A stretch of 55,758 nt of DNA from a virus, in the IMG/VR virus record IMGVR_UViG_3300021963_000156, positions 1 through 55,758 of that record; one strand, given 5' to 3'. Positions 1 through 55,758 of the stretch are shown here, one piece after another. How positions within the stretch are numbered: the stretch's first letter is position 1; every line of letters begins with the position of its first letter. Position numbers and translations under genes: made by a program. The notes under the pieces are model-generated. The model saw only the letters and a program-made list of their open reading frames with translations, did not search any database and was not told the DNA's origin.

Positions 1-38
1 GATCCGGTTAGGTAGTTTATTGTTTTTACTGCTTCCAT
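1..38 (-). CDS. Partial CDS running off the left edge
   Basis: An ATG at 38 with an AAAGGAG ribosome binding site about 6 nt upstream opens a frame reading MEAVKTINYLTG before the window ends. Too little is present to name it. It lies just downstream of the tRNA array on the same strand, so the array probably reads into it. Confidence 0.5.
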   Translation of the reverse strand, partial: MEAVKTINYLTG

Positions 39-51
39 AATAACTCCTTTG

Positions 52-123
52 GGGTGCCTTGGGGAATCGAACCCTCGCCTGCTGATTCACAGTCAGCTTT
101 GCTACCACTACACTAAAGACACC
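52..123 (-). tRNA. tRNA-His(GTG)
   Basis: A cloverleaf can be drawn: acceptor GGTGTCT/AGGCACC, anticodon loop CTGTGAA with anticodon GTG, and a T loop TTCGATT. The discriminator is C, as expected for His tRNA. It is the last tRNA of the array. Confidence 0.9.
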
Positions 124-130
124 ATTGAAC

Positions 131-205
131 TGGCACCGCCGCCACGAGTCGAACGTGAACTTAAACTTTCGCAAAGTTTCGTGATATCCCTTTCACTACA
201 GCGGT
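131..205 (-). tRNA. tRNA-Arg(GCG)
   Basis: Acceptor ACCGCTG pairs with CGGCGGT. The anticodon stem AAACT/AGTTT closes a TTGCGAA loop (anticodon GCG), and CCA is encoded. The 3' end of the small ORF 161-364 overlaps this gene on the same strand. Confidence 0.8.
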
Positions 206-364
206 ATCTTTTTCTAGAGCATCTTTACGCATCTTAAATGTGCGATGCTCGTTGGGTCGATGTACTATGAGATATTCTACTCCATCTATAACTTCGACCG
301 TACGGACGTCGTCACAGACAAAACGCTCTCCATTCATACGATTTTTAAAAGTCATTGATTTCAT
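161..364 (-). CDS. Small hypothetical protein overlapping tRNA-Arg
   Basis: A 67-residue ORF with a clear AAGGAGAATGTT-ATG start. The sequence is rich in Lys and Arg (for example FKMRKDALEK) and includes the segment VRTVEVIDGVEYLIVHR, typical of a small beta-rich domain. No family is recognised. It sits between tRNA-Arg(TCG) and tRNA-Arg(GCG), and its last 45 bases run into the tRNA-Arg(GCG) gene, so the C terminus is encoded by tRNA sequence. That makes mRNA translation and tRNA maturation mutually exclusive on one transcript. Confidence 0.6.
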   Translation of the reverse strand: MKSMTFKNRMNGERFVCDDVRTVEVIDGVEYLIVHRPNEHRTFKMRKDALEKDTAVVKGISRNFAKV

Positions 365-379
365 AACATTCTCCTTAAG

Positions 380-455
380 GTGGCCGGGCTTAGAGGAATC
401 GAACCTCTACCTGCGGTTTCGAAGACCGTAATGATATCCATTTCACCAAAGCCCG
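380..455 (-). tRNA. tRNA-Arg(TCG)
   Basis: Acceptor CGGGCTT/AAGCCCG, anticodon loop CTTCGAA (anticodon TCG), T loop TTCGATT, encoded CCA. Confidence 0.9.
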
Positions 456-460
456 ATGTG

Positions 461-535
461 TGGTGCTCTAACGTAGAATCGAACTACGATTCCTGTCATA
501 CCAAGACAGTGTACTAGCCATTATACTATAAGAGC
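461..535 (-). tRNA. tRNA-Thr(GGT)
   Basis: Acceptor GCTCTTA/TTAGAGC with one mismatch. Anticodon stem CTGTC/GACAG holds loop TTGGTAT (anticodon GGT). CCA is encoded. Confidence 0.9.
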
Positions 536-536
536 A

Positions 537-610
537 TGGCAGAGGGTAAAGGAATCGAACCTTTAATAACGGAATCAAAATCCGTGGTTATACCATTTAA
601 CTAACCCCCA
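537..610 (-). tRNA. tRNA-Gln(TTG)
   Basis: Acceptor TGGGGGT/ACCCTCT (a U-U first position, as weak 1-72 pairs are common in Gln tRNAs). Anticodon stem ACGGA/TCCGT holds loop TTTTGAT (anticodon TTG). CCA is encoded. Confidence 0.88.
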
Positions 611-620
611 ACAAAATGAA

Positions 621-843
621 TTTGTAAGCCTACGTCACTTTTATCGTAGATTTATTCAGGACCTACCGGCCGCCTAGCCTGACCGCACACGTGATGGATA
701 TCACTTGGGCTCCGTCCAGCGTAGTCTCCTTTACAGACCCCCGCGGTTCCCCGCAGGGTGGGAGTTGAACCCATTTGCCTTTTACTAACTCGGTCCTTCG
801 AAGAAACCTTATTAGCGTGACTTCACTTGCTGACACTTACAAA
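621..843 (-). ncRNA. Structured RNA with tRNA-like (permuted) elements
   Basis: The 223-nt gap between tRNA-Met and tRNA-Gln has no convincing ORF but is highly structured. The ends pair (TTTGTAAG at 836-843 with CTTACAAA at 621-628). Inside are a T-arm look-alike (GGGTTCAACTCCC, 760-772) and directly after it a 7-bp stem capped by a GGAA tetraloop (740-757). A D-arm-like hairpin (GTCT-GTAAAGG-AGAC) and a GTGAT/ATCAC hairpin follow. The order T-arm, acceptor-like stem, D-arm is that of a circularly permuted tRNA. It is not the tmRNA, which lies at 39 kb, and no RNase P core motif was seen. Function unknown. Confidence 0.5.
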
Positions 844-846
844 ACT

Positions 847-921
847 TGGTGGTAAAGGTGAGATTCGAACTCACACCGGGCACCGTATGAAGGTGTTGCA
901 CAACCATTATGCTACTTTACC
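847..921 (-). tRNA. tRNA-Met(CAT)
   Basis: Acceptor GGTAAAG/CTTTACC, anticodon loop TTCATAC (CAT), T loop TTCGAAT, encoded CCA. Whether it is elongator Met, initiator or an Ile2 type read after lysidine modification cannot be told by eye; the paired first acceptor base pair argues against initiator. Confidence 0.88.
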
Positions 922-1020
922 ATATAGAAACACATTAAGTCTTTAATCCGAGACTCTGCATCCTTGCTCGGCTTCAATTTGACTATTACCTGGAGGCGAA
1001 TCAATGTGTTTTTATATGGT
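921..1020 (-). ncRNA. Structured spacer joining tRNA-Lys and tRNA-Met
   Basis: The spacer folds as one long hairpin. ACCATAT at the 3' end of tRNA-Lys(TTT) pairs with ATATGGT at the 5' end of tRNA-Met, then AAACACATT pairs with AATGTGTTT (1003-1011 with 928-936). An inner CCGAG/CTCGG stem follows. The helix therefore brings the two tRNA processing points together. It also contains a CCTCC anti-Shine-Dalgarno-like segment. It could be a processing element or a small RNA released from the tRNA transcript. Confidence 0.45.
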
Positions 1021-1090
1021 AGGGCCACCCGGACTCGAACCGGGATAGATCGGTTAAAAGCCGACTATTCTACCTTTGAATTATAGCCCC
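1017..1090 (-). tRNA. tRNA-Lys(TTT)
   Basis: Acceptor GGGGCTA/TGGCCCT, anticodon stem TCGG/CCGA with loop CTTTTAA (TTT), encoded CCA. Confidence 0.9.
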
Positions 1091-1094
1091 GTAT

Positions 1095-1169
1095 TGGTCC
1101 ATGCTCTGAGAATCGAACTCAGTTCCTCCGGTTAAGAGCCGGTTACTTCGCCACTAAAGTTTAGCATGG
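1095..1169 (-). tRNA. tRNA-Lys(CTT)
   Basis: Acceptor CCATGCT/AGCATGG is perfect. Anticodon stem CCGG/CCGG holds loop CTCTTAA (CTT). CCA is encoded. Its 3' ACCA and the next tRNA's 5' GGGG are complementary to an upstream leader (1204-1217). Confidence 0.9.
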
Positions 1170-1179
1170 TTGGTCGTAA

Positions 1180-1251
1180 TTAAATTGATTTAATGTGCCA
1201 ACCAGGACCAATACGGGGTCTAGGTTGACACTAACGTTTAGCACGTTTCAT
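1180..1251 (-). CDS. Leader peptide MKRAKR ending at, or reading through, UAG
   Basis: A strong ribosome binding site (AAGGAG, 7 nt from the ATG at 1251) starts MKRAKR followed by a UAG at 1231-1233. If UAG is read by the window's CTA suppressor tRNA, the frame continues CQPRPRIGPGWHIKSI to a UAA at 1180. The six Lys/Arg-rich codons lie just upstream of two tRNA-Lys genes on the same transcript, as in an attenuator leader. The short readthrough frame could be open by chance. Confidence 0.35.
1204..1217 (-). promoter_or_regulatory. Inverted repeat complementary to the tRNA-Lys junction
   Basis: GGACCAATACGGGG here is the exact inverse complement of CCCCGTATTGGTCC at 1087-1100. The latter spans the 5' end of tRNA-Lys(TTT), the 4-nt spacer and the 3' ACC of tRNA-Lys(CTT). 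In the transcript the leader could pair with and mask the junction, competing with tRNA folding or RNase P cleavage. Confidence 0.5.
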
Positions 1252-1252
1252 G

Positions 1253-1381
1253 TCATTCTCCTTGTTTAATGTTACGTTTTTGTGCTTGGCGTTCTGATTT
1301 CCAGAACACTCGTTTCCAATCCTTGAGATGTTTCCACCACTGAGGACTTTTTGTTAAAATACCTTGTTGCTTGTGTGCCAT
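1253..1381 (-). CDS. Small basic hypothetical protein, doubtful
   Basis: A 42-residue frame (MAHKQQGILTKSPQWWKH...) rich in Lys, Trp and Gln. Its ATG abuts the -10 box of a near-perfect promoter, so transcripts from that promoter would begin inside the frame. It could only be translated from longer transcripts, and no ribosome binding site is evident. The TGA is 2 nt before the leader-peptide ATG. Confidence 0.3.
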   Translation of the reverse strand: MAHKQQGILTKSPQWWKHLKDWKRVFWKSERQAQKRNIKQGE

Positions 1382-1410
1382 AGTATAATCTCACTTTAAA
1401 TTTTTGTCAA
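1382..1410 (-). promoter_or_regulatory. Sigma70-type promoter for the tRNA-Lys segment
   Basis: TTGACA (1405-1410), 17-bp spacer, TATACT (1382-1387). Predicted start about 1374, giving a leader that carries the MKRAKR peptide and then tRNA-Lys(CTT) and the rest of the array. Confidence 0.75.
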
Positions 1411-1477
1411 TAAAAATTATTAAAACTATGACCATGAGTAAAACTGCGACCGCCCCATTTTGTTTTCTCCTTATAAT

Positions 1478-1551
1478 TGGTTCCCAGAACAAGAATCGAA
1501 CTTGTAATGACCGGTTATCAGCCGATTGTTATACCATTTAACTATCCGGGA
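1478..1551 (-). tRNA. tRNA-Ile(GAT)
   Basis: Acceptor TCCCGGA/TCTGGGA, anticodon loop CTGATAA (GAT), encoded CCA. Confidence 0.9.
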
Positions 1552-1561
1552 ATAAACTGTC

Positions 1562-1569
1562 TATAAATA
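1562..1569 (+). promoter_or_regulatory. T4-type late promoter
   Basis: Perfect TATAAATA on the plus strand, ending 5 nt before the ATG of the gene at 1575. In T4 the late start site is about 6 nt past this box, so transcription should begin at the A of the ATG. Confidence 0.7.
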
Positions 1570-1574
1570 TCCGT

Positions 1575-2258
1575 ATGTTCAATACCGAAGCTCACATCAA
1601 CGAACAATATAAAAATCAAACACTACTGTGGCACAGGGGCGACAGTGAAGAAATGTTTAGATATAATAAATCAGACAAACGAATACAGTGGTGTCTAACT
1701 GAACATATCAATTATAAATTTAATTCTTATGGTTTTAGATCTGATGAATTTACCAATACTGATAACCTAGTATCATTGGGTTGTAGTTTTACTTTGGGTA
1801 CTGGGATTCCTTATGAATCCACGTGGTCCTACATTATTAGTAAAAAATTAAATCTAGCAAATTTCAATTTAGCCATAGACAGTACTAGTGCTGATTGTTG
1901 TTTTAGAATGGCATATAATTGGATACAGCAGTTGAAACCTAAGATTGTACTTTATCAAAGTCCTGACTCGTCAAGACTTGAATGGTTCGATGGTGAAAGT
2001 CGCAAACCTCACAATATGTCAGCTTCTTCTCATAACCATTCAAATTTTTATAAAGAATGGATTGTTGATGAAAAAAATCTAAAATTTAATCATTTAAAAA
2101 ATTTACACGCTATACAACACTTAGCCGAGTCGGCGGGTGCTAAATTTGTTCATTTGTCTTTATCTAATATAGCTAGATTAGACTATGCTAGAGATACAGG
2201 TCATTACGGTCCTAGCACTAATCAAGTTGTAGCTGAAAATATTTTACGTTCACTTTAA
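1575..2258 (+). CDS. SGNH/GDSL-like hydrolase domain protein
   Basis: 227 residues. The segment LVSLGCSFTLGTG (about residues 66-78) is the GCSFT form of SGNH block I with its nucleophile Ser. The C-terminal RDTGHYGPSTNQ holds an Asp and His two residues apart (DTGH), in the position of the catalytic DxxH. Phages carry many such proteins with undefined substrates, perhaps surface glycan esterases. It is on the plus strand inside a minus-strand tRNA array, has no ribosome binding site, and its ATG sits 5 nt after a TATAAATA late box, so a leaderless late mRNA is likely. The window holds two further SGNH-type proteins (18723 and 36953). Confidence 0.7.
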   Translation: MFNTEAHINEQYKNQTLLWHRGDSEEMFRYNKSDKRIQWCLTEHINYKFNSYGFRSDEFTNTDNLVSLGCSFTLGTGIPYESTWSYIISKKLNLANFNLAIDSTSADCCFRMAYNWIQQLKPKIVLYQSPDSSRLEWFDGESRKPHNMSASSHNHSNFYKEWIVDEKNLKFNHLKNLHAIQHLAESAGAKFVHLSLSNIARLDYARDTGHYGPSTNQVVAENILRSL

Positions 2259-2259
2259 T

Positions 2260-2351
2260 TGGTGGAAGCGGTGAGATTCGAACTCACGGACCCCTCTCGG
2301 AGCCTTTAGTTTTCAAGACTAACGCAATAAGCCGGGCTCTGCCACGCTTCC
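2260..2351 (-). tRNA. tRNA-Ser(TGA)
   Basis: Acceptor GGAAGCG/CGCTTCC, anticodon loop CTTGAAA (TGA), a long class II variable arm, encoded CCA. Confidence 0.92.
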
Positions 2352-2357
2352 ATAACT

Positions 2358-2434
2358 TGGTACCCCTGGTCTGATTCGAACAGACAGCCAACTCCTTTTG
2401 AGAGAATCCGCACTACCAATTAGCGTACAGGGGT
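2358..2434 (-). tRNA. tRNA with anticodon CAA, class I body
   Basis: Acceptor ACCCCTG/CAGGGGT, D stem CGC/GCG, anticodon stem ATTCT/GGAGT with two G-U pairs, loop CTCAAAA, encoded CCA. The anticodon CAA predicts Leu, but the variable loop is only about 5 nt (TGGCT), whereas leucine tRNAs have a long class II arm. The identity is therefore uncertain. Confidence 0.7.
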
Positions 2435-2440
2435 ATTACT

Positions 2441-2518
2441 TGGAGTGAGGAGTCGGATTCGAACCGACGACTTTAGAGTTTTGCAGACTCTTGCATTGGG
2501 CCTCTCTGCCACCCTCAC
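2441..2518 (-). tRNA. tRNA-Cys(GCA)
   Basis: Acceptor GTGAGGG/TCCTCAC, anticodon loop CTGCAAA (GCA), discriminator U as in Cys tRNAs, encoded CCA. Confidence 0.9.
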
Positions 2519-2526
2519 ATTGTCAT

Positions 2527-2618
2527 TGGTGCCTCCGGCGGGAGTCGAACCCACATTGGCCAATTATCTGTTGCACACGGGATATAAATCCGCTGTTTTA
2601 CCGTTAAACTACAGAGGC
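2527..2618 (-). tRNA. tRNA, apparent anticodon TAT, with long variable region
   Basis: Acceptor GCCTCTG/CGGAGGC, D stem GTTT/AAAC, T loop TTCGACT and encoded CCA are clear. The anticodon arm GCGGA/CCCGT has a mismatched last pair and loop TTTATAT, giving anticodon TAT (Ile, AUA). The variable region is about 20 nt and contains the palindrome ATTGGCCAAT. A 92-nt class II-sized body with a TAT anticodon is unusual, so treat identity as open. Confidence 0.6.
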
Positions 2619-2627
2619 ATAAAAACT

Positions 2628-2701
2628 TGGCTACCCACCAGGGACTCGAACCCCGACGAACAGTTTTGGAGACTGTCATGCTGCCATTACATTAGTGAGT
2701 A
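2628..2701 (-). tRNA. tRNA-Trp(CCA)
   Basis: Acceptor TACTCAC/GTGGGTA, anticodon loop CTCCAAA (CCA), discriminator G as in Trp tRNAs, encoded 3' CCA. Confidence 0.9.
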
Positions 2702-2706
2702 ATTAT

Positions 2707-2780
2707 TGGAGCGGGATAGGAGAATCGAACTCCTGACTAAACCTTGGCAAAGTTTCGTTTGACCATTAAACTAATCCCGC
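2707..2780 (-). tRNA. tRNA-Gly(GCC)
   Basis: Acceptor GCGGGAT/ATCCCGC, anticodon loop TTGCCAA (GCC), discriminator U, encoded CCA. Confidence 0.92.
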
Positions 2781-2783
2781 AAT

Positions 2784-2858
2784 TGGTACACGATACGAGA
2801 ATCGAACTCGTCTTTCCGCCTTGAAAGGGCAGCGTCCTGACCGATAGACGAATCGTGC
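2784..2858 (-). tRNA. tRNA-Glu(TTC), copy 1
   Basis: Acceptor GCACGAT/ATCGTGT, anticodon loop CTTTCAA (TTC), encoded CCA. A second Glu(TTC) tRNA with a different body lies at 3906-3981. Confidence 0.9.
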
Positions 2859-2864
2859 GTTGTT

Positions 2865-2938
2865 TGGTACCTCGTGACAGAATCGAACTGCCGTAACCGC
2901 CGTGTAAAGACGGAGTTCTACCATTAAACTAACGAGGC
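2865..2938 (-). tRNA. tRNA-Val(TAC)
   Basis: Acceptor GCCTCGT/ACGAGGT, anticodon stem CCGTC/GGCGG with loop TTTACAC (TAC), encoded CCA. Confidence 0.9.
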
Positions 2939-2943
2939 AATAT

Positions 2944-3022
2944 TGGTCCGAGTGGCAAGATTCGAACTTGCGACATCCTGCTCCCAAAGCAGGCGGAATG
3001 AACCAGGCTATCCTACACTCGG
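2944..3022 (-). tRNA. tRNA-Pro(TGG)
   Basis: Acceptor CCGAGTG/CACTCGG, anticodon stem CCTGC/GCAGG with loop TTTGGGA (TGG), encoded CCA. Confidence 0.92.
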
Positions 3023-3029
3023 AAAAACT

Positions 3030-3104
3030 TGGTGGAGGTACGGGGATTCGAACCCCGGATTCAAGCGTGCAAGGCTAGTGTGTTCCCAACTATACCATAC
3101 CCCC
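3030..3104 (-). tRNA. tRNA-Ala(TGC)
   Basis: Acceptor GGGGGTA/TACCTCC, anticodon loop CTTGCAC (TGC), T stem CGGGG/CCCCG, encoded CCA. Confidence 0.9.
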
Positions 3105-3108
3105 TGGA

Positions 3109-3522
3109 TTATTTGCCAGGGCGTCTTAGCACTCCTGGACTGTCGATATCAATAAAATCTACGTTACCATTATTGAGATCAATCTCATCTGATGGACCCG
3201 ACTCTATTGATACAGATATTTGAAATTCGCCTAATAATTGTTGTAGTTCAACAAATGATGGCGAGTTGATTAATTTTAACTGAAAGTCTTTTGATTGAAG
3301 AGAACTTTCATGATACCGTTGTATGAAACCACTCTTACCATCATCCGCCCAGCGTACCTTTTCATAAGGCAACATAGTGCCTTCGATTATAGGATCTGAA
3401 AATATATACGCTAGTTCCATAAATTTATCATGTCCTAATACATGATAGTTATAATTCATGAATTCGTCAAAATTAGGAAAATCCATTTCAACACTAGTAA
3501 AAGTAACTTTAGTCAACACCAT
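3109..3522 (-). CDS. Hypothetical acidic protein within the tRNA array
   Basis: 137 residues from the ATG at 3522, chosen because GGAGAG lies 5 nt upstream and because longer starts would run into tRNA-Asn. The sequence (FTSVEMDFPNFDEFMNYNYH...) is acidic and has no recognised domain. It is the only sizeable minus-strand protein gene inside the array and ends 4 nt before tRNA-Ala. A CATAAATA late-type box lies upstream. Confidence 0.65.
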   Translation of the reverse strand: MVLTKVTFTSVEMDFPNFDEFMNYNYHVLGHDKFMELAYIFSDPIIEGTMLPYEKVRWADDGKSGFIQRYHESSLQSKDFQLKLINSPSFVELQQLLGEFQISVSIESGPSDEIDLNNGNVDFIDIDSPGVLRRPGK

Positions 3523-3542
3523 AAAAACTCTCCGATATATGG

Positions 3543-3550
3543 TATTTATG
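3543..3550 (-). promoter_or_regulatory. Late-type promoter box (CATAAATA)
   Basis: One mismatch to TATAAATA, ending 20 nt upstream of the ATG at 3522 and followed by a normal ribosome binding site. It would express the gene late, independently of the tRNAs. Confidence 0.45.
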
Positions 3551-3552
3551 TA

Positions 3553-3628
3553 TGGCTCCCCAGCGTGGGATCGAACCACGGACACCTTGATTAACAGTCA
3601 AGTGCAACTACCGCTGTGCTACTGGGGA
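3553..3628 (-). tRNA. tRNA-Asn(GTT)
   Basis: Acceptor TCCCCAG/CTGGGGA, anticodon loop CTGTTAA (GTT), encoded CCA. Confidence 0.92.
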
Positions 3629-3634
3629 ATATTT

Positions 3635-3708
3635 TGGTGCCGCTTGATGGAATCGAACCAACGATTGATGCTTACAAGGCAACTGTTATACCATTTAACT
3701 AAAGCGGC
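3635..3708 (-). tRNA. tRNA-Thr(TGT)
   Basis: Acceptor GCCGCTT/AAGCGGC, anticodon loop CTTGTAA (TGT), one mismatch in the anticodon stem, encoded CCA. Confidence 0.9.
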
Positions 3709-3731
3709 GTAAATCTACTTATATAAAATTT

Positions 3732-3806
3732 TGGCGACCCCACGGAGAATCGAACTCCGATATCCGACTAGACAGGCCGGTATAATAACCACTATATGAT
3801 GAGGCC
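3732..3806 (-). tRNA. tRNA-Asp(GTC)
   Basis: Acceptor GGCCTCA/TGGGGTC, anticodon stem CCGGC/GTCGG with loop CTGTCTA (GTC), discriminator G, encoded CCA. Confidence 0.9.
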
Positions 3807-3811
3807 AAATT

Positions 3812-3900
3812 TGGTGGACCGTGAAGGAATCGAACCTAATCGCCAACCACCCTACATATTAAGGCAACGGATTTACAGTCCGCCGTAGGGAACACAGTCC
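3812..3900 (-). tRNA. tRNA-Tyr(GTA)
   Basis: Acceptor GGACTGT/ACGGTCC, anticodon loop CTGTAAA (GTA), long class II variable arm as expected for bacterial Tyr, encoded CCA. Confidence 0.92.
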
Positions 3901-3905
3901 AAAAC

Positions 3906-3981
3906 TGGTATCGCGGACGGGAATCGAACCCGCCTAGTCACCTTGAAAGGGTGATGACCTAACCCAGAAGTCCACCGCGAT
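3906..3981 (-). tRNA. tRNA-Glu(TTC), copy 2
   Basis: Acceptor ATCGCGG/CCGCGAT, anticodon stem TCACC/GGTGA with loop CTTTCAA (TTC), encoded CCA. It is the first tRNA of the array and its body differs from copy 1. Confidence 0.88.
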
Positions 3982-3984
3982 ATA

Positions 3985-4225
3985 AAATTGTAACACTCTC
4001 CGCTATGCTTTTAGACACCGTCAAAGGGTGAATGAAGAGTGTGTATTAAAGCACTCTAATAACGCTCGCTATGCGATACTGATCTATGGGTCCAGCCGTC
4101 CCTATAGAATGCTTTAATACGCTACCATTTATACTCCTGCGTTTTCGCCACAGTTTCATCCGGTAGGCCGCCCGTTCGCCCCATGTTTTAAGTGCAGGGC
4201 CCAGTCCTCGTTACTGGTATCTTCA
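3985..4225 (-). ncRNA. Large structured RNA at the head of the tRNA array
   Basis: About 240 nt without a convincing ORF. It contains an 11-bp perfect stem (GTATTAAAGCA 4043-4053 with TGCTTTAATAC 4110-4120), a CTATGGG/CCCTATAG stem inside it, a 7-bp ACACTCT/AGAGTGT stem (3993-3999 with 4036-4042) with an inner CACC/GGTG hairpin, and a TACCA/TGGTA stem (4123-4127 with 4215-4219) over a GCG-TTTT-CGC hairpin. No known RNA class was recognised. It lies between a small gene and tRNA-Glu and is probably cotranscribed with the tRNAs. Confidence 0.5.
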
Positions 4226-4236
4226 CACTTTGTACT

Positions 4237-4413
4237 TTAGTTTACACTAAACGTTGGTGCTTTCGCTAACGCTTCGTGATACACTCTAGCACGTTCAAAC
4301 TTATCTTGAATAAGTTTTTGAAGCTGTTCTTTAGTAAGAGTATTACTAAGAGCGGCTTCATAAGCCTGTTCAACGATCCGTTCATTTAATTTTGCATAAT
4401 CTATATCTGTCAT
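4237..4413 (-). CDS. Small hypothetical protein
   Basis: 58 residues from the ATG at 4413, which has AAAGGA 5 nt upstream. The sequence MTDIDYAKLNERIVEQAYEA is a predicted charged helix; a further helix LTKEQLQKLIQDKFERA follows. No family is recognised. It lies between the terminator at 4425-4458 and the structured RNA. Confidence 0.6.
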   Translation of the reverse strand: MTDIDYAKLNERIVEQAYEAALSNTLTKEQLQKLIQDKFERARVYHEALAKAPTFSVN

Positions 4414-4424
4414 TTTTCCTTTTA

Positions 4425-4458
4425 ACAAACAAAAACCCCAGGGTTTTTAATCCTGGGG
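4425..4458 (-). terminator. Rho-independent terminator
   Basis: On the minus strand CCCCAGG-loop-CCTGGGG (7 bp) followed by TTTTTGTTTG. It ends transcription from the two promoters upstream of the 47-residue gene; readthrough would feed the tRNA array. Confidence 0.75.
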
Positions 4459-4487
4459 TCCTTTTGAAGTTTGAGTTTACTTTTTTG

Positions 4488-4631
4488 TTAACTCATCGTC
4501 TCCATGGACCCCGGGTGTAGCTCTGGTGTACGATCATATGATAGACTATTAATCGCAAACCAAGCAGAGGGCATTACGCCTCCTAACTGGGCTATCGATT
4601 TACATTGTCTATGTAATGATGTCGTTTTCAT
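4488..4631 (-). CDS. Small hypothetical protein (47 aa)
   Basis: ATG at 4631 with AAAGGAT about 12 nt upstream; stop UAA at 4488. The product has the central stretch LGGVMPSAWFAINSLSYDR and no recognised domain. It sits between two tandem near-perfect promoters and a terminator, so it is the main product of a short, probably highly expressed early transcript. Confidence 0.5.
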   Translation of the reverse strand: MKTTSLHRQCKSIAQLGGVMPSAWFAINSLSYDRTPELHPGSMETMS

Positions 4632-4756
4632 TTGCTTTCTTTATCCTTTGTTAACACGCTATTTCTAACGCATGTCTTAATTGTACATTTATTTAGTCTC
4701 GCTGTCAACCACTATTTTTGTTTTGGCAAAAAAAGTTTTTCTGCGTTCCTAACCAT
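4628..4756 (-). CDS. Leaderless micro-ORF with in-frame UAG, doubtful
   Basis: The ATG at 4756 is 6 nt after the TATAAT box at 4763-4768, so it would be at the transcript start. The frame reads MVRNAEKLFLPKQK and then UAG (4712-4714). Past the UAG it stays open for 27 codons to a TGA that overlaps the ATG of the next gene (ATGA at 4628-4631). This may be a readthrough gene for the phage suppressor tRNA, or chance. Confidence 0.25.
4680..4708 (-). promoter_or_regulatory. Sigma70-type promoter
   Basis: TTGACA (4703-4708), 17-bp spacer, TACAAT (4680-4685), upstream of the 47-residue gene. Confidence 0.75.
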
Positions 4757-4762
4757 GTCCTT

Positions 4763-4791
4763 ATTATATTGTCTGTTTATTTATATGTCAA
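4763..4791 (-). promoter_or_regulatory. Consensus sigma70 promoter
   Basis: Perfect TTGACA (4786-4791), 17-bp spacer, perfect TATAAT (4763-4768). With the next promoter it forms a tandem pair. Confidence 0.85.
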
Positions 4792-4820
4792 TGAGTTTTT
4801 TGTAGACTAATGTGGCATTT

Positions 4821-5063
4821 TTACAACATTTGATCAGTCTGTACTAGTAAGTGCTTACCAACTTCAAACAATCCCACACCACCAACGAGATCGAGACAGC
4901 TAGCATGTACTTGGGCATCTCCGTCTCTTCTTAATGAACACGCAACGAATTCTGTTATCTCACCTTCGTCGATTTGTCGTTGTATTTCTGCTAACACTTC
5001 CAGCATCGATTCTTTACGCTCTCCATCTTTTTTCTGTTTTGGATCTAATGACACAACGTTCAT
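4821..5063 (-). CDS. Conserved small hypothetical protein next to clpP
   Basis: 80 residues. The half IQRQIDEGEITEFVACSLR followed by the GGVGLFEVGKHLL segment resembles short proteins of phages and mobile elements that have no known function. It begins 7 nt after the clpP stop, in the same operon, and ends just upstream of the tandem promoters. Confidence 0.6.
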   Translation of the reverse strand: MNVVSLDPKQKKDGERKESMLEVLAEIQRQIDEGEITEFVACSLRRDGDAQVHASCLDLVGGVGLFEVGKHLLVQTDQML

Positions 5064-5070
5064 ATGGGCC

Positions 5071-5646
5071 TCATTCTAAAATATGATCTGCTACTTTGAG
5101 TTCAACGGCTTCTTCTGCGGTTAGATATACGTCACTGGCCGGCAAAAGTTTTTTCTTGATGATACTAGGGGCTAACCCTGTAGCATCTTTTAATACTACT
5201 ACCATCCGCTCGTTACAGAGATCGTTTTCTTTCATAGATGCTTTAAGATCGTGATATTTGCCTTCGGTATTTTCTGTGAATTGATGGCACATGAAACTGG
5301 TATTCTTAGCAGCATATCGCTGACCTTTGTCGCCTGCTGAAAAAATAAGGAACGCGGCACTCATCACAGCACCTATCCCAATACAGCGAATGACATGCGG
5401 ACTGGCCTGCATGACATCAATCAATCCAAATGCTTGATATAAATCTCCGCCTGTACTGTTGATATAGATCGTGAGAATTTTTTCTTTAGATGTATCTAAA
5501 TTTTCGTAAACTAACCATTTTACTACAGGACCTACAGAATCTTCGTTGATTTCGCCGTTGATAAAATGTGTGTGATTTTCAAGTAGTTTGAGATCAATCC
5601 GATCTTCGGCTATGAAATCTTCCAGTTTTTTCACACGATGCTCCAT
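5071..5646 (-). CDS. clpP: ClpP-like serine protease subunit
   Basis: 191 residues, the usual ClpP length. Visible features are the INSTGGDLYQAFGLIDVM region, the nucleophile segment GIGAVMSAAFLIFSAG (Ser near residue 97), the active-site His in SFMCHQF, and the C-terminal DVYLTAEEAVELKVAD that carries the acidic residue. ClpP forms a tetradecameric chamber fed by host ClpX or ClpA. No phage Clp ATPase is seen in this window, but ClpS is encoded at 27 kb. Together they suggest the phage redirects regulated proteolysis. It starts an operon with the 80-residue gene. Confidence 0.9.
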   Translation of the reverse strand: MEHRVKKLEDFIAEDRIDLKLLENHTHFINGEINEDSVGPVVKWLVYENLDTSKEKILTIYINSTGGDLYQAFGLIDVMQASPHVIRCIGIGAVMSAAFLIFSAGDKGQRYAAKNTSFMCHQFTENTEGKYHDLKASMKENDLCNERMVVVLKDATGLAPSIIKKKLLPASDVYLTAEEAVELKVADHILE

Positions 5647-5675
5647 AATTTACTATTACTTATCCTTTAAAAGTA

Positions 5676-5704
5676 ATTATAGCATCTGTTAATGGGTTTG
5701 CCAA
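5676..5704 (-). promoter_or_regulatory. Sigma70-type promoter for clpP
   Basis: TTGGCA (5699-5704), 17-bp spacer, TATAAT preceded by TGC (5676-5681). The -35 box overlaps the 3' end of the preceding gene. Confidence 0.65.
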
Positions 5705-5964
5705 CAGCCATTTTCTTTGTTCCAGTGCCGATTATCGTATATTTGGAACTCTATGTTAACGCCTAACAGCCCAATGCCAATGTGTATTCCGGCGTGACTT
5801 TGTTTTGCGGTTACTCGCAGAAAAAGGTCGACTATATCAGATCCTTTGTAAATCTGTGTCTCCCAAAACTTATGTTGGCTAAATGGTACTATTCCGTGGA
5901 AGCATTTGATATTTCGAAATCTATCACTTCCAGGAATACGTAAATTGAGATGTATATTAATCAT
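5689..5964 (-). CDS. Hypothetical protein
   Basis: 91 residues from the ATG at 5964, chosen because it overlaps the previous stop as ATGA. The sequence (MINIHLNLRIPGSDRFRN...) alternates in a beta pattern and has no recognised domain. Downstream member of the compact 5.7-8.1 kb operon. Confidence 0.6.
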   Translation of the reverse strand: MINIHLNLRIPGSDRFRNIKCFHGIVPFSQHKFWETQIYKGSDIVDLFLRVTAKQSHAGIHIGIGLLGVNIEFQIYDNRHWNKENGCWQTH

Positions 5965-6149
5965 TCTGGTAACGGGGTAAATCGTGATAAGAAACTTTCT
6001 TGATAACAACTAAATTCTTTATTGATATCTTGTTCTTTGGTTTCTAAGATATAATGTACCCACGTGTGCCCCTCAAGCTCTATGACATGTAATACATGAT
6101 ATACTTTACCGTTTGAAGCAGACCATCTAGATCCGTTCTTAATTTCCAT
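5961..6149 (-). CDS. Small hypothetical protein
   Basis: 62 residues (MEIKNGSRWSASNGKVYHVL...). The pattern resembles small phage beta-barrel proteins of the type in which an ORF starts with 'G..W....G..Y.V'. No function can be assigned. Starts 10 nt after the 6160 gene ends. Confidence 0.6.
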   Translation of the reverse strand: MEIKNGSRWSASNGKVYHVLHVIELEGHTWVHYILETKEQDINKEFSCYQESFLSRFTPLPE

Positions 6150-6159
6150 ACCGCACTCC

Positions 6160-6564
6160 TTATGTTTTAAAAACTTCCGTAGCCTCCGTATCTACGTTCT
6201 CTACCATATGTAGCATAAATCTATAGGCATTCCAGGCTTTCTTGACAGAGTCGTTGTCGCTAGTCTGTGTAGGAAAAATATCAACCCAGATAGAGCTTTC
6301 CGGCTGAGCATGTCTATGCATGCCTTGAGCACGAGGCTGTAGAATTCTATTTGTATCCCATAATAGTTGTGCTACTTCCATACACTGATGATAATCCTTG
6401 CCTAACAGATATCCAGGCTCATTCATATAAACACCAATGACATTATCGAGCTGTGATCTATCTCGGACATTTGTAGCTGTGATAAGGAATGCCACATCGT
6501 CAACACTAACATCACCGTCGACAATATCGCGAATACAACGACCTAGACTAAATCCGATTTTCAT
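6160..6564 (-). CDS. Hypothetical protein
   Basis: 134 residues with no recognised domain (MKIGFSLGRCIRDIVDGDVS... to ...VENVDTEATEVFKT). Its start overlaps the 3' end of the 6548 gene by 17 nt, typical of translational coupling in this operon. Two His-containing stretches occur, but no metal motif can be defended. Confidence 0.6.
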   Translation of the reverse strand: MKIGFSLGRCIRDIVDGDVSVDDVAFLITATNVRDRSQLDNVIGVYMNEPGYLLGKDYHQCMEVAQLLWDTNRILQPRAQGMHRHAQPESSIWVDIFPTQTSDNDSVKKAWNAYRFMLHMVENVDTEATEVFKT

Positions 6565-6736
6565 TTACAGTATCCTGTTTTAAATAACTCATTACTCGTT
6601 GTTGGTCGTCTCTGATATACATCATTGATAGATTCATCATTTGATAAGCATGATCAAGGTCGGCCGGAATAACCAAAGTACGTCCTTCGTAAAGGTCTCG
6701 TAATGTTGCTTCAAGTTCTGCTATTCGTTCGGTCAT
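6548..6736 (-). CDS. Small helical protein starting MTERIAELE
   Basis: 62 residues, helical, with the N-terminal pattern MxERIxEL shared with the next two upstream genes (MNERIRELW and MNERIQELE). The three are adjacent and overlap by ATGA, so they look like tandem paralogues in their N-terminal segment. The stop codon is UAG, one of at least four genes in the window that use UAG as a terminator. Confidence 0.6.
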   Translation of the reverse strand: MTERIAELEATLRDLYEGRTLVIPADLDHAYQMMNLSMMYIRDDQQRVMSYLKQDTVNENRI

Positions 6737-6990
6737 TCTTCAACTCCGAAATGTTCTTTAATCATTTTCGCTGCGATTTCTCTACCCGCTGCTCGGTGTC
6801 CTGCTATATCAGCAGTAAACATCATACCGTCACTCTTATATACTGCTACATTCATACATTCACGCACAATCAACTCGGCGAACTTGTCTAAAAAGTTAAC
6901 CTGAGTTTCCCAAGAGTTATTTTGTCCACTAGGAAAAGCGGCTGTAGATTCAGCAGCCTTGATCCAAAGTTCTCGAATTCGTTCGTTCAT
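6733..6990 (-). CDS. MNERIREL-family small protein
   Basis: 85 residues from the ATG at 6990 (ATGA overlap with the previous stop; the longer upstream start is unlikely). Contains WIKAAESTA and FAELIVRECMNVAV, a pattern widespread in T4-like phages as small proteins of unknown role. Paralogous in its N terminus to the flanking genes. Confidence 0.7.
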   Translation of the reverse strand: MNERIRELWIKAAESTAAFPSGQNNSWETQVNFLDKFAELIVRECMNVAVYKSDGMMFTADIAGHRAAGREIAAKMIKEHFGVEE

Positions 6991-7193
6991 ACAGGATGAT
7001 CCAATCCAAAGTGGATATCGTGCAGGCATTGTGCCGCATCATCGTAGCCGTTGCTACGCAGGGTCTGAATACAGTCCTGGATGATTAGTTTGTTGAATTT
7101 TTGTGTATCAAAATGTAACTGTCCATCTACTAGTGCACCATCTACTCTATGGCTCCAGCATTGTTTCTCAAGTTCTTGAATTCGTTCATTCAT
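6987..7193 (-). CDS. MNERIQEL-family small protein
   Basis: 68 residues. MNERIQELEKQ and then FNKLIIQDCIQTL correspond position for position to MNERIRELW and FAELIVRECMNV in the downstream neighbour, so these two genes are diverged duplicates. Function unknown. Confidence 0.7.
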   Translation of the reverse strand: MNERIQELEKQCWSHRVDGALVDGQLHFDTQKFNKLIIQDCIQTLRSNGYDDAAQCLHDIHFGLDHPV

Positions 7194-7654
7194 ATGAACT
7201 CCATATAGGGTGCGATGTTATTATCAAAAATCTGTGCCATCTGATTCCACAAAGCCTGTCGTTCGTCGTTGGTCATCCCTGAACTGATTTCAGAAATAAA
7301 TCCATTGCCGATATCTTTGTCTAGACCATAATCATGTCGCTGTGTATAACACATCGACGTGATAATTCCGTTGCGAAGTTCTTCGTCAACTTCGCTAGAA
7401 CTTACTTTCCAACTTTCGGGCATTTGCCATTCACGACTTTGAATGTCTTCTACTCCTAACAGTTGTCCAATACGCTTGACCATATCATGCTGATGTCCAT
7501 TGCTGGTATACATATAGTTGTAGTGCATCTGCATGAATGTGAAAGGTTCCATACCTTGATGTTTCATCTTGATATGGACCGTTCCGAAGAAATCTTTTTC
7601 ATACCAAACTTCGGTAGGTAGTATCTCTACAATGGTTGCTTGTTCAATGGTCAT
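7190..7654 (-). CDS. Hypothetical protein
   Basis: 154 residues, acidic and aromatic-rich, no recognised domain. Start and stop both overlap neighbours by 4 nt (ATGA), placing it firmly in the operon. Confidence 0.6.
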   Translation of the reverse strand: MTIEQATIVEILPTEVWYEKDFFGTVHIKMKHQGMEPFTFMQMHYNYMYTSNGHQHDMVKRIGQLLGVEDIQSREWQMPESWKVSSSEVDEELRNGIITSMCYTQRHDYGLDKDIGNGFISEISSGMTNDERQALWNQMAQIFDNNIAPYMEFI

Positions 7655-8109
7655 TTTTTACGTAGCTCCCATTGTAGATGTTGACTGACCCATTTAATCA
7701 TTCCGTAGAGTTCTTTACTGTTTTCTGGACAGAGTTTAGCCAGCCATACATTTCTAATAGTCACCTGTTTTTTCTGTAGTACACGAGTTTTAAAAGCAGT
7801 ACCGGGTTTGGTTATAGTGATAGGATAATCTTTAACAGTTTCCCAATACATCCTACCACCTTTCATAGGCTTGCCAAACTTACAGACATAACCTTCGGGG
7901 GTGGTGATAGTCCAAGACTCTTTGTCATTCTTGATCCAGGTATATCCCGAAATAGTATCGTTGATATTTTTAATTTCCTCAGCTTCTTTCTGTAATGCGA
8001 TCAACCTATTGCTGATCCTTTGCATATCGTGAGGAGTCAAACCCATCAATTGGGCTTGTACTAGAATACGTTCTTGTTTATCGGTGAGTCGTGCTCTTTG
8101 TCGAGGCAT
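7651..8109 (-). CDS. Hypothetical basic protein, first gene of operon
   Basis: 152 residues, with a basic N terminus (MPRQRARLTDKQERIL). A helix-rich first half and the later VTIRNVWLAKLCPENSKELY segment are visible, but no family is recognised. It is the first gene after the promoter at 8142-8170, hence the promoter-proximal member of the 5.7-8.1 kb unit. Confidence 0.6.
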   Translation of the reverse strand: MPRQRARLTDKQERILVQAQLMGLTPHDMQRISNRLIALQKEAEEIKNINDTISGYTWIKNDKESWTITTPEGYVCKFGKPMKGGRMYWETVKDYPITITKPGTAFKTRVLQKKQVTIRNVWLAKLCPENSKELYGMIKWVSQHLQWELRKK

Positions 8110-8141
8110 AACAGACTTTCTATACTCGTTGATGATATTTT

Positions 8142-8170
8142 ATTGTAACAGAAACTTGTTAGAAAGTCAA
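8142..8170 (-). promoter_or_regulatory. Sigma70-type promoter
   Basis: TTGACT (8165-8170), 17-bp spacer, TACAAT (8142-8147), about 33 nt upstream of the gene starting at 8109. Confidence 0.75.
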
Positions 8171-8176
8171 CAGTGA

Positions 8177-8368
8177 CTAAGACCATTTTAGACCAAACAA
8201 TACCAAAGTGTTGTCATCAAAATACTGAACAGTCATTCCTTGGAATACACAGGCATTTGTTTTACACCATTGTTTTAATTCTTCTTCGTGTTCGGCCCAA
8301 AATTTGTAATCGGATAGAAAAATAACCCTATTCTTCTTTTCAACTATAAATGTGCTGTTCAAGACCAC
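8177..8368 (-). CDS. F.LKW-family small protein (copy 1)
   Basis: 63 residues with a GTG start overlapping the previous gene. It has the family signature: WC in the middle (LKQWCKTNACVF) and a C-terminal VLFGLKWS. At least seven neighbours share the WC...F.[LM][KR]W plan, so this is one of a tandem array of diverged paralogues. The stop is UAG. Confidence 0.6.
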   Translation of the reverse strand: MVLNSTFIVEKKNRVIFLSDYKFWAEHEEELKQWCKTNACVFQGMTVQYFDDNTLVLFGLKWS

Positions 8369-8640
8369 CTCATAGCAAACATACTAGCATCCTGTTCGTT
8401 TTGAAAATACCAAGCACGGCAATTGGATTCTCGTATGTCTCTAAATTTACTTTGACAATGTTCCATACACCAAGTAAGTTTGTCATTGAAGTCATCATCG
8501 CTGTTTAAACGAACAACATGATATGAATGTAAGATTGACATTAGTTTGTCATCTTCTAATAATACAGCCCCTACAGTCTTGTGGGCCATGTTGATAAAGG
8601 ATTTTGGATCGTTGCTCAATTGCCGTACCTTAACAGCCAT
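8359..8640 (-). CDS. F.LKW-family small protein (copy 2)
   Basis: 93 residues. It shows LTWCMEHCQSKF followed by WYFQNEQDASMFAMRWS, which is the family pattern aromatic-F-x-N/E-E-x-D-A-x-x-F-x-L-K-W at the very C terminus. Start ATG at 8640 overlaps the upstream gene by 25 nt. Confidence 0.7.
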   Translation of the reverse strand: MAVKVRQLSNDPKSFINMAHKTVGAVLLEDDKLMSILHSYHVVRLNSDDDFNDKLTWCMEHCQSKFRDIRESNCRAWYFQNEQDASMFAMRWS

Positions 8641-9017
8641 TCTGTGAGTGCTGGACCCATTAGTTTGGCCCGTATCTGATATCGGTACCCGTAGTTAAAC
8701 ATATCAGCCATTCTATACCAAGTAGGCGTGTCGCAGGCGTTCTTCATCACCCACTGGCCTTTATCACTTTTTTCCCATTCGTATAACGGCTGAGCAGCAT
8801 ACAAGTCAGGATCCTCGACATCTCCCATTGAAAACTCATGTACTATGATTGTTTTGACTTCTTCCACACGATCCCCTACGACGTTGTACTTATGTTTAGG
8901 TGGACGGTGAGTGTAGGGAGAATGGTGCTGAAAATAGGTGTCAGCTAGTTTTTGATTTATCGCTGGCGTTCTATCTGGAGCATTTGGGAATGAATAATGT
9001 TCTTTAAGTCTGCCCAT
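8616..9017 (-). CDS. Hypothetical protein of the small-gene array
   Basis: 133 residues, no known domain. It is rich in Tyr, His and Trp (HHSPYTHRPPKHKYNVVGD) and ends LTEWLLRYGN, which may be a diverged form of the F.LKW tail. Overlaps both neighbours. Confidence 0.55.
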   Translation of the reverse strand: MGRLKEHYSFPNAPDRTPAINQKLADTYFQHHSPYTHRPPKHKYNVVGDRVEEVKTIIVHEFSMGDVEDPDLYAAQPLYEWEKSDKGQWVMKNACDTPTWYRMADMFNYGYRYQIRAKLMGPALTEWLLRYGN

Positions 9018-9219
9018 AATTTAAAATATCAAATAGTTCAGCATACTCAACTTCCGGTTCCATATGGAAACCTGTACCCCACACTGCCCAAAATTTTCTC
9101 TTGTAGATCTTTCTACCCCACACATATTTTCCAGCGATAGTTTGCACTGGCCACCAAGCACGAACCTCCATCCAGGGGTAACAATCGCAGCCGTCGTAGA
9201 TTCGTTGTGTTATAACCAT
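9004..9219 (-). CDS. Small Trp/Tyr-rich protein
   Basis: 71 residues with an unusual aromatic content (YPWMEVRAWWPVQTIAGKY and WGRKIYKRKFWAVWGTGFH). Probably a small beta protein. No family is recognised. It overlaps the next gene by 14 nt. Confidence 0.55.
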   Translation of the reverse strand: MVITQRIYDGCDCYPWMEVRAWWPVQTIAGKYVWGRKIYKRKFWAVWGTGFHMEPEVEYAELFDILNYGQT

Positions 9220-9473
9220 TTTAGTGTAAAGTTAATAGCATCTCCTTCGTTTTCAAAAACAAAAGTAGATCCTCTGTGTTCAAACGGATGCTTGATATGT
9301 TCTTCGCACCACATCAGGATATTGACGGAATGTTTCCTGCTAAAGAATCTAGTCAGTGTAACTTTTTTCCAACCGCAGGCCTGTACCAGCATATCGGATA
9401 ATATAGAAAAATCTATTTCACTCTGCATCTGAGTAGACAGTTCGTTGACAATTTCGTCTTCTAGATTCGACAT
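9210..9473 (-). CDS. F.LKW-family small protein (copy 3)
   Basis: 87 residues. Contains LMWCEEHIKHPF and ends STFVFENEGDAINFTLKWL, the clearest form of the family tail together with the copy at 10648. The N terminus (VNELSTQMQSEIDFSILSDM) is variable between copies. Confidence 0.7.
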   Translation of the reverse strand: MSNLEDEIVNELSTQMQSEIDFSILSDMLVQACGWKKVTLTRFFSRKHSVNILMWCEEHIKHPFEHRGSTFVFENEGDAINFTLKWL

Positions 9474-9859
9474 TTTATGTCCTTTTCAAATATAGCCCAT
9501 CCTAATCGAGTCTTAGGAGTGTTCTTACGGGCTTGTACACAGACATAGCCCTCTTCGTCTACAGTCACATGCCAATTATAATATTTGTCGCTGTAGAGAT
9601 AATCCCGTAACTGAGCCACTAATAGAGCAGGCCTTTTAAGATCTAGATCTACTTCTGAGATTTTTGTTTTTTTACTTCGAAGTATATCTATAACTTTGAG
9701 TTTTTCAAGATTCTCTTGATTAAGGGGCATAAACTCTGCTCTATCATATAGAGTCTCTGATGATCCCATCATAGCCAAGGGAGCGAATGCTTGATCTCGA
9801 ACACGTTTGAAATCGTATTCGCGGATGATAACTTTTCTTCTTAGTGTTCTTATTGCCAT
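9461..9859 (-). CDS. Hypothetical basic protein
   Basis: 132 residues, Lys/Arg-rich N terminus (MAIRTLRRKVIIREYDFKR) and a C-terminal Tyr/Trp segment (DYLYSDKYYNWHVTVDEEG). The layout of the tail resembles the F.LKW family but lacks the motif. Stop codon is UAG. Confidence 0.55.
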   Translation of the reverse strand: MAIRTLRRKVIIREYDFKRVRDQAFAPLAMMGSSETLYDRAEFMPLNQENLEKLKVIDILRSKKTKISEVDLDLKRPALLVAQLRDYLYSDKYYNWHVTVDEEGYVCVQARKNTPKTRLGWAIFEKDIKCRI

Positions 9860-10065
9860 TTTAATAAAAACCTTACTCGCTGGCTGTCATCCTTTACTCG
9901 CCAAATATCCATACCAGCGACACCATATTTGTGACCTTCTAACTGTATTTGCTGTTGTTTGCACCAAGACCATACAGATTCTCTTAACTCACAAGGCAAT
10001 GGGATATCTCTGCTATCATAGCTTAACACATAGCCCCTGCCGATGTCTAGATGATTCAACGCCAT
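9850..10065 (-). CDS. F.LKW-family small protein (copy 4)
   Basis: 71 residues with VWSWCKQQQIQLEGH and the C terminus KDDSQRVRFLLKWQ. More diverged than copies 3 and 7, but the WC and FLLKW elements are in place. Confidence 0.65.
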   Translation of the reverse strand: MALNHLDIGRGYVLSYDSRDIPLPCELRESVWSWCKQQQIQLEGHKYGVAGMDIWRVKDDSQRVRFLLKWQ

Positions 10066-10451
10066 TTTAATACAAACATCGTTCTGTCTGCCTCACTTCT
10101 AAACCAAAATCGTCGATCATTCATATACCATCGAGCATTAGGTTCGGGTGCTTTATCTTTATCCCAGGCACTTCCGTTAGATCCAAATGTATCTAAACAC
10201 CATGTCTCCATACGCAGCCAACTACCGCCAACTGGCTCTACACAGTAATAACGGGAACCGTAGACTGTGCCTTCACTTAGTTTTAAGTCTTCTATAGGTC
10301 TGTCATTAATATCGTCCCATAATCGTTGAAAGGCTTGGCCACTGAAGGTGCTCTTGCCCATTTGGCGTCCTGTCATTTGAACAAGGCCTTTGCCTTTATA
10401 TCGTGTCATTTTATCTAACATATCTAGTTGCCATTGATGCATTATGCCCAC
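10056..10451 (-). CDS. F.LKW-family protein with extra N-terminal region (copy 5)
   Basis: 131 residues. The C-terminal third has ETWCLDTFG and ends RRFWFRSEADRTMFVLKWR. The N-terminal half (HQWQLDMLDKMTRYKGKG, then LVQMTGRQMGKSTFSGQ) is absent from other copies; it resembles the start of terminase large subunits, where GRQxGKST is a Walker A motif. It may thus be a fusion of a terminase-derived segment to the family tail. Confidence 0.65.
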   Translation of the reverse strand: MGIMHQWQLDMLDKMTRYKGKGLVQMTGRQMGKSTFSGQAFQRLWDDINDRPIEDLKLSEGTVYGSRYYCVEPVGGSWLRMETWCLDTFGSNGSAWDKDKAPEPNARWYMNDRRFWFRSEADRTMFVLKWR

Positions 10452-10651
10452 CTCAACGCAAATAGTGTAGCATCTTCGCTCTTACGAAAGTAGAAATAGG
10501 TTTTGTTGTGATGATACACAACATTCCATCGATTTTTAAATGTGCCTAGTTGTTTTCCTAACCAAATCTCTATGTCAGTTATAGAACTGTCGAACTCGGT
10601 TTCGAGGACCTTGACTTTATAAGGCCATAGTTCTTTTTTAAGTTCTCTCAT
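10442..10651 (-). CDS. F.LKW-family small protein (copy 6)
   Basis: 69 residues ending KTYFYFRKSEDATLFALRWA. The WC element is replaced (IEIWLGKQLG). Overlaps neighbours at both ends. Confidence 0.68.
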   Translation of the reverse strand: MRELKKELWPYKVKVLETEFDSSITDIEIWLGKQLGTFKNRWNVVYHHNKTYFYFRKSEDATLFALRWA

Positions 10652-10911
10652 TTCAATTTATTACCTTCCGCACTGCCCCATTTGAGCATGAACATTGTAG
10701 CATCACGTTCGTTTTCGAATTGAAAATACAAAGCATGTATATCCTGACATCTCCAAAGACCTAGACAATTCTCATCGCACCATTCCTTCATCTTAGGCAG
10801 AGTTACATAACCTAGGGTTTGAAAGTTTATGCGATGACTAAAGGTGGCACGAGATCTCGTTGCCAAGATCTCGTTCACACTACCAACCTTTAAACCTTTA
10901 CCTACTGCCAT
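10648..10911 (-). CDS. F.LKW-family small protein (copy 7)
   Basis: 87 residues with MKEWCDENCLGLW and the strongest family tail, YFQFENERDATMFMLKWG, followed by about ten residues (SAEGNKLK). The tail is almost identical in layout to copy 3. Confidence 0.7.
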   Translation of the reverse strand: MAVGKGLKVGSVNEILATRSRATFSHRINFQTLGYVTLPKMKEWCDENCLGLWRCQDIHALYFQFENERDATMFMLKWGSAEGNKLK

Positions 10912-11117
10912 ACTAAACTGAACATTAATGCATCTTTGGGATCAATGAAGAAGAAATGTGTATGTCCAAACATACTGTCAATACTCCATTTAGCATTCTC
11001 GGGATCTCTTGTAAATGCGTAGTAACCACCAGGGCCTAGTTTTTTTTCACACCAATCGAGCATAGCTCTTTGTTCGTGATATCGATCCTTGCCAAAACTG
11101 AATCTGATCAACTCCAT
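10902..11117 (-). CDS. F.LKW-family small protein (copy 8)
   Basis: 71 residues from the ATG at 11117 (overlaps the previous TGA). Contains AMLDWCEKKLGPGGYYAF and ends THFFFIDPKDALMFSLVWQ. The DPKDA.MF.L.W variant is the form commonly seen in small proteins of other T4-like phages, which suggests the family is phage-wide. Confidence 0.7.
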   Translation of the reverse strand: MELIRFSFGKDRYHEQRAMLDWCEKKLGPGGYYAFTRDPENAKWSIDSMFGHTHFFFIDPKDALMFSLVWQ

Positions 11118-11434
11118 GATCGGTGATCCTCGGCTACCCACTCGTTGCCATCGTACTCACCTATGTGCCAAGATACATCTCCAGGAATCTCTACGATTTT
11201 AAGATTAGCGTGAGTACCGTTGGCATTTATACCTAGTTCTTTGACGACTTTGATAAGGTAAGGATCGTCACGAGGAATATCTCGATCATGGAAATCTTTT
11301 TCAGTAAGTCCTGCTAACTTCATGTACTCATTTATGGCACGCTCACTTAGACCAAAGCCGCCATAACAGGTATTAATTACAACATGTCGTACCCCAGTCT
11401 TTAGGTCTTCTAAAAACTTTTGTGCGTCAGACAT
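11108..11434 (-). CDS. Conserved phage protein (INTCYGGFGLS type)
   Basis: 108 residues. It carries VVINTCYGGFGLSERAI, RDIPRDDPYLIKVVKELG and IVEIPGDVSWHIGEYDG, a pattern seen in a widespread family of tailed-phage proteins of unknown function. Length and motif order fit the family. It precedes the F.LKW array in the same operon. Confidence 0.75.
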   Translation of the reverse strand: MSDAQKFLEDLKTGVRHVVINTCYGGFGLSERAINEYMKLAGLTEKDFHDRDIPRDDPYLIKVVKELGINANGTHANLKIVEIPGDVSWHIGEYDGNEWVAEDHRSWS

Positions 11435-12027
11435 TACTTTCCTTTCTTTTTCTTCTTGATTTTTTTGATAGACTCTTCTACAGGGCCATGTTCGGCATCT
11501 GAGAAATCATATTCTTCTCGCATGTTAAATTCGTCAATAGCAGCCCTAAGTGCGTCTTCAACCAATTGGTTAAAGGTTATGTCACGATCGTGTGCCATTT
11601 TCATATAAGTCAGCAATTCTTCGTCTGTGAAATCTACAGGAACACTAACACGAGTATCGTAGTCCTCGTTATTGACAATGGCCAATGACTTTTGAATAAA
11701 GTCGTCGTCGACATCGAGATCGACATAGTTGACATCGTCCCATGCTTGATTCTCGTCAACGTCACGCTCTGCTGACTCTGCGGTGTGTGCTGATTTAAAA
11801 TCAGGATTGGTTAATCGATAAGCTCGTTCACGCTTGTAATCGTAAGCTGTGGCTTCATAGACTACGTGGGTGCGTGTATCAAATATGATACTAACAGTGT
11901 GGCCGTCTTGTTCTTGGTTCCAAGAATCTAAACGATAAGCGTTTGGGCCAAAACATTGCCAGCAGTATTCGCTGCCCTCTGTGATTTTGTAGTCACAGAT
12001 TTCCATAAATTCTTTAATGGTAATCAT
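11434..12027 (-). CDS. Hypothetical acidic protein with basic tail
   Basis: 197 residues. The N-terminal half is beta-rich (ITEGSEYCWQCFGPNAYRL), the middle is very acidic (DVDENQAWDDVNYVDLDVDD), a helical segment follows (LTYMKMAHDRDITFNQLVEDALRAA, reminiscent of ribbon-helix-helix-type helices), and the C terminus ends in a Lys run. Function unknown; the C-terminal part could bind DNA. Ends by overlapping the start of the 11108 gene. Confidence 0.6.
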   Translation of the reverse strand: MITIKEFMEICDYKITEGSEYCWQCFGPNAYRLDSWNQEQDGHTVSIIFDTRTHVVYEATAYDYKRERAYRLTNPDFKSAHTAESAERDVDENQAWDDVNYVDLDVDDDFIQKSLAIVNNEDYDTRVSVPVDFTDEELLTYMKMAHDRDITFNQLVEDALRAAIDEFNMREEYDFSDAEHGPVEESIKKIKKKKKGK

Positions 12028-12188
12028 ACAATAGATCCAATCATTGAAATAAGAATAAACACACCGGAAGAAAATCCAATGACGCTCATATAAAAATCAC
12101 GTTCGTCATTTTTCGAAGAATATAGTTGTGCCAAAACGCCCGACGAAAAAATTGAAGCGATGCCCAAAATTAGTTGTAATGTAGTCAT
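12024..12188 (-). CDS. Small two-helix membrane protein
   Basis: 54 residues from the ATG at 12188, preceded by AAAGGAG. Two hydrophobic stretches are visible (LQLILGIASIFSSGVLAQLY and VIGFSSGVFILISMIGSIV) separated by a charged KNDERD turn. Promoter-proximal gene of the long 8.2-12.2 kb operon. It may act at the inner membrane; no family recognised. Confidence 0.65.
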   Translation of the reverse strand: MTTLQLILGIASIFSSGVLAQLYSSKNDERDFYMSVIGFSSGVFILISMIGSIV

Positions 12189-12210
12189 GACACTCCTTTC
12201 ATGTTTATAC

Positions 12211-12239
12211 AGTATAGCATGAAATCTAATCTGTGTCAA
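12211..12239 (-). promoter_or_regulatory. Near-consensus sigma70 promoter
   Basis: TTGACA (12234-12239), 17-bp spacer, TATACT preceded by TGC (12211-12216). It drives the small-membrane-protein gene and the F.LKW operon. Confidence 0.8.
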
Positions 12240-12260
12240 GCTGTATTTTGAAATATTTGT

Positions 12261-12560
12261 TTAAGTTGAATCGCCAATTGTAAATTTAGATTCTTCACCG
12301 ACGCCCAAAATACAGGCAACTTCGGGATTCATTTTGAGTAGAGTCCAGCTGCCTGTACGCTCATTTACCCAGAGCGAATACATAGATTCGTCATCAACAT
12401 GCCTTCCTGCCCAGGATACTTTTTCTTTGAAATTGAGTGAAAGGCTTTCGACTAGTTTTTGAGTTTTATCACAGACGATAGGATAATCGTATCTAAATTG
12501 GGCGTTGGCTATAGAGCTAGTAAGGCTGAATAGAAACGCCACTACTACTAGGTGTTTCAT
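12261..12560 (-). CDS. Small secreted protein
   Basis: 99 residues with a clear signal peptide (MKHLVVVAFLFSLTSSIANA) and a mature part of about 79 residues with one Cys pair (DYPIVCDKTQ and EVACILGV) that could form a disulfide. Likely periplasmic. No family recognised. Confidence 0.65.
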   Translation of the reverse strand: MKHLVVVAFLFSLTSSIANAQFRYDYPIVCDKTQKLVESLSLNFKEKVSWAGRHVDDESMYSLWVNERTGSWTLLKMNPEVACILGVGEESKFTIGDST

Positions 12561-12608
12561 AGTGGCTTCCTTTAAAACTTTATTTAATTAATTCGCGGTA
12601 AGAGAGTA

Positions 12609-13163
12609 TTATTCGTCGTCGAGATCATCCTCTTCCCAAATCGGGCCTTTTTTATCATATGCTTGATAATAACCTTCGTTGGGTTTGAGTATTCGAAAAC
12701 TGTTTGGATACTTCAAAGCAGCAAAGGTAGCTTCTTCTTGTTTCAACAGATCACAGATGATAAAACTGCTGCCACAGCCGCCTTCAACATTCTTAAACGG
12801 ACTGTGTTTGAATTCATTGCCTGCTAGAGCTGTGTGAAACTTAGATCCCCAAGAGAATATGATACGAGTAATACCCAACTTTTGATTGCGTAATCGAATC
12901 TTATCAAATACTGTGAGATTGCTGATAGTAGCAGAGTTTTCTTCGTCAATGGTCAACAGACAATCTTTGACTTTGATACTGCCTTTGGTATGCGAGTTGT
13001 CTGGGGTTTCCTTGGTAGTCCAAGGTATCTCGCAGGTTACGTGATGTACGTAAAATGATTCCCCATGTGTTTTTAGGACCCACATAGGTATGGTTTGGTC
13101 CTCTAGGTGTTTTTTGTTAAAATGGAACACCACGTCCTTACAAGCGTATTCAATCTAGGCCAT
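12609..13163 (-). CDS. Protein with in-frame UAG at codon 3, read by the adjacent suppressor tRNA (proposed)
   Basis: The open frame from a GTG at 13133 continues upstream without a break to an ATG at 13163 that has a textbook ribosome binding site (AAGGAG, 7-nt spacing). Reading from it gives M-A-UAG-IEYACKDVVFHFNKK and on. The only in-frame stop is the UAG at 13155-13157. The gene encoding a tRNA with anticodon CTA (13200-13275) lies 37 nt upstream on the same strand. The simplest reading is that full-length translation (184 residues plus the amber residue) depends on that tRNA. Without it only a dipeptide forms, unless ribosomes restart at the tandem GTGs. The protein itself has no recognised domain; the acidic C terminus reads EEDDLDDE. 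Confidence 0.65.
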
Positions 13164-13199
13164 TTGGCTTCTCCTTAAAAATGTATTTAATAATATGTT

Positions 13200-13275
13200 T
13201 GGTGCGTCCGGTGGGAATCGAACCCACGCATCTGGAGTTTTAGAGGCTCCTGCTGTTCCACTTAGCTACAGACGC
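13200..13275 (-). tRNA. Amber-suppressor tRNA, anticodon CTA
   Basis: A full cloverleaf: acceptor GCGTCTG/CGGACGC, D stem GCT/AGC with GTGG in the loop, anticodon stem GGAG/CTCC with an unpaired C-A next to loop CTCTAAA, T stem GTGGG/CCCAC, discriminator A and encoded CCA. The central triplet of the loop is CTA, which reads UAG. It is 9 kb away from the tRNA array, directly after the SPFH gene and before a gene with an early in-frame UAG. The amino acid it carries cannot be told by eye. Confidence 0.8.
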
Positions 13276-13282
13276 TGACCTT

Positions 13283-14101
13283 TTATTTGCCAGTGTTTCC
13301 GTTAATACTAATCAACGGAGAAGAGTTTGAAGGGACCATCATCAAACTACCCTTTTTAGCAGCTTCGAGCATAGCCTGTGCTTTAGTTTCTTCAATTTGA
13401 AGTCTCTTAAATTCCAACGACTGTGCTGTATTGCCTGCTGCTAAGGCCACCATTCGGCGGCTTTCAGCTTCAGCAGTCTTAACTTCAACTTCCTTTTGCT
13501 TGAGTTCGTTTTTAGCACGGACAAGAGCATTAGCCGATTCTACAACTGAATCTGCTGGTACGACATTACGAATCAACACTTGGCTGATCATAATGGTGCC
13601 ATCGAGCTTTTCTTCGGCGAGATTGCGGGTGATTTCTTCCTGGATGTACTTTTCCATAGGCTCACGATTGTCTGCCATATCCAGTGCTTCGTACTTACGA
13701 GCGGCTTTGTAGACCGCGTTACGAGCATTCTGTACAACGTAGTTATACATTACATAAGTGTCACCTTTGAACTCTGCGTGGAATGCCTTGTTCTTGGTAG
13801 AATACAATTCTGCTACACTTTGTGGGTTGATGTTATAGACTACTACAGCATCAAAGTCTTTCATTGTGCTGTTGTCTTTGGCCACAGGCGTCATGTTCTC
13901 GAGGACCACGTTAACATCCTTGACTGGAAAAGTCAAGACATCACCGATAATAACTTGATTAAAAGATCCGGGCAATAGTTCGCCGGGTTTGACCTGCTTG
14001 TCGAAACCAACTCGCACACCGACCTCACCGGTTTCGATACGAGTACAGCCAGTAGCCAGAACAGCCGCGGCAAGAATAGAGAGAGTAAAAATACGTTTCA
14101 T
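13283..14101 (-). CDS. SPFH/prohibitin-like lipoprotein
   Basis: 272 residues. The N terminus MKRIFTLSILAAAVLATGC is a lipoprotein signal with Cys at 19. A band-7/SPFH-like domain follows (TGEVGVRVGFDKQV..., ending around residue 190). A long charged coiled coil follows (ALVRAKNELKQKEVEVKTAEAE...), as in prohibitins and HflK/HflC. Such proteins form membrane-bound rings that restrain FtsH. Prohibitin-like genes are known in some aquatic phages. The lipid anchor would place it in the envelope. It is cotranscribed with the suppressor tRNA 8 nt downstream. Confidence 0.8.
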   Translation of the reverse strand: MKRIFTLSILAAAVLATGCTRIETGEVGVRVGFDKQVKPGELLPGSFNQVIIGDVLTFPVKDVNVVLENMTPVAKDNSTMKDFDAVVVYNINPQSVAELYSTKNKAFHAEFKGDTYVMYNYVVQNARNAVYKAARKYEALDMADNREPMEKYIQEEITRNLAEEKLDGTIMISQVLIRNVVPADSVVESANALVRAKNELKQKEVEVKTAEAESRRMVALAAGNTAQSLEFKRLQIEETKAQAMLEAAKKGSLMMVPSNSSPLISINGNTGK

Positions 14102-14110
14102 TGTGTTTCC

Positions 14111-14287
14111 TTAAAATAAAATAACGATCGAGATCATTACAGCAAATGCTAACGATGACACAAGTATAGCATAACTAACGGTCTTAGTCAACGCCCATGT
14201 TTCTTTACCTGTCATTTGTCTTACCTTTTTGATAGCAAATGCAATCACTGTGGTAAAAAATATAAAAGTTAAAAGAATTTTAATCAT
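14111..14287 (-). CDS. Small two-helix membrane protein
   Basis: 58 residues (MIKILLTFIFFTTVIAFAIK...). Two membrane segments flank a short cytoplasmic or periplasmic loop with KKVRQMTGKETWALTK. The start is the ATG at 14287 overlapping the next gene's end. The promoter for the SPFH gene lies inside this coding sequence. Function unknown. Confidence 0.6.
   Translation of the reverse strand: MIKILLTFIFFTTVIAFAIKKVRQMTGKETWALTKTVSYAILVSSLAFAVMISIVILF
14163..14191 (-). promoter_or_regulatory. Sigma70-type promoter inside the 14111 gene
   Basis: TTGACT (14186-14191), 17-bp spacer, TATACT preceded by TGC (14163-14168). It would start transcription of the SPFH gene, the suppressor tRNA and the UAG-containing gene. 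Confidence 0.7.
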
Positions 14288-14655
14288 TCTGCTCTCCTTG
14301 CTTTTTTGTAATCAAACCAACCGATAACATCTTTAGCATCTTTATCTTTTACTACTTTCGTAAGATGATCACCCATAATACGTTTGAGATATGGGTAGAC
14401 TGGGCTCGATGAAACTTTGCTATCCCAAGCACGGGTATCAAACCCGTTAGCATAATAGATACGCTCGTAGTCTTTTTCCATGGCAGTTTTCATCTCTGGA
14501 GTAGCCCATACTCCAAAATTTTCCATAGCCAAACATAGTGCCATAGTATGAGGCATAACGATACCGTTCCAATAGACAATGTACTCATCAATATTGGGCA
14601 GATATAGTAGTACGGGCCTAGGATCTAGTAGACTCCAAGATTGTTCAGAACGCAT
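14284..14655 (-). CDS. Hypothetical protein
   Basis: 123 residues from the ATG at 14655, which overlaps the end of the nucleotidyltransferase gene. No domain recognised; the segment LCLAMENFGVWATPEMKTAMEKDYERI is a predicted helix pair. Coupled to the upstream gene by overlap, so it may act with it. Confidence 0.55.
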   Translation of the reverse strand: MRSEQSWSLLDPRPVLLYLPNIDEYIVYWNGIVMPHTMALCLAMENFGVWATPEMKTAMEKDYERIYYANGFDTRAWDSKVSSSPVYPYLKRIMGDHLTKVVKDKDAKDVIGWFDYKKARRAE

Positions 14656-15319
14656 TTTGATAGTCCTCAGTTTCGGCACTAAATTGCCATTTGGCTACGG
14701 GATTGTTTTGGATAGCTTCTATAGTTCCTTCGACTGGTCGATAACCGTAGGTCCAATATTTGGTCAATCGTTTAAGTGCGTCTGGTTGTAGAGGCATTTT
14801 AAATCTAAGATTACGTTCGCGAATATCTCGAGCAGTAGTTGGACCCAACTTCCATTCATTACCAGCAGTACCAACTTCGCAGACAGTGATATCAAAGTTG
14901 TTGATAATTTCATCTAAACTAGAAAAATATCTTTTGGTAATAACCTGGATGGTCCAGCGTTTATTGTAATCTTCTTTTGACCAATAATCTAAGGTCACTG
15001 CGTTTTCGCTTTCAAATTTAGTACTATATCGACCATACCCTTTGATGTTAGCAATGATATCCGCAGCCTGTTTGGCATTAGCACAGAATACATCGATGTC
15101 ATTGTCGCCCACAGGCTGTCCTTGATACCACCGCAGACAGGCACCGCCGGCAATCCATGGGCCTTGATTAATGTTAGGCCAGATTAAATTAATTGGTTCG
15201 TTGTCGTCTTTGTGTACTGTGGGAAATTCTACTACATTAATTGCTTTTCCGTAGTTGGGATGTGCTGACGTAGCGACGGCTGAACCAAACATTTCGTCAA
15301 AATCAAACACTGAGCTCAT
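14645..15319 (-). CDS. Nucleotidyltransferase-fold protein
   Basis: 224 residues. WIAGGACLRWYQGQPVGDND followed by IDVFCAN is the GG...DxD signature of polymerase-beta-type nucleotidyltransferases. The later FDITVCEVGT could supply the third acidic residue. Related genes in T4-like phages have no proven substrate (nucleotide transfer to RNA or protein, possibly toxin-antitoxin type). A further protein of this general fold occurs at 53672. Confidence 0.7.
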   Translation of the reverse strand: MSSVFDFDEMFGSAVATSAHPNYGKAINVVEFPTVHKDDNEPINLIWPNINQGPWIAGGACLRWYQGQPVGDNDIDVFCANAKQAADIIANIKGYGRYSTKFESENAVTLDYWSKEDYNKRWTIQVITKRYFSSLDEIINNFDITVCEVGTAGNEWKLGPTTARDIRERNLRFKMPLQPDALKRLTKYWTYGYRPVEGTIEAIQNNPVAKWQFSAETEDYQNAF

Positions 15320-15770
15320 TTTTTTCCTTTACTAATTGACACATCAACATAAAATGATCGTAGGCCTTGCGAACACTTTCGTGTTTCATTAATTTGTCTG
15401 CTTCTTCCTGCATGGCTTTTACTCCTGCTTCAGCACAATCGCGGATACATAATCCGTTGAGAGTAGCTAACTCGTCCCCTAGTTCTTCGGCTAGATTTTT
15501 CCAAGCAGACTTTTGACCAGGGGTGAGAAGAGTACGCTGTGGTCGTAGTTCGCTGGCCTTGCTGATTGCACGACAAATTTCATCTTCAGCAACACGGCTG
15601 GCAGCGATCATAGGAGCATAAGCCGGGTCGATATTAAACCTGCGACTAGTTCCACCAGGATAGCTCATTACCAAGTGATTACCTTTGGTAAAGCTGTCTA
15701 GGAAGTCGTTGTCATATTCTGCCACAGGCACATATCTGCGACCAATTTTTTCGTAATAGATTTTTTTCAT
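15303..15770 (-). CDS. Hypothetical protein
   Basis: 155 residues, largely helical after a beta N terminus (MKKIYYEKIGRRYVPVAEYD). The N-terminal pattern is frequent in small proteins of T4-like phages. Overlaps the nucleotidyltransferase gene by 17 nt. No function assigned. Confidence 0.6.
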   Translation of the reverse strand: MKKIYYEKIGRRYVPVAEYDNDFLDSFTKGNHLVMSYPGGTSRRFNIDPAYAPMIAASRVAEDEICRAISKASELRPQRTLLTPGQKSAWKNLAEELGDELATLNGLCIRDCAEAGVKAMQEEADKLMKHESVRKAYDHFMLMCQLVKEKNELSV

Positions 15771-15949
15771 GTCATTTCCTTGAATAGAGGCACGCCATCA
15801 GTTAAATGACGGACATATTCTAGATCAGGGAATGTATCTAGTGTGCCTCGATGCCGTTGAATCGTCAAGTTGCCTTCCTGCTCAATAGCATAGAAAAACA
15901 TTTCTTTAGCACCTTGTTCGATTTGATTTTTAAAATGTTCGTTTATCAT
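15767..15949 (-). CDS. Small hypothetical protein
   Basis: 60 residues (MINEHFKNQIEQGAKEMFFY...), predicted helix followed by a strand pair. ATGA overlap with the downstream gene. No family recognised. Confidence 0.55.
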   Translation of the reverse strand: MINEHFKNQIEQGAKEMFFYAIEQEGNLTIQRHRGTLDTFPDLEYVRHLTDGVPLFKEMT

Positions 15950-15952
15950 TCT

Positions 15953-16075
15953 TCAACTCCAAAACATTTTTTTAACAAAACTGAAAACGATCATAAAGAT
16001 TGTAAAGTAAGCAGCCGCACCTACCATTAATAGATATACGACTGCCCACCAACCTGCTCGATCACCTTCCGTCAT
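15953..16075 (-). CDS. Small single-helix membrane protein
   Basis: 40 residues. MTEGDRAGWW precedes one membrane segment of about 24 residues (VVYLLMVGAAAYFTIFMIVF) and a short basic tail. The start overlaps the previous stop as ATGA. Possibly an inner-membrane protein; function unknown. Confidence 0.6.
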   Translation of the reverse strand: MTEGDRAGWWAVVYLLMVGAAAYFTIFMIVFSFVKKMFWS

Positions 16076-16380
16076 ACATTGTTCCTTCCGATACGACTGT
16101 AGCCTAACTTTGATCGAATCTCTTTACGGTCTTGGTTCCGTTCTGGCTTCCACGCTCGCGGATCAACTGTTTCGCCAGTAAGCACATAACGAAAGTCTGG
16201 ATCATAGACCATGCGGCCTGCTAATTCCCATACGGGTCCATCTTGATATGGAAAAATACAACCACGGCACATACACCAACTCCAGCCACGATCTGTCATT
16301 ACATTGCCATTGACTGTACCAACGTATTTGACCACACGGCCTTTGTGCATTTCTCTAACGGCTTCGTGATAATCAATCAT
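16072..16380 (-). CDS. Hypothetical protein
   Basis: 102 residues from the ATG at 16380 (ATGA with the upstream stop). MIDYHEAVREMHKGRVVKYVG begins a pattern common in small phage proteins in which an early helix is followed by a beta domain; CMCRGCIFPY holds a CxxC pair. No function assigned. Confidence 0.6.
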   Translation of the reverse strand: MIDYHEAVREMHKGRVVKYVGTVNGNVMTDRGWSWCMCRGCIFPYQDGPVWELAGRMVYDPDFRYVLTGETVDPRAWKPERNQDRKEIRSKLGYSRIGRNNV

Positions 16381-16535
16381 AAACCAACCTGCTTTCCAAA
16401 TACGCAATACACTTCAAACCACTTAGTAGGTGGATTCTCTAGGAAGTAAGGATTAACACGGAAGGAGACTTCCCAGTCTCTAGAGAACTGAAAATGCCTG
16501 GTACCAAAACGGATGTTAAACCAAAGGTTGCTCAT
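16377..16535 (-). CDS. Small aromatic-rich protein
   Basis: 52 residues (MSNLWFNIRFGTRHFQFSRD...). It starts with an SD-like GGAGTTGAGGA about 5 nt upstream and ends in an ATGA overlap. The alternating aromatic pattern resembles small beta proteins. Function unknown. Confidence 0.55.
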   Translation of the reverse strand: MSNLWFNIRFGTRHFQFSRDWEVSFRVNPYFLENPPTKWFEVYCVFGKQVGL

Positions 16536-16547
16536 TCCTCAACTCCT

Positions 16548-16943
16548 TTAATACAGTATCGGTTCAATTGTAGATTCTTCTCGAAGAGCCATAATAACTT
16601 CTTCTTGTTCTGTATAAATTAATTCACGGTTTTCTAGGATTTGTCTACGAGCTTTGGGCGGTAGATAACACCAATTGCTAACAACATCATAGCCGCCGTG
16701 AGCTTCACGGGGCATACACTCGCCTATCCACCCGCTGAGCATTTTGAGTGCTTCTATAGTGTTGGAAGGATGACTGCGAGCGATAGCACCGTGAAAGTCA
16801 TTGGCTAGCACAGAGGTAAAGAATCCGCCAGGCTGGTATCCATAGACCAAATAGTTGGCTATAGGGTCAGCATAGTCTTTAGGTACGTCCCATTTACTAA
16901 ATGTTTCGTACAATCGGTTCCGACTGTAAACAGTTATGTTCAT
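16548..16943 (-). CDS. Hypothetical protein
   Basis: 131 residues. The N-terminal region MNITVYSRNRLYETFSKWDVP and the YLVYGYQPGGFFTSVLANDF segment match the layout of a phage protein family in which 'YQPGGFL...NDF..A..R' recurs. Role unknown. Coupled to the metallophosphoesterase upstream by an ATGA overlap. Confidence 0.6.
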   Translation of the reverse strand: MNITVYSRNRLYETFSKWDVPKDYADPIANYLVYGYQPGGFFTSVLANDFHGAIARSHPSNTIEALKMLSGWIGECMPREAHGGYDVVSNWCYLPPKARRQILENRELIYTEQEEVIMALREESTIEPILY

Positions 16944-17788
16944 ACTTCAACAATCTTATTAATATCCCAACCAGTTTGTTCCTTCCAGTTACTAGACTCA
17001 TAACCTCTAGGATTACAAACCACTCTAGTTTCTCCGATCATGTAATCAAAAGCATGATGTGTGTGTCCATGTGTCCATAGTTTGATCTGTGGATGATCAA
17101 GTATAAACTCGCTAAGTTCAGAGTGATACGCACCATTCATGATATGATCATGAGAGTATTCTGGAGCACAGCTTTGGAAACTAGGTGTGTGATGAGAAAC
17201 TACCACGAACTTGGTATTAGGCATGCCTTCTAAACAGAACTTAAAGTATGCTAAAGTTTTTCTGTGTCGTTCAGCAGTATCGGCAGGCTTCAAAGGAATA
17301 AATCCCAATTGATCGTTACGGATACAACGGAAGTCGTTCATCATGTCTCGGACAGCGTGTAGAGTAAGTGGATCGTATTTGTTCATATCAGTCCAAAGGG
17401 TACCGCCGATAAATCTTACATCACCAATATCTTTAGTATCATTTTCTAAGAAATGAACATTAGGGAATCTACTACATTCGTCACGCATCCACTGGACGCT
17501 AGCATTCCACCGTCCGTGATAGAACTCATGATTGCCCATAATGATGATCACATCCTTAAATTGGAAAGAGCATCTACTAAGGAAATCGCGATACCTAGCG
17601 GCACGACCTTTTTTAGTTCCTGGGTCAACTTCGTTAGGAAGATAGGGAGTTGATGGCAGCGGCGACTCGTGAAGGTCGTTAGCTACCATGATGTCACCTG
17701 ATAAAATCAAGACATCAGCACCATTTTCGTTTTTAATGAAAATGTCTGCGAATTCTAAGTGGAGATCTGATACGATTTGAATTTTCAT
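16940..17788 (-). CDS. Calcineurin-like metallophosphoesterase
   Basis: 282 residues. The five metal-binding motifs are present in order: SDLHLEF (residues 6-12), SGDIM, MGNHEFYHG, VSHHTPS and WTHGHTHH. These bind two metal ions for phosphoester hydrolysis. The family includes nucleases, cyclic nucleotide phosphodiesterases and phosphatases, so the substrate is open. It is the first gene after the consensus promoter at 17795-17823. Confidence 0.88.
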   Translation of the reverse strand: MKIQIVSDLHLEFADIFIKNENGADVLILSGDIMVANDLHESPLPSTPYLPNEVDPGTKKGRAARYRDFLSRCSFQFKDVIIIMGNHEFYHGRWNASVQWMRDECSRFPNVHFLENDTKDIGDVRFIGGTLWTDMNKYDPLTLHAVRDMMNDFRCIRNDQLGFIPLKPADTAERHRKTLAYFKFCLEGMPNTKFVVVSHHTPSFQSCAPEYSHDHIMNGAYHSELSEFILDHPQIKLWTHGHTHHAFDYMIGETRVVCNPRGYESSNWKEQTGWDINKIVEV

Positions 17789-17794
17789 ACTATT

Positions 17795-17823
17795 ATTATA
17801 TACTCAGTTAATAAGTTTGTCAA
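17795..17823 (-). promoter_or_regulatory. Consensus sigma70 promoter
   Basis: TTGACA (17818-17823), 17-bp spacer, TATAAT (17795-17800), just upstream of the metallophosphoesterase. It lies back to back with the plus-strand late box at 17839. Confidence 0.85.
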
Positions 17824-17838
17824 GCACTGCTGAACTAC

Positions 17839-17846
17839 CATAAATA
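17839..17846 (+). promoter_or_regulatory. Late-type promoter box (CATAAATA)
   Basis: One mismatch to TATAAATA. It ends 4 nt before the desaturase ATG, so a leaderless late transcript is expected. Confidence 0.55.
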
Positions 17847-17850
17847 CTAG

Positions 17851-18564
17851 ATGGATATAATTATAGCAACGTTAGTGATGACGCACATCACAATAGTGTG
17901 TGTAACACTATACTTACATAGAAATCAAGCACATAGAGGCATCGAGTTCAATCCAATATTAAGTCATTTTATGCGTTTTTGGTTATGGATGACTACCGGA
18001 ATGACCACTAAGGCCTGGGTAGCAGTACATCGTAAACATCATCAAAACACAGATGTCGAAGGTGATCCCCATAGTCCCCATGTATTTGGTATCAAAAGAT
18101 TATTATTAGGAGGTTGGAGTTTATATCACGAAGCAACCAAAGATCCTAACATGGTCATCAAATACGGAGCAGGCACTCCTAAAGATCGTATCGAAGTTTT
18201 CTATACTAGATATCACCGCCATGGCATTCTCTTAATGCTGGTCATAGACCTATTATTATTTGGGCTGTGGGGTTTTCTAGTATGGGGTGTACAGATGATT
18301 TGGATTCCATTCTGGGCCGCGGGCTTTATCAACGGTGTTGGGCACTGGTGGGGCTATCGCAATGGACACACCGATGATCACAGTCGTAACGTAAGTCCTA
18401 TTGGTATACTAATTGGTGGTGAAGAACTACACAACAATCATCACTTAGACCCTGCTAATCCTAAACTGAGTCGTCGCTGGTTCGAATTTGATATCGGTTG
18501 GATGTGGTTTAAATTATTTGAACTAGTTGGGCTTGCAAAGATTAGATACACGCCACCCGTTTAA
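17851..18564 (+). CDS. Acyl-chain (delta-9 type) fatty acid desaturase
   Basis: 237 residues. The three histidine boxes of the membrane di-iron desaturases are present: HRNQAH (about 23-28), HRKHH (about 60-64) and HNNHH near 190. The family inserts a double bond in acyl-CoA or lipid-linked acyl chains at the membrane using O2 and electrons from ferredoxin or rubredoxin. Membrane helices flank the boxes (e.g. ILLMLVIDLLLFGLWGFLVW). It is shorter than the typical 300 residues, as some bacterial forms are. On the plus strand behind a late-type box. A phage desaturase would remodel host lipids late in infection. Confidence 0.88.
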   Translation: MDIIIATLVMTHITIVCVTLYLHRNQAHRGIEFNPILSHFMRFWLWMTTGMTTKAWVAVHRKHHQNTDVEGDPHSPHVFGIKRLLLGGWSLYHEATKDPNMVIKYGAGTPKDRIEVFYTRYHRHGILLMLVIDLLLFGLWGFLVWGVQMIWIPFWAAGFINGVGHWWGYRNGHTDDHSRNVSPIGILIGGEELHNNHHLDPANPKLSRRWFEFDIGWMWFKLFELVGLAKIRYTPPV

Positions 18565-18708
18565 ACTAGACCCCACCCAATCTTTCCACTCATCCTGTTT
18601 GCCTATTAGATAAGCAGGCATGTAGTGACATTGAAGCAGTAGCCAAACGTTGAAGTCAAACAGGTCGTTATATGGTTTCCATAAATCATACATACAGTAT
18701 TTAATCAT
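18523..18708 (-). CDS. Possible small protein antisense to desaturase end
   Basis: 61 residues (MIKYCMYDLWKPYNDLFDFN...), with a protein-like composition and filling the gap between two plus-strand genes. It overlaps the desaturase end by 42 nt. No ribosome binding site is evident, so it is listed with low confidence. Confidence 0.35.
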   Translation of the reverse strand: MIKYCMYDLWKPYNDLFDFNVWLLLQCHYMPAYLIGKQDEWKDWVGSSLNGWRVSNLCKPN

Positions 18709-18722
18709 AGATAATTAATTAC

Positions 18723-19553
18723 ATGCCTAGATTATACATCGTCGGAGATAGTTTTACAGCAGCAGAAAAGCAAGGTCGCGATCAAGAAAAGACCTGGTGG
18801 TACCGACTGGCACAAAAATTAGGCTGTAATGGCTTTACTAATTTTTCTGCTATCGGTTCAGCCCAAGAACATGCCTGGTACATGTTACAGGTACAGTTAC
18901 CTGAAATAAAATCTGATGATTATCTGTTGATTGTGGCCACACATCCTGCTAGAAGGTGGTGGGTCACTGATGATCCTACATTAGGCAAAGTGGAATTCCT
19001 AAATGATGCTGACCACATAGATCCAAACATAGCTAAGACTGCGGCCATGTGGGAAAGATATGTACAACGTCCGCAGCTAGATAGCATAGCAACTTTACAA
19101 AGGATCGGTTGGTTGTCGGCGATCGCAGATAAACGAAAATGGCGTAACCCGTTGTTGATTTTTGGATTTGATCAGATGGTCCCTGGGTACGATGAATTTG
19201 ACAATATAAAATTTTCTAAGGGCAGTCTTACAGAAAATGTAGCTACTCCCGAAATACCTGGCGGTCATACCAACAATGCTTATAACAGTCTCATACAAGG
19301 TGTTGATCCTAGGTACAATCATTTATGTCTAAGAAATCATGATGTACTATTAGACAAGGTCTATAATACTTTTGCTAACGATTTAGAATTAGATCTTACC
19401 ACAGGGTTTGAGTTAGGAATATTGACCGTAGACTCATTAGAGGATCCTGAATTTATAAGCAAAGAACTTGACTCTGTAAAGATAGAGCAGAGAAAATCTA
19501 CAATAAAAACAAGGAACATACTGTCTATGTTCCAGATGAGCAAATTTGGATAG
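18723..19553 (+). CDS. SGNH/GDSL-like hydrolase domain protein
   Basis: 276 residues. The N terminus MPRLYIVGDSFTAAEK is SGNH block I (GDSF with nucleophile Ser at 10), and TNFSAIGSAQEHAW corresponds to the block II Gly region. The C-terminal NHDVLLDKVY could lie near the D-H pair, but the catalytic His is not certain. Phage members are often annotated as putative esterases. It follows the desaturase on the plus strand and ends at a strong bidirectional terminator. Confidence 0.65.
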   Translation: MPRLYIVGDSFTAAEKQGRDQEKTWWYRLAQKLGCNGFTNFSAIGSAQEHAWYMLQVQLPEIKSDDYLLIVATHPARRWWVTDDPTLGKVEFLNDADHIDPNIAKTAAMWERYVQRPQLDSIATLQRIGWLSAIADKRKWRNPLLIFGFDQMVPGYDEFDNIKFSKGSLTENVATPEIPGGHTNNAYNSLIQGVDPRYNHLCLRNHDVLLDKVYNTFANDLELDLTTGFELGILTVDSLEDPEFISKELDSVKIEQRKSTIKTRNILSMFQMSKFG

Positions 19554-19586
19554 AAAAAAAAGCCCGTTTAAAACGGGCTTTTTTAA
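19554..19586. terminator. Bidirectional Rho-independent terminator
   Basis: AAGCCCGTTT-AA-AACGGGCTT-type hairpin flanked by A and T runs on both sides. It serves the plus-strand SGNH gene and the minus-strand gene ending at 19587. Confidence 0.9.
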
Positions 19587-20141
19587 TTACAGCTCAGGAT
19601 CTTCTGGAGGTACAGGCATTGGTTTGCCTAATGAACTCATCATTGGTTGAGCTGGCGGACTGAAAGAGCTTGCGGCTCCAAACGGTCCTGCTGCCGGTGT
19701 CGCTCCCGGTGTTGGCATTGCTGGTTTGCTAAAACTTAAATTAGCACCACCAAAATTAGCTGAAGCACTGAATCCGCCGGATGTTGGTGGTGTGCTAGGG
19801 CTAGGTGATACTGTTGGGGCTTTGTTAGCAGCTTCTAATGCTTTAGCTCTAAGATCTTTGTCATTACCAGCTAACATAATACCTGACAGGGTTCCTGTTA
19901 AGAATGTAGCGATCGGTATGATCAACTCAAAGAATTTTTGATCAATTGGAGATATAGCGTTTAGTGGTTGTGTAACGAAAATAATCGAATACAACACTAC
20001 AAAAACGATTCCTGTTAATGTTAGTGCTAGACAAATTCCAATAAAGAATTTAAGTCTAGCCATTAATTGCTCTTCGGTATAGATAAAGTGTTCTCCTGTG
20101 TCCTTATCTTCTTTTTTAAATTTTGTTAGAATTTCCATCAT
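19587..20141 (-). CDS. Membrane protein with Pro/Ala-rich tail
   Basis: About 184 residues from the ATG at 20141 (ATGA with the previous stop). Two membrane helices (FFIGICLALTLTGIVFVVLY and LIIPIATFLTGTLSGIMLAG) are followed by a long low-complexity Pro, Ala, Ser, Gly-rich tail. The C-terminal region would be cytoplasmic or periplasmic and disordered. Function unknown; member of the 19.6-24.6 kb envelope cluster. Confidence 0.65.
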   Translation of the reverse strand: MMEILTKFKKEDKDTGEHFIYTEEQLMARLKFFIGICLALTLTGIVFVVLYSIIFVTQPLNAISPIDQKFFELIIPIATFLTGTLSGIMLAGNDKDLRAKALEAANKAPTVSPSPSTPPTSGGFSASANFGGANLSFSKPAMPTPGATPAAGPFGAASSFSPPAQPMMSSLGKPMPVPPEDPEL

Positions 20142-20419
20142 TTGCATCCTTTATCTTGAGGTACTGAAACCATTGGTTTCGTTGTTGGAGAAACTTCTCC
20201 ATCTTTTGGAGGTCCTAGTCTAGGATCTCTGCCACCTTTAAAGATGTGTTCTGGGCAAGTTCGTGTAACATCGCAAGTAGGCAACTTACACATCTCTTTA
20301 TCCCAGTTTTTAGGGTCTTGGCATGGATAGCGAAAACTATCACCACCAAATATAGCTAGACCCAAAGGAAGTGCTAACAGAATAACCACCCATTTAAACA
20401 ATTTTAAATCAGCATTCAT
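20138..20419 (-). CDS. Small membrane-anchored Cys-rich protein
   Basis: 93 residues. An N-terminal membrane segment (VVILLALPLGLAIFGG) is followed by an extracytoplasmic part with six Cys (CQDPKNWDKEMCKLPTCDVT, CPEH, then C-terminal GCK), suggesting disulfides. Coupled to the downstream gene. Confidence 0.6.
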   Translation of the reverse strand: MNADLKLFKWVVILLALPLGLAIFGGDSFRYPCQDPKNWDKEMCKLPTCDVTRTCPEHIFKGGRDPRLGPPKDGEVSPTTKPMVSVPQDKGCK

Positions 20420-20461
20420 ATCGCTCCTTCGCTCCTAATAATTACTGCACGTTTATTTAAC

Positions 20462-20492
20462 AAAAAAGCCCAAAATTTCTTCTGGGCTTTTT
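20462..20492. terminator. Bidirectional Rho-independent terminator
   Basis: AAAAAAGCCCA-loop-TGGGCTTTTTG. On the minus strand it ends the unit carrying the two coiled-coil paralogues. Confidence 0.85.
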
Positions 20493-20512
20493 GTTTTGAT
20501 AATATGCTACTA

Positions 20513-20989
20513 TTATTTTGCTAATGGGTTATCCAAAGCTCGTTGTATCTTCATGTCTGTTTCTTTACGAATAGTTCTTAGGTCTTGCTCTGTTTCGCGA
20601 GACAACTGCTTACCGTCACGCTCTACCTGTTCAACAACCTTTTCGAGTCTGCGAATGTCCTGCTTCAAATCGTTCTTGATGTCTTGTGTATACTGAACAG
20701 ACTTTTCACTGTTCTGCATGGTCAATTCCATCTTCTTGTTTAGTTCAGATAAGTCTGGGGCAACATATTCGGCGATACGTTTCTTCATACTTGTATAATC
20801 TTTGTAAACTTCAAATGCTCCGTACAGTCCACCAAGTACAGACGACACAATAGTAGCAGCCACCATTAGTTTAGCAGGCGTAAATTCGTAACCGCCAATG
20901 CTAATAACTGTATCCTTACTAGCATATTTTTTTGCTGCTGCTTCAAGTTCATCGACTTTAGCATTTACATCTTTAATTTCTTCTCCCAT
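20513..20989 (-). CDS. Membrane-anchored coiled-coil protein, paralogue A
   Basis: 158 residues. The order is short N-terminal coiled coil (VDELEAAAKKY), conserved VISIGGYEFTPAKLMVAATI leading to a membrane helix with the VSSVLGGLYGAFEVYKDY motif, then a long coiled coil to the C terminus (DIKNDLKQDIRRLEKVVEQ) ending IQRALDNPLAK. The next gene upstream shares every element (see 21001), so the pair arose by duplication. It may tether a partner to the membrane or virion. Confidence 0.7.
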   Translation of the reverse strand: MGEEIKDVNAKVDELEAAAKKYASKDTVISIGGYEFTPAKLMVAATIVSSVLGGLYGAFEVYKDYTSMKKRIAEYVAPDLSELNKKMELTMQNSEKSVQYTQDIKNDLKQDIRRLEKVVEQVERDGKQLSRETEQDLRTIRKETDMKIQRALDNPLAK

Positions 20990-21000
20990 CTCTCTCCTCC

Positions 21001-21627
21001 TTAGTTAGACAATGGGTTGTCTAACGCTTTTTTAATTTTATCGTCAACTTCTCTTCTAATAGCACGTAATTCGTTTTGTGTTTCTTTCTGATTACGTGTC
21101 ATTTCTTGATTGACTTCTTTAATAGTCTGATCACTATACCTTCTAACTTCTTTAAGAGTTCCGTCAACATCTTTTCTCAGCTCTTTGGTTGTAGTATCCA
21201 CTTCTCGTTTAATATCTTTAACAGTATTATCAGTATCTCTGATAGCACTGCTACTTTTTCTTTCAAGATTTTCAACTACACCTTCCACTCTTCGAATATC
21301 GTTCTTAAGATCGTTTTTAATATCTTGTGTGTATTCAACCATTTTGCCTGTGTTAGCGTCTAAGACTTCCATCTTTTTATAAATCTCAGTTAGGTCGGGT
21401 GTGACATAATTTGCGATTTTATCTTTCATATCCATATAGTCTTTGTATACTTCAAACGAACCATATAGACCACCGAGAACAGATGATATGATACCACCGG
21501 CAATCATCAACTTAGCAGGTGTAAAAGCATAGCCGCCTATACTAATAACAGTATTATCGCTGAGATACTTTTCTTTAGCTGCTTCTAACTCGTCAACTTT
21601 TTTATCTAGATCTTTTTCTTCGGACAT
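21001..21627 (-). CDS. Membrane-anchored coiled-coil protein, paralogue B
   Basis: 208 residues from the ATG at 21627. VISIGGYAFTPAKLMIAGGI, SSVLGGLYGSFEVYKDY, DIKNDLKNDIRRVEGVVEN and the terminal IKKALDNPLSN match paralogue A. An extra segment of about 60 residues of heptad repeats (KEVRRYSDQTIKEVNQEMTR) lengthens the coil. Immediately upstream of paralogue A in one transcription unit. Confidence 0.7.
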   Translation of the reverse strand: MSEEKDLDKKVDELEAAKEKYLSDNTVISIGGYAFTPAKLMIAGGIISSVLGGLYGSFEVYKDYMDMKDKIANYVTPDLTEIYKKMEVLDANTGKMVEYTQDIKNDLKNDIRRVEGVVENLERKSSSAIRDTDNTVKDIKREVDTTTKELRKDVDGTLKEVRRYSDQTIKEVNQEMTRNQKETQNELRAIRREVDDKIKKALDNPLSN

Positions 21628-21640
21628 TGTAATAACCCCT

Positions 21641-21847
21641 TCATTGTTGTCCACGATTCAGTTGATTAGCCAACTGTCTCATTTTAATAAGTTCCGATGC
21701 TGTTGGCCCAGAACTTTTTCGGCTTTCACTTTGTGTGACTGTTATATTTTTAGGTTCTTTATAATACCAAATGTATATAGATACTAAAAACAATACTTCT
21801 AATAGATAAAATATCATAAAAGATTCAAACAACAGCGACATTTCCAT
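21641..21847 (-). CDS. Small membrane protein
   Basis: 68 residues with one N-terminal membrane segment (MIFYLLEVLFLVSIYIWYY) and a polar tail. Its ATG overlaps the upstream stop as TAATG and its stop overlaps the next gene. Possible virion or envelope protein. Confidence 0.6.
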   Translation of the reverse strand: MEMSLLFESFMIFYLLEVLFLVSIYIWYYKEPKNITVTQSESRKSSGPTASELIKMRQLANQLNRGQQ

Positions 21848-24039
21848 TATTGCCCCCTATTATATTGTTGATCAATCATTTCACTGTGTAGTCTATCGGA
21901 TCCAGTCATTAATCTTCGACCAGAAGGACTATCTATATTTCTCTGGCCTTTGTATACTTCGAAAGGTTTATATCCTGCTGCGTCTTGTAACATAACTTTA
22001 CCATAGGCATCAAAACCTGGAGTAAATCCCATAGCCTGTACTACTACATTCTGGACGGAAATCTGTGCTTCCATTGTAGCAGCTTCTCCCATCTTACCTG
22101 CTAAATTTTTACCTTCCTCTACTGCTTTCGCTCGTGCTGCTTCTAATCTGCTTTCGGCTAATGCTTGTCTTGTAGTCTTCGGCTCGTTTTTATTATCGGA
22201 GCTTGTTGAGGCTGCAGTAGTAGTTGTAGTACTTGCTGTCTCTGTTTTCTTTTCTTCTCTTTTTTCTTCTTTCGTTTCTTGTTTATTTGTTGTCGCAACA
22301 ACAGCCGCAGTAGTTGATGCTGAGGCAGGAGCTGGTGCTAAAGGAACGGTGGTTGTTGCTGCTTGAGCAGGGCTAGCAGATGTTGCTGTGGTAGTCACGA
22401 CATTATTAACAACAGGATCGTTAACTATCGGTGCCGCTTGAGCAACAGGATCGGAATTTGAAGACATTACCGCTACAACTGTGGTATTGGTAGCTATAAC
22501 TGGAGTTGATGGGCTGACAATAATATATTTTAAAGCATAGGCTTGAGAATACCCTGTGCATCCTTTATCGTATAATGGATCAGCTGTACATTGTTGTACA
22601 TAATAAGCATCCGCATATCCGGAACAGGTTGTTGAGTATAAAGGATTTACCGAACATTGATAATCAAGATATGCTTGAGCATACCCTGGACAACTTGAAT
22701 TGTATAAAGGATTTACCGAACACTGTTGAGTAAAATAAGCGGCCGCGTATCCCGGGCATCTCGAATCGTATAACGCACTAATAGTACATTGCTGTGATAG
22801 ATAAGCTTCAGCATAGCCTGGACAATAAGCGTTGACTAACGGATTAGAACAATCAACAGCCTGAGTAGAATTTAAACTCCAGTTAGCAATATTTCCGATA
22901 CCAGGGATACCAAAGAACTGATGAGTTTTTTCACCTAACCTTAGATCACCTATAGTTCCTATGGTTACTTGCTGTTGTGAATTTGTATTGGCATAGTTAG
23001 CACCGATAAAACCGCTGGGACGTAATTCTAAACTGAATGTATTAAGATTGTTAGGATTGCTGATATCAGCAATGTTATCCCAATGATATCGTATATGATT
23101 AGAACTCTTAGTTGTATAAAATTGAGAACTAGGACCGGGATATAAGTCAGTCCAGAAAGGTGCGATAGTATAATTAAATTGTGCTCCGTATCCTATCGTA
23201 TTTTGACTCAGATCAGGTCCGCCACAGCAGTACGCCCAGGCTCCTGGATTATACCCAGCACCTTCAATGGGACTCATCGGATCTAAGAAACTAACTACTC
23301 CGTTCGAATGCATCCACGAATTAGTAAAGTTCCTTCCGTAGAAAGGAAATGCGAACGGCAACGGAACATGGGCATAGGTATCATCATAAAATGTATAATA
23401 GGTTCTAAAACCCGGACAAGCAGGTGAGGACTGGGGATCTACTGTACATGGATCCGGGGCATACCTTAGTGCGATATTAACATTACTGACTTGAGGACCA
23501 TAATATCCTGCCCAGAAGCTGCCGTCCTTGCCAGAGAACTCTACAGACAAGTTTCCTAAATTGGCCGCTTGATAGGGACTGATATATGTTTGACTGCCGC
23601 TGAATGTTTGATTATTAATTAATCCGCTGTAATTCTGATTGAAATTATGTAGAAGACTGCCACCGCTACTGTAGGTATTGATATTAGCAGACAGTGTGCC
23701 AGGAGTACTGGCAGTTCCGTTATCGACTGTCCAAGACCAATTATAACCGTTAACCATTATACCAGAACCTTGGAGAGCCTGGTTAATAGCAATAGTCTGT
23801 GCTACAGTAGATTGCGTATAACCAAAATAGATAGTGTTGTTGCTGGAATTATATCCAGGTTGATTACCGCCACTAAATCCACCTCCTGTGCCGCTGTATG
23901 GTACAGTACCGGTCCAATTATTGGTTATCAAATTACCTGTGGTTTGTTCCTGAGCATTAGAGTAAGAGAATGAGCAGAAGAATAGCACCACCACTAATGC
24001 CCCAAAATGTTTTGCTATTCTGTTCATTATTCTGCTCAT
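21847..24039 (-). CDS. Large secreted protein with Cys-rich tandem repeats
   Basis: 730 residues. A signal peptide (ALVVVLFFCSFSYSNAQ) is followed by an N-terminal Asn/Gly/Ser-rich domain and an extracellular-like region with an aromatic FYDDTYAHVPLPFAFPFYG stretch. Five or more repeats of about 24 residues follow (residues ~397-500), each with C-x-Y-x(3)-C-P/T-G-Y-x-x-A-Y (for example SALYDSRCPGYAAAYF, NPLYNSSCPGYAQAYL). An Ala/Thr-rich linker, a charged segment and an acidic C terminus complete it. It is likely exported. The Cys spacing suggests one disulfide per repeat. No named family is recognised; an adhesin or virion surface role is only a guess. Confidence 0.7.
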   Translation of the reverse strand: MSRIMNRIAKHFGALVVVLFFCSFSYSNAQEQTTGNLITNNWTGTVPYSGTGGGFSGGNQPGYNSSNNTIYFGYTQSTVAQTIAINQALQGSGIMVNGYNWSWTVDNGTASTPGTLSANINTYSSGGSLLHNFNQNYSGLINNQTFSGSQTYISPYQAANLGNLSVEFSGKDGSFWAGYYGPQVSNVNIALRYAPDPCTVDPQSSPACPGFRTYYTFYDDTYAHVPLPFAFPFYGRNFTNSWMHSNGVVSFLDPMSPIEGAGYNPGAWAYCCGGPDLSQNTIGYGAQFNYTIAPFWTDLYPGPSSQFYTTKSSNHIRYHWDNIADISNPNNLNTFSLELRPSGFIGANYANTNSQQQVTIGTIGDLRLGEKTHQFFGIPGIGNIANWSLNSTQAVDCSNPLVNAYCPGYAEAYLSQQCTISALYDSRCPGYAAAYFTQQCSVNPLYNSSCPGYAQAYLDYQCSVNPLYSTTCSGYADAYYVQQCTADPLYDKGCTGYSQAYALKYIIVSPSTPVIATNTTVVAVMSSNSDPVAQAAPIVNDPVVNNVVTTTATSASPAQAATTTVPLAPAPASASTTAAVVATTNKQETKEEKREEKKTETASTTTTTAASTSSDNKNEPKTTRQALAESRLEAARAKAVEEGKNLAGKMGEAATMEAQISVQNVVVQAMGFTPGFDAYGKVMLQDAAGYKPFEVYKGQRNIDSPSGRRLMTGSDRLHSEMIDQQYNRGQ

Positions 24040-24042
24040 TTA

Positions 24043-24588
24043 TTACTTTGGGTCTAACGACTCTTTCTTTTCTTCTTGCTTAGTAGGTTCTCTAAGATCG
24101 ACAGTTGGTGCTTTCACAGCATAATAACCAACATTATCTTTCTTTTGATTGCTAATAACTCCGCGTCTTTCCCATTCTGCTTTAGCAGCTTCGCCAATTT
24201 TACCCTCGATAGGACAAGGTGTTCCAGCAGCTAACATCGCTGCGAACACTCGTTCATCCTGACATAGATTTGCGACAGCCGCTACTTTCATACCCATATC
24301 ATATAAGTTCTTTGAAAGTTTAATCCTTTCGCAGTTCATATCTCTCATCGTGCCGCCCATGGAGATACCAAGGATCTGTGTTTGAACTGCCCCACTAGCT
24401 GCTACCGCACAGACATCGTTATTGATGGTAGTTATAGCAGGAGCAACAGCCGTAGGTGGAGGGGATTTAATTGTTGTTTCACTGGTTGAGTTTGTTGTGC
24501 TACGTGATGTAGAATCAGTTACAATTGGCTCTGCTGACACAGATACAGCCATAGCAGCTAAAGCTACAGATATTAATACTTTTTTCAT
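24043..24588 (-). CDS. Secreted hypothetical protein
   Basis: 181 residues with a signal peptide (MKKVLISVALAAMAVSVSA). The mature part has a Thr/Ser/Pro-rich N terminus, then a region with four Cys (NDVCAVAAS, DMNCERI, NLCQDERV, GTPCPIEG) and a helical tail. It is the promoter-proximal gene of the envelope cluster, 3 nt before the 21847 gene, so the two are probably cotranscribed and coexported. Function unknown. Confidence 0.65.
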   Translation of the reverse strand: MKKVLISVALAAMAVSVSAEPIVTDSTSRSTTNSTSETTIKSPPPTAVAPAITTINNDVCAVAASGAVQTQILGISMGGTMRDMNCERIKLSKNLYDMGMKVAAVANLCQDERVFAAMLAAGTPCPIEGKIGEAAKAEWERRGVISNQKKDNVGYYAVKAPTVDLREPTKQEEKKESLDPK

Positions 24589-24679
24589 TTTATTCGCTCC
24601 CGGTAACCCGTATTAATATTTAATTTTATAGCTCATTAAATTATATAGATACATAATGAGTTAGGGTAAATACATTACT

Positions 24680-25888
24680 ATGAGATTCTTTGAATTTAAT
24701 CAATCAATAAACGAAGGCGGTGATTCCAAAAGCACTCAGTTTAACTCTGAAGTAGGCTTATTAGCCGCAATGTGCGGAGTAGATCCTGCTTCCTTTGACC
24801 CAAAAAATCCTGCCCCTAGTTTTGCTAACAGTACCTATACAGTAGGTAATAGTACCTTTGCTAACATTCAAGCACAGGCAGATAATCACAATCCTACAAA
24901 ATTTAACAAGTGGGTCACTAGTGTGGGACCTAAAGTCGCTAACTTGATTCTAACAGAGTTAACCAAATTGAAAATTCCGGCACCAACTGAGCTATCGTGG
25001 GTAGGTGGTCAGAATCAATCAAGCGTGGCTGATGTTAAATTTGTAAATCATCCAGTAGACGGTATTAGTGTTAAGGAAGCAGGAGCTCCTACATTGGCCA
25101 ACCTAACAGCTAAATCTCTAGGGTTAGACGGTGAGGATCCTGATGTTTTCCGTCAACACGCCCCAGCCGAGTGGGATGCTGTCAAACAATATGTATTCAA
25201 GAAGGTAATTGAAATTGCCAAAGCTCAACCAGGCAAAGCATTTTCACCCATCAAGTCTAAGTATAGCATCACTTATATGGAAGGCGAAATTCCACAAGAT
25301 GCTAAACGGTTAAAAGTTCCTAAGCCTCCCCAACAACAGGCACCAGCTGTAGAAGAAGATGTAGCCAGCGGTGGGTATTTTGTTATCAACTTTGGAGATG
25401 GCATAGTCAATGAACCCGAAGAACGTATCATGACAGACTTGCCGAAAAACGCAGCATGGCAGCGAGTATTCGGTGATTACTTTCAAGGCTATTGGAATAA
25501 AGATACTGATCTTAAACAATTAGGCGAACGTCTGTTTATTAAAATCGGACAAGACTTCGTAGCTAAGATTAAGCTAGGACTGGCACAAGCTGCTAAATTA
25601 CACAGTGCTGTAAAAATGGGAGATAAGAGTTATTTTTATGCGACCCCGAAAGCAGTATTCTATGTTCCATCGGTGACTAGTACTCAAGGTTTAAAACTAG
25701 TCGACCTAAAATACACTGCCCCAAAAGGAACGAATCAGAACTTCTTAGCGACTATTGGGTATCCTGGGCAGACACCAGCCAGTGTACTGATCTATATTCG
25801 TTATGCTAACGGTATCTTTCAAACTAATCCTACCGTAAGGGTACAACGACTCACTAATCCCGAAGGACTAGGTTGGATTAAATTATAA
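24680..25888 (+). CDS. Putative internal head protein, possibly nuclease-like
   Basis: 402 residues. The N terminus MRFFEFNQSINE|GG looks like a T4 capsid-targeting sequence: a short aromatic segment ending in IxE, the site of the prohead protease (cleavage after Glu proposed). Three other proteins in the window begin MRxFEF or MRxTEF (48993, 49370, 52542). The middle region has SVADVKF and GISVKEAG, spaced like the acidic-x-Lys core of PD-(D/E)XK nucleases, which is only suggestive. Such proteins are packaged and ejected with DNA. It is isolated on the plus strand. Confidence 0.5.
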   Translation: MRFFEFNQSINEGGDSKSTQFNSEVGLLAAMCGVDPASFDPKNPAPSFANSTYTVGNSTFANIQAQADNHNPTKFNKWVTSVGPKVANLILTELTKLKIPAPTELSWVGGQNQSSVADVKFVNHPVDGISVKEAGAPTLANLTAKSLGLDGEDPDVFRQHAPAEWDAVKQYVFKKVIEIAKAQPGKAFSPIKSKYSITYMEGEIPQDAKRLKVPKPPQQQAPAVEEDVASGGYFVINFGDGIVNEPEERIMTDLPKNAAWQRVFGDYFQGYWNKDTDLKQLGERLFIKIGQDFVAKIKLGLAQAAKLHSAVKMGDKSYFYATPKAVFYVPSVTSTQGLKLVDLKYTAPKGTNQNFLATIGYPGQTPASVLIYIRYANGIFQTNPTVRVQRLTNPEGLGWIKL

Positions 25889-26560
25889 TTCGGGAAATAA
25901 GCAGTCCTGGATAAAGACCCTAACATCTTCTTCATCAAGACCTAGACTAGTCATGACCCGCGGAGTATGCGGGTTTTGTTTTTGATTCTGTGCGTAAAAG
26001 TTCTGTTCGAATGTAGCATCAGCAACTGTGTTATTAGTTTCACCCACGGTTTCTAAGTAATGGTTTGCCAATATATGTGCCAATGATTCTATCTGATTGA
26101 GTTCTTCATCTTTTTGTACATTACCCGCAGCGACCATATGCGGGCTGAAAATACGCTGTGCCCAGTCAGGCAATTCACGCTTGCGAATCCATTCATATCT
26201 AGCGACTTCTTCGGCAAAGTACTGTATCATATGATGTTCTCGATCTGTGGTAGGACTGTAGTCAATAAAACAGCCAGTGATCTTATTCTTACCAGCTATT
26301 ACATCAAAGCCGAATATAGGTGCCGGGTTATGGATATGAGGGAATACACAGCAGTGCATCATCCAGAGGCCCTTTGTGGATCGGGCATCGACTACATCGA
26401 TATGGGCTCTACGATAATTTCCGCTAGACCAAACCCTATTAACCCAACCCGGCTGATTGAATCGATTCATTCCTGGTTCAAAAATCTCTACACCAGTTTC
26501 TGAAAATAATCTTTCTAGCGTTTGTTGGATATCAACTAGTTTGTTCCAAACTTGACTCAT
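25883..26560 (-). CDS. pcyX: Ferredoxin-dependent bilin reductase (PcyA/PcyX-like)
   Basis: 225 residues, the usual length of the family. MMHCCVFPHIHNPAPIFGFD and the following VIAG (residues 67-90) match the PcyA core, with the His (near 69) and Asp (near 86) that correspond to the catalytic pair. FIDYSPT and the later ELPDWAQRIFSPHMV also align by eye. These enzymes reduce biliverdin to open-chain bilins using reduced ferredoxin. PcyX, a close relative, is known from oceanic phage metagenomes with a heme oxygenase neighbour. Here the gene starts inside the 3' end of the heme oxygenase gene (29-nt overlap), so the two form an operon. The symbol is tentative: it could be PcyA-type. Confidence 0.8.
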   Translation of the reverse strand: MSQVWNKLVDIQQTLERLFSETGVEIFEPGMNRFNQPGWVNRVWSSGNYRRAHIDVVDARSTKGLWMMHCCVFPHIHNPAPIFGFDVIAGKNKITGCFIDYSPTTDREHHMIQYFAEEVARYEWIRKRELPDWAQRIFSPHMVAAGNVQKDEELNQIESLAHILANHYLETVGETNNTVADATFEQNFYAQNQKQNPHTPRVMTSLGLDEEDVRVFIQDCLFPEL

Positions 26561-27089
26561 TGAGTTCCTTCATTATAGCTATGGCATGATCGAATGCGAT
26601 ATTAGCTTCATCGCCTAGATCGTCTGTGAGTTTGGCTCGTATCTTACCTATTAATTCTTCTTTATTTCTAAATTGATAGAACTTACCGCTACCGGGTACT
26701 TTTTTAGCAATCATCTGGCCGCCATATAGATCTCCCATATGACGTACATATAGATGAGCCATTAGTAAGTGGTGTTTAGTTTCATCTTCTGCGAGGGCAG
26801 AGAGGTATTCAGAATAGGCACTAGTGGCTTCTAGTATCTTTATACCGGTTAGGGGAATATCTAGTTCTTTTAGATCTTCAAAAATATATAAGGCACGACC
26901 TAGTCCGGGCAGATCTTTTAGTAGTTCTGCTTTTACGCAATAATATTCTAGTTTGCCGTAGACTTCCAACATCTGGGCTAGATAAAGCCCGTACATTTCT
27001 TTACTGATTTTTCCGCTCAACAAAAGTTTAGCAAATTCTGTGCGTTCTGCGTCCTGATGCTTTTCTTTGGTAAGTTCTTTAAGACTCAT
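26532..27089 (-). CDS. ho: Heme oxygenase
   Basis: 185 residues. It begins MSLKELTKEKHQDAERTEFA, the heme oxygenase N terminus with proximal His 11, and has the LLMAHLYVRHMGDLYGGQM segment of the distal helix with conserved Gly residues. The reaction opens heme to biliverdin, CO and iron using O2 and reduced ferredoxin. The substrate and product fit the adjacent bilin reductase. Cyanophages carry ho for phycobilin synthesis; here the host appears non-photosynthetic, so the product may feed a bilin-binding photoreceptor or scavenge iron. Confidence 0.88.
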   Translation of the reverse strand: MSLKELTKEKHQDAERTEFAKLLLSGKISKEMYGLYLAQMLEVYGKLEYYCVKAELLKDLPGLGRALYIFEDLKELDIPLTGIKILEATSAYSEYLSALAEDETKHHLLMAHLYVRHMGDLYGGQMIAKKVPGSGKFYQFRNKEELIGKIRAKLTDDLGDEANIAFDHAIAIMKELNESSLEQTS

Positions 27090-27146
27090 TTAGTACTCCT
27101 GAAATATATACGCAGATATTTATTGATCTGCGTATACCAGGAAAAA

Positions 27147-27449
27147 TTATTCTTCCTCTACGCGAATCTGTAAAGGAAAACCGTGCTCTTGAGCTAGCCG
27201 ACTCGATTCAACACCTTTATTTTCTGCTATTTCGTATGTGTAAACACCTACTACAGCAGCACCAGTTTCGTGTATTTCTAATGTGATGTCTCTTGATCTA
27301 GCTTCATCGTGTTTGAACACACCCATTAACAATTCTATAACAAATTCCATAGGAGTATGGTCATCGTTTAAGAACACCACTTTCCACATTTTTGGTGGTT
27401 GAAGTTCTATTTTAATTTTGTCTTCTATTTGGATATCTGTATCAGCCAT
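27147..27449 (-). CDS. clpS: ClpS adaptor protein
   Basis: 100 residues. PPKMWKVVFLNDDHTPMEFV and GVFKHDEA are the ClpS substrate-binding and ClpA-binding segments, with the conserved NDD. ClpS delivers N-degron substrates (N-terminal Leu, Phe, Tyr, Trp) to ClpAP. The phage also encodes a ClpP (5071), so adaptor and protease are both supplied, while a ClpA must come from the host. A GGGGGAG-GAAA-CTCCCCC hairpin lies just upstream. Confidence 0.9.
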   Translation of the reverse strand: MADTDIQIEDKIKIELQPPKMWKVVFLNDDHTPMEFVIELLMGVFKHDEARSRDITLEIHETGAAVVGVYTYEIAENKGVESSRLAQEHGFPLQIRVEEE

Positions 27450-27461
27450 TTTATTGCTCCG

Positions 27462-27483
27462 TTTAGGGGGAGTTTCCTCCCCC
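27462..27483 (-). promoter_or_regulatory. Stable hairpin between hsp20 and clpS
   Basis: GGGGGAG-GAAA-CTCCCCC: seven strong pairs with a GNRA tetraloop, no U tract after it. It lies 13 nt before the clpS ATG region and after hsp20 on the transcript. It may mark an mRNA processing or stability point rather than a terminator. Confidence 0.6.
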
Positions 27484-27496
27484 AGGTTACATACTA

Positions 27497-27937
27497 TTAC
27501 TTAACCTCAACCACTTCGATCTGGCGTGGTAATAGAGCCTCTGGAACCTTGCGTTCGATCTGGATTAATAGCAGACCGTTTTTAATTTCGGCCTTAATTA
27601 CTTCCATATGTTCCGCAAGTGTAAATCTACGTTCAAAATCTCGGAAACCAAGTCCACGATGTAGATATTCTGGAACATGGGATTCTGTCACTGTTTTTTG
27701 TCCACGGATCGTTAGTTGATCACCTTCAATTTCTACGTTGACTTCATTTTTTTCAAAACCAGCTACTGCGATAACAATATCGTAAAGATTTTCTGAAACT
27801 TTCTCAATATTGTATGGCGGATAGTTATTGGTTAATTGATTAGCAAATCGTGTTTCAAAAGTGTCAAACAACTGATCAAACCCAATTAGAGCTCTGTTAA
27901 GAGCATTAGTGTCAAAACGTGTTAAATTACCATTCAT
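27497..27937 (-). CDS. hsp20: Small heat shock protein (Hsp20/IbpA)
   Basis: 146 residues. An alpha-crystallin domain is seen from about residue 43 (YPPYNIEKVSENLYDIVIAV...), with the GLGFRDFERRFTLAEHMEV strand and an A-x-x-x-G-L-L motif (AEIKNGLLLI) in place. It ends with an I-x-V type tail (QIEVVEVK). The N terminus MNGNLTRFDTNALNRALIG resembles IbpA. Such proteins hold unfolding clients for DnaK, encoded next door. Hsp20 genes are common in cyanophage-type myoviruses. Confidence 0.9.
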   Translation of the reverse strand: MNGNLTRFDTNALNRALIGFDQLFDTFETRFANQLTNNYPPYNIEKVSENLYDIVIAVAGFEKNEVNVEIEGDQLTIRGQKTVTESHVPEYLHRGLGFRDFERRFTLAEHMEVIKAEIKNGLLLIQIERKVPEALLPRQIEVVEVK

Positions 27938-27995
27938 TTTATTTTCTCCTTTTTAAGCAAGAATGATTTAGGGCCTCACCCGAGCACCCTTGAGT

Positions 27996-29861
27996 TTAAG
28001 TAGTTTGCTTAAACTCCGCATCGACCACATCGTCTTTACTGTCCTCAGTATTTTGAGATTGCTTAGACTCTGCGATCTTTTGGCTGGCAGCAATCAAGTC
28101 GCTGGTCTTTTGAGTGATAGCGTCTTTGTCTGTGCCAGTCAATTCTTTCTGAAGTTCGGCAATAGCGTCCTCAACAACTTTCTTATCTGATTCTGCTAGA
28201 GTAACTTCTTTCATATCATTTTCAACAGTATTAATTAATGCTTCGGCATTATTCTTAGCATCAATCAACTCACGTGCTTTCTTGTCGGCTTCGGCATTGG
28301 CTTCGGCATCTTGGATCATCTGATCGATTTGATCCTTGCTTAGACCAGAATCTGATTTAATAGTGATCTTATTTTCCTTGCCTGTGCCTTTATCCTTGGC
28401 TGAAATATTCATGATGCCGTTAGCATCAATATCAAAGGCTACTTCAATCTGTGGAGTACCACGACGAGCTGGAGCAATACCTTCTAGATTAAATTCACCT
28501 AGTAATTTATTATATTGGAATAGCTCACGTTCGCCTTGACCGACTTTGATAGTAACAGCAGGCTGATTATCTTCAGCAGTTGAAAACACCTGTGATGCTT
28601 TAGTTGGGATAGTTGTGTTCTTTTGTACAAGTTTGGTAAACACACCGCCCATGGTTTCGATGCCTAGGCTTAACGGAGTAACATCTAACAACAACACGTC
28701 GTTGCGATCACCTGCTAGAACAGCACCTTGGATGGCCGCACCAACTGCTACTGCTTCGTCTGGGTTGACATCGCGTCTTGGTGCTTTACCAAATAACTTT
28801 TCAACTTCTTCCTGTACCTTAGGCATACGTGTCTGGCCACCTACTAGGATGACTTCGTCAATGTCCGAGGCACTCACACCTGCATCCTGAAGAGCAGTGC
28901 GGCAAGGTGCTAGTGAGCGGTTGATCAGATCTTCAACTAATCCTTCTAATTTTGCCTTAGTTAGTTTAACGATTAGATGTTTAGGACCCGAGGCATCAGC
29001 AGTGATATATGGCAAGTTGACTTCTGTCTGTGAACTATTAGACAATTCAATTTTGGCCTTTTCAGCTGCATCTTTTAGACGTTGTAGAGCCAGCATGTCT
29101 TTAGTCAAATCAAAACCTTGTTCTTTCTTAAACTCGTCGACCAAGTAATCCATAATACGTTGATCAAAGTCTTCACCGCCTAAGAATGTGTCGCCGTTCG
29201 TGGACAATACTTCAATTTGTTTGTCGCCGTCTACATTCGCGATCTCAATGATCGATACATCGAAAGTACCGCCGCCAAGATCGTAAACAGCAATTTTCCG
29301 GTCAGCTTTATCAGCTTTATCAACGCCATAAGCAAGAGCTGCCGCAGTAGGCTCGTTAATAATACGGAGTACTTCCAAGCCTGCGATTTTTCCAGCATCC
29401 TTAGTCGCTTGTCTTTGGCTGTCGTTAAAGTACGCAGGAACTGTGATAACGGCTTGTGTAACTTCATGTCCTAGATAGTCCTCTGCTGTTTTCTTCATCT
29501 TGCGAAGAACTTCAGCACTAACCTGCGGTGGGGCAAGTTCTTTATCTTGTGCCTTAATCCAAGCATCTCCATTAGAGGCTTCCATGATTTGATATGGCAT
29601 CAAGTCAATATCTTTTTGTACTTCTTTTTCTTTAAATTTACGACCAATCAAACGCTTCGAAGCATAGATGGTGTTTTTTGGATTAGTTACCGCTTGGCGT
29701 TTTGCCGAAGCACCAACTAGTACTTCATTTTCAGTATAGGCAACAATACTAGGTGTAGTACGGGCACCTTCTGAATTTTCAATAACTTTGGAATTTCCTG
29801 ACTCGATGATAGCCACGCATGAATTGGTGGTTCCGAGGTCAATACCGATGACTTTGCTCAT
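27996..29861 (-). CDS. dnaK: Chaperone DnaK (Hsp70)
   Basis: 621 residues, full length. [14 protein letters not shown], the ATPase phosphate loops ([27 protein letters not shown]-type region), the substrate-binding domain and a C-terminal DVVDAEFK end are present. A complete phage DnaK is rare compared with Hsp20. No DnaJ or GrpE is seen here. Two hairpins lie in its 5' leader (TTTGTAG/CTACAAA and GGGC-AGTA-GCCC, 29880-29940), perhaps a regulatory or thermosensing region. A 9-bp hairpin GAGTTTAAG/CTTAAACTC overlaps its stop codon. Confidence 0.95.
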
Positions 29862-29941
29862 ATTTTATCTCCTTTAATTAAGCAAGATTTAATTTTGGGC
29901 TACTGCCCGTTTGTAGAACCCGAAGCGTCCTACAAAATTAT

Positions 29942-30523
29942 TTATCTCTGATTTGCTAGCGGTCTAATTAAAACACCATCTATGCTACTAGATGATCTTA
30001 ATTTTTTATATACATTTTGGACACCCACTGCTTGATTCCACGCATCTTCTAAAGCATGATGTTTTAGTACGGGCGGACGCTTAGGGTCAACTCCAATGTC
30101 GAACAGTGTACGGGTATCGCGAACCTCCCAAAATTGCCATGGAATTGCCTTGCCAATTTTACGGAATAAATGCTCGCAAATGATTATGTCAAAACCAGCA
30201 CCGTGACTCCATACACGCTTTGCTCCCCAACAGAATTTGTACAGTTGATTCATAGCATCTATAATATCAATCCTGTTGTCAGGACTAAATGCTTCTTCTT
30301 GTGCTTCTTTGCTTTGACTTGCCCACCAGTCAAGGGTAGATTGTGATACAGTACAGCCTAACTTATCACAACTGTCAATGTCAACTTTAACGTAGAATTT
30401 TTCCATATCGGGTTCGGCTATTTCTTCCCCGAACGGATCAAATTTCACTGCTCCGATAGTTAAAATAGTAGCCGATGGTAAAATATCCAACGTCTCTAAA
30501 TCTATCATAATATCTGTTTTCAT
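29942..30523 (-). CDS. dexA: DnaQ-like 3'-5' exonuclease (T4 DexA type)
   Basis: 193 residues. The motifs are IMIDLETLD (Exo I, DxE), WSHGAGFDII (Exo II) and HHALEDAW (Exo III, HxxxxD). These bind the two metal ions of DEDDh exonucleases. Length and PSATILTIGAVKFDPFG fit the DexA/RNase T group. In T4 DexA is a nonessential DNA exonuclease. It is first after the consensus promoter at 30553. Confidence 0.85.
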   Translation of the reverse strand: MKTDIMIDLETLDILPSATILTIGAVKFDPFGEEIAEPDMEKFYVKVDIDSCDKLGCTVSQSTLDWWASQSKEAQEEAFSPDNRIDIIDAMNQLYKFCWGAKRVWSHGAGFDIIICEHLFRKIGKAIPWQFWEVRDTRTLFDIGVDPKRPPVLKHHALEDAWNQAVGVQNVYKKLRSSSSIDGVLIRPLANQR

Positions 30524-30552
30524 TAATCTCTTTCTATGTATAATATATTACT

Positions 30553-30581
30553 ATTATAGCATCTGGAATTTAAAATGTCAA
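30553..30581 (-). promoter_or_regulatory. Consensus sigma70 promoter
   Basis: TTGACA (30576-30581), 17-bp spacer, TATAAT preceded by TGC (30553-30558). The -35 box overlaps the stop region of the bS21 gene. It drives the DexA-like gene and probably the chaperone genes. Confidence 0.85.
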
Positions 30582-30823
30582 TACAGCTTTGGTGGTAATT
30601 GTTGATCTTTAAGTCTTTTTTTCCAACGTGCTTTGGCAGCAGACTTTTTGCGTTTGCGTTCCGTGGTAGGTTTTTCGTAGAACTCTTTAGCCCTCAAAGT
30701 TTCTAGCAGTTTAGAATCGCTTATTTTGTTCTTAAATTTTTTGAGAGCACGTTCTATGTGTTCTCCTTCTTTAACATAAACTGTAACGCCTTTACAGATT
30801 CGGTTATCGTATTGATTTTTCAT
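30578..30823 (-). CDS. rpsU: Ribosomal protein bS21
   Basis: 81 residues. GVTVYVKEGEHIERALKKFK is the bS21 N terminus, followed by RAKEFYEKPTTERKRKKSAA and a basic tail. Phage bS21 genes are known in several aquatic and large phages and are thought to exchange with the host protein on the 30S subunit near the anti-Shine-Dalgarno region, biasing initiation. It overlaps the upstream gene by 20 nt. Its role here fits the phage tRNAs and tmRNA, and possibly the leaderless transcripts. Confidence 0.93.
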   Translation of the reverse strand: MKNQYDNRICKGVTVYVKEGEHIERALKKFKNKISDSKLLETLRAKEFYEKPTTERKRKKSAAKARWKKRLKDQQLPPKLY

Positions 30824-31202
30824 AGGTTGTTATTGTGTTCTCCAAAAGTTGATAACATTGATCTACATCTAAAATACTGTTGTTATTAATTATGCCTAGA
30901 TCCCGCAGATGACCAAAATAATAACTATTTAATTGAGCACTAAAATAGCCAATTAATTCTCCTGGCAGATTTTCTACATCAAAAATAATTAAATGACTTT
31001 TGTTCTTTTTATCCATCAGCCATGAAATATCGTTGCCTGCTGCCCACATGTATAAAACAGTATTGGGTATAGAGGGCAGTTGTGTTAGGGCTGTTGATAT
31101 TAGATTAGTTTTATCATGAGATATGCCCACTAATAATATTCTAAGACCATCTATGTTTGTATCATCGGGCGGAGTTACTAGCAGTAATTTATTACCTATC
31201 AT
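30804..31202 (-). CDS. Hypothetical protein
   Basis: 132 residues (MIGNKLLLVTPPDDTNIDGL...). A Rossmann-like alternation (RILLVGISHDKT, HLIIFDVENLPGELIGYF) is visible and resembles the nucleotide-binding parts of DNA helicase or recombination proteins, but no motif is firm. Its ATG overlaps the stop of the upstream frameshift extension (ATGA), which shows that the region before it is translated. Confidence 0.6.
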   Translation of the reverse strand: MIGNKLLLVTPPDDTNIDGLRILLVGISHDKTNLISTALTQLPSIPNTVLYMWAAGNDISWLMDKKNKSHLIIFDVENLPGELIGYFSAQLNSYYFGHLRDLGIINNNSILDVDQCYQLLENTITTYEKSIR

Positions 31203-32940
31203 ATTTTCTTGAGTATTTCGGTTATGGTTTCGAGATCTAATGTTTCTAAGTCTTCTGGATTTATCAATCTTGATCTTAACTGAATGATGAGATTAATGAT
31301 ACGTTGATATTCAGCATCCTCGACTTCTGGAAATTCATAAGTGTCGATGATTTCGTTGGAAAGATATGTGTAAAGTTCGTTGATAAGATCAAATCGATGA
31401 TCTTCGTGTTTGACGTTTTTAAAACTTTTCCAAATAGTAGATTCATTCTGTTCAGAATTTTGTCTATATCCTACTTGAGTGGTTTCTGTATCTGTGTTGA
31501 ACCCATCTTCTCTAGGTAGGTCATATCCTTTTTTTTTAGATCGCTGAGTTTTAGAGATTCGCTCGGCTCTATAACTTCTGTAAGATCAGGCTTAAATCTT
31601 TCTTCTGTTTGAACTGTAGCATTATAACTGTCTGCTATAGTTTCTGGGGAAAGAGAGTCTGTAACGTAATAAGGCTCTTTCATCCAGGGCAATTCTGTAA
31701 TAGTCCCGTGATCAAACATTCGTCTTTGACGCTTTAGACTATCATGTGGATGTTCGGCTTTCCACGCAGTCATTGCTTCTTTTTCTAAGCGATCGGCCCC
31801 GTCAATTATTTCTTCGTCTTCTTTGTCTTGTTCTTCTTGAGCAGCACGTTCTGCTTCTTCAATCATCTTGTTCCAATCTTCTAGAGCAGATTTTTCTTCG
31901 TCTTTGATCTCTTCTTTAGTAGAACCTAATGTAAAACCTTTAACTGAATTTAGAATATTTGATAATCTTAATTTTGTTTCATTGGGCTGATCGACTGAAA
32001 CTTCACCGGCTAGTACTGCCGCATCAGGATCCGGATTTCTTACAGGAAACGGCCAAAACTTGATGGTGTTAGCATCGTCTAGCACGTTTGTGGATTGTTC
32101 TTGTTTATCCCAGAAGCGAGCACGTTCTTTGACCTTATCAAACCAGTTGCTGACTTCAGTATCTTCGGGCTCAGTAGGCCGCTGACCACGAGTCCATTGA
32201 TAGGTCATCTGACTGCCTAACAGCAATAAAACAGCCAGTGGATCGAACACAATAACGATAATAATAATTACCCATGTCACTGCTTTTTCTAATACATTGG
32301 CATCTGGGTTATCACCGTATATTAGTTTGGCGATATATTTTATTGGGCCAACTTCTGCTTCAACCTTACGAACCTCGGCGGCGATGGGTGCCCTTTCTTC
32401 ACTAAGGGCGGCAATAGTTTTCTGTTCGGCTGTAATCTCAGATTGAAGGCGGACACGTTCTTTTTGCTGTGCTCTTCGGATTGCAACAGCTTTGTCGGCA
32501 CCTTTTTCATCACTGCTTCGACCCATAACTTGGTCCACAGCCTCATCCATCTGTTTAATCGCTTTCCGGTTCGCATCGATATTGTCCTTTGCTGTTTTAA
32601 TCTTTTCATCGTAGATGGCGATCTTACTTTGAACATCACCGCTGACAATATTTTGATCTAAGTGTGCTTTTGACAGAAAACCAAAAATGCCCATCGACGT
32701 GATCAACATAAGGACCACTACTGCGATAGACATGTAGATTTTCATGAATCGCGGAATTGATTCCCAATAGGCTTTGAGCCAACTGGCTGCTACTAGTTTG
32801 GCTACTTCTAGTGTGGTGCCCATGACCACTACTGGCCAAAACGCCGCAGCAAAAATAGAAGTTAACCCTATAACGCTGTAATAGATTGCTACAGCGGATA
32901 GGGTTATACCTGTTAGAAATAGTAATAAGGCAAATATCAT
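31199..32940 (-). CDS. Membrane coiled-coil protein with proposed -1 frameshift fusion
   Basis: The zero-frame ORF (31471-32940, 489 residues) has four membrane helices, two at the start, one near residue 70 and one near residue 230 (VTWVIIIIVIVFDPLAVLLL). A long coiled coil sits between helices 3 and 4 and a cytoplasmic charged domain follows. It reads CTA-AAA-AAA-AAG at 31528-31539, the E. coli dnaX-type slippery heptamer A-AAA-AAG, and ends 57 nt later at a UAG. The -1 frame is open past this site for 109 codons (GYDLPREDG..., ending LKKI) to a TGA at 31199 that overlaps the ATG of the next gene. That downstream frame has no ATG, GTG or TTG start. A -1 frameshift would give a 580-residue fusion. 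Confidence 0.7.
31528..31537 (-). promoter_or_regulatory. A-AAA-AAG slippery site for -1 frameshifting
   Basis: Nine A then G, in frame as CTA AAA AAA AAG. Slippage by one base into the -1 frame opens the 109-codon extension. No Shine-Dalgarno-like stimulator is obvious; a weak CCTAC/GTAGG pairing lies downstream. Confidence 0.65.
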
Positions 32941-32950
32941 AGAGTATTAT

Positions 32951-33355
32951 TTATTCTATATTATACCACGACCAATAATTATTCCAGTAGGTATGACAAG
33001 CAGCCTGAGTCTGTGCTACTTTTTGATCAAAGGCAAATACCACTGTTCTTATATGTTTACAATAGCCTCCAGCTTTAGGTTCTAGTTGTAGAACTTGGCT
33101 ATAACCGTAGGCACCGCCGTTAGACCATTTAACTTTTTCATTAACTTCGGCATATACCATGGCATGCCACTGAGCCATAGAGTAGTGTTCCATCTGTTCA
33201 TCAGTAAAAGTTTTGAACCAACCAAGACTAATAGTAGGAGCTACCCTTAATGTATCTCTGTAAAGGAGTTTTGGAAAATCACTTGATTGCTGTGCTGAAC
33301 AGAATATTGGAATCACCATTAGGATCTTTACAAACAATAACCGTACGCGGTACAT
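32951..33355 (-). CDS. Secreted hypothetical protein
   Basis: 134 residues from the ATG at 33355 (another start near 33320 is possible). A signal peptide is visible (LLFVKILMVIPIFCSA). The mature part is Trp/Tyr/Gln-rich with YGYSQVLQLEPKAGGYC and a C-terminal HTYWNNYWSWYN. It overlaps the lipoprotein gene upstream by about 77 nt in another frame. Confidence 0.55.
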   Translation of the reverse strand: MYRVRLLFVKILMVIPIFCSAQQSSDFPKLLYRDTLRVAPTISLGWFKTFTDEQMEHYSMAQWHAMVYAEVNEKVKWSNGGAYGYSQVLQLEPKAGGYCKHIRTVVFAFDQKVAQTQAACHTYWNNYWSWYNIE

Positions 33356-33638
33356 AATTTTTTGGTCCTTTCTGCATATACATTTCTGTGTAACCACAAT
33401 TCTTAGCCAATCCGGCTCTAACATCCACTAGTTTTCCTACTACGTCGTCACTACAGGTAGTGACACTTTCGCTAGAAACTTCTTTGCCGTCTTTGACTGT
33501 GATCCTTTTATTATTGAAACAGTATTGATGACCGTTATCAGCAATTTTAGGATTAGAACCGCAACCAGTCAAAGCAATTACAACAAACAGCAAAGCAACG
33601 ACTATCCAAAGATAGTTTTTTACTTTGTAATTGTTCAT
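33279..33638 (-). CDS. Lipoprotein
   Basis: 119 residues with a lipobox (VIALTGC, Cys near 26) and a mature domain with four further Cys (YCFNNKR, TTCSDD, KNCGYT, IVCKDP). Likely lipidated and periplasmic. No family recognised. Its stop lies inside the next gene. Confidence 0.65.
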   Translation of the reverse strand: MNNYKVKNYLWIVVALLFVVIALTGCGSNPKIADNGHQYCFNNKRITVKDGKEVSSESVTTCSDDVVGKLVDVRAGLAKNCGYTEMYMQKGPKNYVPRTVIVCKDPNGDSNILFSTAIK

Positions 33639-34117
33639 TACTGTACCTTTGCGGTTTTAGATTCTGCGATTAGTTGTTCAAAAACACTTTTCTTCATTTC
33701 AAGACGCACATAGGTGTAGTGACGTCCATTCATAGTAAAGTGACCTTTTTCTGTTTTTACGTGTTTACGGATTGATGTATTATCTACTTTGTAAGAAATC
33801 AAAGTGCGTGTTGCCTTCTTGTCATCTTTGATATCGATTACAGTTTCAGAATTAACGATGCCGTTAATGCGTTTGGCAAAGTTATTCATTGCGATAGCGT
33901 CCATTTGTTCTTCTGCGGCTTGAGCGTAAACTGACTCTCCAGCACCGCAAGCATAGACCATGTCTTCTTTCCACCAGAACCAACCTTTAACACCCTCTTG
34001 AGCACAGTCTTGATACCAAGATGGTTGAGCATAAGTTTTACGATCTGGAATATCTTTCATTGACGAACAGCCGGTAATAGCTGCTGCCAAAATGCTTACT
34101 GCGATTGCCTTTTTCAT
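33638..34117 (-). CDS. Lipoprotein (LPP20-like)
   Basis: 159 residues. MKKAIAVSILAAAITGCSS gives a lipobox at Cys 17. The mature part (PSWYQDC..., ACGAGESVYAQAAEEQ...) resembles the LPP20 outer-membrane lipoprotein family in the AGES-x-Y-x-x-A-x-x-x-A segment. First gene after the promoter at 34153, cotranscribed with the next lipoprotein. Confidence 0.7.
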   Translation of the reverse strand: MKKAIAVSILAAAITGCSSMKDIPDRKTYAQPSWYQDCAQEGVKGWFWWKEDMVYACGAGESVYAQAAEEQMDAIAMNNFAKRINGIVNSETVIDIKDDKKATRTLISYKVDNTSIRKHVKTEKGHFTMNGRHYTYVRLEMKKSVFEQLIAESKTAKVQ

Positions 34118-34152
34118 ATGTGCCTTTCTGTGTGTGAATTATTACAGTATTA

Positions 34153-34181
34153 ATTATAGCACCGTAGCCAACCAATGTCAA
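34153..34181 (-). promoter_or_regulatory. Consensus sigma70 promoter
   Basis: TTGACA (34176-34181), 17-bp spacer, TATAAT preceded by TGC (34153-34158), upstream of the LPP20-like gene. Confidence 0.85.
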
Positions 34182-34198
34182 CTACGGTGATAACCAAT

Positions 34199-34519
34199 TT
34201 ATTTGAAAAAGATCAATGCCATCATTGCGGCTTGGACGATAAATCCAAAGCCGATAGTTACCAAAAGCAAAATATCTTTTTGGACTGCGGCACGGATAAA
34301 CATCAGAGATAAGCCAGTCCAAACTAGCAGTACCAAATCGACCCCAGGCAGACGATCTGTTAGTCCTGCCATTACTGCTAATAGACTAGGCAGTGTTGAA
34401 GCATGAAGGACTAATACGGCTAGCCAACCCAATGCTTCTGCTGAGATATGACTTAATTTTTCGTTGAAAAAACTTTTAACTGATTCGAGATTAAATTTCC
34501 AATCTTTGTTATCTAACAT
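34199..34519 (-). CDS. Membrane protein, three helices
   Basis: 106 residues. After a polar N terminus (MLDNKDWKFNLESVKSFFNE) come three membrane helices (WLAVLVLHASTLPSLLAVMA, VDLVLLVWTGLSLMFI, ILLLVTIGFGFIVQAAMMAL). A holin is one possibility given the cell wall hydrolase next door, but there is no proof. Confidence 0.6.
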   Translation of the reverse strand: MLDNKDWKFNLESVKSFFNEKLSHISAEALGWLAVLVLHASTLPSLLAVMAGLTDRLPGVDLVLLVWTGLSLMFIRAAVQKDILLLVTIGFGFIVQAAMMALIFFK

Positions 34520-34521
34520 GA

Positions 34522-35073
34522 TTATATCCGAGACCTTTCTCTATAAAAAATATGATTTCCAATCTGACCAATCTTGTCCAGGTGCCATTTTGGATTCACA
34601 TAGTTAGCATGATAATACAACGCATCTTTGAGAACACTCAAACGGAAGTCTTCCAAAAGAACTTTTTTAGCCACCTCGTAGCTTTCTTTGTAAGCGGCTG
34701 GATTAACAGGGCGTGTTTTATGGATTGAATCGCAATACCATGAGAATTGGCATACGACTTTGTCCATGATCACACTCTTTTGATAAATCACACCGCAAAT
34801 ATCTTTAGGGAAACTTGGGTGGTTGACTCGGTTAAGGGTCACTTGTGCTACAGCTACTTTGCCTTCGAAATTTTCGTAGCCAGCTTCTCTGTAGATATTC
34901 ATCGCCAAACAATCTAGTTGGCGTTCACGTGTTTTGATTGAAATCACATCTTGGCTGTAATAACCATTCTGTGCTTTAAGGGTTGTAAATTTACTAGTGG
35001 TTATCATCTGAACTAGATAAACAACCGCAATAAATCCCGCCACATAGGCGATTAGTCTTAATGACTTTTCCAT
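34522..35073 (-). CDS. SleB-type cell wall hydrolase
   Basis: 184 residues from the ATG at 35073 with AAAGGAG upstream. One N-terminal membrane anchor (AYVAGFIAVVYLVQMI) leads to a Hydrolase_2/SleB domain: LDCLAMNIYREAGYENFEGK holds the catalytic Glu, and VAVAQVTLNRV and ALYYHANYVNPKW follow. The family cleaves peptidoglycan glycan strands. With the three-helix protein immediately downstream it is the likely lysis module. The 270-nt leader is highly structured. Confidence 0.85.
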   Translation of the reverse strand: MEKSLRLIAYVAGFIAVVYLVQMITTSKFTTLKAQNGYYSQDVISIKTRERQLDCLAMNIYREAGYENFEGKVAVAQVTLNRVNHPSFPKDICGVIYQKSVIMDKVVCQFSWYCDSIHKTRPVNPAAYKESYEVAKKVLLEDFRLSVLKDALYYHANYVNPKWHLDKIGQIGNHIFYRERSRI

Positions 35074-35119
35074 ATTGTATCTCCTTTCATTTGGTGCGAA
35101 CAAAACATCATTCACATTA

Positions 35120-35326
35120 CATTAAGGGAGTTAACTTCACGAGGCTCATTGAAAGAACCCTGACATACGTGTAGTTGTCTCCATTGGACACATGATCTCA
35201 TAACTCATATGCCTTTGGAGCCTTGACCGCCCGAATCTCACGGGTTTCTCATAGGCCAAGACTCGCGGAACCTTTTCAGCTTGTGACATACTTCGGTTCT
35301 ACTATCTTAGTTTCTTTGCGAAACGT
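35120..35326 (-). ncRNA. Structured leader or RNA upstream of the SleB gene
   Basis: About 210 nt between the HNH gene and the SleB gene with many complementary segments: GTTTC/GAAAC, GAACC/GGTTC, AGTCTTG/CAAGGCT around CCCG-TGAGATT-CGGG, CATATGA/TCATGTG, TCCA/TGGA and GGGTTC/GAGCCT. An extended -10 promoter (TGC-TATAAT, 35350-35355) predicts transcription from about 35343. No terminator follows, so it may be a long 5' leader that controls the lysis gene. A 47-codon frame (35146-35289, MSQAEKVPRVLAYEKPVRFG...) lies inside without a good ribosome binding site. Confidence 0.5.
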
Positions 35327-35349
35327 TTAATATATAGCATACTTTCTCT

Positions 35350-35378
35350 ATTATAGCACAAAAATTGGTAATTATCGA
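35350..35378 (-). promoter_or_regulatory. Extended -10 promoter
   Basis: TGC-TATAAT (35350-35355) with only a weak -35 (TCGATA). It would start the structured leader of the SleB gene. Confidence 0.5.
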
Positions 35379-35797
35379 CGTTTTTTGGCAATTTTTTTTG
35401 AGTATTCCATCAAAACATCATCGCCATACGTACTTTTGGCATTGTTAACCCAATGTGTAACCAATCTCACATTGCCTTTAATATACCCTTTGGTATTATC
35501 TACTCTATCAATGCTTAATCGATTTGGATTCTTACATTCTCTAGTACCCGATTGGAATTCCATCTCTACGCCACTAATGGCACATTTTCCTTTTTGTTCC
35601 CAATAAAGAGCTACAAGATATTCTCGATCTAAGTTATGATCGAAGCCGTGCTTGAGTGCTCGCTTTCTACTATCTGAAATAATATTAACAGACATCCACG
35701 GCCCTGGATCATTATAAGCATTGGTTAAAGCACGATGCCTATATCGTTCTCTATTATCCATATCTATTGGTTCTCCGTATTTTTCAAAAAATGTCAT
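35372..35797 (-). CDS. HNH endonuclease
   Basis: 141 residues. GKCAISGVEMEF, the NPNRLSIDRVDNTKGYIKGN segment and VRLVTHWVNNAKS form an HNH core typical of phage homing endonucleases: the first Cys of the zinc pair, the metal His/Asp region and the final Asn. It lies next to a structured RNA, as homing nucleases often do with introns, but flanking exons were not recognised. It may be a free-standing homing element. Confidence 0.8.
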   Translation of the reverse strand: MTFFEKYGEPIDMDNRERYRHRALTNAYNDPGPWMSVNIISDSRKRALKHGFDHNLDREYLVALYWEQKGKCAISGVEMEFQSGTRECKNPNRLSIDRVDNTKGYIKGNVRLVTHWVNNAKSTYGDDVLMEYSKKIAKKRR

Positions 35798-35798
35798 A

Positions 35799-36179
35799 CT
35801 ACCTCCTCATAGTGGCGATATCGATCGCTTCTTCATCAGAAAAAATCGGCACCGCATTGGACTTATGCATAGTACCAATGCCTTTGATCATAGTGCCAGT
35901 GTATACTTTATTTGGGGACTTAAGGCAAGGTGCCATATTAGTGGGATCCAAACTAGGTATATGCGGAGTCTCTCGACGATATGCTTCTTCTCGAGGTTTG
36001 TATGTTTCGGATTTGGATTTCTTTTTTGGAGATGGAGAAATGTTATGTCGTTTTAACAGATCTTGCCAATCGTCCTTCAACTGTCTGGCTTTCCTGGCAT
36101 GTTCTGCTGAACGAAATTTCTGCTTGCCTTTTTTCTTGCCAGTGGTACTGAGCCACGGGCCTTCTAAATGCATAGTCAT
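35799..36179 (-). CDS. Conserved basic phage protein
   Basis: 126 residues from the ATG at 36179 (GGAG 5 nt upstream). A basic N terminus (STTGKKKGKQKFRSAEHARK) leads to a conserved-looking C terminus (YTGTMIKGIGTMHKSNAVPI then FSDEEA), a pattern I associate with hypothetical proteins of aquatic T4-like phages. Possibly nucleic acid binding. First gene after the promoter at 36209. Confidence 0.65.
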   Translation of the reverse strand: MTMHLEGPWLSTTGKKKGKQKFRSAEHARKARQLKDDWQDLLKRHNISPSPKKKSKSETYKPREEAYRRETPHIPSLDPTNMAPCLKSPNKVYTGTMIKGIGTMHKSNAVPIFSDEEAIDIATMRR

Positions 36180-36208
36180 AGTTTCTCCAAAGTTTCAATC
36201 ATATACAT

Positions 36209-36237
36209 AGTATACTATCTTTTGAAATTTAAGTCAA
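36209..36237 (-). promoter_or_regulatory. Sigma70-type promoter
   Basis: TTGACT (36232-36237), 17-bp spacer, TATACT (36209-36214), upstream of the conserved basic protein gene and directly after the pqqA terminator. Confidence 0.75.
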
Positions 36238-36242
36238 GAGAA

Positions 36243-36260
36243 AGCCCACCGAAGTGGGCT
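36243..36260 (-). terminator. Hairpin after pqqA
   Basis: AGCCCAC-TTCG-GTGGGCT, seven pairs with a TTCG loop, followed by TTCTCTTG. The U tract is weak, so it may be a partial terminator or a 3' stabiliser of the pqqA mRNA. Confidence 0.6.
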
Positions 36261-36269
36261 AGGTCTTTA

Positions 36270-36341
36270 TTATCGATTCATCACGTACATAGTGATTTCG
36301 AATCCGTAACGCATTTCAACTGCTTCTGGTTTTGTCCACAT
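36270..36341 (-). CDS. pqqA: PqqA-like PQQ precursor peptide
   Basis: 23 residues: it starts MWTKPEAVEMRYGFEITMY and ends VMNR. This matches the PqqA plan (M-W-x-K-P ... R-x-G-F-E-[VI]-T-x-Y-x-x-N-R) in full, including the Glu and Tyr (E15 and Y19, three residues apart) that are crosslinked to make PQQ. The ribosome binding site AAGGAG is 7 nt upstream. Neither pqqB, C, D, E nor F is seen nearby, so the host enzymes would mature it. PQQ is the cofactor of methanol dehydrogenases in methylotrophs. A precursor gene alone could raise cofactor supply during infection. Confidence 0.88.
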   Translation of the reverse strand: MWTKPEAVEMRYGFEITMYVMNR

Positions 36342-36449
36342 AATCGTACTCCTTTTAATTAAAAACATACTGCTCTAGTATGTATCGTTATTATATGACA
36401 ATATCACCGTAAAGCACATAGTGAATATCATTAAAAGGAGATAGCAATT

Positions 36450-36956
36450 TTAACTATTCAAAACTTTGGCAACGCTATTCATTACACTGGCAATACGTCC
36501 AATATCGCGAAGTTGTTCTACTGTGTAGCCTTCCTTCTTGAGTGTTTCGTAATGTGCCTTGACACAGAAATGACATTTGCCCACAATGCTAGCTGCCAAA
36601 CTAAATGCTTCAAAGTTTGACTTAGTAGTTCCGCCATGACTGGCAATAGCATTCATACGCAGGCCTGCTGGCAATCCTTTAAGAGCAGGATCGTCTGCCA
36701 TTTCAACATATGGATACCATACATTGTTCTGTGCCATAATACTTGCGGCTGTCATGGCAGCATCTGCGTGAACAGGGCCATCTGCCAATAGTACAGCAAG
36801 TACTTTACCGTTACCAGTTGCGGCCAATGCTGCTACAGCACATCCCATAGCTACATCGGCATCCAACGTGCTACGTAAAAGAACAGCATCAAGATTTAAC
36901 TTAGTGTCTTTGGCATAGTCTGGTAATACTTCTTTTACCGAATCAATAAAACTCAT
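36450..36956 (-). CDS. ahpD: AhpD-like alkylhydroperoxidase
   Basis: 168 residues. The C-terminal KCHFCVKAHYETLKKEG holds the CxxC-x(3)-H motif of AhpD peroxidases, with the Glu and His partners upstream (e.g. ASHGGTTKSNFEAFSLAASI). Length is that of AhpD. In bacteria AhpD reduces AhpC; here an AhpC gene is 0.4 kb away, so both partners are present. ATGA overlap with the SGNH gene. Confidence 0.88.
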   Translation of the reverse strand: MSFIDSVKEVLPDYAKDTKLNLDAVLLRSTLDADVAMGCAVAALAATGNGKVLAVLLADGPVHADAAMTAASIMAQNNVWYPYVEMADDPALKGLPAGLRMNAIASHGGTTKSNFEAFSLAASIVGKCHFCVKAHYETLKKEGYTVEQLRDIGRIASVMNSVAKVLNS

Positions 36957-37366
36957 CGTGTTTGATCTCCTAAGATTTTATAACCACGCCCAGTAGGATG
37001 AACGCCATCGGCACTCATATGATTCTTTGGACGTGGAAGAATGGTGTCTCCGTACTCTCGGGCAATGCGAACTATAGCATCGTGCGGAATGGGTTTACGA
37101 TCCTGTCCTGGATCAATCCAAAATACACGATTGCCTTTGACTGCTTCTCGCATCTTGCGAAGTTCTTGCTCAGTCTTAACACCTTTGTGATCGTTGGCAC
37201 CAAGACTGATAATTACGGTTTGAGCAGGTTGACTAGATGCTTTACTCAAGTAGTCCTTGTTCCACTGCCAACTGTTCCACCCCCCTTTGGAGTAACTTAC
37301 ACACTCTGGACGAGCCATTGATGTGCCTACAGCAATACTATCGCCAATAATCATGCAGTCTATCAT
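36953..37366 (-). CDS. Small SGNH hydrolase
   Basis: 137 residues. Block I is CMIIGDSIAVGTSM (Ser at about 10), block III is VIISLGANDHKG (GxND), and block V has the DGVHPTGRGYKIL pair (D-x-x-H). All four catalytic blocks of a GDSL/SGNH esterase are visible, which makes it the best supported of the three SGNH genes. It sits between ahpD and ahpC in one operon; the substrate is unknown. Confidence 0.85.
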   Translation of the reverse strand: MIDCMIIGDSIAVGTSMARPECVSYSKGGWNSWQWNKDYLSKASSQPAQTVIISLGANDHKGVKTEQELRKMREAVKGNRVFWIDPGQDRKPIPHDAIVRIAREYGDTILPRPKNHMSADGVHPTGRGYKILGDQTR

Positions 37367-37375
37367 GTCGTCCTC

Positions 37376-37933
37376 TTAGAGTGTTTCGCCGCCAACTGTA
37401 CGATTACAAGCACATAGTTCGCCAGTTTGTAACGCATCCAATACACGAAGTGTTTCTTCTGGACTACGACCAACGTTCAAGTTGTTAACAGTAACGTGTT
37501 GGATAATATTGTCCGGGTCAATGATGAATGTAGCACGTAATGCCGCACCTGCTGGAGCATAGAATACACCCAACTGTTCGATTAGGCTTAGATTTTCCAT
37601 GGTCTCATCATTCCAACGCTGTGTATCAGCGAACTGAAAGTGTTTGATATTTTTTAAATCGGGATGGGCATTTTGCCAACTGACTTTACAGAACTCGTTG
37701 TCTGTGCTACCTGTAAGTAGAACAGCATCGCGGTCCTCAAAATCTTTAGACAATTTGTCGTAGGCAACAATTTCTGTTGGGCACACGAATGTGAAATCTT
37801 TTGGATAGTAAACGATTACTTTCCATTTACCTTCAAAAGATTTTTCTGTGATGTCAAAGAACGCATCTTGTGGTTGTCCTGGTTTGACTCCAGTTACTGC
37901 GAATTTTTCTAGTTTGTGTCCGACGGTTTTCAT
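37376..37933 (-). CDS. ahpC: Peroxiredoxin AhpC
   Basis: 185 residues. YPKDFTFVCPTEI holds the peroxidatic Cys with Thr and Pro, and GELCACNRTVGGETL has the resolving Cys pair at the C terminus. It reduces H2O2 and organic peroxides. With AhpD downstream it forms a complete reductive pair. Phage AhpC/AhpD may protect phage replication from respiratory peroxide. Starts the 36.4-37.9 kb operon. Confidence 0.93.
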   Translation of the reverse strand: MKTVGHKLEKFAVTGVKPGQPQDAFFDITEKSFEGKWKVIVYYPKDFTFVCPTEIVAYDKLSKDFEDRDAVLLTGSTDNEFCKVSWQNAHPDLKNIKHFQFADTQRWNDETMENLSLIEQLGVFYAPAGAALRATFIIDPDNIIQHVTVNNLNVGRSPEETLRVLDALQTGELCACNRTVGGETL

Positions 37934-38133
37934 ATTTTCTCCTTGTGTGTGTTTAGAAAACTTAACAACGCTTGTTGTATGTGTATATTATATAGCCTAT
38001 TAAAATACAAAATCAATAGATTTTTCCTAAATATTTTTTAATGACGCTTATAGGAAATTTCAATTACGATACTGAGTGTTTGTATAGGACAAGTATATAA
38101 CAAATACATTGGTTCAGTCAAGGAAATGTGGGT

Positions 38134-38141
38134 TATAAATA
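38134..38141 (+). promoter_or_regulatory. T4-type late promoter
   Basis: Perfect TATAAATA, ending 4 nt before the ATG at 38146. Confidence 0.7.
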
Positions 38142-38145
38142 TTTC

Positions 38146-39021
38146 ATGAGGATAGAAATACTTTTTGAAAATTCAAATTTGATTACGGTACAGTTGTTTG
38201 ATAATCCCAGCATACGAAAATGGTTTGAGTTTTCAAAAACCTTAGATTACAAATTTAAAAAATCATTCTTAAGAAGATCTGGTCGCATTGGAAACAATAA
38301 GAATCCCACCGAATGGAAAAATGTCGTACAGACATTTGAAAATTTAAAAAACATCGGATATAAAATACCATTTGAAATTTCTCCCGAGTTTAACTATGAT
38401 CAAAATGTCTTAAACCAGATACACAGATTTTTCACTTATAACTGTATGTGGTGGGAATTTCGTAATCATCGACCCAATCCGTTCGATCCTGATTTTTATC
38501 CGCCGCCCTTTATTAAAAAATTTAAAGATTGGTTAGCATTGATTGATCCTATCAATGATGCTGTACATAAGTTAGAAAATGTCGTACACCCAAACAAAAA
38601 TAAATTGCTGTTTGATATATTGCCTTTGGAATTTTTAGATTTTGAAACAGACACAAGTTCTTTGAACTTTCTAGAGTTTACCAAAGAAGATCAACAACAA
38701 AACTTTAACTTTATGAAGACCACTGGTTCAGTTGCTATATTAAATCAATCTATATTAGGTAAAAGTTTTTTACAATCGTTCTTTGACAACGACGATCCAA
38801 CAGCTCTTGACTGTACGGGAAGACTGGGTTCGTTTGGAGGTTTCTGTATTGATGTTAATGAAAATAGAAAAAAAATTTATCAGCATCCTGATTTTGTCAA
38901 ATGGCTAGAAAATTATAATATCGATACGCAGACTGTGCCTTACGAATTTGCCATTGGGCAAGTTGAGTTTAGCGGTCCGATATTAAACAATAGATTTGTA
39001 GCGATAAAATTTGTAGAATAA
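38146..39021 (+). CDS. Hypothetical late protein
   Basis: 291 residues from the ATG at 38146. An upstream in-frame ATG would place the TATAAATA box inside the coding sequence, so the shorter start is preferred. The sequence (MRIEILFENSNLITVQLFDN...) is aromatic and charged with no known domain. It is the leaderless type of late gene, converges with the tmRNA gene, and shares a terminator with it. Confidence 0.65.
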   Translation: MRIEILFENSNLITVQLFDNPSIRKWFEFSKTLDYKFKKSFLRRSGRIGNNKNPTEWKNVVQTFENLKNIGYKIPFEISPEFNYDQNVLNQIHRFFTYNCMWWEFRNHRPNPFDPDFYPPPFIKKFKDWLALIDPINDAVHKLENVVHPNKNKLLFDILPLEFLDFETDTSSLNFLEFTKEDQQQNFNFMKTTGSVAILNQSILGKSFLQSFFDNDDPTALDCTGRLGSFGGFCIDVNENRKKIYQHPDFVKWLENYNIDTQTVPYEFAIGQVEFSGPILNNRFVAIKFVE

Positions 39022-39043
39022 AAAACCCGCCGAAGCGGGTTTT
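39020..39043. terminator. Bidirectional terminator
   Basis: AAAACCCGC-TTCG-GCGGGTTTT with T runs on both strands. It ends the plus-strand gene and the tmRNA transcript from the other side. Confidence 0.9.
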
Positions 39044-39045
39044 GA

Positions 39046-39376
39046 GTTTCTGTTACGAGGTATGTCTTACCCTAAGCTGAGTTTAGGCAGCTAATGCGAA
39101 CTGTTCGTCGTTTGCGTTTACGTTTTTTGCTTCTTCGGCCGGGTTCCCCCAACCCTACGGTTTTCACATTACCGTGCTGTCCACTCTGTTACTCTTTGCC
39201 CTGTCGAAACCAATGTCAGGCCCATCATAAAAGGACTAGTGCGAATACTACGAGTACAACAACTACACCTATTGCTAAACTACCTAGGTTGTCATTCATA
39301 CTAATCTCCTTATGGTGGACCTGGCGGGAGTCGAACCCGCGTCCAGAACACTTTTCTCTTTGCTTCATACAGCAAT
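39046..39376 (-). ncRNA. ssrA: Circularly permuted two-piece tmRNA
   Basis: The acceptor piece comes first: the T arm GCGGG-TTCGACT-CCCGC and the 3' end CAGGTCC-A-CCA (39313-39323), after an ACAG/CTGT hairpin. The coding piece starts with GGGCCTGACATTGGTTTCGAC at 39223, whose first seven bases pair with CAGGTCC (one G-U) to rebuild the acceptor stem. The tag frame (39083-39115) is GCA AAC GAC GAA CAG TTC GCA TTA GCT GCC TAA, giving ANDEQFALAA. Gene order acceptor then coding is the permuted form. The tag resembles betaproteobacterial ones, a lineage in which permuted tmRNA is also known. Between the pieces is an 89-nt segment that carries a micropeptide ORF. Confidence 0.92.
39225..39299 (-). 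CDS. Membrane micropeptide inside the tmRNA intervening segment
   Basis: 24 residues: MNDNLGSLAIGVVV then VLVVFALVLL, a single hydrophobic segment. The ATG at 39299 follows an AAGGAG that begins one nt past the tmRNA CCA, and the TGA ends one nt before the first G of the coding piece. The ORF thus fills the intervening segment almost exactly. It is expressed only from the unprocessed or excised segment. No homologue is known to me. Confidence 0.65.
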   Translation of the reverse strand: MNDNLGSLAIGVVVVLVVFALVLL

Positions 39377-39382
39377 ACTGTT

Positions 39383-39411
39383 ATTTAACACTCTTCTATT
39401 GAGTTTGTCAA
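39383..39411 (-). promoter_or_regulatory. tmRNA promoter
   Basis: TTGACA (39406-39411), 17-bp spacer, TTAAAT (39383-39388, weak). The predicted start near 39376 gives an acceptor piece of about 64 nt. Confidence 0.6.
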
Positions 39412-39412
39412 C

Positions 39413-40057
39413 TTATATGTGTAGCGTGTTCAATTTACCTCCCAAATTCCCGCTAGGAAATACATTAAATGCTAGACTATAACGGACGATATTGGAATGA
39501 TTTTCGCCTACTCCGTGATACAGATGACTAGGAAACATTATTAATTCGTTTGGCTTAGGGTAGATCCCCCATCCGTCTGCGTTGAATATGTTTAACCTAC
39601 TTTGATCTTCGTGTGTTTGATAATTGAATTCAATGTCTATAACATTAGGCCAAAGATTATAGTAACTCTTATCTTTTTCAAATACAATAGCACCGCTTTG
39701 TTGATCGACATCAATGTAGTACACACCGCTGATCAAACTATTTGAATGTCTGTGGGTGCCGGCGAAATCTGCCTGGCCGTGCCTATTGATCCAACTGTTT
39801 TGTATTTCAAATTTAACTTCGCGTGAACAATCCAGCACTTCGTAGACAAAATGGTTTATGCCTTTTATAATACGTTCTTTTAGAAAAGTTAGTTCTGGTT
39901 TTTCTAAAACATATTTGTCTTTGGTATAGTCACCATTATCAGCTGGCATTCTTTCATATTCCAGATTTAGAATAAACTCATGTTCTAAAGAAGTTAACCT
40001 GCCTAGTTGGGTTTGATATAAAGGAATAGCAAATAATGGAGTAACTTGATAATTCAT
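39413..40057 (-). CDS. 2OG-Fe(II) oxygenase, copy B
   Basis: 214 residues. Key residues of the dioxygenase fold are visible: THRHSNSLISGVYYIDVDQ with the metal His and Ser/Asn, YGDNWG-like turns, a second metal His in MFPSHLYHGVG and the 2OG-binding Arg in SNIVRYSLAFNVFP. This is the family of phage-abundant '2OG-Fe(II) oxygenase 5' proteins that modify proteins or small molecules with O2 and 2-oxoglutarate. It is a paralogue of the next gene (shared PLYQT, LISGVYY and YSLAFNVFP). ATGA overlap shows coupling. Confidence 0.8.
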   Translation of the reverse strand: MNYQVTPLFAIPLYQTQLGRLTSLEHEFILNLEYERMPADNGDYTKDKYVLEKPELTFLKERIIKGINHFVYEVLDCSREVKFEIQNSWINRHGQADFAGTHRHSNSLISGVYYIDVDQQSGAIVFEKDKSYYNLWPNVIDIEFNYQTHEDQSRLNIFNADGWGIYPKPNELIMFPSHLYHGVGENHSNIVRYSLAFNVFPSGNLGGKLNTLHI

Positions 40058-40680
40058 AGTATCAATTCGCTGTTACCGCCCTCGCCAATTATGCCTCTAG
40101 GAAAAACATTGAACGCTAGACTATAACGATCCTCAGTTGATAGATTATCCATGACACTGTGATTTAATATTGACGGAAATAACAGTAGATCGTTATTTTT
40201 TGGATTAATAGCACAATCAGTATTATATTCTGTAGTCTTGTCAAAGTCTATACAAAATGTGTCACGCCAAAGATTATTATGCGAGCGTTCTTTGTGAAAA
40301 CCAATGGCTCCAGACCTAGGATTGGTCTTTAGATAATATACTCCGCTGACCATACTGTTGCTATGCCAGTGCATTGAATGATAACCCCCAGGCAATGATT
40401 TATTCAACCAACTGGTGGTTATTAACCACTGTTGTTTTCTAGTCACTCCCAAAACTTCGTAGACATATTCATCAACTTTTTCTTGTATCTGTTTTTTAAG
40501 ATTAGCGAATTGTGGTTGATCTAACAAATGTCTCTTAGGTGTTTCTAAGTGTGTGGGGTCAGAGTCATTGAAGTTACTAAACTCTGAATTGATCAATATC
40601 TTTTCTATTATTGGATCAGGACCTTTGATTGAAGTCTGATACAAAGGAATCGGAAATAAGTTATGCATCTTGTAGGTCAT
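40054..40680 (-). CDS. 2OG-Fe(II) oxygenase, copy A
   Basis: 208 residues from the ATG at 40680 (ATGA overlap with the DUF454 gene). HWHSNSMVSGVYYLKTNP, LLLFPSILNHSVMDN and EDRYSLAFNVFPRG correspond to the two metal ligands (His) and the 2OG Arg of the family. It is tandemly duplicated with copy B; they share about the same length and motif order. Confidence 0.8.
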   Translation of the reverse strand: MTYKMHNLFPIPLYQTSIKGPDPIIEKILINSEFSNFNDSDPTHLETPKRHLLDQPQFANLKKQIQEKVDEYVYEVLGVTRKQQWLITTSWLNKSLPGGYHSMHWHSNSMVSGVYYLKTNPRSGAIGFHKERSHNNLWRDTFCIDFDKTTEYNTDCAINPKNNDLLLFPSILNHSVMDNLSTEDRYSLAFNVFPRGIIGEGGNSELIL

Positions 40681-41087
40681 TTTAACCAACCTACCTTTTC
40701 TCCGTTATCAATGCGTCTAGTATGTTCGGCAACGCTGCCAGGAAAACGCCAAGCCCAAATAGCAACAAGTCCCATAAAAATTGCGGTACTGATAATTCCA
40801 ATTAATTTCACTCCTGTGAAGTACATGATGATCAGGCTAGTTGACATCATAGCTATCATAAAAAATTTCATCTTGGTTGGAAATACACGTTTGGTATTCC
40901 AATTAGTCAAGAATGGGCCAAACAGTTTATGATTATAGATCCATCTGTGCATACGTTCGCTACCTTTGCTAAAACAGTAAGCGGCAAATACCACGAACGG
41001 ACTATAAGGTATGCCAGGAGTCACAACTCCAATATAGGCCATTCCCAGACTTAGGAAACCTAATATGTTCCAAAATAATTTTTTCAT
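40677..41087 (-). CDS. DUF454/YbaN-like inner membrane protein
   Basis: 136 residues with several membrane segments (LGFLSLGMAYIGVVTPGIPYS, FFMIAMMSTSLIIMYFTG, LIGIISTAIFMGLVAIWAW). The N-terminal LGxxxxxLGxxGxxxPxxPxxPF pattern is typical of DUF454. Function unknown. Coupled to the oxygenases. Confidence 0.8.
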   Translation of the reverse strand: MKKLFWNILGFLSLGMAYIGVVTPGIPYSPFVVFAAYCFSKGSERMHRWIYNHKLFGPFLTNWNTKRVFPTKMKFFMIAMMSTSLIIMYFTGVKLIGIISTAIFMGLVAIWAWRFPGSVAEHTRRIDNGEKVGWLK

Positions 41088-41338
41088 TAATCACCTACGC
41101 AAACGTCTTGAAATCCTGTCTGTATAGCAGGACCTTGTGCTGTGAGATCGGATTCTCTAGCTATGCCTTTACCGTTGACCAGTACGCTACGGGAAGAAGT
41201 TACTACAGCGTTTCCAAACGCTGTGATAGAACCTTCAAAGGCTATTCCGTTGAAGTCCATAATGACGTCTAGGGAACCAGAAACCAATACAGATTCTGCG
41301 GCATCGTTTTGTATTCTAGCTGCGGCTTTACCGGGCAT
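41087..41338 (-). CDS. PAAR-like tail spike tip protein
   Basis: 83 residues of short repeating turns with Gly and polar residues, MPGKAAARIQNDA then ...VLVNGKGIARESDLTAQGP, GFQDVCVGD. PAAR proteins cap the central spike (as gp5.4 of T4) and bind a metal. Length and position in a late-type region fit. Metal-site His are not obvious. Confidence 0.75.
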   Translation of the reverse strand: MPGKAAARIQNDAAESVLVSGSLDVIMDFNGIAFEGSITAFGNAVVTSSRSVLVNGKGIARESDLTAQGPAIQTGFQDVCVGD

Positions 41339-41340
41339 GA

Positions 41341-42054
41341 TTAAGTATACCTAGTAGCTGATTGGTTCTTGAGAACCGTTGCTTCTGATTGAACTATCGC
41401 ACCTTCTTTATCTGCGGAATTTGCTACAAATGCTGATTTAAATCTATTGAATATCTCACCCGGTTTAAGGTCTAAACCAGTAACCCAATCAGTGGCAGCA
41501 GTGATAGCTCTATTAGCCTGTGTTGTTACAAATCCAGTAGCTGACGCTTGAGCAGCAACGTTACCTGCGTCTTGTAATACTGATTCTAATGTAGTTATAA
41601 AATCAGTGTTAGATACAGTAACCTCTGGAAGATTATTTCTTTTTAGTGCTGCCTGGGTCGCTGCTTTATCAAAAGCATTTTTTTTCATCTGATCAGCTGT
41701 GAGAATAAACTGCGTAGCAACGCCAGTATTCAATGATGAAGCAACGCCACTTAGATGTTTAGAAATCTGTTGAAGTCCTGCTCCAGTCTGATCAACCATT
41801 TTTTTATCTATATCTTTTAATAGACCATTAATAGCTTGTAAGTTATCAGCGGTGGCCTTAGCAACGGAATTTATGCTGTTAGGAACTGATGATGCTCCAA
41901 AACATTCTTCTATCGTATCGTCTAGATAGGTAACCGCATTCGTTAATTGGTCCAATTTAGTAAAAAGTGTATTAAGGTCATTGGTATAATCAACGACTGT
42001 AAATTCGCCAGCCCCGCCTGTGGCACCCATTAGGGTCGTAATTCTTTCTCCCAT
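41341..42054 (-). CDS. Hypothetical virion-associated protein
   Basis: 237 residues, helical and Ala/Ser/Thr/Gln-rich (VDYTNDLNTLFTKLDQLTNA...). It starts upstream of the PAAR gene in the same direction with a 2-nt gap, so a baseplate or tail role is plausible, but no domain is recognised. Confidence 0.6.
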   Translation of the reverse strand: MGERITTLMGATGGAGEFTVVDYTNDLNTLFTKLDQLTNAVTYLDDTIEECFGASSVPNSINSVAKATADNLQAINGLLKDIDKKMVDQTGAGLQQISKHLSGVASSLNTGVATQFILTADQMKKNAFDKAATQAALKRNNLPEVTVSNTDFITTLESVLQDAGNVAAQASATGFVTTQANRAITAATDWVTGLDLKPGEIFNRFKSAFVANSADKEGAIVQSEATVLKNQSATRYT

Positions 42055-42080
42055 CTATTTCTCCTAAATCATACTAGTAT

Positions 42081-42371
42081 TTACACCAGCTTGATTCCAG
42101 TGGTACTTTGAATGAATTGATCAGCGAAAGATTTATCAGTGGCTTCAGCCATGACTACTGTGTTTTTTAACAATTTGATTTCTTTGTCTGGATTGACTGT
42201 AAACAGATAGGGCATCAGTCCTGGGCCCTGTTGTCCCATACCTAAAACCATGGGACGTTTTAATTTATAATAAGTAGCCGTTTCTTCAACCAAAGTAGCT
42301 ACGATTTCCTCACCGCTGGTAAGTTTTAATGTTATTACTTCACCTGCTGTAACACCTTTATCAATTAGCAT
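42081..42371 (-). CDS. Sm-like fold phage protein (tentative)
   Basis: 96 residues. VITLKLTSGEEIVATLVEE followed by TYYKLKRPMVL resembles the Lsm/Sm-like small proteins of T4-like phages (LKLxSGEExxAxLVE). Role unknown; RNA binding is possible. ATG overlaps the glutaredoxin gene end. Confidence 0.6.
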   Translation of the reverse strand: MLIDKGVTAGEVITLKLTSGEEIVATLVEETATYYKLKRPMVLGMGQQGPGLMPYLFTVNPDKEIKLLKNTVVMAEATDKSFADQFIQSTTGIKLV

Positions 42372-42591
42372 TTGTTAACCTTTTCTTTAGTTCTGTAAAG
42401 CCGCCCACTAACTCTTCTCCTAGAAAAATCTGTGGCACAGTCCTTGCTGTAGGAACGGCTTCTAATAGATCTTCCTTGGTGAATCCGTCACCAATTTTCT
42501 TCTCTTCGAATTGGATGCCCTTTGCTGTTAACAATGCCTTGGCTTGATCGCAGTAGGGACAGTTGTACTTACTCCATACAATAGCTTTCAT
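42361..42591 (-). CDS. grx: Glutaredoxin
   Basis: 76 residues. WSKYNCPYCDQAKALL contains the CPYC active site, followed by ARTVPQIFLGEELVGG (cis-Pro and GG), the glutaredoxin fold. It reduces ribonucleotide reductase, encoded immediately upstream (NrdB 9 nt away), so it is the likely RNR electron donor. Confidence 0.93.
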   Translation of the reverse strand: MKAIVWSKYNCPYCDQAKALLTAKGIQFEEKKIGDGFTKEDLLEAVPTARTVPQIFLGEELVGGFTELKKRLTNAN

Positions 42592-42600
42592 AAAATTTCC

Positions 42601-43713
42601 TTAAATTGTTGGTAATTCTTCGTAATCGATCTTGTCACTCATGACCCCGATTACATAGTTAGTCGATTCGTTTTCTTGTAACGCAGTTTGTTTTTTGCTG
42701 GTATCGCTGTGTTTATTGAACCACGGTATTGGTGTAGTTTTTGGAGCAGGAGAATGATATTTGATACCGATCTCTTTGAGGGCGTTAACAGCCGTATAGT
42801 CAACAAAGTCTTTGAGAATAGCGGCATTCAATCCAATCACTGGACCTTTCTTAAACAAATAGTCAGCCCATTCTTTTTCTTCGCGTATAACATCCATGTA
42901 TAGATTATATACTTCTTGTTCGCATTCTTGTTTAGCTTTAGCGAATCTAGGATCTTCTTTGATTACCTGATTAATCAAAAACGCAGTCCACCCTTTGTGT
43001 AGTAGTTCGTCTTGTAAGATTAGGCTAATAATGTTTCCGTTACCAATAAAGATCTTATTCTCAACCATTGCTAGACTTGTGGCAAATGAAACCATAAAGC
43101 GGAACGCTTCTAGTGCATAGCTGGCATTTAGTGCTAACCAAATTGCTTTGATATGTTTTTCTTCGCTAACCATACCTGTCATTTCACTACTTAATTCTTT
43201 ATGGCAATTTATTCTGTGTAGTTCGTCGTAGTATCGACCAACACTTGATGCCATATCTACGATTTCTTTAGTGTCGTGAATGGTGTTGAAAACTTCTTTA
43301 GGCACATTATAAATGTTACGGATGATGTGGCTATATGAGCGACTATGGATATTTGTTTCAAAGAATGTCCAGTTGTAGACTAGGCTTTCAAGTTCAGGTA
43401 GACTTACCACAGGAGTAAAAATTTGACTTGGACCACGTCCTTGTAAACTATCCAATGCTGTTTGGCGTAGTAGATTACTAGTGAAGATGTGTTTAACGGC
43501 ATCGCTGGCATCTTTAAAATCATTAGCATCTTTGCTTAGACTGATCTCCTCGGGAACCCAAAAGAAGCCACGTGCTGTCTTTTCAAAGTCTACGATCTTA
43601 TTGTATTTGACTTCTTCAAATCGTTGTATGGTTACAGGTCCTGCTGGATCGAGAAACATCTTACGATTAAGATAATCTGTCTTTGTGTGTAAATTGTATT
43701 GTTGTTGGCTCAT
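42601..43713 (-). CDS. nrdB: Ribonucleotide reductase beta subunit NrdB
   Basis: 370 residues. The di-iron ligands are visible: the D/E near ...LPELESLVYNWTFFETNIHSR, the EKH in VSEEKHIKAI and the later EL-H in QDELLHKGW. The radical Tyr is in the ASSVGRYYDEL region. Length and NIISLILQDELLHK fit class Ia. The ATG overlaps the stop of a small ORF between nrdA and nrdB. Confidence 0.95.
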   Translation of the reverse strand: MSQQQYNLHTKTDYLNRKMFLDPAGPVTIQRFEEVKYNKIVDFEKTARGFFWVPEEISLSKDANDFKDASDAVKHIFTSNLLRQTALDSLQGRGPSQIFTPVVSLPELESLVYNWTFFETNIHSRSYSHIIRNIYNVPKEVFNTIHDTKEIVDMASSVGRYYDELHRINCHKELSSEMTGMVSEEKHIKAIWLALNASYALEAFRFMVSFATSLAMVENKIFIGNGNIISLILQDELLHKGWTAFLINQVIKEDPRFAKAKQECEQEVYNLYMDVIREEKEWADYLFKKGPVIGLNAAILKDFVDYTAVNALKEIGIKYHSPAPKTTPIPWFNKHSDTSKKQTALQENESTNYVIGVMSDKIDYEELPTI

Positions 43714-43883
43714 TTTGTTTCCAATGTTATTTGTCCGTCTACTATTACTACTCTCTTAACTTGTTTCCCGTCAACATATACAGGAAGTTCAGCCCAAGTC
43801 TTTTTTATAGCACCAGCATCTGGCCTGTGTGCTAATTCTTGCCAAGCCTTAAATAATTCTTGATGTAAGTCGTATGCGTCCAT
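43710..43883 (-). CDS. Small protein between nrdA and nrdB
   Basis: 57 residues (MDAYDLHQELFKAWQELAHR...). The ATG overlaps the nrdA stop (TAATG) and its TGA overlaps the nrdB ATG (ATGA). A helical first half is followed by the DGKQVKRVVIVDGQITL strand pair. The tight coupling suggests coexpression with RNR at set ratio; function unknown. Confidence 0.65.
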   Translation of the reverse strand: MDAYDLHQELFKAWQELAHRPDAGAIKKTWAELPVYVDGKQVKRVVIVDGQITLETK

Positions 43884-46213
43884 TATAACTTACAAGCCTC
43901 GCAGTCATCTTCTAAATCTACTTCTACATAATTCTGTGCCACGCTTTGAACTAAATCTTCTTCTTTGGCTCTACTACCTGCTTTATTGATTAAACTGTAA
44001 TAGAATGTCTTCAATCCCCATACATGAGCCTGCATCAAGTTCTTGGCAATCAATGTCGTAGGAACTTTGCGATCAGCGAAGTGTGCTGGATTGTAGAATG
44101 TGTTAGTTGAAATTGATTGATCGACATAGGCAGCTAGTACTGCTGCTGTTTTAATATATCCATCACAGTCTTTCTGTTCCCACATCAATTGATATTTGTT
44201 TTTCAATCTTTGATATTCAGGAACTACTTGTGTAAAGGATCCAGCTTTGCTTTCTTTAGTAGAGATCAGGCTCATAGGTAATTCAATACCGTTAGTACTG
44301 TTAATAACAACAGAGCTTGACTCCACAGGAGCAATAGCCATAAGAGTGGCATTTCGTACTCCATGTTCTTTCATCTCCTTGCGTAATGTCTCCCAATCAA
44401 GTTCGGGAGTAAAGTCAGCTAACTCGTTGACTCCGTTGGCACGTGACTCCCAGGGGAATATGCCTTGGCCGTATCGGGTATGTGAGCTATGCTGACAAGC
44501 ACCTCTTTCTTTGGCCAGTTCAACTGTTGCTTCTGTTAGATAGTAGGCCTGATGCTCCATCCATGTTTTAACTTCTTGTAAGGCATCTTTTTCTCCGTAA
44601 CGTAAACTACGTTTGGCATGCCAGTAGGCTAGATTTGTGACGCCAATACCCAATGGCTGTATCTCATCGTTACTGAGTTTGCTCTGTATCGATAAGAAGT
44701 CTTGATAGTCAAGGATGTTACACAGGCTACGCTGTAGAATCCTACAGGCTCTACGCATGTCCTCTGGATTTCGGAACGATCCCCAGTTGATAGATCCCAG
44801 TGTACATAACGCTATGCGACCACTATCGTCGTCGAGTCGTTTAAAGGGACGTGTGGGTAATAGGATCTCACAGCACAGGTTACTCTGATATATCGTATGA
44901 TATTCAGGATCAAAAGGTCCTTGATTCATTACATTATCAATGAACACCAAATAGATACGACCTGTATCTGTGCGTTCTTTCAGTATACCACCCTTGAAAA
45001 CTTCTTCAGCACTGATGACTTTCTTTCGAAGATCCTTACGTTTTTCATATTTTACGTACAGCTCTTCAAATCGATCAGTGTTCTGATAAAATGCTTCATA
45101 TAAATCCGGTACTTGGTTAGGATCAAAGAAAGTTATATTTTCTTTGTTTTTGAATCTTCTCCAGAACATAGCGTTAAGCACAACCCCATAATCCATATGA
45201 CGGACTCGGGTTTCTTCTGTTCCTTGGTTGTTCTTAAGCACGATAAGGTCATCAAACTGATGATGCCAAATAGGATAGAATACAGTAGCACTAGCATTAC
45301 GAATGCCTCCTTGTGAACATGAGCGTAGATCACCAAACCATTTCTTTAAGAATGGGATCATGCCTGTGTGCATGATCTCACCACCTCTGATGGGGCTACC
45401 TAACGGGCGTAGTCGTCCAATTTCCAAACCAATGCCTGCTCGCTTGCTGGCATACTTGGCCATCATCTCACCACTAGCAAATATAGAATCCAGATCGTCG
45501 TCACTGCGGATAAGCACACAACTAGAAAACTGTTTAGTAGGAGTGCCAAGCCCAGCCAGCACAGGTGTAGCAAGAGTAAACAAGCCATCTGAAGAACAGT
45601 TGTAGTACTCTTTGATGTAACGCATACGGGCCGAGTTAGGTTCTTCCTTATGAAAGACTGTAGCGGCGGCCACCATGTATCTAACTTGGGGAGTTTCATA
45701 AATTTCCTTTGTCGCACGATTGCGTACCAAATATTTTTCAATTAACTGTTCGATGGCGGCATACGAGTACAATTCGTCTTTTTCGTGATCTATAATCTCG
45801 TCCATCTTGTTCCAGTCGTCTTCTGAATACCATTCAAGAAGTTCGGGAGTGTATAATCCTGTAGCAACATTTGTCTTTACGATATCATAGAGGCGGGGAG
45901 GATTGTACTGGCCATATACATCCTTGCGTAGCATTGACAAACGTTGTTTGCCTGCTACGTATTGATAATTTGTGTGACCTACATCTGGATTGTGTTCAAT
46001 GTCAATAAGGTCTACAATAGCTCTTAGAGTTAAAGAATCTATTTCTTGTGTTGTTATGCCGTCATAGAAATGTGGACTAGCTTTGATCTCAATCATTGAT
46101 TGACTGACATCTGCTATTCCACTACATACTTTTGTAATCTGTGCCTGCCACTTCTCTAGCGTCAGTGGTTCTCTGGATCCGTCTCTCTTTACTACTACAA
46201 TACTATCGTTCAT
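43883..46213 (-). CDS. nrdA: Ribonucleotide reductase alpha subunit NrdA
   Basis: 776 residues from the ATG at 46213; the longer upstream frame would include the TATAAATA late box. It starts MNDSIVVVKRDGSREPLTLEKW, an ATP-cone like N terminus. The active-site Cys lie in the SSCVLIRSDDDLDSI and CSQGGIR regions, and the C terminus CEACKL holds the CxxC pair that exchanges with glutaredoxin. Class Ia. Confidence 0.95.
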   Translation of the reverse strand: MNDSIVVVKRDGSREPLTLEKWQAQITKVCSGIADVSQSMIEIKASPHFYDGITTQEIDSLTLRAIVDLIDIEHNPDVGHTNYQYVAGKQRLSMLRKDVYGQYNPPRLYDIVKTNVATGLYTPELLEWYSEDDWNKMDEIIDHEKDELYSYAAIEQLIEKYLVRNRATKEIYETPQVRYMVAAATVFHKEEPNSARMRYIKEYYNCSSDGLFTLATPVLAGLGTPTKQFSSCVLIRSDDDLDSIFASGEMMAKYASKRAGIGLEIGRLRPLGSPIRGGEIMHTGMIPFLKKWFGDLRSCSQGGIRNASATVFYPIWHHQFDDLIVLKNNQGTEETRVRHMDYGVVLNAMFWRRFKNKENITFFDPNQVPDLYEAFYQNTDRFEELYVKYEKRKDLRKKVISAEEVFKGGILKERTDTGRIYLVFIDNVMNQGPFDPEYHTIYQSNLCCEILLPTRPFKRLDDDSGRIALCTLGSINWGSFRNPEDMRRACRILQRSLCNILDYQDFLSIQSKLSNDEIQPLGIGVTNLAYWHAKRSLRYGEKDALQEVKTWMEHQAYYLTEATVELAKERGACQHSSHTRYGQGIFPWESRANGVNELADFTPELDWETLRKEMKEHGVRNATLMAIAPVESSSVVINSTNGIELPMSLISTKESKAGSFTQVVPEYQRLKNKYQLMWEQKDCDGYIKTAAVLAAYVDQSISTNTFYNPAHFADRKVPTTLIAKNLMQAHVWGLKTFYYSLINKAGSRAKEEDLVQSVAQNYVEVDLEDDCEACKL

Positions 46214-46251
46214 TCTTGCCTCTAATTTTCTTTCTTTTGTCGTTGAGGTAG

Positions 46252-46259
46252 TATTTATA
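46252..46259 (-). promoter_or_regulatory. T4-type late promoter for nrdA
   Basis: Perfect TATAAATA, ending 38 nt upstream of the ATG at 46213, with an ordinary ribosome binding site (AGAGG) in between. Confidence 0.7.
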
Positions 46260-46265
46260 ACATCC

Positions 46266-46670
46266 TCATACTGGGTAAATTTTATTAGATCCATGTGTGA
46301 GCTCGCCCGTGTTAGTGACTTCCCTATGAAAAAAATTCAATACATCGCGGTCATTAACTACTACGATATATCTTTCTTCTCTGGAAAACATAGACGTATG
46401 TATCTCTACTTTTTGGCTCTTAAAACGTTCTGTTAATGTCAAAGTATAACACATACCCAATGCGATAGCAAGGTCGTCATACTTATTATCTATGATTAAA
46501 TGCCACGGATCGGGCCAATCGGATGTATAGTTTGGATCTAAGTATCGATGAACGAATGGAGTTCTACTCCAAAAGAGAGCTACATCCTCTAAAGGATGTT
46601 CGGATGTCTCAAGTGACTGGCGAAATTCTTTCCAGACCTTGAGTCTAGAAGTTTGATCGAGATCAAACAC
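46266..46670 (-). CDS. Conserved phage hypothetical protein
   Basis: 134 residues. The segment HPLEDVALFWSRTPFVHRYL and the DPWHLIIDNKYDDLAIALGM stretch fit a family common in T4-like phages with no assigned role. Overlaps the spike gene start by 8 nt. Confidence 0.75.
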   Translation of the reverse strand: MFDLDQTSRLKVWKEFRQSLETSEHPLEDVALFWSRTPFVHRYLDPNYTSDWPDPWHLIIDNKYDDLAIALGMCYTLTLTERFKSQKVEIHTSMFSREERYIVVVNDRDVLNFFHREVTNTGELTHGSNKIYPV

Positions 46671-48228
46671 TGTAACTTACTTTATACCTAAATGTGTCCG
46701 GAACGAGATCTGCTGATGGGCTCTTATAATCGATAATCATAGTTTCAGCCCCGTTTATCTCTACGCTGTTTGAAACTAATCGAACAGAAAATTCAACTGT
46801 CTCTGGTCTAGCATCACCGCAGGTACTACTATAACTATCAGTAATGATAGGACCAGCAAAGCTGTCGCCGATGACAATATCTAATGTACCGGATCTAGCA
46901 GAACCGTTGGTAAATGAAATAGTATAATCTAATATTGTATGAGAATTCAGCGACGAAAACATCGTTAATGGCACAGGTCCAAGAGATATGTATAAACTTT
47001 GTGTTATCTCATCTGTGATTGTAACCTTGCTGCCATTTAACACTTCAGAATATGCCAGTCTATCATCATCAACTAACACAGTAGTATACGCAGCAGCGTG
47101 TCTATCAAAGGAACAATCAATTACATTGTTATTACCTATCTGACCAAACATGACAATACCGCTGCTAGGGGCAGCAGGTAGGAGATCATCATTACCACAT
47201 TTTCTAAATCTACTTCGAGTAACTTTTACATTAGTTCCAAAATCTGATTTAAATGCGTATCTAGCGATTTCGTTAAAATAACAATCGTCTATGAACCAGT
47301 CGTTGATTTGGCCTGCTACTCCGTTTATTTCGATAGCGGCAGTTAACAATCTAAACTCACTGCCCATAAAACTTATATTGCTGCTAAATGGATCAACTTG
47401 ATCGAATTGTAATGCTCTATAGCTCTTTTCAAATTTACAATTCTTAAATGTAATGCCTTCGACGATTGTTCCTATCTTTTCTGTGTTGGAAACATAGATC
47501 ATAGGATCAGTAACTGTAGCATTAGCGGCGTCTGTTAACGTTTGTAAGGTTCCTTGGAATGTACAACGTTCAAATATTCCATCTTTCATACCTGTTAGAT
47601 CAAAATGGCCTGTGGTAAATCTAAAGGACACTTGTTTAAAAATAATATCGTGTGGTCTATCTGAAGATTCAAACGCAACAGGAGCAGTGCCTGCGGTAGA
47701 AGTTAAAGCGATAGATGTGTCATCTACGATAATAACAGCACCTACTTGTGATTCGCCAATTACTGTAGCATAAGAAGGAATTAACAAAGGACTGGCGATT
47801 CTATAATGGCCTGTAGGTACAAATAATTCTTTACGGTATTCTGCGTCTACGTTTCTAAATAACTCATTCAGGGCATTCTGAAATGCCTCAGTGTCATCTA
47901 CAATGCCGTTGCCCACAGCACCAAAGTCTTTGACGTTTACGCGATCATCTAATTTATTCTGTAAGGTTCTAAAAACTGATTTAGTGATGCTAGGTTCATT
48001 GCGAGCAAATCTATAAGATTCGATAAGATCTAATAGATTGTCTTGTTCTGTAAGGACCTTGGTATTGCCAACTGCTGGAGCACCTTCTGCTACTGAACCG
48101 TTACCTATAAACAATTCTTGGGTGTCAACGGCCCAGGCTATCTCACCACTGGATAATTGTGGGATTCCTGATTCTCCGTTCTTGCGTCCCCTGCGGACCT
48201 GTATTTTCGATATCTGTACGACAGCCAT
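46663..48228 (-). CDS. Tail spike with pectate-lyase-like beta-helix
   Basis: 521 residues. An N-terminal adaptor (QISKIQVRRGRKNGESGIP...LSSGEIAWAVDTQELFIGNG) is the hub-binding part used by T4-like tail fibres and spikes. The VNVKDFGAVGNGIVDDTEAF segment begins a pectate-lyase-3 type right-handed beta-helix of about 300 residues. A beta-rich C-terminal domain follows. It likely binds or cleaves surface polysaccharide. Confidence 0.88.
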   Translation of the reverse strand: MAVVQISKIQVRRGRKNGESGIPQLSSGEIAWAVDTQELFIGNGSVAEGAPAVGNTKVLTEQDNLLDLIESYRFARNEPSITKSVFRTLQNKLDDRVNVKDFGAVGNGIVDDTEAFQNALNELFRNVDAEYRKELFVPTGHYRIASPLLIPSYATVIGESQVGAVIIVDDTSIALTSTAGTAPVAFESSDRPHDIIFKQVSFRFTTGHFDLTGMKDGIFERCTFQGTLQTLTDAANATVTDPMIYVSNTEKIGTIVEGITFKNCKFEKSYRALQFDQVDPFSSNISFMGSEFRLLTAAIEINGVAGQINDWFIDDCYFNEIARYAFKSDFGTNVKVTRSRFRKCGNDDLLPAAPSSGIVMFGQIGNNNVIDCSFDRHAAAYTTVLVDDDRLAYSEVLNGSKVTITDEITQSLYISLGPVPLTMFSSLNSHTILDYTISFTNGSARSGTLDIVIGDSFAGPIITDSYSSTCGDARPETVEFSVRLVSNSVEINGAETMIIDYKSPSADLVPDTFRYKVSYSV

Positions 48229-48254
48229 AGATGAATTTCCCTTATATAGGATAT

Positions 48255-48962
48255 TTATCTGTTAGCTGTGTAGTATTCTTCTACCTTTTCTAACCAAAGA
48301 TCTTGGTATTTGTTAAAGTCTTGTGGTAACAGATCAAACTGCTGATATTCACAGGCTCTAGAGCACATAAACACATGGCCCTCGCGGATGTCAGTGCCGT
48401 AGACTTCATTATGTGCTAATATATAAGCGACCAGCTGAATTTTATAATCTTCAACCCACTCTTCTTTTTTAGGCTTGTTGGTTTGTTTGTAGTCGCAGAC
48501 GCTAGGGTTGCCTTTGTAAACTGCTACTAGGTCAGTGGTTCCAGAATACAAACCTGGAAAGTATAAACTCTGTTCCATGGCCCATACTTCTTCAACATCT
48601 TTTAATCCGTTAAGAATTATTTGATCTGCCATTGAATTAGCTTGTACATGAACAGGAGCATTTCCTGGTTGGCGTTGTAGACCTGCTATAAATCTTTCAA
48701 GATTACTGTGCATTGCTGTACCTACTCCGGCAGCTTCTGTGGTAATCTCTTTGGCCTTTTGTTCGCCTACACGCCTCTTCCATTCGTTTAGTGCTGTCAT
48801 GTCTTTGGTAGCCGACAATATAGTTGTCACTGACGGAAGGCTTTCGCCATCGGGGGTTAGATAAACTCGCTTACGAGTTACTGGATCATTGATTTGTTGG
48901 CAGTTCTTATACTGGAACTTTTCTACAAAAGGTGGGGGTTTGATTGTTTCGATTATATTCAT
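48255..48962 (-). CDS. RecB-like PD-(D/E)XK exonuclease
   Basis: 235 residues. YLTPDGESLPSVTTIL and GTAMHSNLERFI precede the core: GLYSGTTDLVAVYKGNPS and the CDYKQTNKPKKEEWVEDYK segment give D...DxK, the nuclease motif, and QLVAYILAH the following Q-x-x-x-Y. It is the usual phage Cas4/RecB-type nuclease, likely for DNA repair or recombination. Confidence 0.85.
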   Translation of the reverse strand: MNIIETIKPPPFVEKFQYKNCQQINDPVTRKRVYLTPDGESLPSVTTILSATKDMTALNEWKRRVGEQKAKEITTEAAGVGTAMHSNLERFIAGLQRQPGNAPVHVQANSMADQIILNGLKDVEEVWAMEQSLYFPGLYSGTTDLVAVYKGNPSVCDYKQTNKPKKEEWVEDYKIQLVAYILAHNEVYGTDIREGHVFMCSRACEYQQFDLLPQDFNKYQDLWLEKVEEYYTANR

Positions 48963-48992
48963 TTAGCAATTATAACAGATATTTGATAAAAA

Positions 48993-49370
48993 TCAAATAG
49001 CCGCTTTTGCCAATTGCTTAGGTGCTGCGGAAGCGGCTGTTTGATTGACTTTCTCTTTAGATTTATCAATATCTGAGCCAGGATCTTCCTTTTCCTGGCT
49101 TACGCCGGGTACCTTGAGGCTGATGCCACTAGGTTCAAAGTTTTTAACTAGGCCGCTGACTATGGGATACTTGTCATAGATTTTAGCAAACGTAGCTTGA
49201 TCTAGTTTAAGACCCTTCAGCTCCGGTAACTGATTTAAGAATGCCCAGTTGTAATTGGCTGCTTGGCCTTTGCTGGCAGATCTGCCTATAAGTGTTTGTA
49301 ATGCTAACTTTATTCGGATAGCATATTCTCGCCCAGGGTCAGCAGAATCATCAAATTCAAAAATTCTCAT
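48993..49370 (-). CDS. Putative internal head protein (MRIFEF type)
   Basis: 125 residues. The N terminus MRIFEFDDSADPG is aligned with other MRxFEF starts in the window and could be a capsid-targeting sequence. The rest is helical and polar, with an Ala-rich tail. Not otherwise recognised. Confidence 0.5.
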   Translation of the reverse strand: MRIFEFDDSADPGREYAIRIKLALQTLIGRSASKGQAANYNWAFLNQLPELKGLKLDQATFAKIYDKYPIVSGLVKNFEPSGISLKVPGVSQEKEDPGSDIDKSKEKVNQTAASAAPKQLAKAAI

Positions 49371-49861
49371 TATACACCTGCTGTTTGTTTGATACCAGCA
49401 AGGGCAGTTTCTAGATCTTTGATCTGTTTTGATAGATCTTGTTGACCTTTAATCGCTAGCTGTTGTTGTTGCTGTTGCTGTTTTTGTTGCTGTGGTGTTA
49501 TCTGTTGTTGATCTTGGTCTTGGGTAGATTTGCCACCGCTCATAGCAGAACCAAAACCAGAAACAGCACCACCCACTGCCTGACCTGCTAGATTGCCTAC
49601 ACCTCTTGCTGTGGCTTGAGCACCTTTGGCTAGTCCTCTTCCTATCGCAGGAGCAGCTTTGGCTACACCTTGTCCCACAGCCTTTGTGGCCTGTACAGCA
49701 CCTCTACCAATAGCAGAAGCAGCAGCACCGGCACCACGTAGAGCAGTACTGCCTACAGCGGCAGCACCTCGAGCCAGTATACCCGCACCGGCAGCGAGAG
49801 CTGGAAGTATTTCATCCAGCTTTTCTTGTTCTTCTTTAGATGCGAATTCAGTAAGTCTCAT
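49370..49861 (-). CDS. Ala/Gly-rich protein with capsid-targeting-like N terminus
   Basis: 163 residues. MRLTEFASKEEQEKLDE|I starts like a capsid-targeting sequence with an LxE cleavage site. It is followed by a very Ala/Gly-rich stretch (LRGAGAAASAIGRGAVQATK, ARGVGNLAGQAVGGAVSGFG) that could be membrane active, and a Gln-run (about 16 of 20 residues). TAATG overlap with the 49861 gene. Could be an ejected membrane-permeating protein. Confidence 0.55.
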   Translation of the reverse strand: MRLTEFASKEEQEKLDEILPALAAGAGILARGAAAVGSTALRGAGAAASAIGRGAVQATKAVGQGVAKAAPAIGRGLAKGAQATARGVGNLAGQAVGGAVSGFGSAMSGGKSTQDQDQQQITPQQQKQQQQQQQLAIKGQQDLSKQIKDLETALAGIKQTAGV

Positions 49862-50679
49862 TAGCCTGCTAGGACTTTCAATAGTCGATTTTGTCTTTCA
49901 ATGCTTTCACGTTTAGCACGGCCTGCTTCTTCAGGGCCGCCAGCTGCTGGTTCTGCGGCTGCGAAATCGTCTTCTGCTGGAATTGGCTCTTCGGCATTTA
50001 ATTCGTCTGGAGCAGCTGGAGCAGCACCCATGTCTGCTCCGGGTTCCATACCTAGTTCATCGGTTGGTTCAGCACCTAACATGTCTGTCGGTTGCTCGTC
50101 ACCAGATAGTACACGAACTCCTGAGCTCAATGCTTCGCGTGTTGTCTTTAATGTTTCTAATGCTGATTGGATTGCTGGAGCAACTTGGCTAACAAATGCT
50201 TTAGCTTGCTCTTGCCCCATCTCATCACGTATAACATCGCCTAGTTCTAGTAACTGATCATTTTCCATCTGTGCTAGGTCTTCAATCCAACGGCCTACTC
50301 TATCTACCATAGATTTAGCAGTAACCACAGCACTGGCCTTGTCTGTAGCACTTTCTCTTACTTGAGTGTTCATTTCTTCTCCTGTTTGGGTTTCCGGATT
50401 TCCTTCTGGGCTTTCCATAGTAACTTCGCCACGCTGATCTATCTCTGCGTTGATAGCATCTAACATCCATTGAGCACGAGAATAATCGTCGTTTTCAATA
50501 GTTTCGTTAAATCCAGAGTTTTGCTTGAACTGATAAATCTGTGTTCTAAGTCTGTTACGCGAATCTTCTAGTTGATCTAGAGTATAGTTTTCTAAACTGA
50601 TGCGTTGACCAAATGTTTTTTCAATAGTTTCGTTGATCGTTTTAGCGTCAGCTTTTTTAAATAGTTCTGTTGTTTTCAT
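49861..50679 (-). CDS. Putative head core or scaffold-type protein
   Basis: 272 residues. A helical N terminus (MKTTELFKKADAKTINETIE) is followed by a polar helical core and a strongly acidic Pro/Ala/Glu-rich tail (DELGMEPGADMGAAPAAPDE). The acidic tail and the neighbours fit an internal head role. No homologue recognised. Confidence 0.5.
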   Translation of the reverse strand: MKTTELFKKADAKTINETIEKTFGQRISLENYTLDQLEDSRNRLRTQIYQFKQNSGFNETIENDDYSRAQWMLDAINAEIDQRGEVTMESPEGNPETQTGEEMNTQVRESATDKASAVVTAKSMVDRVGRWIEDLAQMENDQLLELGDVIRDEMGQEQAKAFVSQVAPAIQSALETLKTTREALSSGVRVLSGDEQPTDMLGAEPTDELGMEPGADMGAAPAAPDELNAEEPIPAEDDFAAAEPAAGGPEEAGRAKRESIERQNRLLKVLAG

Positions 50680-50713
50680 GTTTGCCCATCCAGGATTATC
50701 ATATATTTATTAC

Positions 50714-51160
50714 TTATCCAGCCAAACTCAGAGCTTGTTTTTTCCAATATTCAGCCGAGGATTTAACATAACCCAAGCGGGCTAGGTACATGTCTATGCG
50801 GAACTGGTCTTGTTCTGCGTGTGCTTTTGCTAATCTTCCTTTAAACATCTGATATTCTGCTAGGGCAGATCCAAATTTAGAATCCATCATGATCAATTGA
50901 TCTATTTTTTGCTGATATCTTATATGGTCAATGGCCATAAGATTAGCCACCTTGACCGCTACTTTGTTTAAGGATACGTCGGCAAAAATCAAGCGATCTC
51001 TTTGATATATATTCTTTATTGATCCTAAACTTTCTATCAACACATCTCCAACAAGGATACCCTTATCCGTTTTTTTAGGGATTAATTGTTCTTGTTGTAC
51101 TAGCTTTTTGTTAACTCTAGCAATGACTGTGTCTAGTCGCTGCTGAATATTTTTAGTCAT
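50714..51160 (-). CDS. Helical hypothetical protein
   Basis: 148 residues, Lys/Gln/Leu-rich throughout (QRLDTVIARVNKKLVQQEQL), likely a long coiled coil. Its ATG lies immediately after the terminator of the upstream gene. No function assigned. Confidence 0.6.
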   Translation of the reverse strand: MTKNIQQRLDTVIARVNKKLVQQEQLIPKKTDKGILVGDVLIESLGSIKNIYQRDRLIFADVSLNKVAVKVANLMAIDHIRYQQKIDQLIMMDSKFGSALAEYQMFKGRLAKAHAEQDQFRIDMYLARLGYVKSSAEYWKKQALSLAG

Positions 51161-51184
51161 AAAAAAAGGACCTATGGTCCTTTA
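51161..51184 (-). terminator. Rho-independent terminator
   Basis: AAAGGACC-ATA-GGTCCTTT followed by a T7 run on the minus strand, ending the 51201 gene. It abuts the ATG of the next gene, which must then have its own start or rely on readthrough. Confidence 0.8.
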
Positions 51185-51200
51185 TTTAAGTGCGTATATT

Positions 51201-51521
51201 TTATACGCCGAAGAACTTGAAGATAGTTTGAATACTTAGTTGTCCAGTCCAACCTAAACCAGCTATAAATGCTAGACCTATCATTCCATAGGTCATTAGC
51301 TTTTGTTTATGTTTTTCTAAGTCTTTGATCTTACCAGCTAGTTCATTGTGCTGTGCTGTAGATTCTGTTCTCATATCTGCGAGTGTTCTAGACAGTGATT
51401 CGCCTGTGCGATCCAAGCAGTCGTGCATTTCTTTCACGTCTACTTTAATGTCATCTAGTTTTTCATCTAAGTTAGCTACCTGTACTTCTACAATGCTAAC
51501 ACGTTCCGCTACTGTGGCCAT
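51201..51521 (-). CDS. Coiled-coil protein with C-terminal membrane helix
   Basis: 106 residues. A heptad-rich N-terminal region (VEVQVANLDEKLDDIKVDVK) is followed by one membrane segment near the C terminus (LMTYGMIGLAFIAGLGWTG). The plan resembles the phage haemolysin XhlA family, which is linked to holins. A role in lysis or membrane anchoring is only plausible. Confidence 0.6.
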   Translation of the reverse strand: MATVAERVSIVEVQVANLDEKLDDIKVDVKEMHDCLDRTGESLSRTLADMRTESTAQHNELAGKIKDLEKHKQKLMTYGMIGLAFIAGLGWTGQLSIQTIFKFFGV

Positions 51522-51623
51522 TATGGCTGTTTCCTTGTATGTTAAGTCAAGTGCTCGCTCCGAGCCATGTGCCTAAGTTAGAAATGCCTAATGGTTTTGC
51601 CTTTGATAATATTATTTATCCGA

Positions 51624-52019
51624 TCAATCCAAAATCTGAATCGTCGTATTGAAATCTTTGCCTTTTGTGATAAAAGCAGGAAGATCAAAATTTATACTGT
51701 TATTTAGTCCGTCGACTATGGGTACACCGTTAAGGTCATTTATTAAGTGCCCTACAGGATTGTCGCCGTCGAGAAATCCGTCAGCACGTTCTGGTTCAAA
51801 TTCATAGATCCAATATGTACCCCTACCTTTCCAAGGATCAGGTAATCTACCTTCGTCTTGTTTCGGATCGTAGTCTGTGGCTATATTGGCTCGGAGGCCT
51901 ATGACCTGTATCAGAGTATTAAAGTTACTCTGTTGTCCTTGCTTTAACTCGCTGGTTTCGGATCTGGTAGCCTTACTGCGAGTTATGTCTACTAGTGTTG
52001 TGATTCGGTAACGGTTCAT
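51624..52019 (-). CDS. Conserved phage protein
   Basis: 131 residues, beta-rich (MNRYRITTLVDITRSKATRS...). The pattern 'YRITTLVDITRT...T...QQSNFNTLIQ' is one I recall from T4-like cyanophages, without a known function. Late region. Confidence 0.65.
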   Translation of the reverse strand: MNRYRITTLVDITRSKATRSETSELKQGQQSNFNTLIQVIGLRANIATDYDPKQDEGRLPDPWKGRGTYWIYEFEPERADGFLDGDNPVGHLINDLNGVPIVDGLNNSINFDLPAFITKGKDFNTTIQILD

Positions 52020-52041
52020 AATCTGCTATTATTTACGCAGA

Positions 52042-52070
52042 TAAAAAAAGGCCGGAAATTAATCCGGCCC
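52042..52070 (-). terminator. Rho-independent terminator
   Basis: GGCCGGA-TTAATT-TCCGGCC followed by a T7 run on the minus strand, after the 52099 gene. The hairpin is near perfect. Confidence 0.9.
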
Positions 52071-52098
52071 TTCCTTCCCATCCCTAGGAATTACTCAA

Positions 52099-52464
52099 TT
52101 ATAGTGCTGGTTTGAAGTTAGCAATAACAGTGATTGAAGCACCAGATACAGTAGTTGTATTTGGAGTACCACCTGAGCCTTGTAGACGGAAAAATACATC
52201 TGTAGTTGTTCCGCTTACAAATGCTGAACCGTCAGCTGTACCAAAAGCTGCGAATGTGAAAGCGTCTGGACCGTTAGTATCGGAACCATTGCCTGAACCG
52301 CCTGCTGCTGTTAGTTGACGATATACTGCCAATAGAACAGCGTTTGTTAAGTTACCAGAACCGCTCTTAGTAACTTGAACTACAAGCTCGTGGCCTGCGT
52401 CTGATGTGTTGATTGCGAATTTATTAAAATTATTCGCTACGTATGTGCTTGATAGATCTGCCAT
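52099..52464 (-). CDS. Small, probably abundant virion protein
   Basis: 121 residues, beta-rich, Gly/Ser/Thr/Asn-rich (SSTYVANNFNKFAINTSDAG, VSGASITVIANFKPAL). It has its own late promoter and strong terminator, so it is expressed as a single-gene unit. That suggests a highly abundant head-decoration or fibre protein. No homologue recognised. Confidence 0.6.
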   Translation of the reverse strand: MADLSSTYVANNFNKFAINTSDAGHELVVQVTKSGSGNLTNAVLLAVYRQLTAAGGSGNGSDTNGPDAFTFAAFGTADGSAFVSGTTTDVFFRLQGSGGTPNTTTVSGASITVIANFKPAL

Positions 52465-52509
52465 GATATTTTCTCCTTAATCAATGATCCCGCTCCGGGA
52501 CCGGCATAT

Positions 52510-52517
52510 TATTTATA
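52510..52517 (-). promoter_or_regulatory. T4-type late promoter
   Basis: Perfect TATAAATA, about 45 nt upstream of the ATG at 52464, followed by a good ribosome binding site (TAAGGAG). Confidence 0.8.
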
Positions 52518-52541
52518 AGGGTTTGGAGAAAACGTCAGATA

Positions 52542-53675
52542 TCAGCGTGTTTTGGCACGATTTGCTGCGGTAAAGTGTAGCCTACGCACTAATTTTGTTT
52601 TGCCACCCTTGACATAACCTTCGCCACCTGGACGTCCATCGATGCTGGCTTTAACTTCGGATTGCTGTTGATCGAGCTGAGAAACGATATCGTCTTTGAG
52701 AGCCATCATCTGTTCGATAACTGTGAACACTGCTTCAAACGCACCGGAATGAGATTTAACATATCCTTGTATTTTGGCCTTCTTCGGAGCACTGACTTTG
52801 GGATCGCTGTTAACCCAGTTTAGGAAACGTTTATTCAACTGGGAAAAACTACCAGTTTCTGTTTGTTCGTTAACAAAGCGATAGAGAAGATTTTTAAAAT
52901 CTCCCATTTTATCAGCGGCTAGCTGATCATCATTTAGTAGGGTATCAATTTCTCTAGCACGGCCAGTGACATATTGTCTTAGTGATTTAAATTTAGCCGT
53001 ATCAATGTTAGGTAATTGATTAGATACAACAGGGGGTAATATCAATACAGGACCCTGTTGTTTTATACCTTTTATAGGAAAACTTATGTTAGTAGAATTA
53101 CCATTAAAATCTACATATTTGTGCACTACTACACCACTCTGGCTACGGGCTATTTGTCCACCTACTGATGATTCTGATGGAATATTATAAGTCACTGTAT
53201 TTGGGGTAAAGACATAATCATTGTTTTTATCTTTCGGAGGCGTTGTATAATATAACAGGTCTCCTTTTAGATATCCTCGAAAATTAGGTTCAACCATTTG
53301 AGCAAATTTATCCCATATGCCTTTCATTGAACTAGCGAACTGTATACGTTGATCGTTAACTTCTTTGCCTCTGTTCAACACCATGCTTTCTAGATCATCA
53401 GCACTGGTAACTTTTCCTTGATAGCCTTTAGCACCAAATCCAGCTATGTCTGTTAACACAAAGTCACCGGCTTCGTTACGTCCAAAGAAAATAGCAGGCG
53501 ATCCGTCCCATTTAACAGTAACATCATCGACACTATTAGCCATCGATTCAAGTTCGTCCAAGGATTCAAAAGCACCTTTGGATCCGTCGATCACGATGCG
53601 ATCTTCGGGGTGTGGCATCTCACGCCCTACTTTAGGTTTGTTGTCGCTTTCGATTAAAAATTCAAATGCTCTCAT
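52542..53675 (-). CDS. Ligase/nucleotidyltransferase-like protein with capsid-targeting-like N terminus
   Basis: 377 residues. MRAFEFLIE|S resembles a capsid-targeting sequence with an LxE site. The core DDVTVKWDGSPAIFFGRN has K-x-D-G, the catalytic motif I of DNA and RNA ligases. The FRGYLKGDLLYYTTPP region (motif III-like) and GIKQQGPVLILPP, then the tail GGKTKLVRR (K-x-K motif V-like) follow in order. This protein type is annotated DUF6267 in T4-like phages. Which nucleic acid, if any, it joins is unknown. It overlaps the nucleotidyltransferase-like gene by 4 nt. Confidence 0.6.
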   Translation of the reverse strand: MRAFEFLIESDNKPKVGREMPHPEDRIVIDGSKGAFESLDELESMANSVDDVTVKWDGSPAIFFGRNEAGDFVLTDIAGFGAKGYQGKVTSADDLESMVLNRGKEVNDQRIQFASSMKGIWDKFAQMVEPNFRGYLKGDLLYYTTPPKDKNNDYVFTPNTVTYNIPSESSVGGQIARSQSGVVVHKYVDFNGNSTNISFPIKGIKQQGPVLILPPVVSNQLPNIDTAKFKSLRQYVTGRAREIDTLLNDDQLAADKMGDFKNLLYRFVNEQTETGSFSQLNKRFLNWVNSDPKVSAPKKAKIQGYVKSHSGAFEAVFTVIEQMMALKDDIVSQLDQQQSEVKASIDGRPGGEGYVKGGKTKLVRRLHFTAANRAKTR

Positions 53676-54544
53676 TTAACGATCTCAATCATTTTACGCA
53701 TCCAACCTATACTTCCTGGTTGATAATTTTCAAGAGCTTCTTGTTTAGGTAATGTTATGTTTTGTTTTCCTAATGTTTCCCTTGCTGCCGAAACAAGTTC
53801 TTCATAGTTAGGCAATTTTTTAATATAGTTGATAATAGAATCAACCGAACCGATGTCTTTAGTAGTGGCTGTTTGACCTAATAATTGTTTAGCAATTACA
53901 TTCCAATCATCGCCGTTCTCTACAGGTTCATTGGTATCACCATGGAGAAGTCCAAATTTAGGACTATACTTAAATCCTCTAGCACGAGCAATACTACTTA
54001 ACACAATAGCTCTGTGTTCGCCGCGATAAATTCCACTACCTCCACGCATAGAACCCTGTTGGAACTTAGGATTGACGGTGAGCATGAAATCTGTTTGACC
54101 GAAACCGTTAGTTTGGTCACCTAGTATAGGTGTTCTAAAATGAACATTGTCGCCAGCATCTTTAATCCAACCATCGTTTTTCTTTGTGCCTTGATTAAAA
54201 ATATCCTTTTCGTCTATACCATTCGCTCTACACCAATCTACTAATTTTGCTATTAGTTCTTCTTTAGTAATTTCCCTAGCATCAACTGAAAGGTCTAGAT
54301 CTCCCGAACTATTAAGTTCAAAGGTGCCGTCGGGATCTTCTTTACGACCAGTCGTTCCTAGCCATTTCACAGGCTTTTTATCGTCTGGGTCTATTTCTTT
54401 GGTAAAATCTAGTCCTGTGATTTTTTCTAGAAAGTCGACGGTTCCTGCTACATCCTTGGTAGCTATTCGTTGAGTTATGGGTGTTTTGTCGGCTGTTTTA
54501 AATACGTTGCCGCCTTCGAACAAATTAATCATCTGTGCTTTCAT
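53672..54544 (-). CDS. Nucleotidyltransferase-like protein
   Basis: About 290 residues from the ATG at 54544 (a second start at 54532 also fits: MINLFEGGNVFK). ELNSSGDLDLSVDAREI is a GS...DxDxxxD segment typical of polymerase-beta-type nucleotidyltransferases. FGLLHGDTNEP and other segments are conserved-looking. Related genes occur in T4-like phages with the LFEGGNVF start. It is coupled to the ligase-like gene, suggesting that both act on the same nucleic acid. Confidence 0.6.
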   Translation of the reverse strand: MKAQMINLFEGGNVFKTADKTPITQRIATKDVAGTVDFLEKITGLDFTKEIDPDDKKPVKWLGTTGRKEDPDGTFELNSSGDLDLSVDAREITKEELIAKLVDWCRANGIDEKDIFNQGTKKNDGWIKDAGDNVHFRTPILGDQTNGFGQTDFMLTVNPKFQQGSMRGGSGIYRGEHRAIVLSSIARARGFKYSPKFGLLHGDTNEPVENGDDWNVIAKQLLGQTATTKDIGSVDSIINYIKKLPNYEELVSAARETLGKQNITLPKQEALENYQPGSIGWMRKMIEIVK

Positions 54545-54809
54545 CCAATTTTCTTTTAGATTTTCGTGATTCGGCAATTTTACGTATGCCTCTGGTAAAT
54601 TTAGCAGGGTCCTGTCCGCGGATAGCGTTAAGTAATCTACGCTCTAGCTCGTCTGCTACTTCAGGATTATACTGCTTTTTCATAGACTCTATTAGATTGA
54701 TAGCAGAATTTATGATATTTGTAGCTCTGCTTTCAATAACAGCGTCAGCATTCCTAACAGAAGCAACTTGATTGAGTTCTTGGAGGATTGACCGTGTGCT
54801 TAATTTCAT
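54525..54809 (-). CDS. Small helical protein
   Basis: 94 residues (MKLSTRSILQELNQVASVRN...), helical with a basic tail (RKIAESRKSKRKLDE). The N terminus resembles a capsid-targeting-like start only weakly. The overlap with the next gene is 20 nt. First gene of the leftward unit from the divergent region. Confidence 0.55.
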   Translation of the reverse strand: MKLSTRSILQELNQVASVRNADAVIESRATNIINSAINLIESMKKQYNPEVADELERRLLNAIRGQDPAKFTRGIRKIAESRKSKRKLDESTDD

Positions 54810-54869
54810 AATATTAATTATCCTATCGTATATTTAACCTATTATATAATCTATTTGTAATTTCGTAAA

Positions 54870-54883
54870 TGTGCGATCGCACA
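54870..54883. promoter_or_regulatory. 14-bp perfect palindrome
   Basis: TGTGCGATCGCACA in the 137-bp divergent region between 54809 and 54947. It may be an operator. It contains GCGATCGC. Confidence 0.5.
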
Positions 54884-54891
54884 ACGATTAG

Positions 54892-54899
54892 TATAAATA
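54892..54899 (+). promoter_or_regulatory. T4-type late promoter
   Basis: Perfect TATAAATA, followed by a 47-nt leader with GAGGACAG before the ATG at 54947. Unlike the other plus-strand late genes, this one has a leader. Confidence 0.7.
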
Positions 54900-54946
54900 T
54901 CTCAGTAGAAACACTGATTCTATACACACTTACAGAGGACAGAAAA

Positions 54947-55129
54947 ATGAAATTACCAAGCATTAAGATGTTAGGAATATTAGAACGCCTTGCTGAAATG
55001 TTCCCTAAACAGAGCTATCAAAGCGATTTAGACCGCTACATATCATCCCGACACCCACAAAACGCCGTAGATGTAGAACACTTTACCAAAGAGTTCGAAC
55101 AAAAAACCACACAAGGAAAAATACTATGA
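54947..55129 (+). CDS. Small host-like hypothetical protein
   Basis: 60 residues (MKLPSIKMLGILERLAEMFP, then SRHPQNAVDVEHFTKEFEQK). The ATG at 54947 was chosen for its GAGGACAG site and because the longer frame would cover the late promoter. The plan recalls short DUF3563-like proteins of betaproteobacteria. Its TGA overlaps the next ATG (ATGA). Confidence 0.6.
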   Translation: MKLPSIKMLGILERLAEMFPKQSYQSDLDRYISSRHPQNAVDVEHFTKEFEQKTTQGKIL

Positions 55130-55245
55130 AATCGTTTATCAATTATATCTGGTCCGTGATGGACTCATTTGGCAGAGCTCGTGCCGCAAGTCACTTTGCT
55201 CGCATGGGCAATCATGAAGCAGCTAGACGTATAATGGCGGAATAA
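55126..55245 (+). CDS. Small basic hypothetical protein
   Basis: 39 residues: MKSFINYIWSVMDSFGRARA followed by a segment ending RRIMAE, a helical region rich in Arg and Ala. Translationally coupled to the 60-residue gene upstream. Short proteins of similar composition exist in proteobacteria; function unknown. Confidence 0.6.
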   Translation: MKSFINYIWSVMDSFGRARAASHFARMGNHEAARRIMAE

Positions 55246-55258
55246 ATCGTGTTTACTC

Positions 55259-55287
55259 TTGATTTATATCCCTTAGGCATATATAAT
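55259..55287 (+). promoter_or_regulatory. Sigma70-type promoter
   Basis: TTGATT (55259-55264), 17-bp spacer, TATAAT (55282-55287), upstream of the phasin-like gene. Confidence 0.7.
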
Positions 55288-55317
55288 AATACATACACAA
55301 ACACACAAGGAGGAGTT

Positions 55318-55572
55318 ATGTTTTCACCAGTTTTTTATATCGAATCTTTTCAAAATACAAAAAAGATCATAACTGATCAGGTTTTCAAAGATCCTGCTTT
55401 AAACAAGGCAGCACACGCATACATCGATTCACAAACACAATTTGCCAAGATGGCTGTAAACAACACCATTGACATGGCTAAGTATTCTGTGGAATCAGTT
55501 AGTAAATATCTGTTTCCAAAGACGGAGCAGGCTTCACAGGCTCCCTACAAAGTAGAAAAAGAAGCCAAGTAA
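55318..55572 (+). CDS. Phasin-like protein
   Basis: 84 residues from the ATG at 55318 with AAGGAGGAG upstream. A helical amphipathic pattern (AHAYIDSQTQFAKMAVNNTI then AKYSVESVSKYLF) is of the type seen in phasins, the granule-coating proteins of polyhydroxyalkanoate producers. The resemblance is by composition and periodicity only. If right, it points to a host with storage granules. Confidence 0.45.
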   Translation: MFSPVFYIESFQNTKKIITDQVFKDPALNKAAHAYIDSQTQFAKMAVNNTIDMAKYSVESVSKYLFPKTEQASQAPYKVEKEAK

Positions 55573-55598
55573 GACATACACACACAAAGGAGATTATT

Positions 55599-55758
55599 AT
55601 GTCATTCGAAACACCAAAATTACCAGAAGTTAAATTCAACAAGAACGGATATGAAATCCGCACAGACATTCTTGGCATGGCTAAGGATCTAGTACAAACC
55701 GAGTACAGCGTTAAGTTCCAAGGTTGGGAAATGACAGCTGAACGCGATCAAAAGACTA
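55599..55758 (+). CDS. Partial CDS running off the right edge
   Basis: Starts MSFETPKLPEVKFNKNGYEI with an AAGGAG site 7 nt upstream and continues RTDILGMAKDLVQTEYSVKF to the window end. The NGYEIRT..LGMAKDLV pattern recurs in small proteins of aquatic myoviruses. Function unknown; the 3' part is missing. Confidence 0.7.
   Translation, partial: MSFETPKLPEVKFNKNGYEIRTDILGMAKDLVQTEYSVKFQGWEMTAERDQKT

What the first reader, a model, noticed from the sequence alone, without database searches (positions are those of the whole stretch)
12609..13275. Amber-suppressor tRNA placed in cis with a gene that has UAG as codon 3
The only minus-strand tRNA outside the array has anticodon CTA. 37 nt downstream is a gene with AAGGAG-7nt-ATG-GCC-UAG, after which the frame runs without a stop for 182 codons and joins the GTG-started ORF. 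UAG is the sole stop between the strong start and the main ORF. Because UAG also ends other genes here (6548, 8177, 9461, 31471), this is not genome-wide recoding but a gene-specific switch: the tRNA and its target lie on one transcript. Regulated expression through tRNA abundance, or a way to keep the protein out of hosts that lack the tRNA, are possible readings.
Basis: partly seen in the sequence, partly recalled or inferred. Interest (0 to 1): 0.95.

Follow-up and report, generated by a model that had tools for sequence, protein, structure and literature searches.

The report
Stop-codon gate opened by phage tRNA
Many large bacterial viruses place a stop codon a few letters into one or two of their genes and carry a tRNA that can read that stop as an amino acid, so those proteins should be made only where the virus's own tRNA is present, which gives phage suppressor tRNAs a job nobody had identified.

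Summary
In the window a tRNA-CUA lies 36 nt upstream of AAGGAG-N7-ATG-GCC-UAG-[181 codons]. Relatives of this protein ('gene X', no known family) keep the gate: 104 of 104 distinct gated sequences have UAG, never UAA or UGA, across 62/30/15 clusters at 90/80/70% identity. Codons right after UAG are under protein-level selection; the GTG start is not conserved. A second, unrelated gene, a PTH2-like peptidyl-tRNA hydrolase, carries the same gate in cultured phages (BF, CBB, GAP32, ME3, XbC2, XacN1, RAS14, Arash, Phosso) and, in three phages including Atu_ph07, a UGA gate; those three encode UCA instead of CUA suppressors. Where gene X lost its gate, PTH2 usually has one. tRNA and gated ORF lie on the same strand in 99/99 pairs, tRNA upstream in 92. 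Most likely mechanism: the phage tRNA decodes the early stop, forming a coherent feed-forward gate on one or two proteins in phages using the standard code. Decoding, the inserted residue and the benefit remain untested experimentally. I found no published description; XacN1 and Atu_ph07 authors reported suppressors without an identified target.

The parts
13200..13275 (-). amber-suppressor tRNA gene (anticodon CUA, encoded CCA, discriminator A73, C31:A39 mismatch in the anticodon stem)
13164..13199 (-). 36-nt spacer, no terminator found; tRNA and gene probably on one transcript
   Evidence: co-transcription is inferred
13171..13176 (-). Shine-Dalgarno AAGGAG, 7 nt before ATG
   Evidence: SD present in 97 of 104 gated relatives
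13161..13163 (-). ATG start codon
13155..13157 (-). UAG gate, codon 3
   Evidence: UAG in 104 of 104 distinct gated relatives
12609..13163 (-). gene X: M-A-[UAG]-181 aa, ends in TAA; no Pfam, PHROG, NCBIfam or PADLOC match
12930..13154 (-). highly conserved N-terminal domain of gene X (FHFNK..PMW..HV..PW[ST]TKETPDN..TKG); predicted as a beta-rich fold, pLDDT 89, no PDB match
12609..12929 (-). variable C-terminal part of gene X with a weak RRM/ferredoxin-like structural resemblance; absent in short members such as RHph_I1_18
13131..13133 (-). GTG at which a standard ORF caller starts the gene; not conserved as a start

Best explanation
This is a suppressor-tRNA-gated gene. Ribosomes start at the ATG behind a Shine-Dalgarno site and meet UAG at codon 3. 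Without the phage tRNA, release factor 1 ends translation after a dipeptide and no protein is made. Once the phage tRNA-CUA, usually encoded just upstream on the same strand, is made and charged by a host synthetase, it competes with RF1, inserts an amino acid at UAG, and the 184-residue protein is made. Transcribing the tRNA ahead of its target gives a coherent feed-forward gate: no leaky expression early or outside infection, expression once the suppressor has built up. The same device gates a second gene, a PTH2-like protein, and in some phages is rebuilt with UGA and a UCA tRNA. Shown by sequence: the gate, its conservation, its linkage, the change of gene, and the match of stop type with anticodon. 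Inferred: charging (lysine is the best guess from A73, U35 and nearest tRNAs), actual decoding, timing, and that the gated proteins act on translation (only the PTH2 fold points there).
For: 104/104 distinct gated gene X sequences have UAG, 0 UAA/UGA; SD in 97/104; 62/30/15 clusters at 90/80/70% identity. Codons after UAG conserved as protein with many synonymous changes, e.g. Glu2 GAA/GAG in 53/53 and Cys5 in 52/53; the later GTG is not conserved. Same gate on PTH2-like genes in BF, CBB, GAP32, ME3, XbC2, SNUABM_19, Kaldavass and huge phages LR756500/501/511, XacN1 and RAS14, Arash, Phosso; CUA tRNAs are in those records. UGA-gated PTH2 in Atu_ph07, G003 and G004, all with UCA suppressors. 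PTH2 in SCTP-2, phiCbK, LR756508, Munch, Hallingskeid and K64-1 is ungated with no suppressor seen; Fisher p = 6e-4, or 3e-3 with close relatives merged. 99/99 same strand, tRNA upstream 92/99. A search from a tRNA-CUA pattern alone recovers mostly gene X and PTH2 as early-UAG genes. Most apparent gene X exceptions that could be followed carry the gate on PTH2. 31:39 mismatch in 43% of 189 CUA tRNAs against 3% of 1087 others; 4-bp anticodon stems are linked to stop readthrough in PMC13092985.
Against: No expression, charging or proteomic data. L079's record (G001) has a CUA tRNA but its gene X starts at Met and no gated gene was found in its 24.7 kb. G034 and G048 have gated gene X but no CUA tRNA was found in their incomplete records. 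Mycobacteriophages Alice and Myrna carry CUA tRNAs near PTH2, but SD spacing favours the GTG after the UAG. Summit has a CUA tRNA and no target was found. phiM12 has a UUA tRNA and an ungated PTH2. Counts share ancestry, so p-values are optimistic.
Confidence: 0.88

Rival explanations
1. The UAG is only the in-frame stop ahead of a gene that really starts downstream (GTG at 13133 or a later codon); the ATG-GCC-UAG is spurious.
For: Standard ORF callers choose the GTG, and GenBank annotators chose downstream starts in CBB, GAP32, XbC2, ME3 and XacN1.
Against: The stop is UAG in 104/104, where ordinary upstream stops in the window are a mixture. Residues between UAG and the GTG are conserved as protein and GTG is not. 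SD sits at the ATG in 97/104. UGA occurs only in the UCA phages.
Confidence: 0.03
2. Termination-reinitiation: the ATG-N-UAG minigene is translated and the ribosome restarts at the next codon, often AUU, to make the protein. The tRNA is incidental.
For: AUU follows UAG in 46 of 53 window-type gene X sequences, AUU is a rare natural start (own knowledge: infC), and minigenes are known in lambda (own knowledge).
Against: PTH2 genes have AAT, ACT, GTT, CAA and others after the stop. Reinitiation would not need UAG specifically, nor UGA only with UCA tRNAs, nor a linked suppressor.
Confidence: 0.04
3. The phages are recoded genome-wide (UAG as sense, code 15 like Crassvirales) and this is one of many such codons.
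For: UAG is rare as a terminator in these phages (1-8%), and CUA tRNAs are typical of recoded phages (PMC11210395).
Against: UAG still ends genes. A scan of eight records for stops followed by conserved protein found gene X as the only case shared by four or more phages, and PTH2 as the second gated gene.
Confidence: 0.03
4. Decoding by the phage tRNA is real, but the benefit is exclusivity or addiction, not timing: the proteins cannot be made from this DNA in cells lacking the phage tRNA, or the gated gene keeps the tRNA locus in the genome.
For: Tight linkage and persistence of the gate across two genes and two stop types fit a module that maintains itself.
Against: In Atu_ph07 tRNA and gate are far apart, which is poor for linkage-based addiction. 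No data separate this from timing.
Confidence: 0.25

Closest known systems
Phage stop-codon recoding by suppressor tRNAs (code 15 crAss-like and Lak phages; PMC9523058, PMC11210395, PMC10879173)
   Same: A phage-encoded CUA tRNA reads UAG as sense in a host that uses the standard code; regulation of phage genes has been proposed.
   Different: There UAG is reassigned in many genes. Here the genome keeps UAG as a stop, and the sense UAG (or UGA) sits only within the first 14 or so codons of one or two genes.
Synthetic 'leak dampener' feed-forward loop (PMC7969014)
   Same: Suppressor tRNA plus stop codons in the target gene, in one application right after the initiator Met, give tight expression; works with amber and opal.
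   Different: Engineered; here it appears to be a natural device, with tRNA and target usually adjacent.
Orphan phage suppressor tRNAs: XacN1 (PMC5852040), Atu_ph07 (PMC6102473), Summit (PMC9022506), RsoM2USA (PMC8504454)
   Same: CUA or UCA suppressors in phages using the standard code.
   Different: No specific target was identified. Here XacN1 (ORF364) and Atu_ph07 (PTH2) get a candidate target; Summit remains open and RsoM2USA was not available.
Pyrrolysine and selenocysteine recoding
   Same: A dedicated tRNA reads a stop codon in specific genes.
   Different: No PylS found in 13 records; residue position is not conserved; the stop lies at the start of the gene, not in an active site.
Lambda bar-type two-codon minigenes and Pth (own knowledge)
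   Same: ATG-codon-stop minigene, and peptidyl-tRNA hydrolase is involved.
   Different: Here a conserved protein continues in frame after the stop.

Membership tests
tRNA (RF00005) with amber anticodon | tRNA covariance-model score above gathering, CUA anticodon, encoded CCA | tested here: met
Suppressor-gated gene (this report) | SD-ATG, a stop within 14 codons, conserved coding sequence directly after it with no ATG between | tested here: met
Suppressor-gated gene (this report) | cognate suppressor tRNA in the same record | tested here: met
   met in the window and in most large records tested; CUA for UAG, UCA for UGA; not found in G034 and G048
Suppressor-gated gene (this report) | protein made only with the tRNA | not testable with these tools
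   needs reporter assay or proteomics
Phage genetic code 15 | UAG no longer used as terminator | tested here: not met
   UAG ends about 6% of window ORFs of 100 aa or more
Phage genetic code 15 | many conserved in-frame UAG codons across genes | tested here: not met
   only gene X, or PTH2, found conserved
Pyrrolysine system | PylS synthetase | tested here: not met
   0 of 13 records
PTH2 peptidyl-tRNA hydrolase (second gated gene) | PF01981 score above cut-off | tested here: met
   L294, L290, Phosso and XacN1; the BF member scores below cut-off (17.2 against 23)
PTH2 peptidyl-tRNA hydrolase (second gated gene) | conserved Gly-Lys motif of the catalytic site (own knowledge) | tested here: inconclusive
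   present in alpha-type members (Atu_ph07, Phosso), absent in enterobacterial and G011/G014 types; activity not established
Any known family for gene X | match in Pfam, PHROGs, NCBIfam, PADLOC or PDB | tested here: not met

The most novel reading that the evidence does not exclude
A homeostatic circuit: the early stop is a sensor of the balance between release factor and suppressor tRNA, and the gated proteins (PTH2-like, gene X, an HD-domain protein) feed back on peptidyl-tRNA or tRNA pools, so phages in several lineages run a closed translational control loop through a nonsense codon and can swap both the stop (UAG or UGA with matching anticodon) and the gated gene while keeping the loop.
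Probability: 0.25. Interest if true: 0.97.

Novelty: new variant of a known kind. Interest (0 to 1): 0.93.

Why it matters
Suppressor tRNAs in phages that use the standard code have been a published puzzle: authors of XacN1 and Summit state that no target could be identified, and the Atu_ph07 paper names none. This gives a concrete target class in cultured phages, so the question can be tested at once. It suggests that nature uses the same nonsense-suppression gate that synthetic biologists built, and that the stop codon and the tRNA anticodon changed together. It also exposes a systematic annotation error: such genes are missing or start too late in GenBank. Gene X is a large uncharacterised phage family hidden by its own stop codon.

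Tried and rejected
Genome-wide recoding (rejected). GTG start (rejected). Sequencing error (rejected). Pyrrolysine (no PylS). Bacterial homologues of gene X: none. Structure searches of the whole model and the N-domain: no significant PDB hit; the best BFVD match is a 58%-identical uncharacterised phage protein. Gene X function from Pfam, PHROG, PADLOC, NCBIfam or PDB sequence: nothing. Summit target: none found in either half of its genome. phiM12 tRNA-UUA: no UAA-gated gene within 1.5 kb. Mycobacteriophage PTH2: not counted as gated because SD spacing favours the GTG after UAG. RsoM2USA: record not held. The stop scan also listed TAA/TGA/TAG cases conserved mostly only between the closely related window and G030; most are antisense and were discarded. 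Borges et al. 2022 is not in the library.

Full report
The observation. The window is one 55,758-base phage record from IMG/VR. On the minus strand a tRNA gene with anticodon CUA (13200-13275) is followed after 36 nt by AAGGAG-N7-ATG-GCC-UAG and an open frame of 181 codons ending in TAA at 12609. No terminator lies between them. A scan for SD-ATG-(1-4 codons)-any stop-long ORF over the window finds this one site. UAG still ends about 6% of the window's ORFs of 100 aa or more, so the genome is not recoded.

Relatives of the gene. The first search returned 80 relatives from viral contigs; 79 keep an in-frame UAG at the same place and one (L079) has Met there. Later searches raised the number of family loci to 217, and a query with the fused form alone reported 291 relatives. 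After removing duplicates, 104 distinct gated sequences remain. All 104 have UAG and none UAA or UGA; 97 have a Shine-Dalgarno at the ATG; 71 have exactly ATG-codon-UAG; they form 62, 30 and 15 clusters at 90, 80 and 70% identity of the N-terminal domain. The codon before UAG varies. The codons after it are conserved as protein with many synonymous changes (Glu2 in 53/53 as GAA or GAG; Cys5 in 52/53), while the GTG at which an ORF caller would start is GTG in 7 of 53. So the protein is read from before the GTG, across the UAG. The cultured phage RHph_I1_18 has a short version (ATG AGT GAG TTC ATG TAG) with tRNA-CUA directly downstream; the gene is absent from its annotation.

A second gated gene. 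Several records have a CUA tRNA but an ungated gene X. A scan for stops followed by conserved protein and of tRNA-CUA neighbourhoods showed that several of these carry the same gate on a PTH2-like gene (PF01981, E 3e-8), 55-240 nt downstream of the tRNA. The gate is present on PTH2 in cultured jumbo phages: Serratia BF (ATG ACG CAC TAG), Pectobacterium CBB, Cronobacter GAP32, Acinetobacter ME3, Xanthomonas XbC2, Erwinia SNUABM_19 and Kaldavass, and in the huge phages LR756500, LR756501 and LR756511; in XacN1 and Stenotrophomonas RAS14, where PTH2 is fused behind an HD-like domain and the whole gene starts ATG-one codon-UAG; in Salmonella phage Arash (ATG CTG TAG); and in Sinorhizobium Phosso (ATG AAG TAT TAG). 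Annotators omitted these genes or moved their starts downstream. CUA tRNAs are present in these records. Two gated genes can occur in one phage: gene X and PTH2 in L438 and G038, and an HD-like gene and PTH2 in L352.

Stop type follows anticodon. Fused-type gene X (Atu_ph07 and relatives) has no gate, but the neighbouring PTH2 has one. In Atu_ph07, G003 and G004 it is UGA (ATG ATT GGC GAA CAC TTT TGA in Atu_ph07), and these three have UCA suppressors with no CUA seen. In Phosso, L148, L146 and L143 it is UAG, and the two of these with tRNAs in their records have CUA; the contigs of L146 and L143 are short and show no tRNA. I found no case with the wrong suppressor. The Atu_ph07 paper reports the UCA tRNA and names no specific target (PMC6102473); the XacN1 paper reports two CUA tRNAs whose targets could not be identified (PMC5852040). 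Phages whose PTH2 is ungated mostly lack suppressors (SCTP-2, phiCbK, LR756508, Munch, Hallingskeid, K64-1). With Alice, Myrna and phiM12 counted as ungated with a suppressor, Fisher's test gives 6e-4, or 3e-3 after merging close relatives; shared ancestry makes this optimistic.

Linkage and the tRNA. Over 79 gene X and 20 PTH2 pairs, tRNA and gated ORF are on the same strand in 99 of 99; the tRNA is upstream in 92; the median distance is 560 and 167 nt. A search that started from a CUA-tRNA pattern alone found early-UAG ORFs near the tRNA, most of them gene X or PTH2, while TAA and TGA controls gave neither. CUA tRNAs have an open 31:39 pair in 43% against 3% of other tRNAs in the same set, and 27:43 in 34% against 14%. 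A recent study links 4-bp anticodon stems to stop readthrough (PMC13092985). The nearest ordinary tRNAs are mostly Lys and Arg(UCU), and A73 dominates, so lysine is the best guess for the inserted residue.

Mechanism. I think the phage tRNA decodes the early stop in competition with the release factor, so the protein is made only once the tRNA has accumulated. Because the tRNA is usually transcribed ahead of its target, this is a coherent feed-forward gate, as built on purpose in PMC7969014. An early stop leaves no truncated protein, which fits a switch and not a dual product. Decoding is inferred; nothing here measures it. The benefit (timing, exclusivity, or feedback on peptidyl-tRNA) is open. 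The PTH2 fold points to translation quality control, but many gated PTH2-like proteins lack the Gly-Lys motif, so enzyme activity is uncertain, and ungated canonical PTH2 paralogues exist in some of the same phages. Gene X has a conserved beta-rich N-domain (pLDDT 89) without a PDB match and no family assignment.

What does not fit. L079's record has a CUA tRNA and no gated gene was found; G034 and G048 have gated gene X without a detected CUA tRNA; Summit's CUA tRNA has no target by my criteria; Alice and Myrna have ATG/GTG-UAG-GTG with SD spacing that favours the last GTG; a few gene X members with ordinary ATG starts (for example L354, L398, L431) were not followed further. Records are often incomplete.

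Novelty. Searches of the open-access library found no description, but subscription papers and preprints are not covered; Borges et al. 2022 was not held. I file it as a new variant of suppressor-tRNA recoding in phages, with a function (gating of single genes) that I have not seen described.

Noticed in passing
window 38992-39405 (-): Permuted (beta-type) tmRNA gene in a phage; in related loci (L002, L004-L018) a permuted tmRNA lies within about 300 nt downstream of gene X.
   Followed up: partly
window 13283-14101 (-): Band 7/SPFH lipoprotein gene ends 7 nt upstream of the tRNA-CUA; Summit also has a Band 7 gene about 2.3 kb from its suppressor tRNA.
   Followed up: no
L318 (LR756501, 735 kb phage): PTH2 gene has the early UAG and a second in-frame UAG about 33 codons later; two CUA tRNAs lie about 2 kb downstream.
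   Followed up: partly
L544 and L545 (mycobacteriophages Alice, Myrna): PTH2 starts ATG/GTG-UAG-GTG in two divergent phages, with a CUA tRNA 130-250 nt downstream; gate status unclear.
   Followed up: partly
L554 (Sinorhizobium phage phiM12, record position 106714): tRNA with UUA anticodon (ochre suppressor); no UAA-gated gene found nearby.
   Followed up: partly
L352: HD-like gene (ATG ACG TAG) as a possible third gated family; the homologous domain is fused to PTH2 in XacN1 and RAS14.
   Followed up: partly
L380, 16 nt from the tRNA-CUA: ATG ATG AGC GAG CTG TAG followed by 159 unassigned codons next to a CUA tRNA; possible further gated gene.
   Followed up: no
window 10442-11141 (-): Tandem small paralogues with a 'WC...YF.F....DA..F.L.W' pattern that also occurs beside PTH2 in Atu_ph07 and Phosso, and possibly in the C-terminal part of gene X.
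   Followed up: no
GenBank KU574722, JN882285, OP292654, KU935715, AP018399, OQ632216, MF403008, PV764938, KY630187, MW879342, MN988519: Gated genes are annotated with starts that are too late or are not annotated at all.
   Followed up: yes

What the first reader, a model, noticed from the sequence alone, without database searches (positions are those of the whole stretch)
25883..27089. Heme oxygenase plus PcyA/PcyX-like bilin reductase operon in a phage of a probable non-phototroph
The two genes overlap and encode consecutive steps heme to biliverdin to a reduced bilin. PcyX is reported from oceanic phage metagenomes, but its host and use are unclear. Here the context (PqqA, tmRNA type) points to a methylotrophic betaproteobacterium, which would make a chromophore for a phytochrome-like sensor, or simply draw down heme iron.
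Basis: partly seen in the sequence, partly recalled or inferred. Interest (0 to 1): 0.8.

Follow-up and report, generated by a model that had tools for sequence, protein, structure and literature searches.

The report
Phage heme-to-bilin genes in chaperone operon
A virus that probably infects non-photosynthetic, PQQ-using bacteria carries a known two-enzyme kit for turning heme into a pink bile pigment; the newer point is that in this whole virus group the kit sits in a conserved operon-like block with protein-repair and protein-destruction genes, which suggests heme and iron recycling rather than light use.

Summary
Positions 26532-27089(-) encode a heme oxygenase (HO). Positions 25883-26560(-) encode a ferredoxin-dependent bilin reductase of the PcyX type: 232 bits to solved PcyX against 59 to PcyA, with the PcyX catalytic Asp55, predicted to make phycoerythrobilin (PEB). 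The genes overlap by 29 nt.

The HO+PcyX pair is not new; it is known from marine pelagiphages, including isolate Mosig. New here is a second large PcyX clade (the best 80 of 331 IMG/VR matches, 71-94% identical). In 43 of 48 dereplicated contigs the order is dnaK-hsp20-clpS-HO-pcyX on one strand. In the window this follows a perfect sigma70 promoter.

A cyanobacterial host is very unlikely: PqqA occurs in 18/40 and betaproteobacterial tmRNA in 24/40 related records. Methylophilaceae is plausible, not proven.

The phytochrome reading is not supported. PEB cannot photoisomerise. GAF domains occur in 0/40 phage records, phytochromes in 0/20 small PqqA-bearing Burkholderiales.

Best inference: heme breakdown and iron recycling within a proteostasis/iron/redox gene block. 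The role is inferred, not shown.

The parts
25883..26560 (-). pcyX: PcyX-type ferredoxin-dependent bilin reductase, 225 aa (D55, H69, D86)
   Evidence: Pfam and PDB matches, invariant active site, tree, model
26532..27089 (-). hemO: heme oxygenase, 185 aa (His11, GDxxGG at 119-124)
27147..27449 (-). clpS: Clp protease adaptor
   Evidence: PF02617 1e-27; conserved neighbour
27497..27937 (-). hsp20: small heat-shock protein
   Evidence: PF00011 5e-17, phrog_432; conserved neighbour
27996..29861 (-). dnaK: Hsp70 chaperone, 621 aa
   Evidence: 70-75% identical to Burkholderiales DnaK; conserved neighbour
29942..30523 (-). 3'-5' exoribonuclease (Rv2179c-like), first gene of the apparent operon
   Evidence: PF16473 2e-38; 39 dereplicated loci
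30553..30581 (-). sigma70 promoter-like site TTGACA-17-TATAAT with extended TG, 12/12
   Evidence: 4 perfect sites in the window against 0.02 expected
36270..36341 (-). pqqA: PQQ precursor peptide MWTKPEAVEMRYGFEITMYVMNR (host context)
   Evidence: in 18/40 related records
39019..39412 (-). permuted betaproteobacterial-type tmRNA, tag ANDEQFALAA (host context)
   Evidence: 24/40 related records
42601..46294 (-). nrdB (42601-43713) and nrdA (43883-46294), class I RNR, likely iron user
39413..40689 (-). two 2OG-Fe(II) oxygenases, likely iron users
   Evidence: PF13759

Best explanation
It is a phage heme-catabolism cassette of the known hemO-pcyX kind. HO opens heme to biliverdin IXa, ferrous iron and CO. 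PcyX, fed by a host ferredoxin, reduces biliverdin by four electrons, most likely to phycoerythrobilin (PEB). The two genes end an apparent operon (exoribonuclease-dnaK-hsp20-clpS-hemO-pcyX) with a strong sigma70 promoter-like site, so the enzymes are probably made early together with chaperones and a Clp adaptor. The most likely benefit is recycling: as host proteins, including heme proteins, are remodelled or degraded, the cassette removes free heme and returns its iron for iron-dependent phage enzymes (class I RNR, 2OG-Fe(II) oxygenases, Fe-S assembly in relatives). PcyX drains biliverdin so that HO keeps turning over, and PEB is mainly an end product. Shown by sequence: gene identities, active-site residues, gene order, promoter match. 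Inferred: PEB as product, co-transcription, early timing, iron and heme as the selected benefit. Host: a non-phototrophic betaproteobacterium that makes PQQ, plausibly a methylotroph.
For: PcyX identity. HO identity. Linkage: 59 of 66 loci with enough upstream sequence, 43 of 48 after dereplication, keep dnaK-hsp20-clpS-HO-pcyX on one strand, median gaps 99/55/6/11 nt, while HO has diverged to about 40% identity. Perfect promoter, 4 sites against 0.02 expected, at matching positions in many relatives. Iron and redox setting: NrdAB, two 2OG-Fe(II) oxygenases, AhpC, CMD-family protein, glutaredoxin in the window; A-type Fe-S carrier in 22/80 and IscU in 19/80 related loci about 8.5-9.3 kb upstream, Fe/Mn SOD in one. 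No light-sensing use evident: GAF 0/40 phage records. Non-phototroph host; FDBR in 0/399 Burkholderiales genomes. Iron supply and phytochrome roles are both discussed but left open in PMC11480375.
Against: No activity, expression or iron measurement exists. For iron release alone HO would suffice, so the invariant PcyX could mean that the bilin itself matters. PMC11480375 reports alaS beside hemO-pcyA/X in other phages, which fits flux towards bilin rather than net iron gain. No Fer2 ferredoxin in 40 related records, so reducing power must come from the host. Co-location in an accessory-gene region does not prove joint function; IscU/IscA were found in only about a quarter of loci (many are cut there) and not in the window. 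The marine clade keeps hemO-pcyX without dnaK/hsp20/clpS in the short flanks held.
Confidence: 0.45

Rival explanations
1. The synteny is incidental: hemO-pcyX rides in a cluster of early accessory genes inherited by descent, with no functional tie to dnaK-hsp20-clpS.
For: The region mixes many unrelated accessory genes, and marine relatives have the pair without the chaperones in the flanks held.
Against: Order is kept in 43/48 dereplicated loci although HO has diverged to about 40% identity, with short gaps in most.
Confidence: 0.25
2. The bilin is the point: PEB (or the bilin made) acts as antioxidant, signal or ligand in the infected cell.
For: PcyX and its active site are invariant although HO alone releases iron; AhpC, a CMD-family protein and glutaredoxin in the window; alaS cassettes in other phages (PMC11480375). 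HO and FDBR are kept in algae without phytochromes or phycobiliproteins (abstract of PMC5974162).
Against: No bilin-binding protein was recognised in the window proteins scanned or in 40 records (GAF only tested).
Confidence: 0.2
3. The bilin is a chromophore for a host phytochrome-like sensor.
For: About 11% of sampled Burkholderiales have a PHY domain (33/300); Bradyrhizobium ORS278 has a hemO-pcyA-alaS-bphP island (PMC11480375).
Against: PEB has a saturated C-D bridge and cannot isomerise (PMC5578081). None of the 20 sampled PqqA-bearing genomes of 2.6 Mb or less has PHY. No GAF in 40 phage records. Typical bacteriophytochromes use biliverdin itself (own knowledge).
Confidence: 0.07
4. The phage infects a cyanobacterium and supports phycobilisomes.
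For: The best known use of phage bilin genes is in cyanophages.
Against: Betaproteobacterial tmRNA, PqqA, DnaK close to Burkholderiales, no photosynthesis gene seen in the window, separate reductase clade.
Confidence: 0.02

Closest known systems
hemO-pcyX cassette of pelagiphages (isolate Mosig EXVC030M; metagenomic PcyX_EBK42635, structure 5owg)
   Same: HO directly followed by PcyX with a small overlap; same catalytic residues; PcyX 47%, HO 39% identical to Mosig
   Different: Separate clade next to it; dnaK-hsp20-clpS context, against a 2OG-oxygenase-rich context in Mosig; betaproteobacterial signals instead of SAR11; Mosig carries its own 2Fe-2S ferredoxin, none found in 40 related records here
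CB_2 freshwater phage vHemO + vPcyA (PMC11480375)
   Same: Phage-borne HO + FDBR; proposed host a methane-oxidising non-phototroph
   Different: CB_2 enzyme lacks Asp55 and makes PCB; the window keeps Asp55 (CB_2 sequence itself not compared here)
Cyanophage ho1/pcyA/pebS
   Same: Same reaction types
   Different: Cyanophage PcyA is only 23-31% identical over the matched parts and lies in another clade; phototrophic hosts
Lake Baikal T4-like Methylophilaceae phages VP_139/VP_266 (PMC7678222)
   Same: PqqA and RNR; a class II aldolase, reported there, is also next to RNR genes in relatives L313 and L315 (family tested in L313)
   Different: Baikal genomes carry methanol dehydrogenase, not found in 40 records here; the words heme oxygenase and bilin do not occur in that paper

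Membership tests
PcyX (phage PEB synthase) | Clusters with PcyX rather than PcyA or PebS | tested here: met
   Window clade (support 83) next to marine PcyX clade incl. 5owg (100), apart from PcyA (98); the node joining all PcyX has only 55, and no alphaproteobacterial PcyA was available
PcyX (phage PEB synthase) | Asp at position 55 in place of PcyA Glu76 | tested here: met
   D55 in the window and in 81/81 loci of the set
PcyX (phage PEB synthase) | Makes PEB from biliverdin with ferredoxin | not testable with these tools
   Needs an enzyme assay
PcyX (phage PEB synthase) | Phage gene in a cassette with hemO | tested here: met
   HO present in 78/80 related loci
PcyA (PCB synthase) | Catalytic Glu76, His88, Asp105 | tested here: not met
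   His and Asp kept (H69, D86) but Glu replaced by D55
PebS | Sequence membership in PebS clade | tested here: not met
   PebS falls far outside, is not among the phmmer hits and ranks low in Foldseek
Heme oxygenase (HO-1/HmuO type) | All-helical fold, proximal His, GDxxGG distal helix | tested here: met
Heme oxygenase (HO-1/HmuO type) | Converts heme to biliverdin IXa | not testable with these tools
   Needs an enzyme assay
Methylophilaceae T4-like phages (Baikal VP_139/VP_266) | PqqA | tested here: met
   Window; 18/40 relatives
Methylophilaceae T4-like phages (Baikal VP_139/VP_266) | Methanol dehydrogenase | tested here: not met
   0/40 related records, many of them fragments

The most novel reading that the evidence does not exclude
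The clade carries a dedicated early heme-and-protein salvage operon: chaperones and the ClpS adaptor (with phage ClpP and tmRNA) help dismantle host proteins while HO-PcyX removes the released heme and hands its iron to phage RNR, 2OG oxygenases and Fe-S assembly. This would be a phage counterpart of coupling heme breakdown to the heat-shock response, with PEB as waste or antioxidant.
Probability: 0.3. Interest if true: 0.7.

Novelty: new variant of a known kind. Interest (0 to 1): 0.48.

Why it matters
Why phages of non-phototrophs carry hemO and FDBR genes is called enigmatic in the current literature (PMC11480375). A large PcyX clade with betaproteobacterial host signals and a strictly kept chaperone/protease/heme-oxygenase gene order gives a concrete, testable answer (heme and iron recycling during takeover) and points away from light use. 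That paper also says PcyX had so far been found only in marine viruses; where this clade lives could not be checked here.

Tried and rejected
Host from DnaK: 70-75% to many Burkholderiales, no single family. Host from tmRNA tag ANDEQFALAA: found in Rhodocyclaceae, Limnobacter, Uliginosibacterium and also Pasteurellaceae, so not decisive; Melnitz shows that phage tmRNA need not match the host (PMC9004378). Host from tRNAs: window tRNAs do not match G265. NrdA and DUF6267 protein searches against named phages gave no close relative. Photoreceptor reading: rejected as above. Methanol dehydrogenase and Fer2 ferredoxin in phage records: none. FDBRs in bacteria for the tree: none in 399 Burkholderiales or 398 Pseudomonadota genomes, none on plasmids, so no alphaproteobacterial PcyA is in the tree. 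HO search of viral contigs reached few loci because HO diverges fast. First tree run failed on a thread setting and was repeated. PqqA was too short for a viral scan. A first report call was malformed.

Full report
Observation. Two overlapping minus-strand genes are present exactly as stated. The 225-aa product is a ferredoxin-dependent bilin reductase (PF05996). Its best solved relative is PcyX_EBK42635 (232 bits), far ahead of PcyA (59 bits), and PebS is not in the hit list. The 185-aa product is a heme oxygenase (PF01126). AlphaFold models of both are confident and match 5owg and HO structures.

Family assignment. Aligning to PcyA, Glu76/His88/Asp105 correspond to D55/H69/D86 in the window. 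PMC11480375 names Asp55 as a PcyX-specific catalytic residue, absent from the PCB-making CB_2 enzyme. D55, H69 and D86 are present in all 81 loci of the first set; in the second set the only three sequences with Glu are the cyanophage PcyA references. In the tree the window lies in a clade of 30 representatives (support 83) next to the marine clade with Mosig and 5owg (100); the PcyA clade has 98. The node uniting all PcyX has only 55, the PebS branch is very long, and bacterial PcyA was not available, so the deep order is not settled. PEB as product is a prediction.

Known relatives. Among annotated phages only pelagiphage Mosig has a close relative, HO plus PcyX, at 39% and 47% identity. The cassette kind is therefore known. 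IMG/VR holds 331 matches to the window reductase, the best 80 at 71-94% identity, some in records of 214-364 kb.

Operon context. Of 66 loci with at least 4.5 kb upstream, 59 have dnaK, hsp20, clpS, HO and pcyX in order on one strand, with median gaps of 99, 55, 6 and 11 nt, though some gaps are longer. After removing loci with reductases 95% or more identical it is 43 of 48, with HO identity to the window down to 40%. In the window a perfect extended sigma70 site lies just upstream of the exoribonuclease gene that precedes dnaK; four such perfect sites occur in the window against 0.02 expected, and a near-perfect site upstream of dnaK occurs in 30 of 47 distinct loci. Consensus matches are not proof of transcription. 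The marine set has none of dnaK, hsp20 or clpS in its flanks, which average only 7 kb.

Iron and redox setting. The window encodes NrdA/NrdB, two 2OG-Fe(II) oxygenases, a fatty-acid desaturase, AhpC, a CMD-family protein, glutaredoxin and ClpP. Related loci add an A-type Fe-S carrier (22 of 80) and IscU (19 of 80) about 9 kb upstream, and an Fe/Mn SOD in one. Fe-S assembly genes in marine phages are already known (PMC5332604).

Host. tmRNA of the betaproteobacterial type: window and 24 of 40 related records. PqqA: window and 18 of 40 records; 61 of 300 sampled Burkholderiales have PqqA. In a sample of 20 PqqA regions the ending MYVMN occurs only in four genomes of 1.3-1.4 Mb, and phage PqqA ends MYVMNR. 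One of these genomes, G265, has 37% GC, an XoxF-like methanol dehydrogenase, an IscU 80% identical to a relative's phage IscU, and no HO or FDBR detected. Against: its tmRNA is one-piece with another tag and its tRNAs differ. Baikal T4-like phages assigned to Methylophilaceae carry PqqA and a class II aldolase (PMC7678222). I conclude: non-cyanobacterial, probably betaproteobacterial, plausibly methylotrophic.

Function. Light sensing is unlikely: PEB cannot isomerise, no GAF domain in 40 records, no PHY domain in the 20 sampled PqqA-bearing genomes of 2.6 Mb or less, while 33 of 300 genomes overall have one. These 40 records are mostly fragments, so absences are weak. The electron donor would be a host ferredoxin: none of the Fer2 type in 40 records, while G265 has candidate 2Fe-2S and 4Fe-4S ferredoxins by motif. 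The best explanation is heme removal with iron recycling, PcyX draining biliverdin. The main weakness is that iron release needs only HO; a role for the bilin itself remains open.

Verdict. Real, correctly read enzymes; a new clade and a new, strongly conserved context of a known cassette; function inferred.

Noticed in passing
window 36270-36341(-): Phage PqqA peptide; PqqA also in 18 of 40 related records, including ones of 278-364 kb.
   Followed up: partly
window 13200-13275(-): tRNA with CTA anticodon (called Pyl by ARAGORN), a possible amber suppressor; only 5 of 76 listed genes end in TAG, and 31471-32940(-) could be read on for 64 codons past its TAG.
   Followed up: partly
window 51-3981(-): Array of 23 tRNA genes; no close match to a streamlined methylotroph genome.
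   Followed up: partly
window 4763-4791, 17795-17823, 34153-34181 (-): Three more perfect TTGACA-17-TATAAT sites.
   Followed up: no
L071:763-1179, L031:1024-1371, L315:611-916: Phage-borne IscU and A-type Fe-S carriers upstream of the module in about a quarter of related loci.
   Followed up: partly
L071:12793-14094, L061:12515-13084: Curli secretion genes csgG and csgF downstream of pcyX in about half of dereplicated loci, as in pelagimyophage HTVC008M and methylophage Melnitz.
   Followed up: no
L008:17964-20051: CHASE2-adenylate/guanylate cyclase protein in 21 dereplicated loci.
   Followed up: no
L002:16354-17124 (Mosig_00059): Annotated 'putative ferrochelatase', but no Pfam match; the sequence has an HxD motif and looks to me like a 2OG-Fe(II) oxygenase.
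   Followed up: partly
window 39019-39412(-): Two-piece tmRNA with tag ANDEQFALAA, although the best-fitting host-like genome has a one-piece tmRNA.
   Followed up: yes

Follow-up and report, generated by a model that had tools for sequence, protein, structure and literature searches.

A short gene for the precursor peptide of PQQ, pqqA, was found in a window of 55,758 nucleotides (the whole stretch of DNA analysed here), which comes from a linear viral fragment recorded in IMG/VR, and its open reading frame (ORF) was confirmed at the sequence level as encoding a genuine, phage-borne PqqA. It is likely that a functional phage pqqA adds precursor dosage to the infected cell, where host enzymes would finish PQQ and methanol dehydrogenase would stay supplied. 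This reading is supported by the identity of the peptide, its conservation under purifying selection, the methylotroph-only named hosts of the phages that carry it and the fact that the host family possesses PqqE.

Identity of the phage-borne PqqA

Read on the minus strand from 36341 to 36270, the ORF consists of 23 codons and a stop, encoding MWTKPEAVEMRYGFEITMYVMNR*, and nothing relevant was read on the plus strand at these positions. The initial annotation had placed PqqA with its Glu and Tyr at 36270-36341 and had given no strand; its coordinates and its identification stood, and the strand was corrected to minus. Both curated models were passed over their full length, with the Pfam model PF08042 reaching 35.6 bits against a cut-off of 21.1 (E 8.8e-9, positions 1-19 of 19) and the NCBIfam equivalog TIGR02107 reaching 34.6 bits against a cut-off of 20 (E 1.2e-8, positions 1-21 of 21). 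Additionally, a degenerate PqqA pattern had a single match in the 55.8 kb window and none in 100 dinucleotide shuffles. The residues turned into PQQ correspond to Glu15 and Tyr19, in the spacing E-x-x-x-Y, read here as E-I-T-M-Y. The peptide has 23 residues with its own start and all viral copies have 23-25, the norm for PqqA being about 22-29. PHROGs was found to hold no PqqA family, and a PDB sequence search with the 23-residue peptide gave no match. The usual, not obligatory, position of pqqA at the head of a pqqABCDE cluster was not observed in the window, which is no bar to membership since standalone pqqA is normal in Methylophilaceae (PMC4109929).

An auxiliary metabolic gene is expected to lie in a real virus genome, and this was evident both from pqqA in sequenced phage isolates and from the phage genes of the window, which include matches to a phage-type ribonucleotide reductase, a tail-spike-like protein, an exonuclease, an endolysin and a virion structural protein. 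The window also contains 24 tRNA genes and a permuted tmRNA. One tRNA, at 13200-13275 on the minus strand, has a CUA (amber) anticodon and was called tRNA-Pyl by ARAGORN; because TAG ends only 3 of the 55 window ORFs examined, an amber suppressor is possible. Other genes observed in the window were a phage-encoded fatty acid desaturase (PF00487; 17851-18564, plus strand) and, on the minus strand, a DnaK-like gene (27996-29861), about 65% identical to bacterial DnaK, beside an HSP20 gene (27497-27937). A bilin-synthesis pair, formed by adjacent genes for a ferredoxin-dependent bilin reductase (PF05996) and a heme oxygenase (PF01126), lies at 25883-27089, minus strand; the phage probably infects a non-photosynthetic host.

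Genomic context of pqqA

The signals and genes around pqqA are given in Table 1. The strong ribosome binding site and the downstream hairpin described in the initial annotation were both recovered, the latter as a terminator-like structure with a T-rich tail, and the terminator scan found 2 sites versus 0.1 expected. Upstream, the TATAAT box lies about 7 nt ahead of a leader hairpin with a 7 bp stem, and TGCTTTA is found 14 nt upstream of the box; a sigma-70 scan of the window did not call this box, so a pqqA promoter is put forward as a suggestion only. The same series of -10 box, hairpin, Shine-Dalgarno motif, ORF and terminator was observed in a related contig of 17.9 kb, L014, whose ORF carries many synonymous changes and whose terminator-like hairpin lies in the same place, others being found 3' of pqqA in contigs L044 and L317. 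L014 and the window also have in common a gene block on the downstream side of pqqA (window 31471-36179). With its promoter-like box, Shine-Dalgarno motif and terminator, pqqA thus looks like a monocistronic unit. Among the neighbours, the AhpD-like gene scored 120 bits with TIGR00777, under the cut-off of 192, and the downstream phrog_27048 protein is related to proteins of Delftia phage PhiW-14 and Acidovorax phage ACP17, both phages of betaproteobacteria.

Table 1. Features at and near pqqA in the window
Feature	Position	Strand	Basis
Permuted tmRNA, tag ANDEQFALAA	39019-39412	minus	permuted and betaproteobacterial Rfam models
AhpC/TSA peroxiredoxin	37376..37933	minus	PF00578, 70.5 bits, cut-off 26
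GDSL-lipase-like protein	36953..37366	minus	PF13472, 32.7 bits, just under cut-off 32.9
AhpD-like alkylhydroperoxidase, upstream neighbour of pqqA	36450..36956	minus	PF02627, 39.5 bits, cut-off 23
-10-like box TATAAT	36390..36395	minus	sequence and comparison with L014 (TATACT there)
5' leader hairpin ACATACT-AGAGC-AGTATGT, followed by a T run	36365..36383	minus	stem identical in L014, loop differs
Shine-Dalgarno motif AAGGAG, 5' of ATG	36349..36354	minus	read directly
pqqA, 23-residue PQQ precursor peptide MWTKPEAVEMRYGFEITMYVMNR	36270..36341	minus	PF08042 and TIGR02107 above cut-off
Intrinsic terminator-like hairpin AGCCCACTTCGGTGGGCT with T-rich tail	36243..36260	minus	terminator scan; counterpart in L014
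126-residue phage protein (phrog_27048), next downstream of pqqA	35799..36179	minus	syntenic homologue in L014

Distribution among viruses and host assignment

A tblastn search of PqqA against 50,697 phage records yielded ten credible records, namely MEP401, MEP402, MEP301, Venkman, P19250A, four Melnitz strains and one uncultured podovirus, and the same records came back when an Acinetobacter-type PqqA served as query. The only non-isolate matches in this collection were an uncultured Manatee Spring virus and two Acinetobacter 'phage' contigs; the pqqA of the latter was set aside as bacterial, the one contig of the two that was inspected having pqqB, pqqC, PqqD and a radical SAM gene. Of the published OM43/LD28 phage isolates that the collection contains, all six had the gene (MEP401, MEP402, MEP301, Venkman, Melnitz and P19250A). 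This count covers Venkman, MEP301 and Melnitz, given elsewhere as the only earlier OM43 isolates (PMC10580990), together with MEP401, MEP402 and P19250A, a phage of LD28; isolates later than these lie outside it. In the isolate records examined, the pqqA ORF was either unannotated or beneath an ORF call on the opposite strand, and none bore a pqqA label. In the publications describing MEP401/402, MEP301 and Venkman, pqq goes unmentioned, and in that on Melnitz it appears only as a vitamin of the medium.

Pattern scans of IMG/VR revealed at least 158 viral pqqA copies, the window included, of which a few contigs may be host DNA; they encode at least 69 distinct peptides and lie in at least about 25 contexts without nucleotide similarity to one another. 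Conserved phage copies, proposed in the initial annotation as a check, were found in the six isolates and in these contigs. In one record, G073, a gene for methanol dehydrogenase of the XoxF type and one for a molybdopterin protein resembling formate dehydrogenase (L354 3990-8784) lie some kilobases from pqqA, together with SoxYZ and FecR/CHASE2 genes and, further along, a tail-chaperone match. Weighed as proof of a methanol-oxidation module in phages, G073 was discounted as a probable host flank or provirus because of the SoxYZ and FecR/CHASE2 genes nearby. The odds slightly favour the broader possibility that pqqA is near-universal in phages of Methylophilales, across several unrelated lineages, with PQQ precursor supply as a general bottleneck and pqqA as the methylotroph counterpart of cyanophage psbA. 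In that case the gene would have been overlooked because, at 72-78 nt with its stop, it falls under the usual minimum of gene callers. The minimum gene length in Prodigal is 90 nt.

All phages with pqqA and a named host among the 50,697 records infect Methylophilales/Methylophilaceae. Host copies were collected by searching for E[LM]R[FY]GFE[VI]TMY in 84,980 species genomes, which gave at least 120 stretches that were sorted by title by hand. Among the matches listed, about 90 belonged to Methylophilaceae or its genera and 8 to other named groups, the remainder having uninformative titles; Variovorax, Burkholderia, Rhodocyclaceae and Burkholderiales were the other groups with this form. The tail after the Tyr was VMNK, VCNK or VCNR in 96 of the 97 named Methylophilaceae copies (VM in the remaining one) and I-x-x-R in 8/8 clearly other bacteria, again among the matches listed. 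The window peptide ends in VMNR, of the type VMN[KR]/VCN[KR]. Judging from this tail and from the hosts of the named phages, the host of the window phage is very probably a member of the Methylophilaceae, as had been proposed. The tmRNA argument for the same host fared less well: the permuted gene with its ANDEQFALAA tag does not match the five Methylophilaceae tmRNAs checked, which are one-piece genes with the tag ANDETYALAA, and the tag was rejected as a host marker. As a sequence-model assignment, the Rfam beta_tmRNA match is one that fits betaproteobacteria generally and not Methylophilaceae in particular.

This distribution bears on the possibility that methanol dehydrogenase is not what PQQ from phage PqqA is for, and that it contributes, for instance, to redox or antioxidant protection during infection jointly with the products of the nearby AhpC and AhpD genes. 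Genes for AhpC, GDSL and AhpD proteins do lie directly 5' of pqqA in the window, an AhpC/TSA gene is found about 60 nt 3' of pqqA in the unrelated contig L038 (3915-4598) and another in L327. However, the association with peroxiredoxins was observed in three loci only, most viral pqqA copies lie among unrelated genes and every named host is a methylotroph. Moreover, this use predicts pqqA in phages of other PQQ makers, and none was seen in the 50,697 phage records, which makes it unlikely.

Conservation and selection

In viral pqqA pairs at least 85% identical, pN/pS was about 0.12, compared with 0.06 in hosts, both values being rough because synonymous sites are well diverged. The dN/dS check proposed in the initial annotation thus pointed to purifying selection, and with peptides common to viruses and Methylophilaceae the gene is host-homologous and kept by selection, as expected of an auxiliary metabolic gene. 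Among the matches listed, a motif resembling a Shine-Dalgarno sequence preceded 155 of 158 viral copies, versus 5.7% of random positions, and a terminator-like hairpin closely followed 74 of 156. The exact window peptide was found only in the window and in the viral contig L320, and was absent from the sampled host copies among the matches listed.

It is also conceivable that the phage peptide acts as a decoy or regulator, occupying PqqD/PqqE or signalling, and so lowers or retunes host PQQ synthesis. Substrate mimics are able to inhibit, and more distinct peptides were found in viruses than in hosts (69 versus 35 among the matches listed). However, the reacting codons, left free in the search pattern, encoded Glu and Tyr in 121/121 viral copies among the matches listed, and several viral peptides equal the commonest host PqqA letter for letter. 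Use as a substrate is therefore favoured, and a decoy appears a little less probable even than the redox use. Finally, functionless passenger host DNA, or host DNA misassembled into virus contigs, is highly improbable: short genes transfer readily, four viral pqqA sequences among the matches listed are identical in DNA to host copies and mixed contigs such as G073, with XoxF, the formate dehydrogenase-like protein and SoxYZ near pqqA, occur in IMG/VR, but the gene's presence in sequenced isolates already contradicts this explanation, as do the strong purifying selection, the gene's own Shine-Dalgarno motif and frequent terminator, and the retention of leader, ORF and terminator in both the window and L014, even though many synonymous changes separate them.

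Proposed role in PQQ supply

Searches with models of PqqB, PqqC, PqqD and PqqE, that for PqqC run without a positive control, gave no match in the 55.8 kb fragment, in agreement with the initial annotation, which had described pqqA without other pqq genes; the record being a linear fragment and the PqqC search having had no such control, the whole phage may still carry them. A methanol dehydrogenase gene was not found in the window either. PqqE scored above its cut-off in 0/97 pqqA-bearing virus records and in 29 of 31 Methylophilaceae genomes, suggesting that the phage gives the substrate and depends on host enzymes. pqqA was present in each of the 100 Methylophilaceae genomes examined, at 1-12 copies per genome, and the coexistence of several pqqA with single copies of the remaining pqq genes has been published (PMC4109929). 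It was previously demonstrated that PqqE cross-links the Glu and Tyr of PqqA, with PqqD holding the leader (PMC10906245). Of the five pqqA copies of one methylotroph, a standalone one was among the two best expressed, and cell-free extract turned added PqqA into PQQ (PMC9851590).

The proposed mechanism is that a Methylophilaceae phage carries a functional standalone pqqA. The PqqD of the host would bind its product, host PqqE would join Glu15 to Tyr19, and the remaining Pqq enzymes of the cell would complete PQQ from the phage peptide. As PqqA is a substrate spent once per PQQ and not a catalyst, 23 codons may be enough to raise or sustain PQQ. In this way, XoxF/MxaF methanol dehydrogenase would be kept charged while the dispersed pqqA copies of the host are shut down or diluted, in parallel with cyanophage psbA, which sustains photosynthesis. 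We infer that the peptide is expressed and processed and that it affects both the PQQ level and methanol oxidation; a raised flux through methanol oxidation, as suggested in the initial annotation, is plausible. On the other hand, overexpression of pqqAB in Acetobacter increased PQQ by only 29%, versus eightfold with pqqABCDE (PMC7936290). Because pqqAB gave just this rise, PqqA alone may not be limiting. PQQ is also a stable cofactor, which counts against infection needing more of it.

Relation to known systems and biological significance

As a gene type, viral pqqA is not new, since a viral PqqA was reported in 2020 in one metagenomic population, VP_266, from Lake Baikal (PMC7678222). That case resembles the present one in its viral PqqA, its attribution to a Methylophilaceae phage and the proposed aid to methanol oxidation, but the VP_266 population also encodes methanol dehydrogenase, which the window fragment does not, and the report concerned that single population and was not extended to isolates (PMC7678222). 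What is new here is the breadth of viral pqqA and its presence in all six published OM43/LD28 isolates in the collection; such breadth or isolate carriage was not found in the open literature, a scope that leaves out bioRxiv preprints and most subscription papers. The viral gene also resembles the standalone pqqA of Methylophilaceae (PMC4109929) in its 23 residues, its location away from pqqBCDE, its own Shine-Dalgarno motif and its frequent terminator, differing in that the host copies are chromosomal. A further likeness is to psbA and other auxiliary metabolic genes, in that a host-derived, consumable part of the host energy machinery is carried by many unrelated phages. Many unrelated phages, cyanophages with psbA among them, are known to carry such host-derived energy-machinery genes. 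In contrast to psbA, whose product is a protein that turns over, pqqA yields a cofactor precursor peptide that needs host enzymes.

These findings suggest that phages of Methylophilales routinely top up the methanol-oxidation machinery of their hosts. The cultured MEP401, MEP402, MEP301, Venkman, Melnitz and P19250A make PQQ-precursor supply directly testable, and the PqqA tail offers a simple host marker for uncultured viruses. The case of pqqA also indicates that genes shorter than 90 nt slip past auxiliary-gene surveys. Methylophilaceae join algal methanol and methane-derived carbon to wider aquatic food webs, and if phages routinely supply the PQQ precursor, infection would have a direct effect on how methanol is oxidised in lakes and coastal seas.
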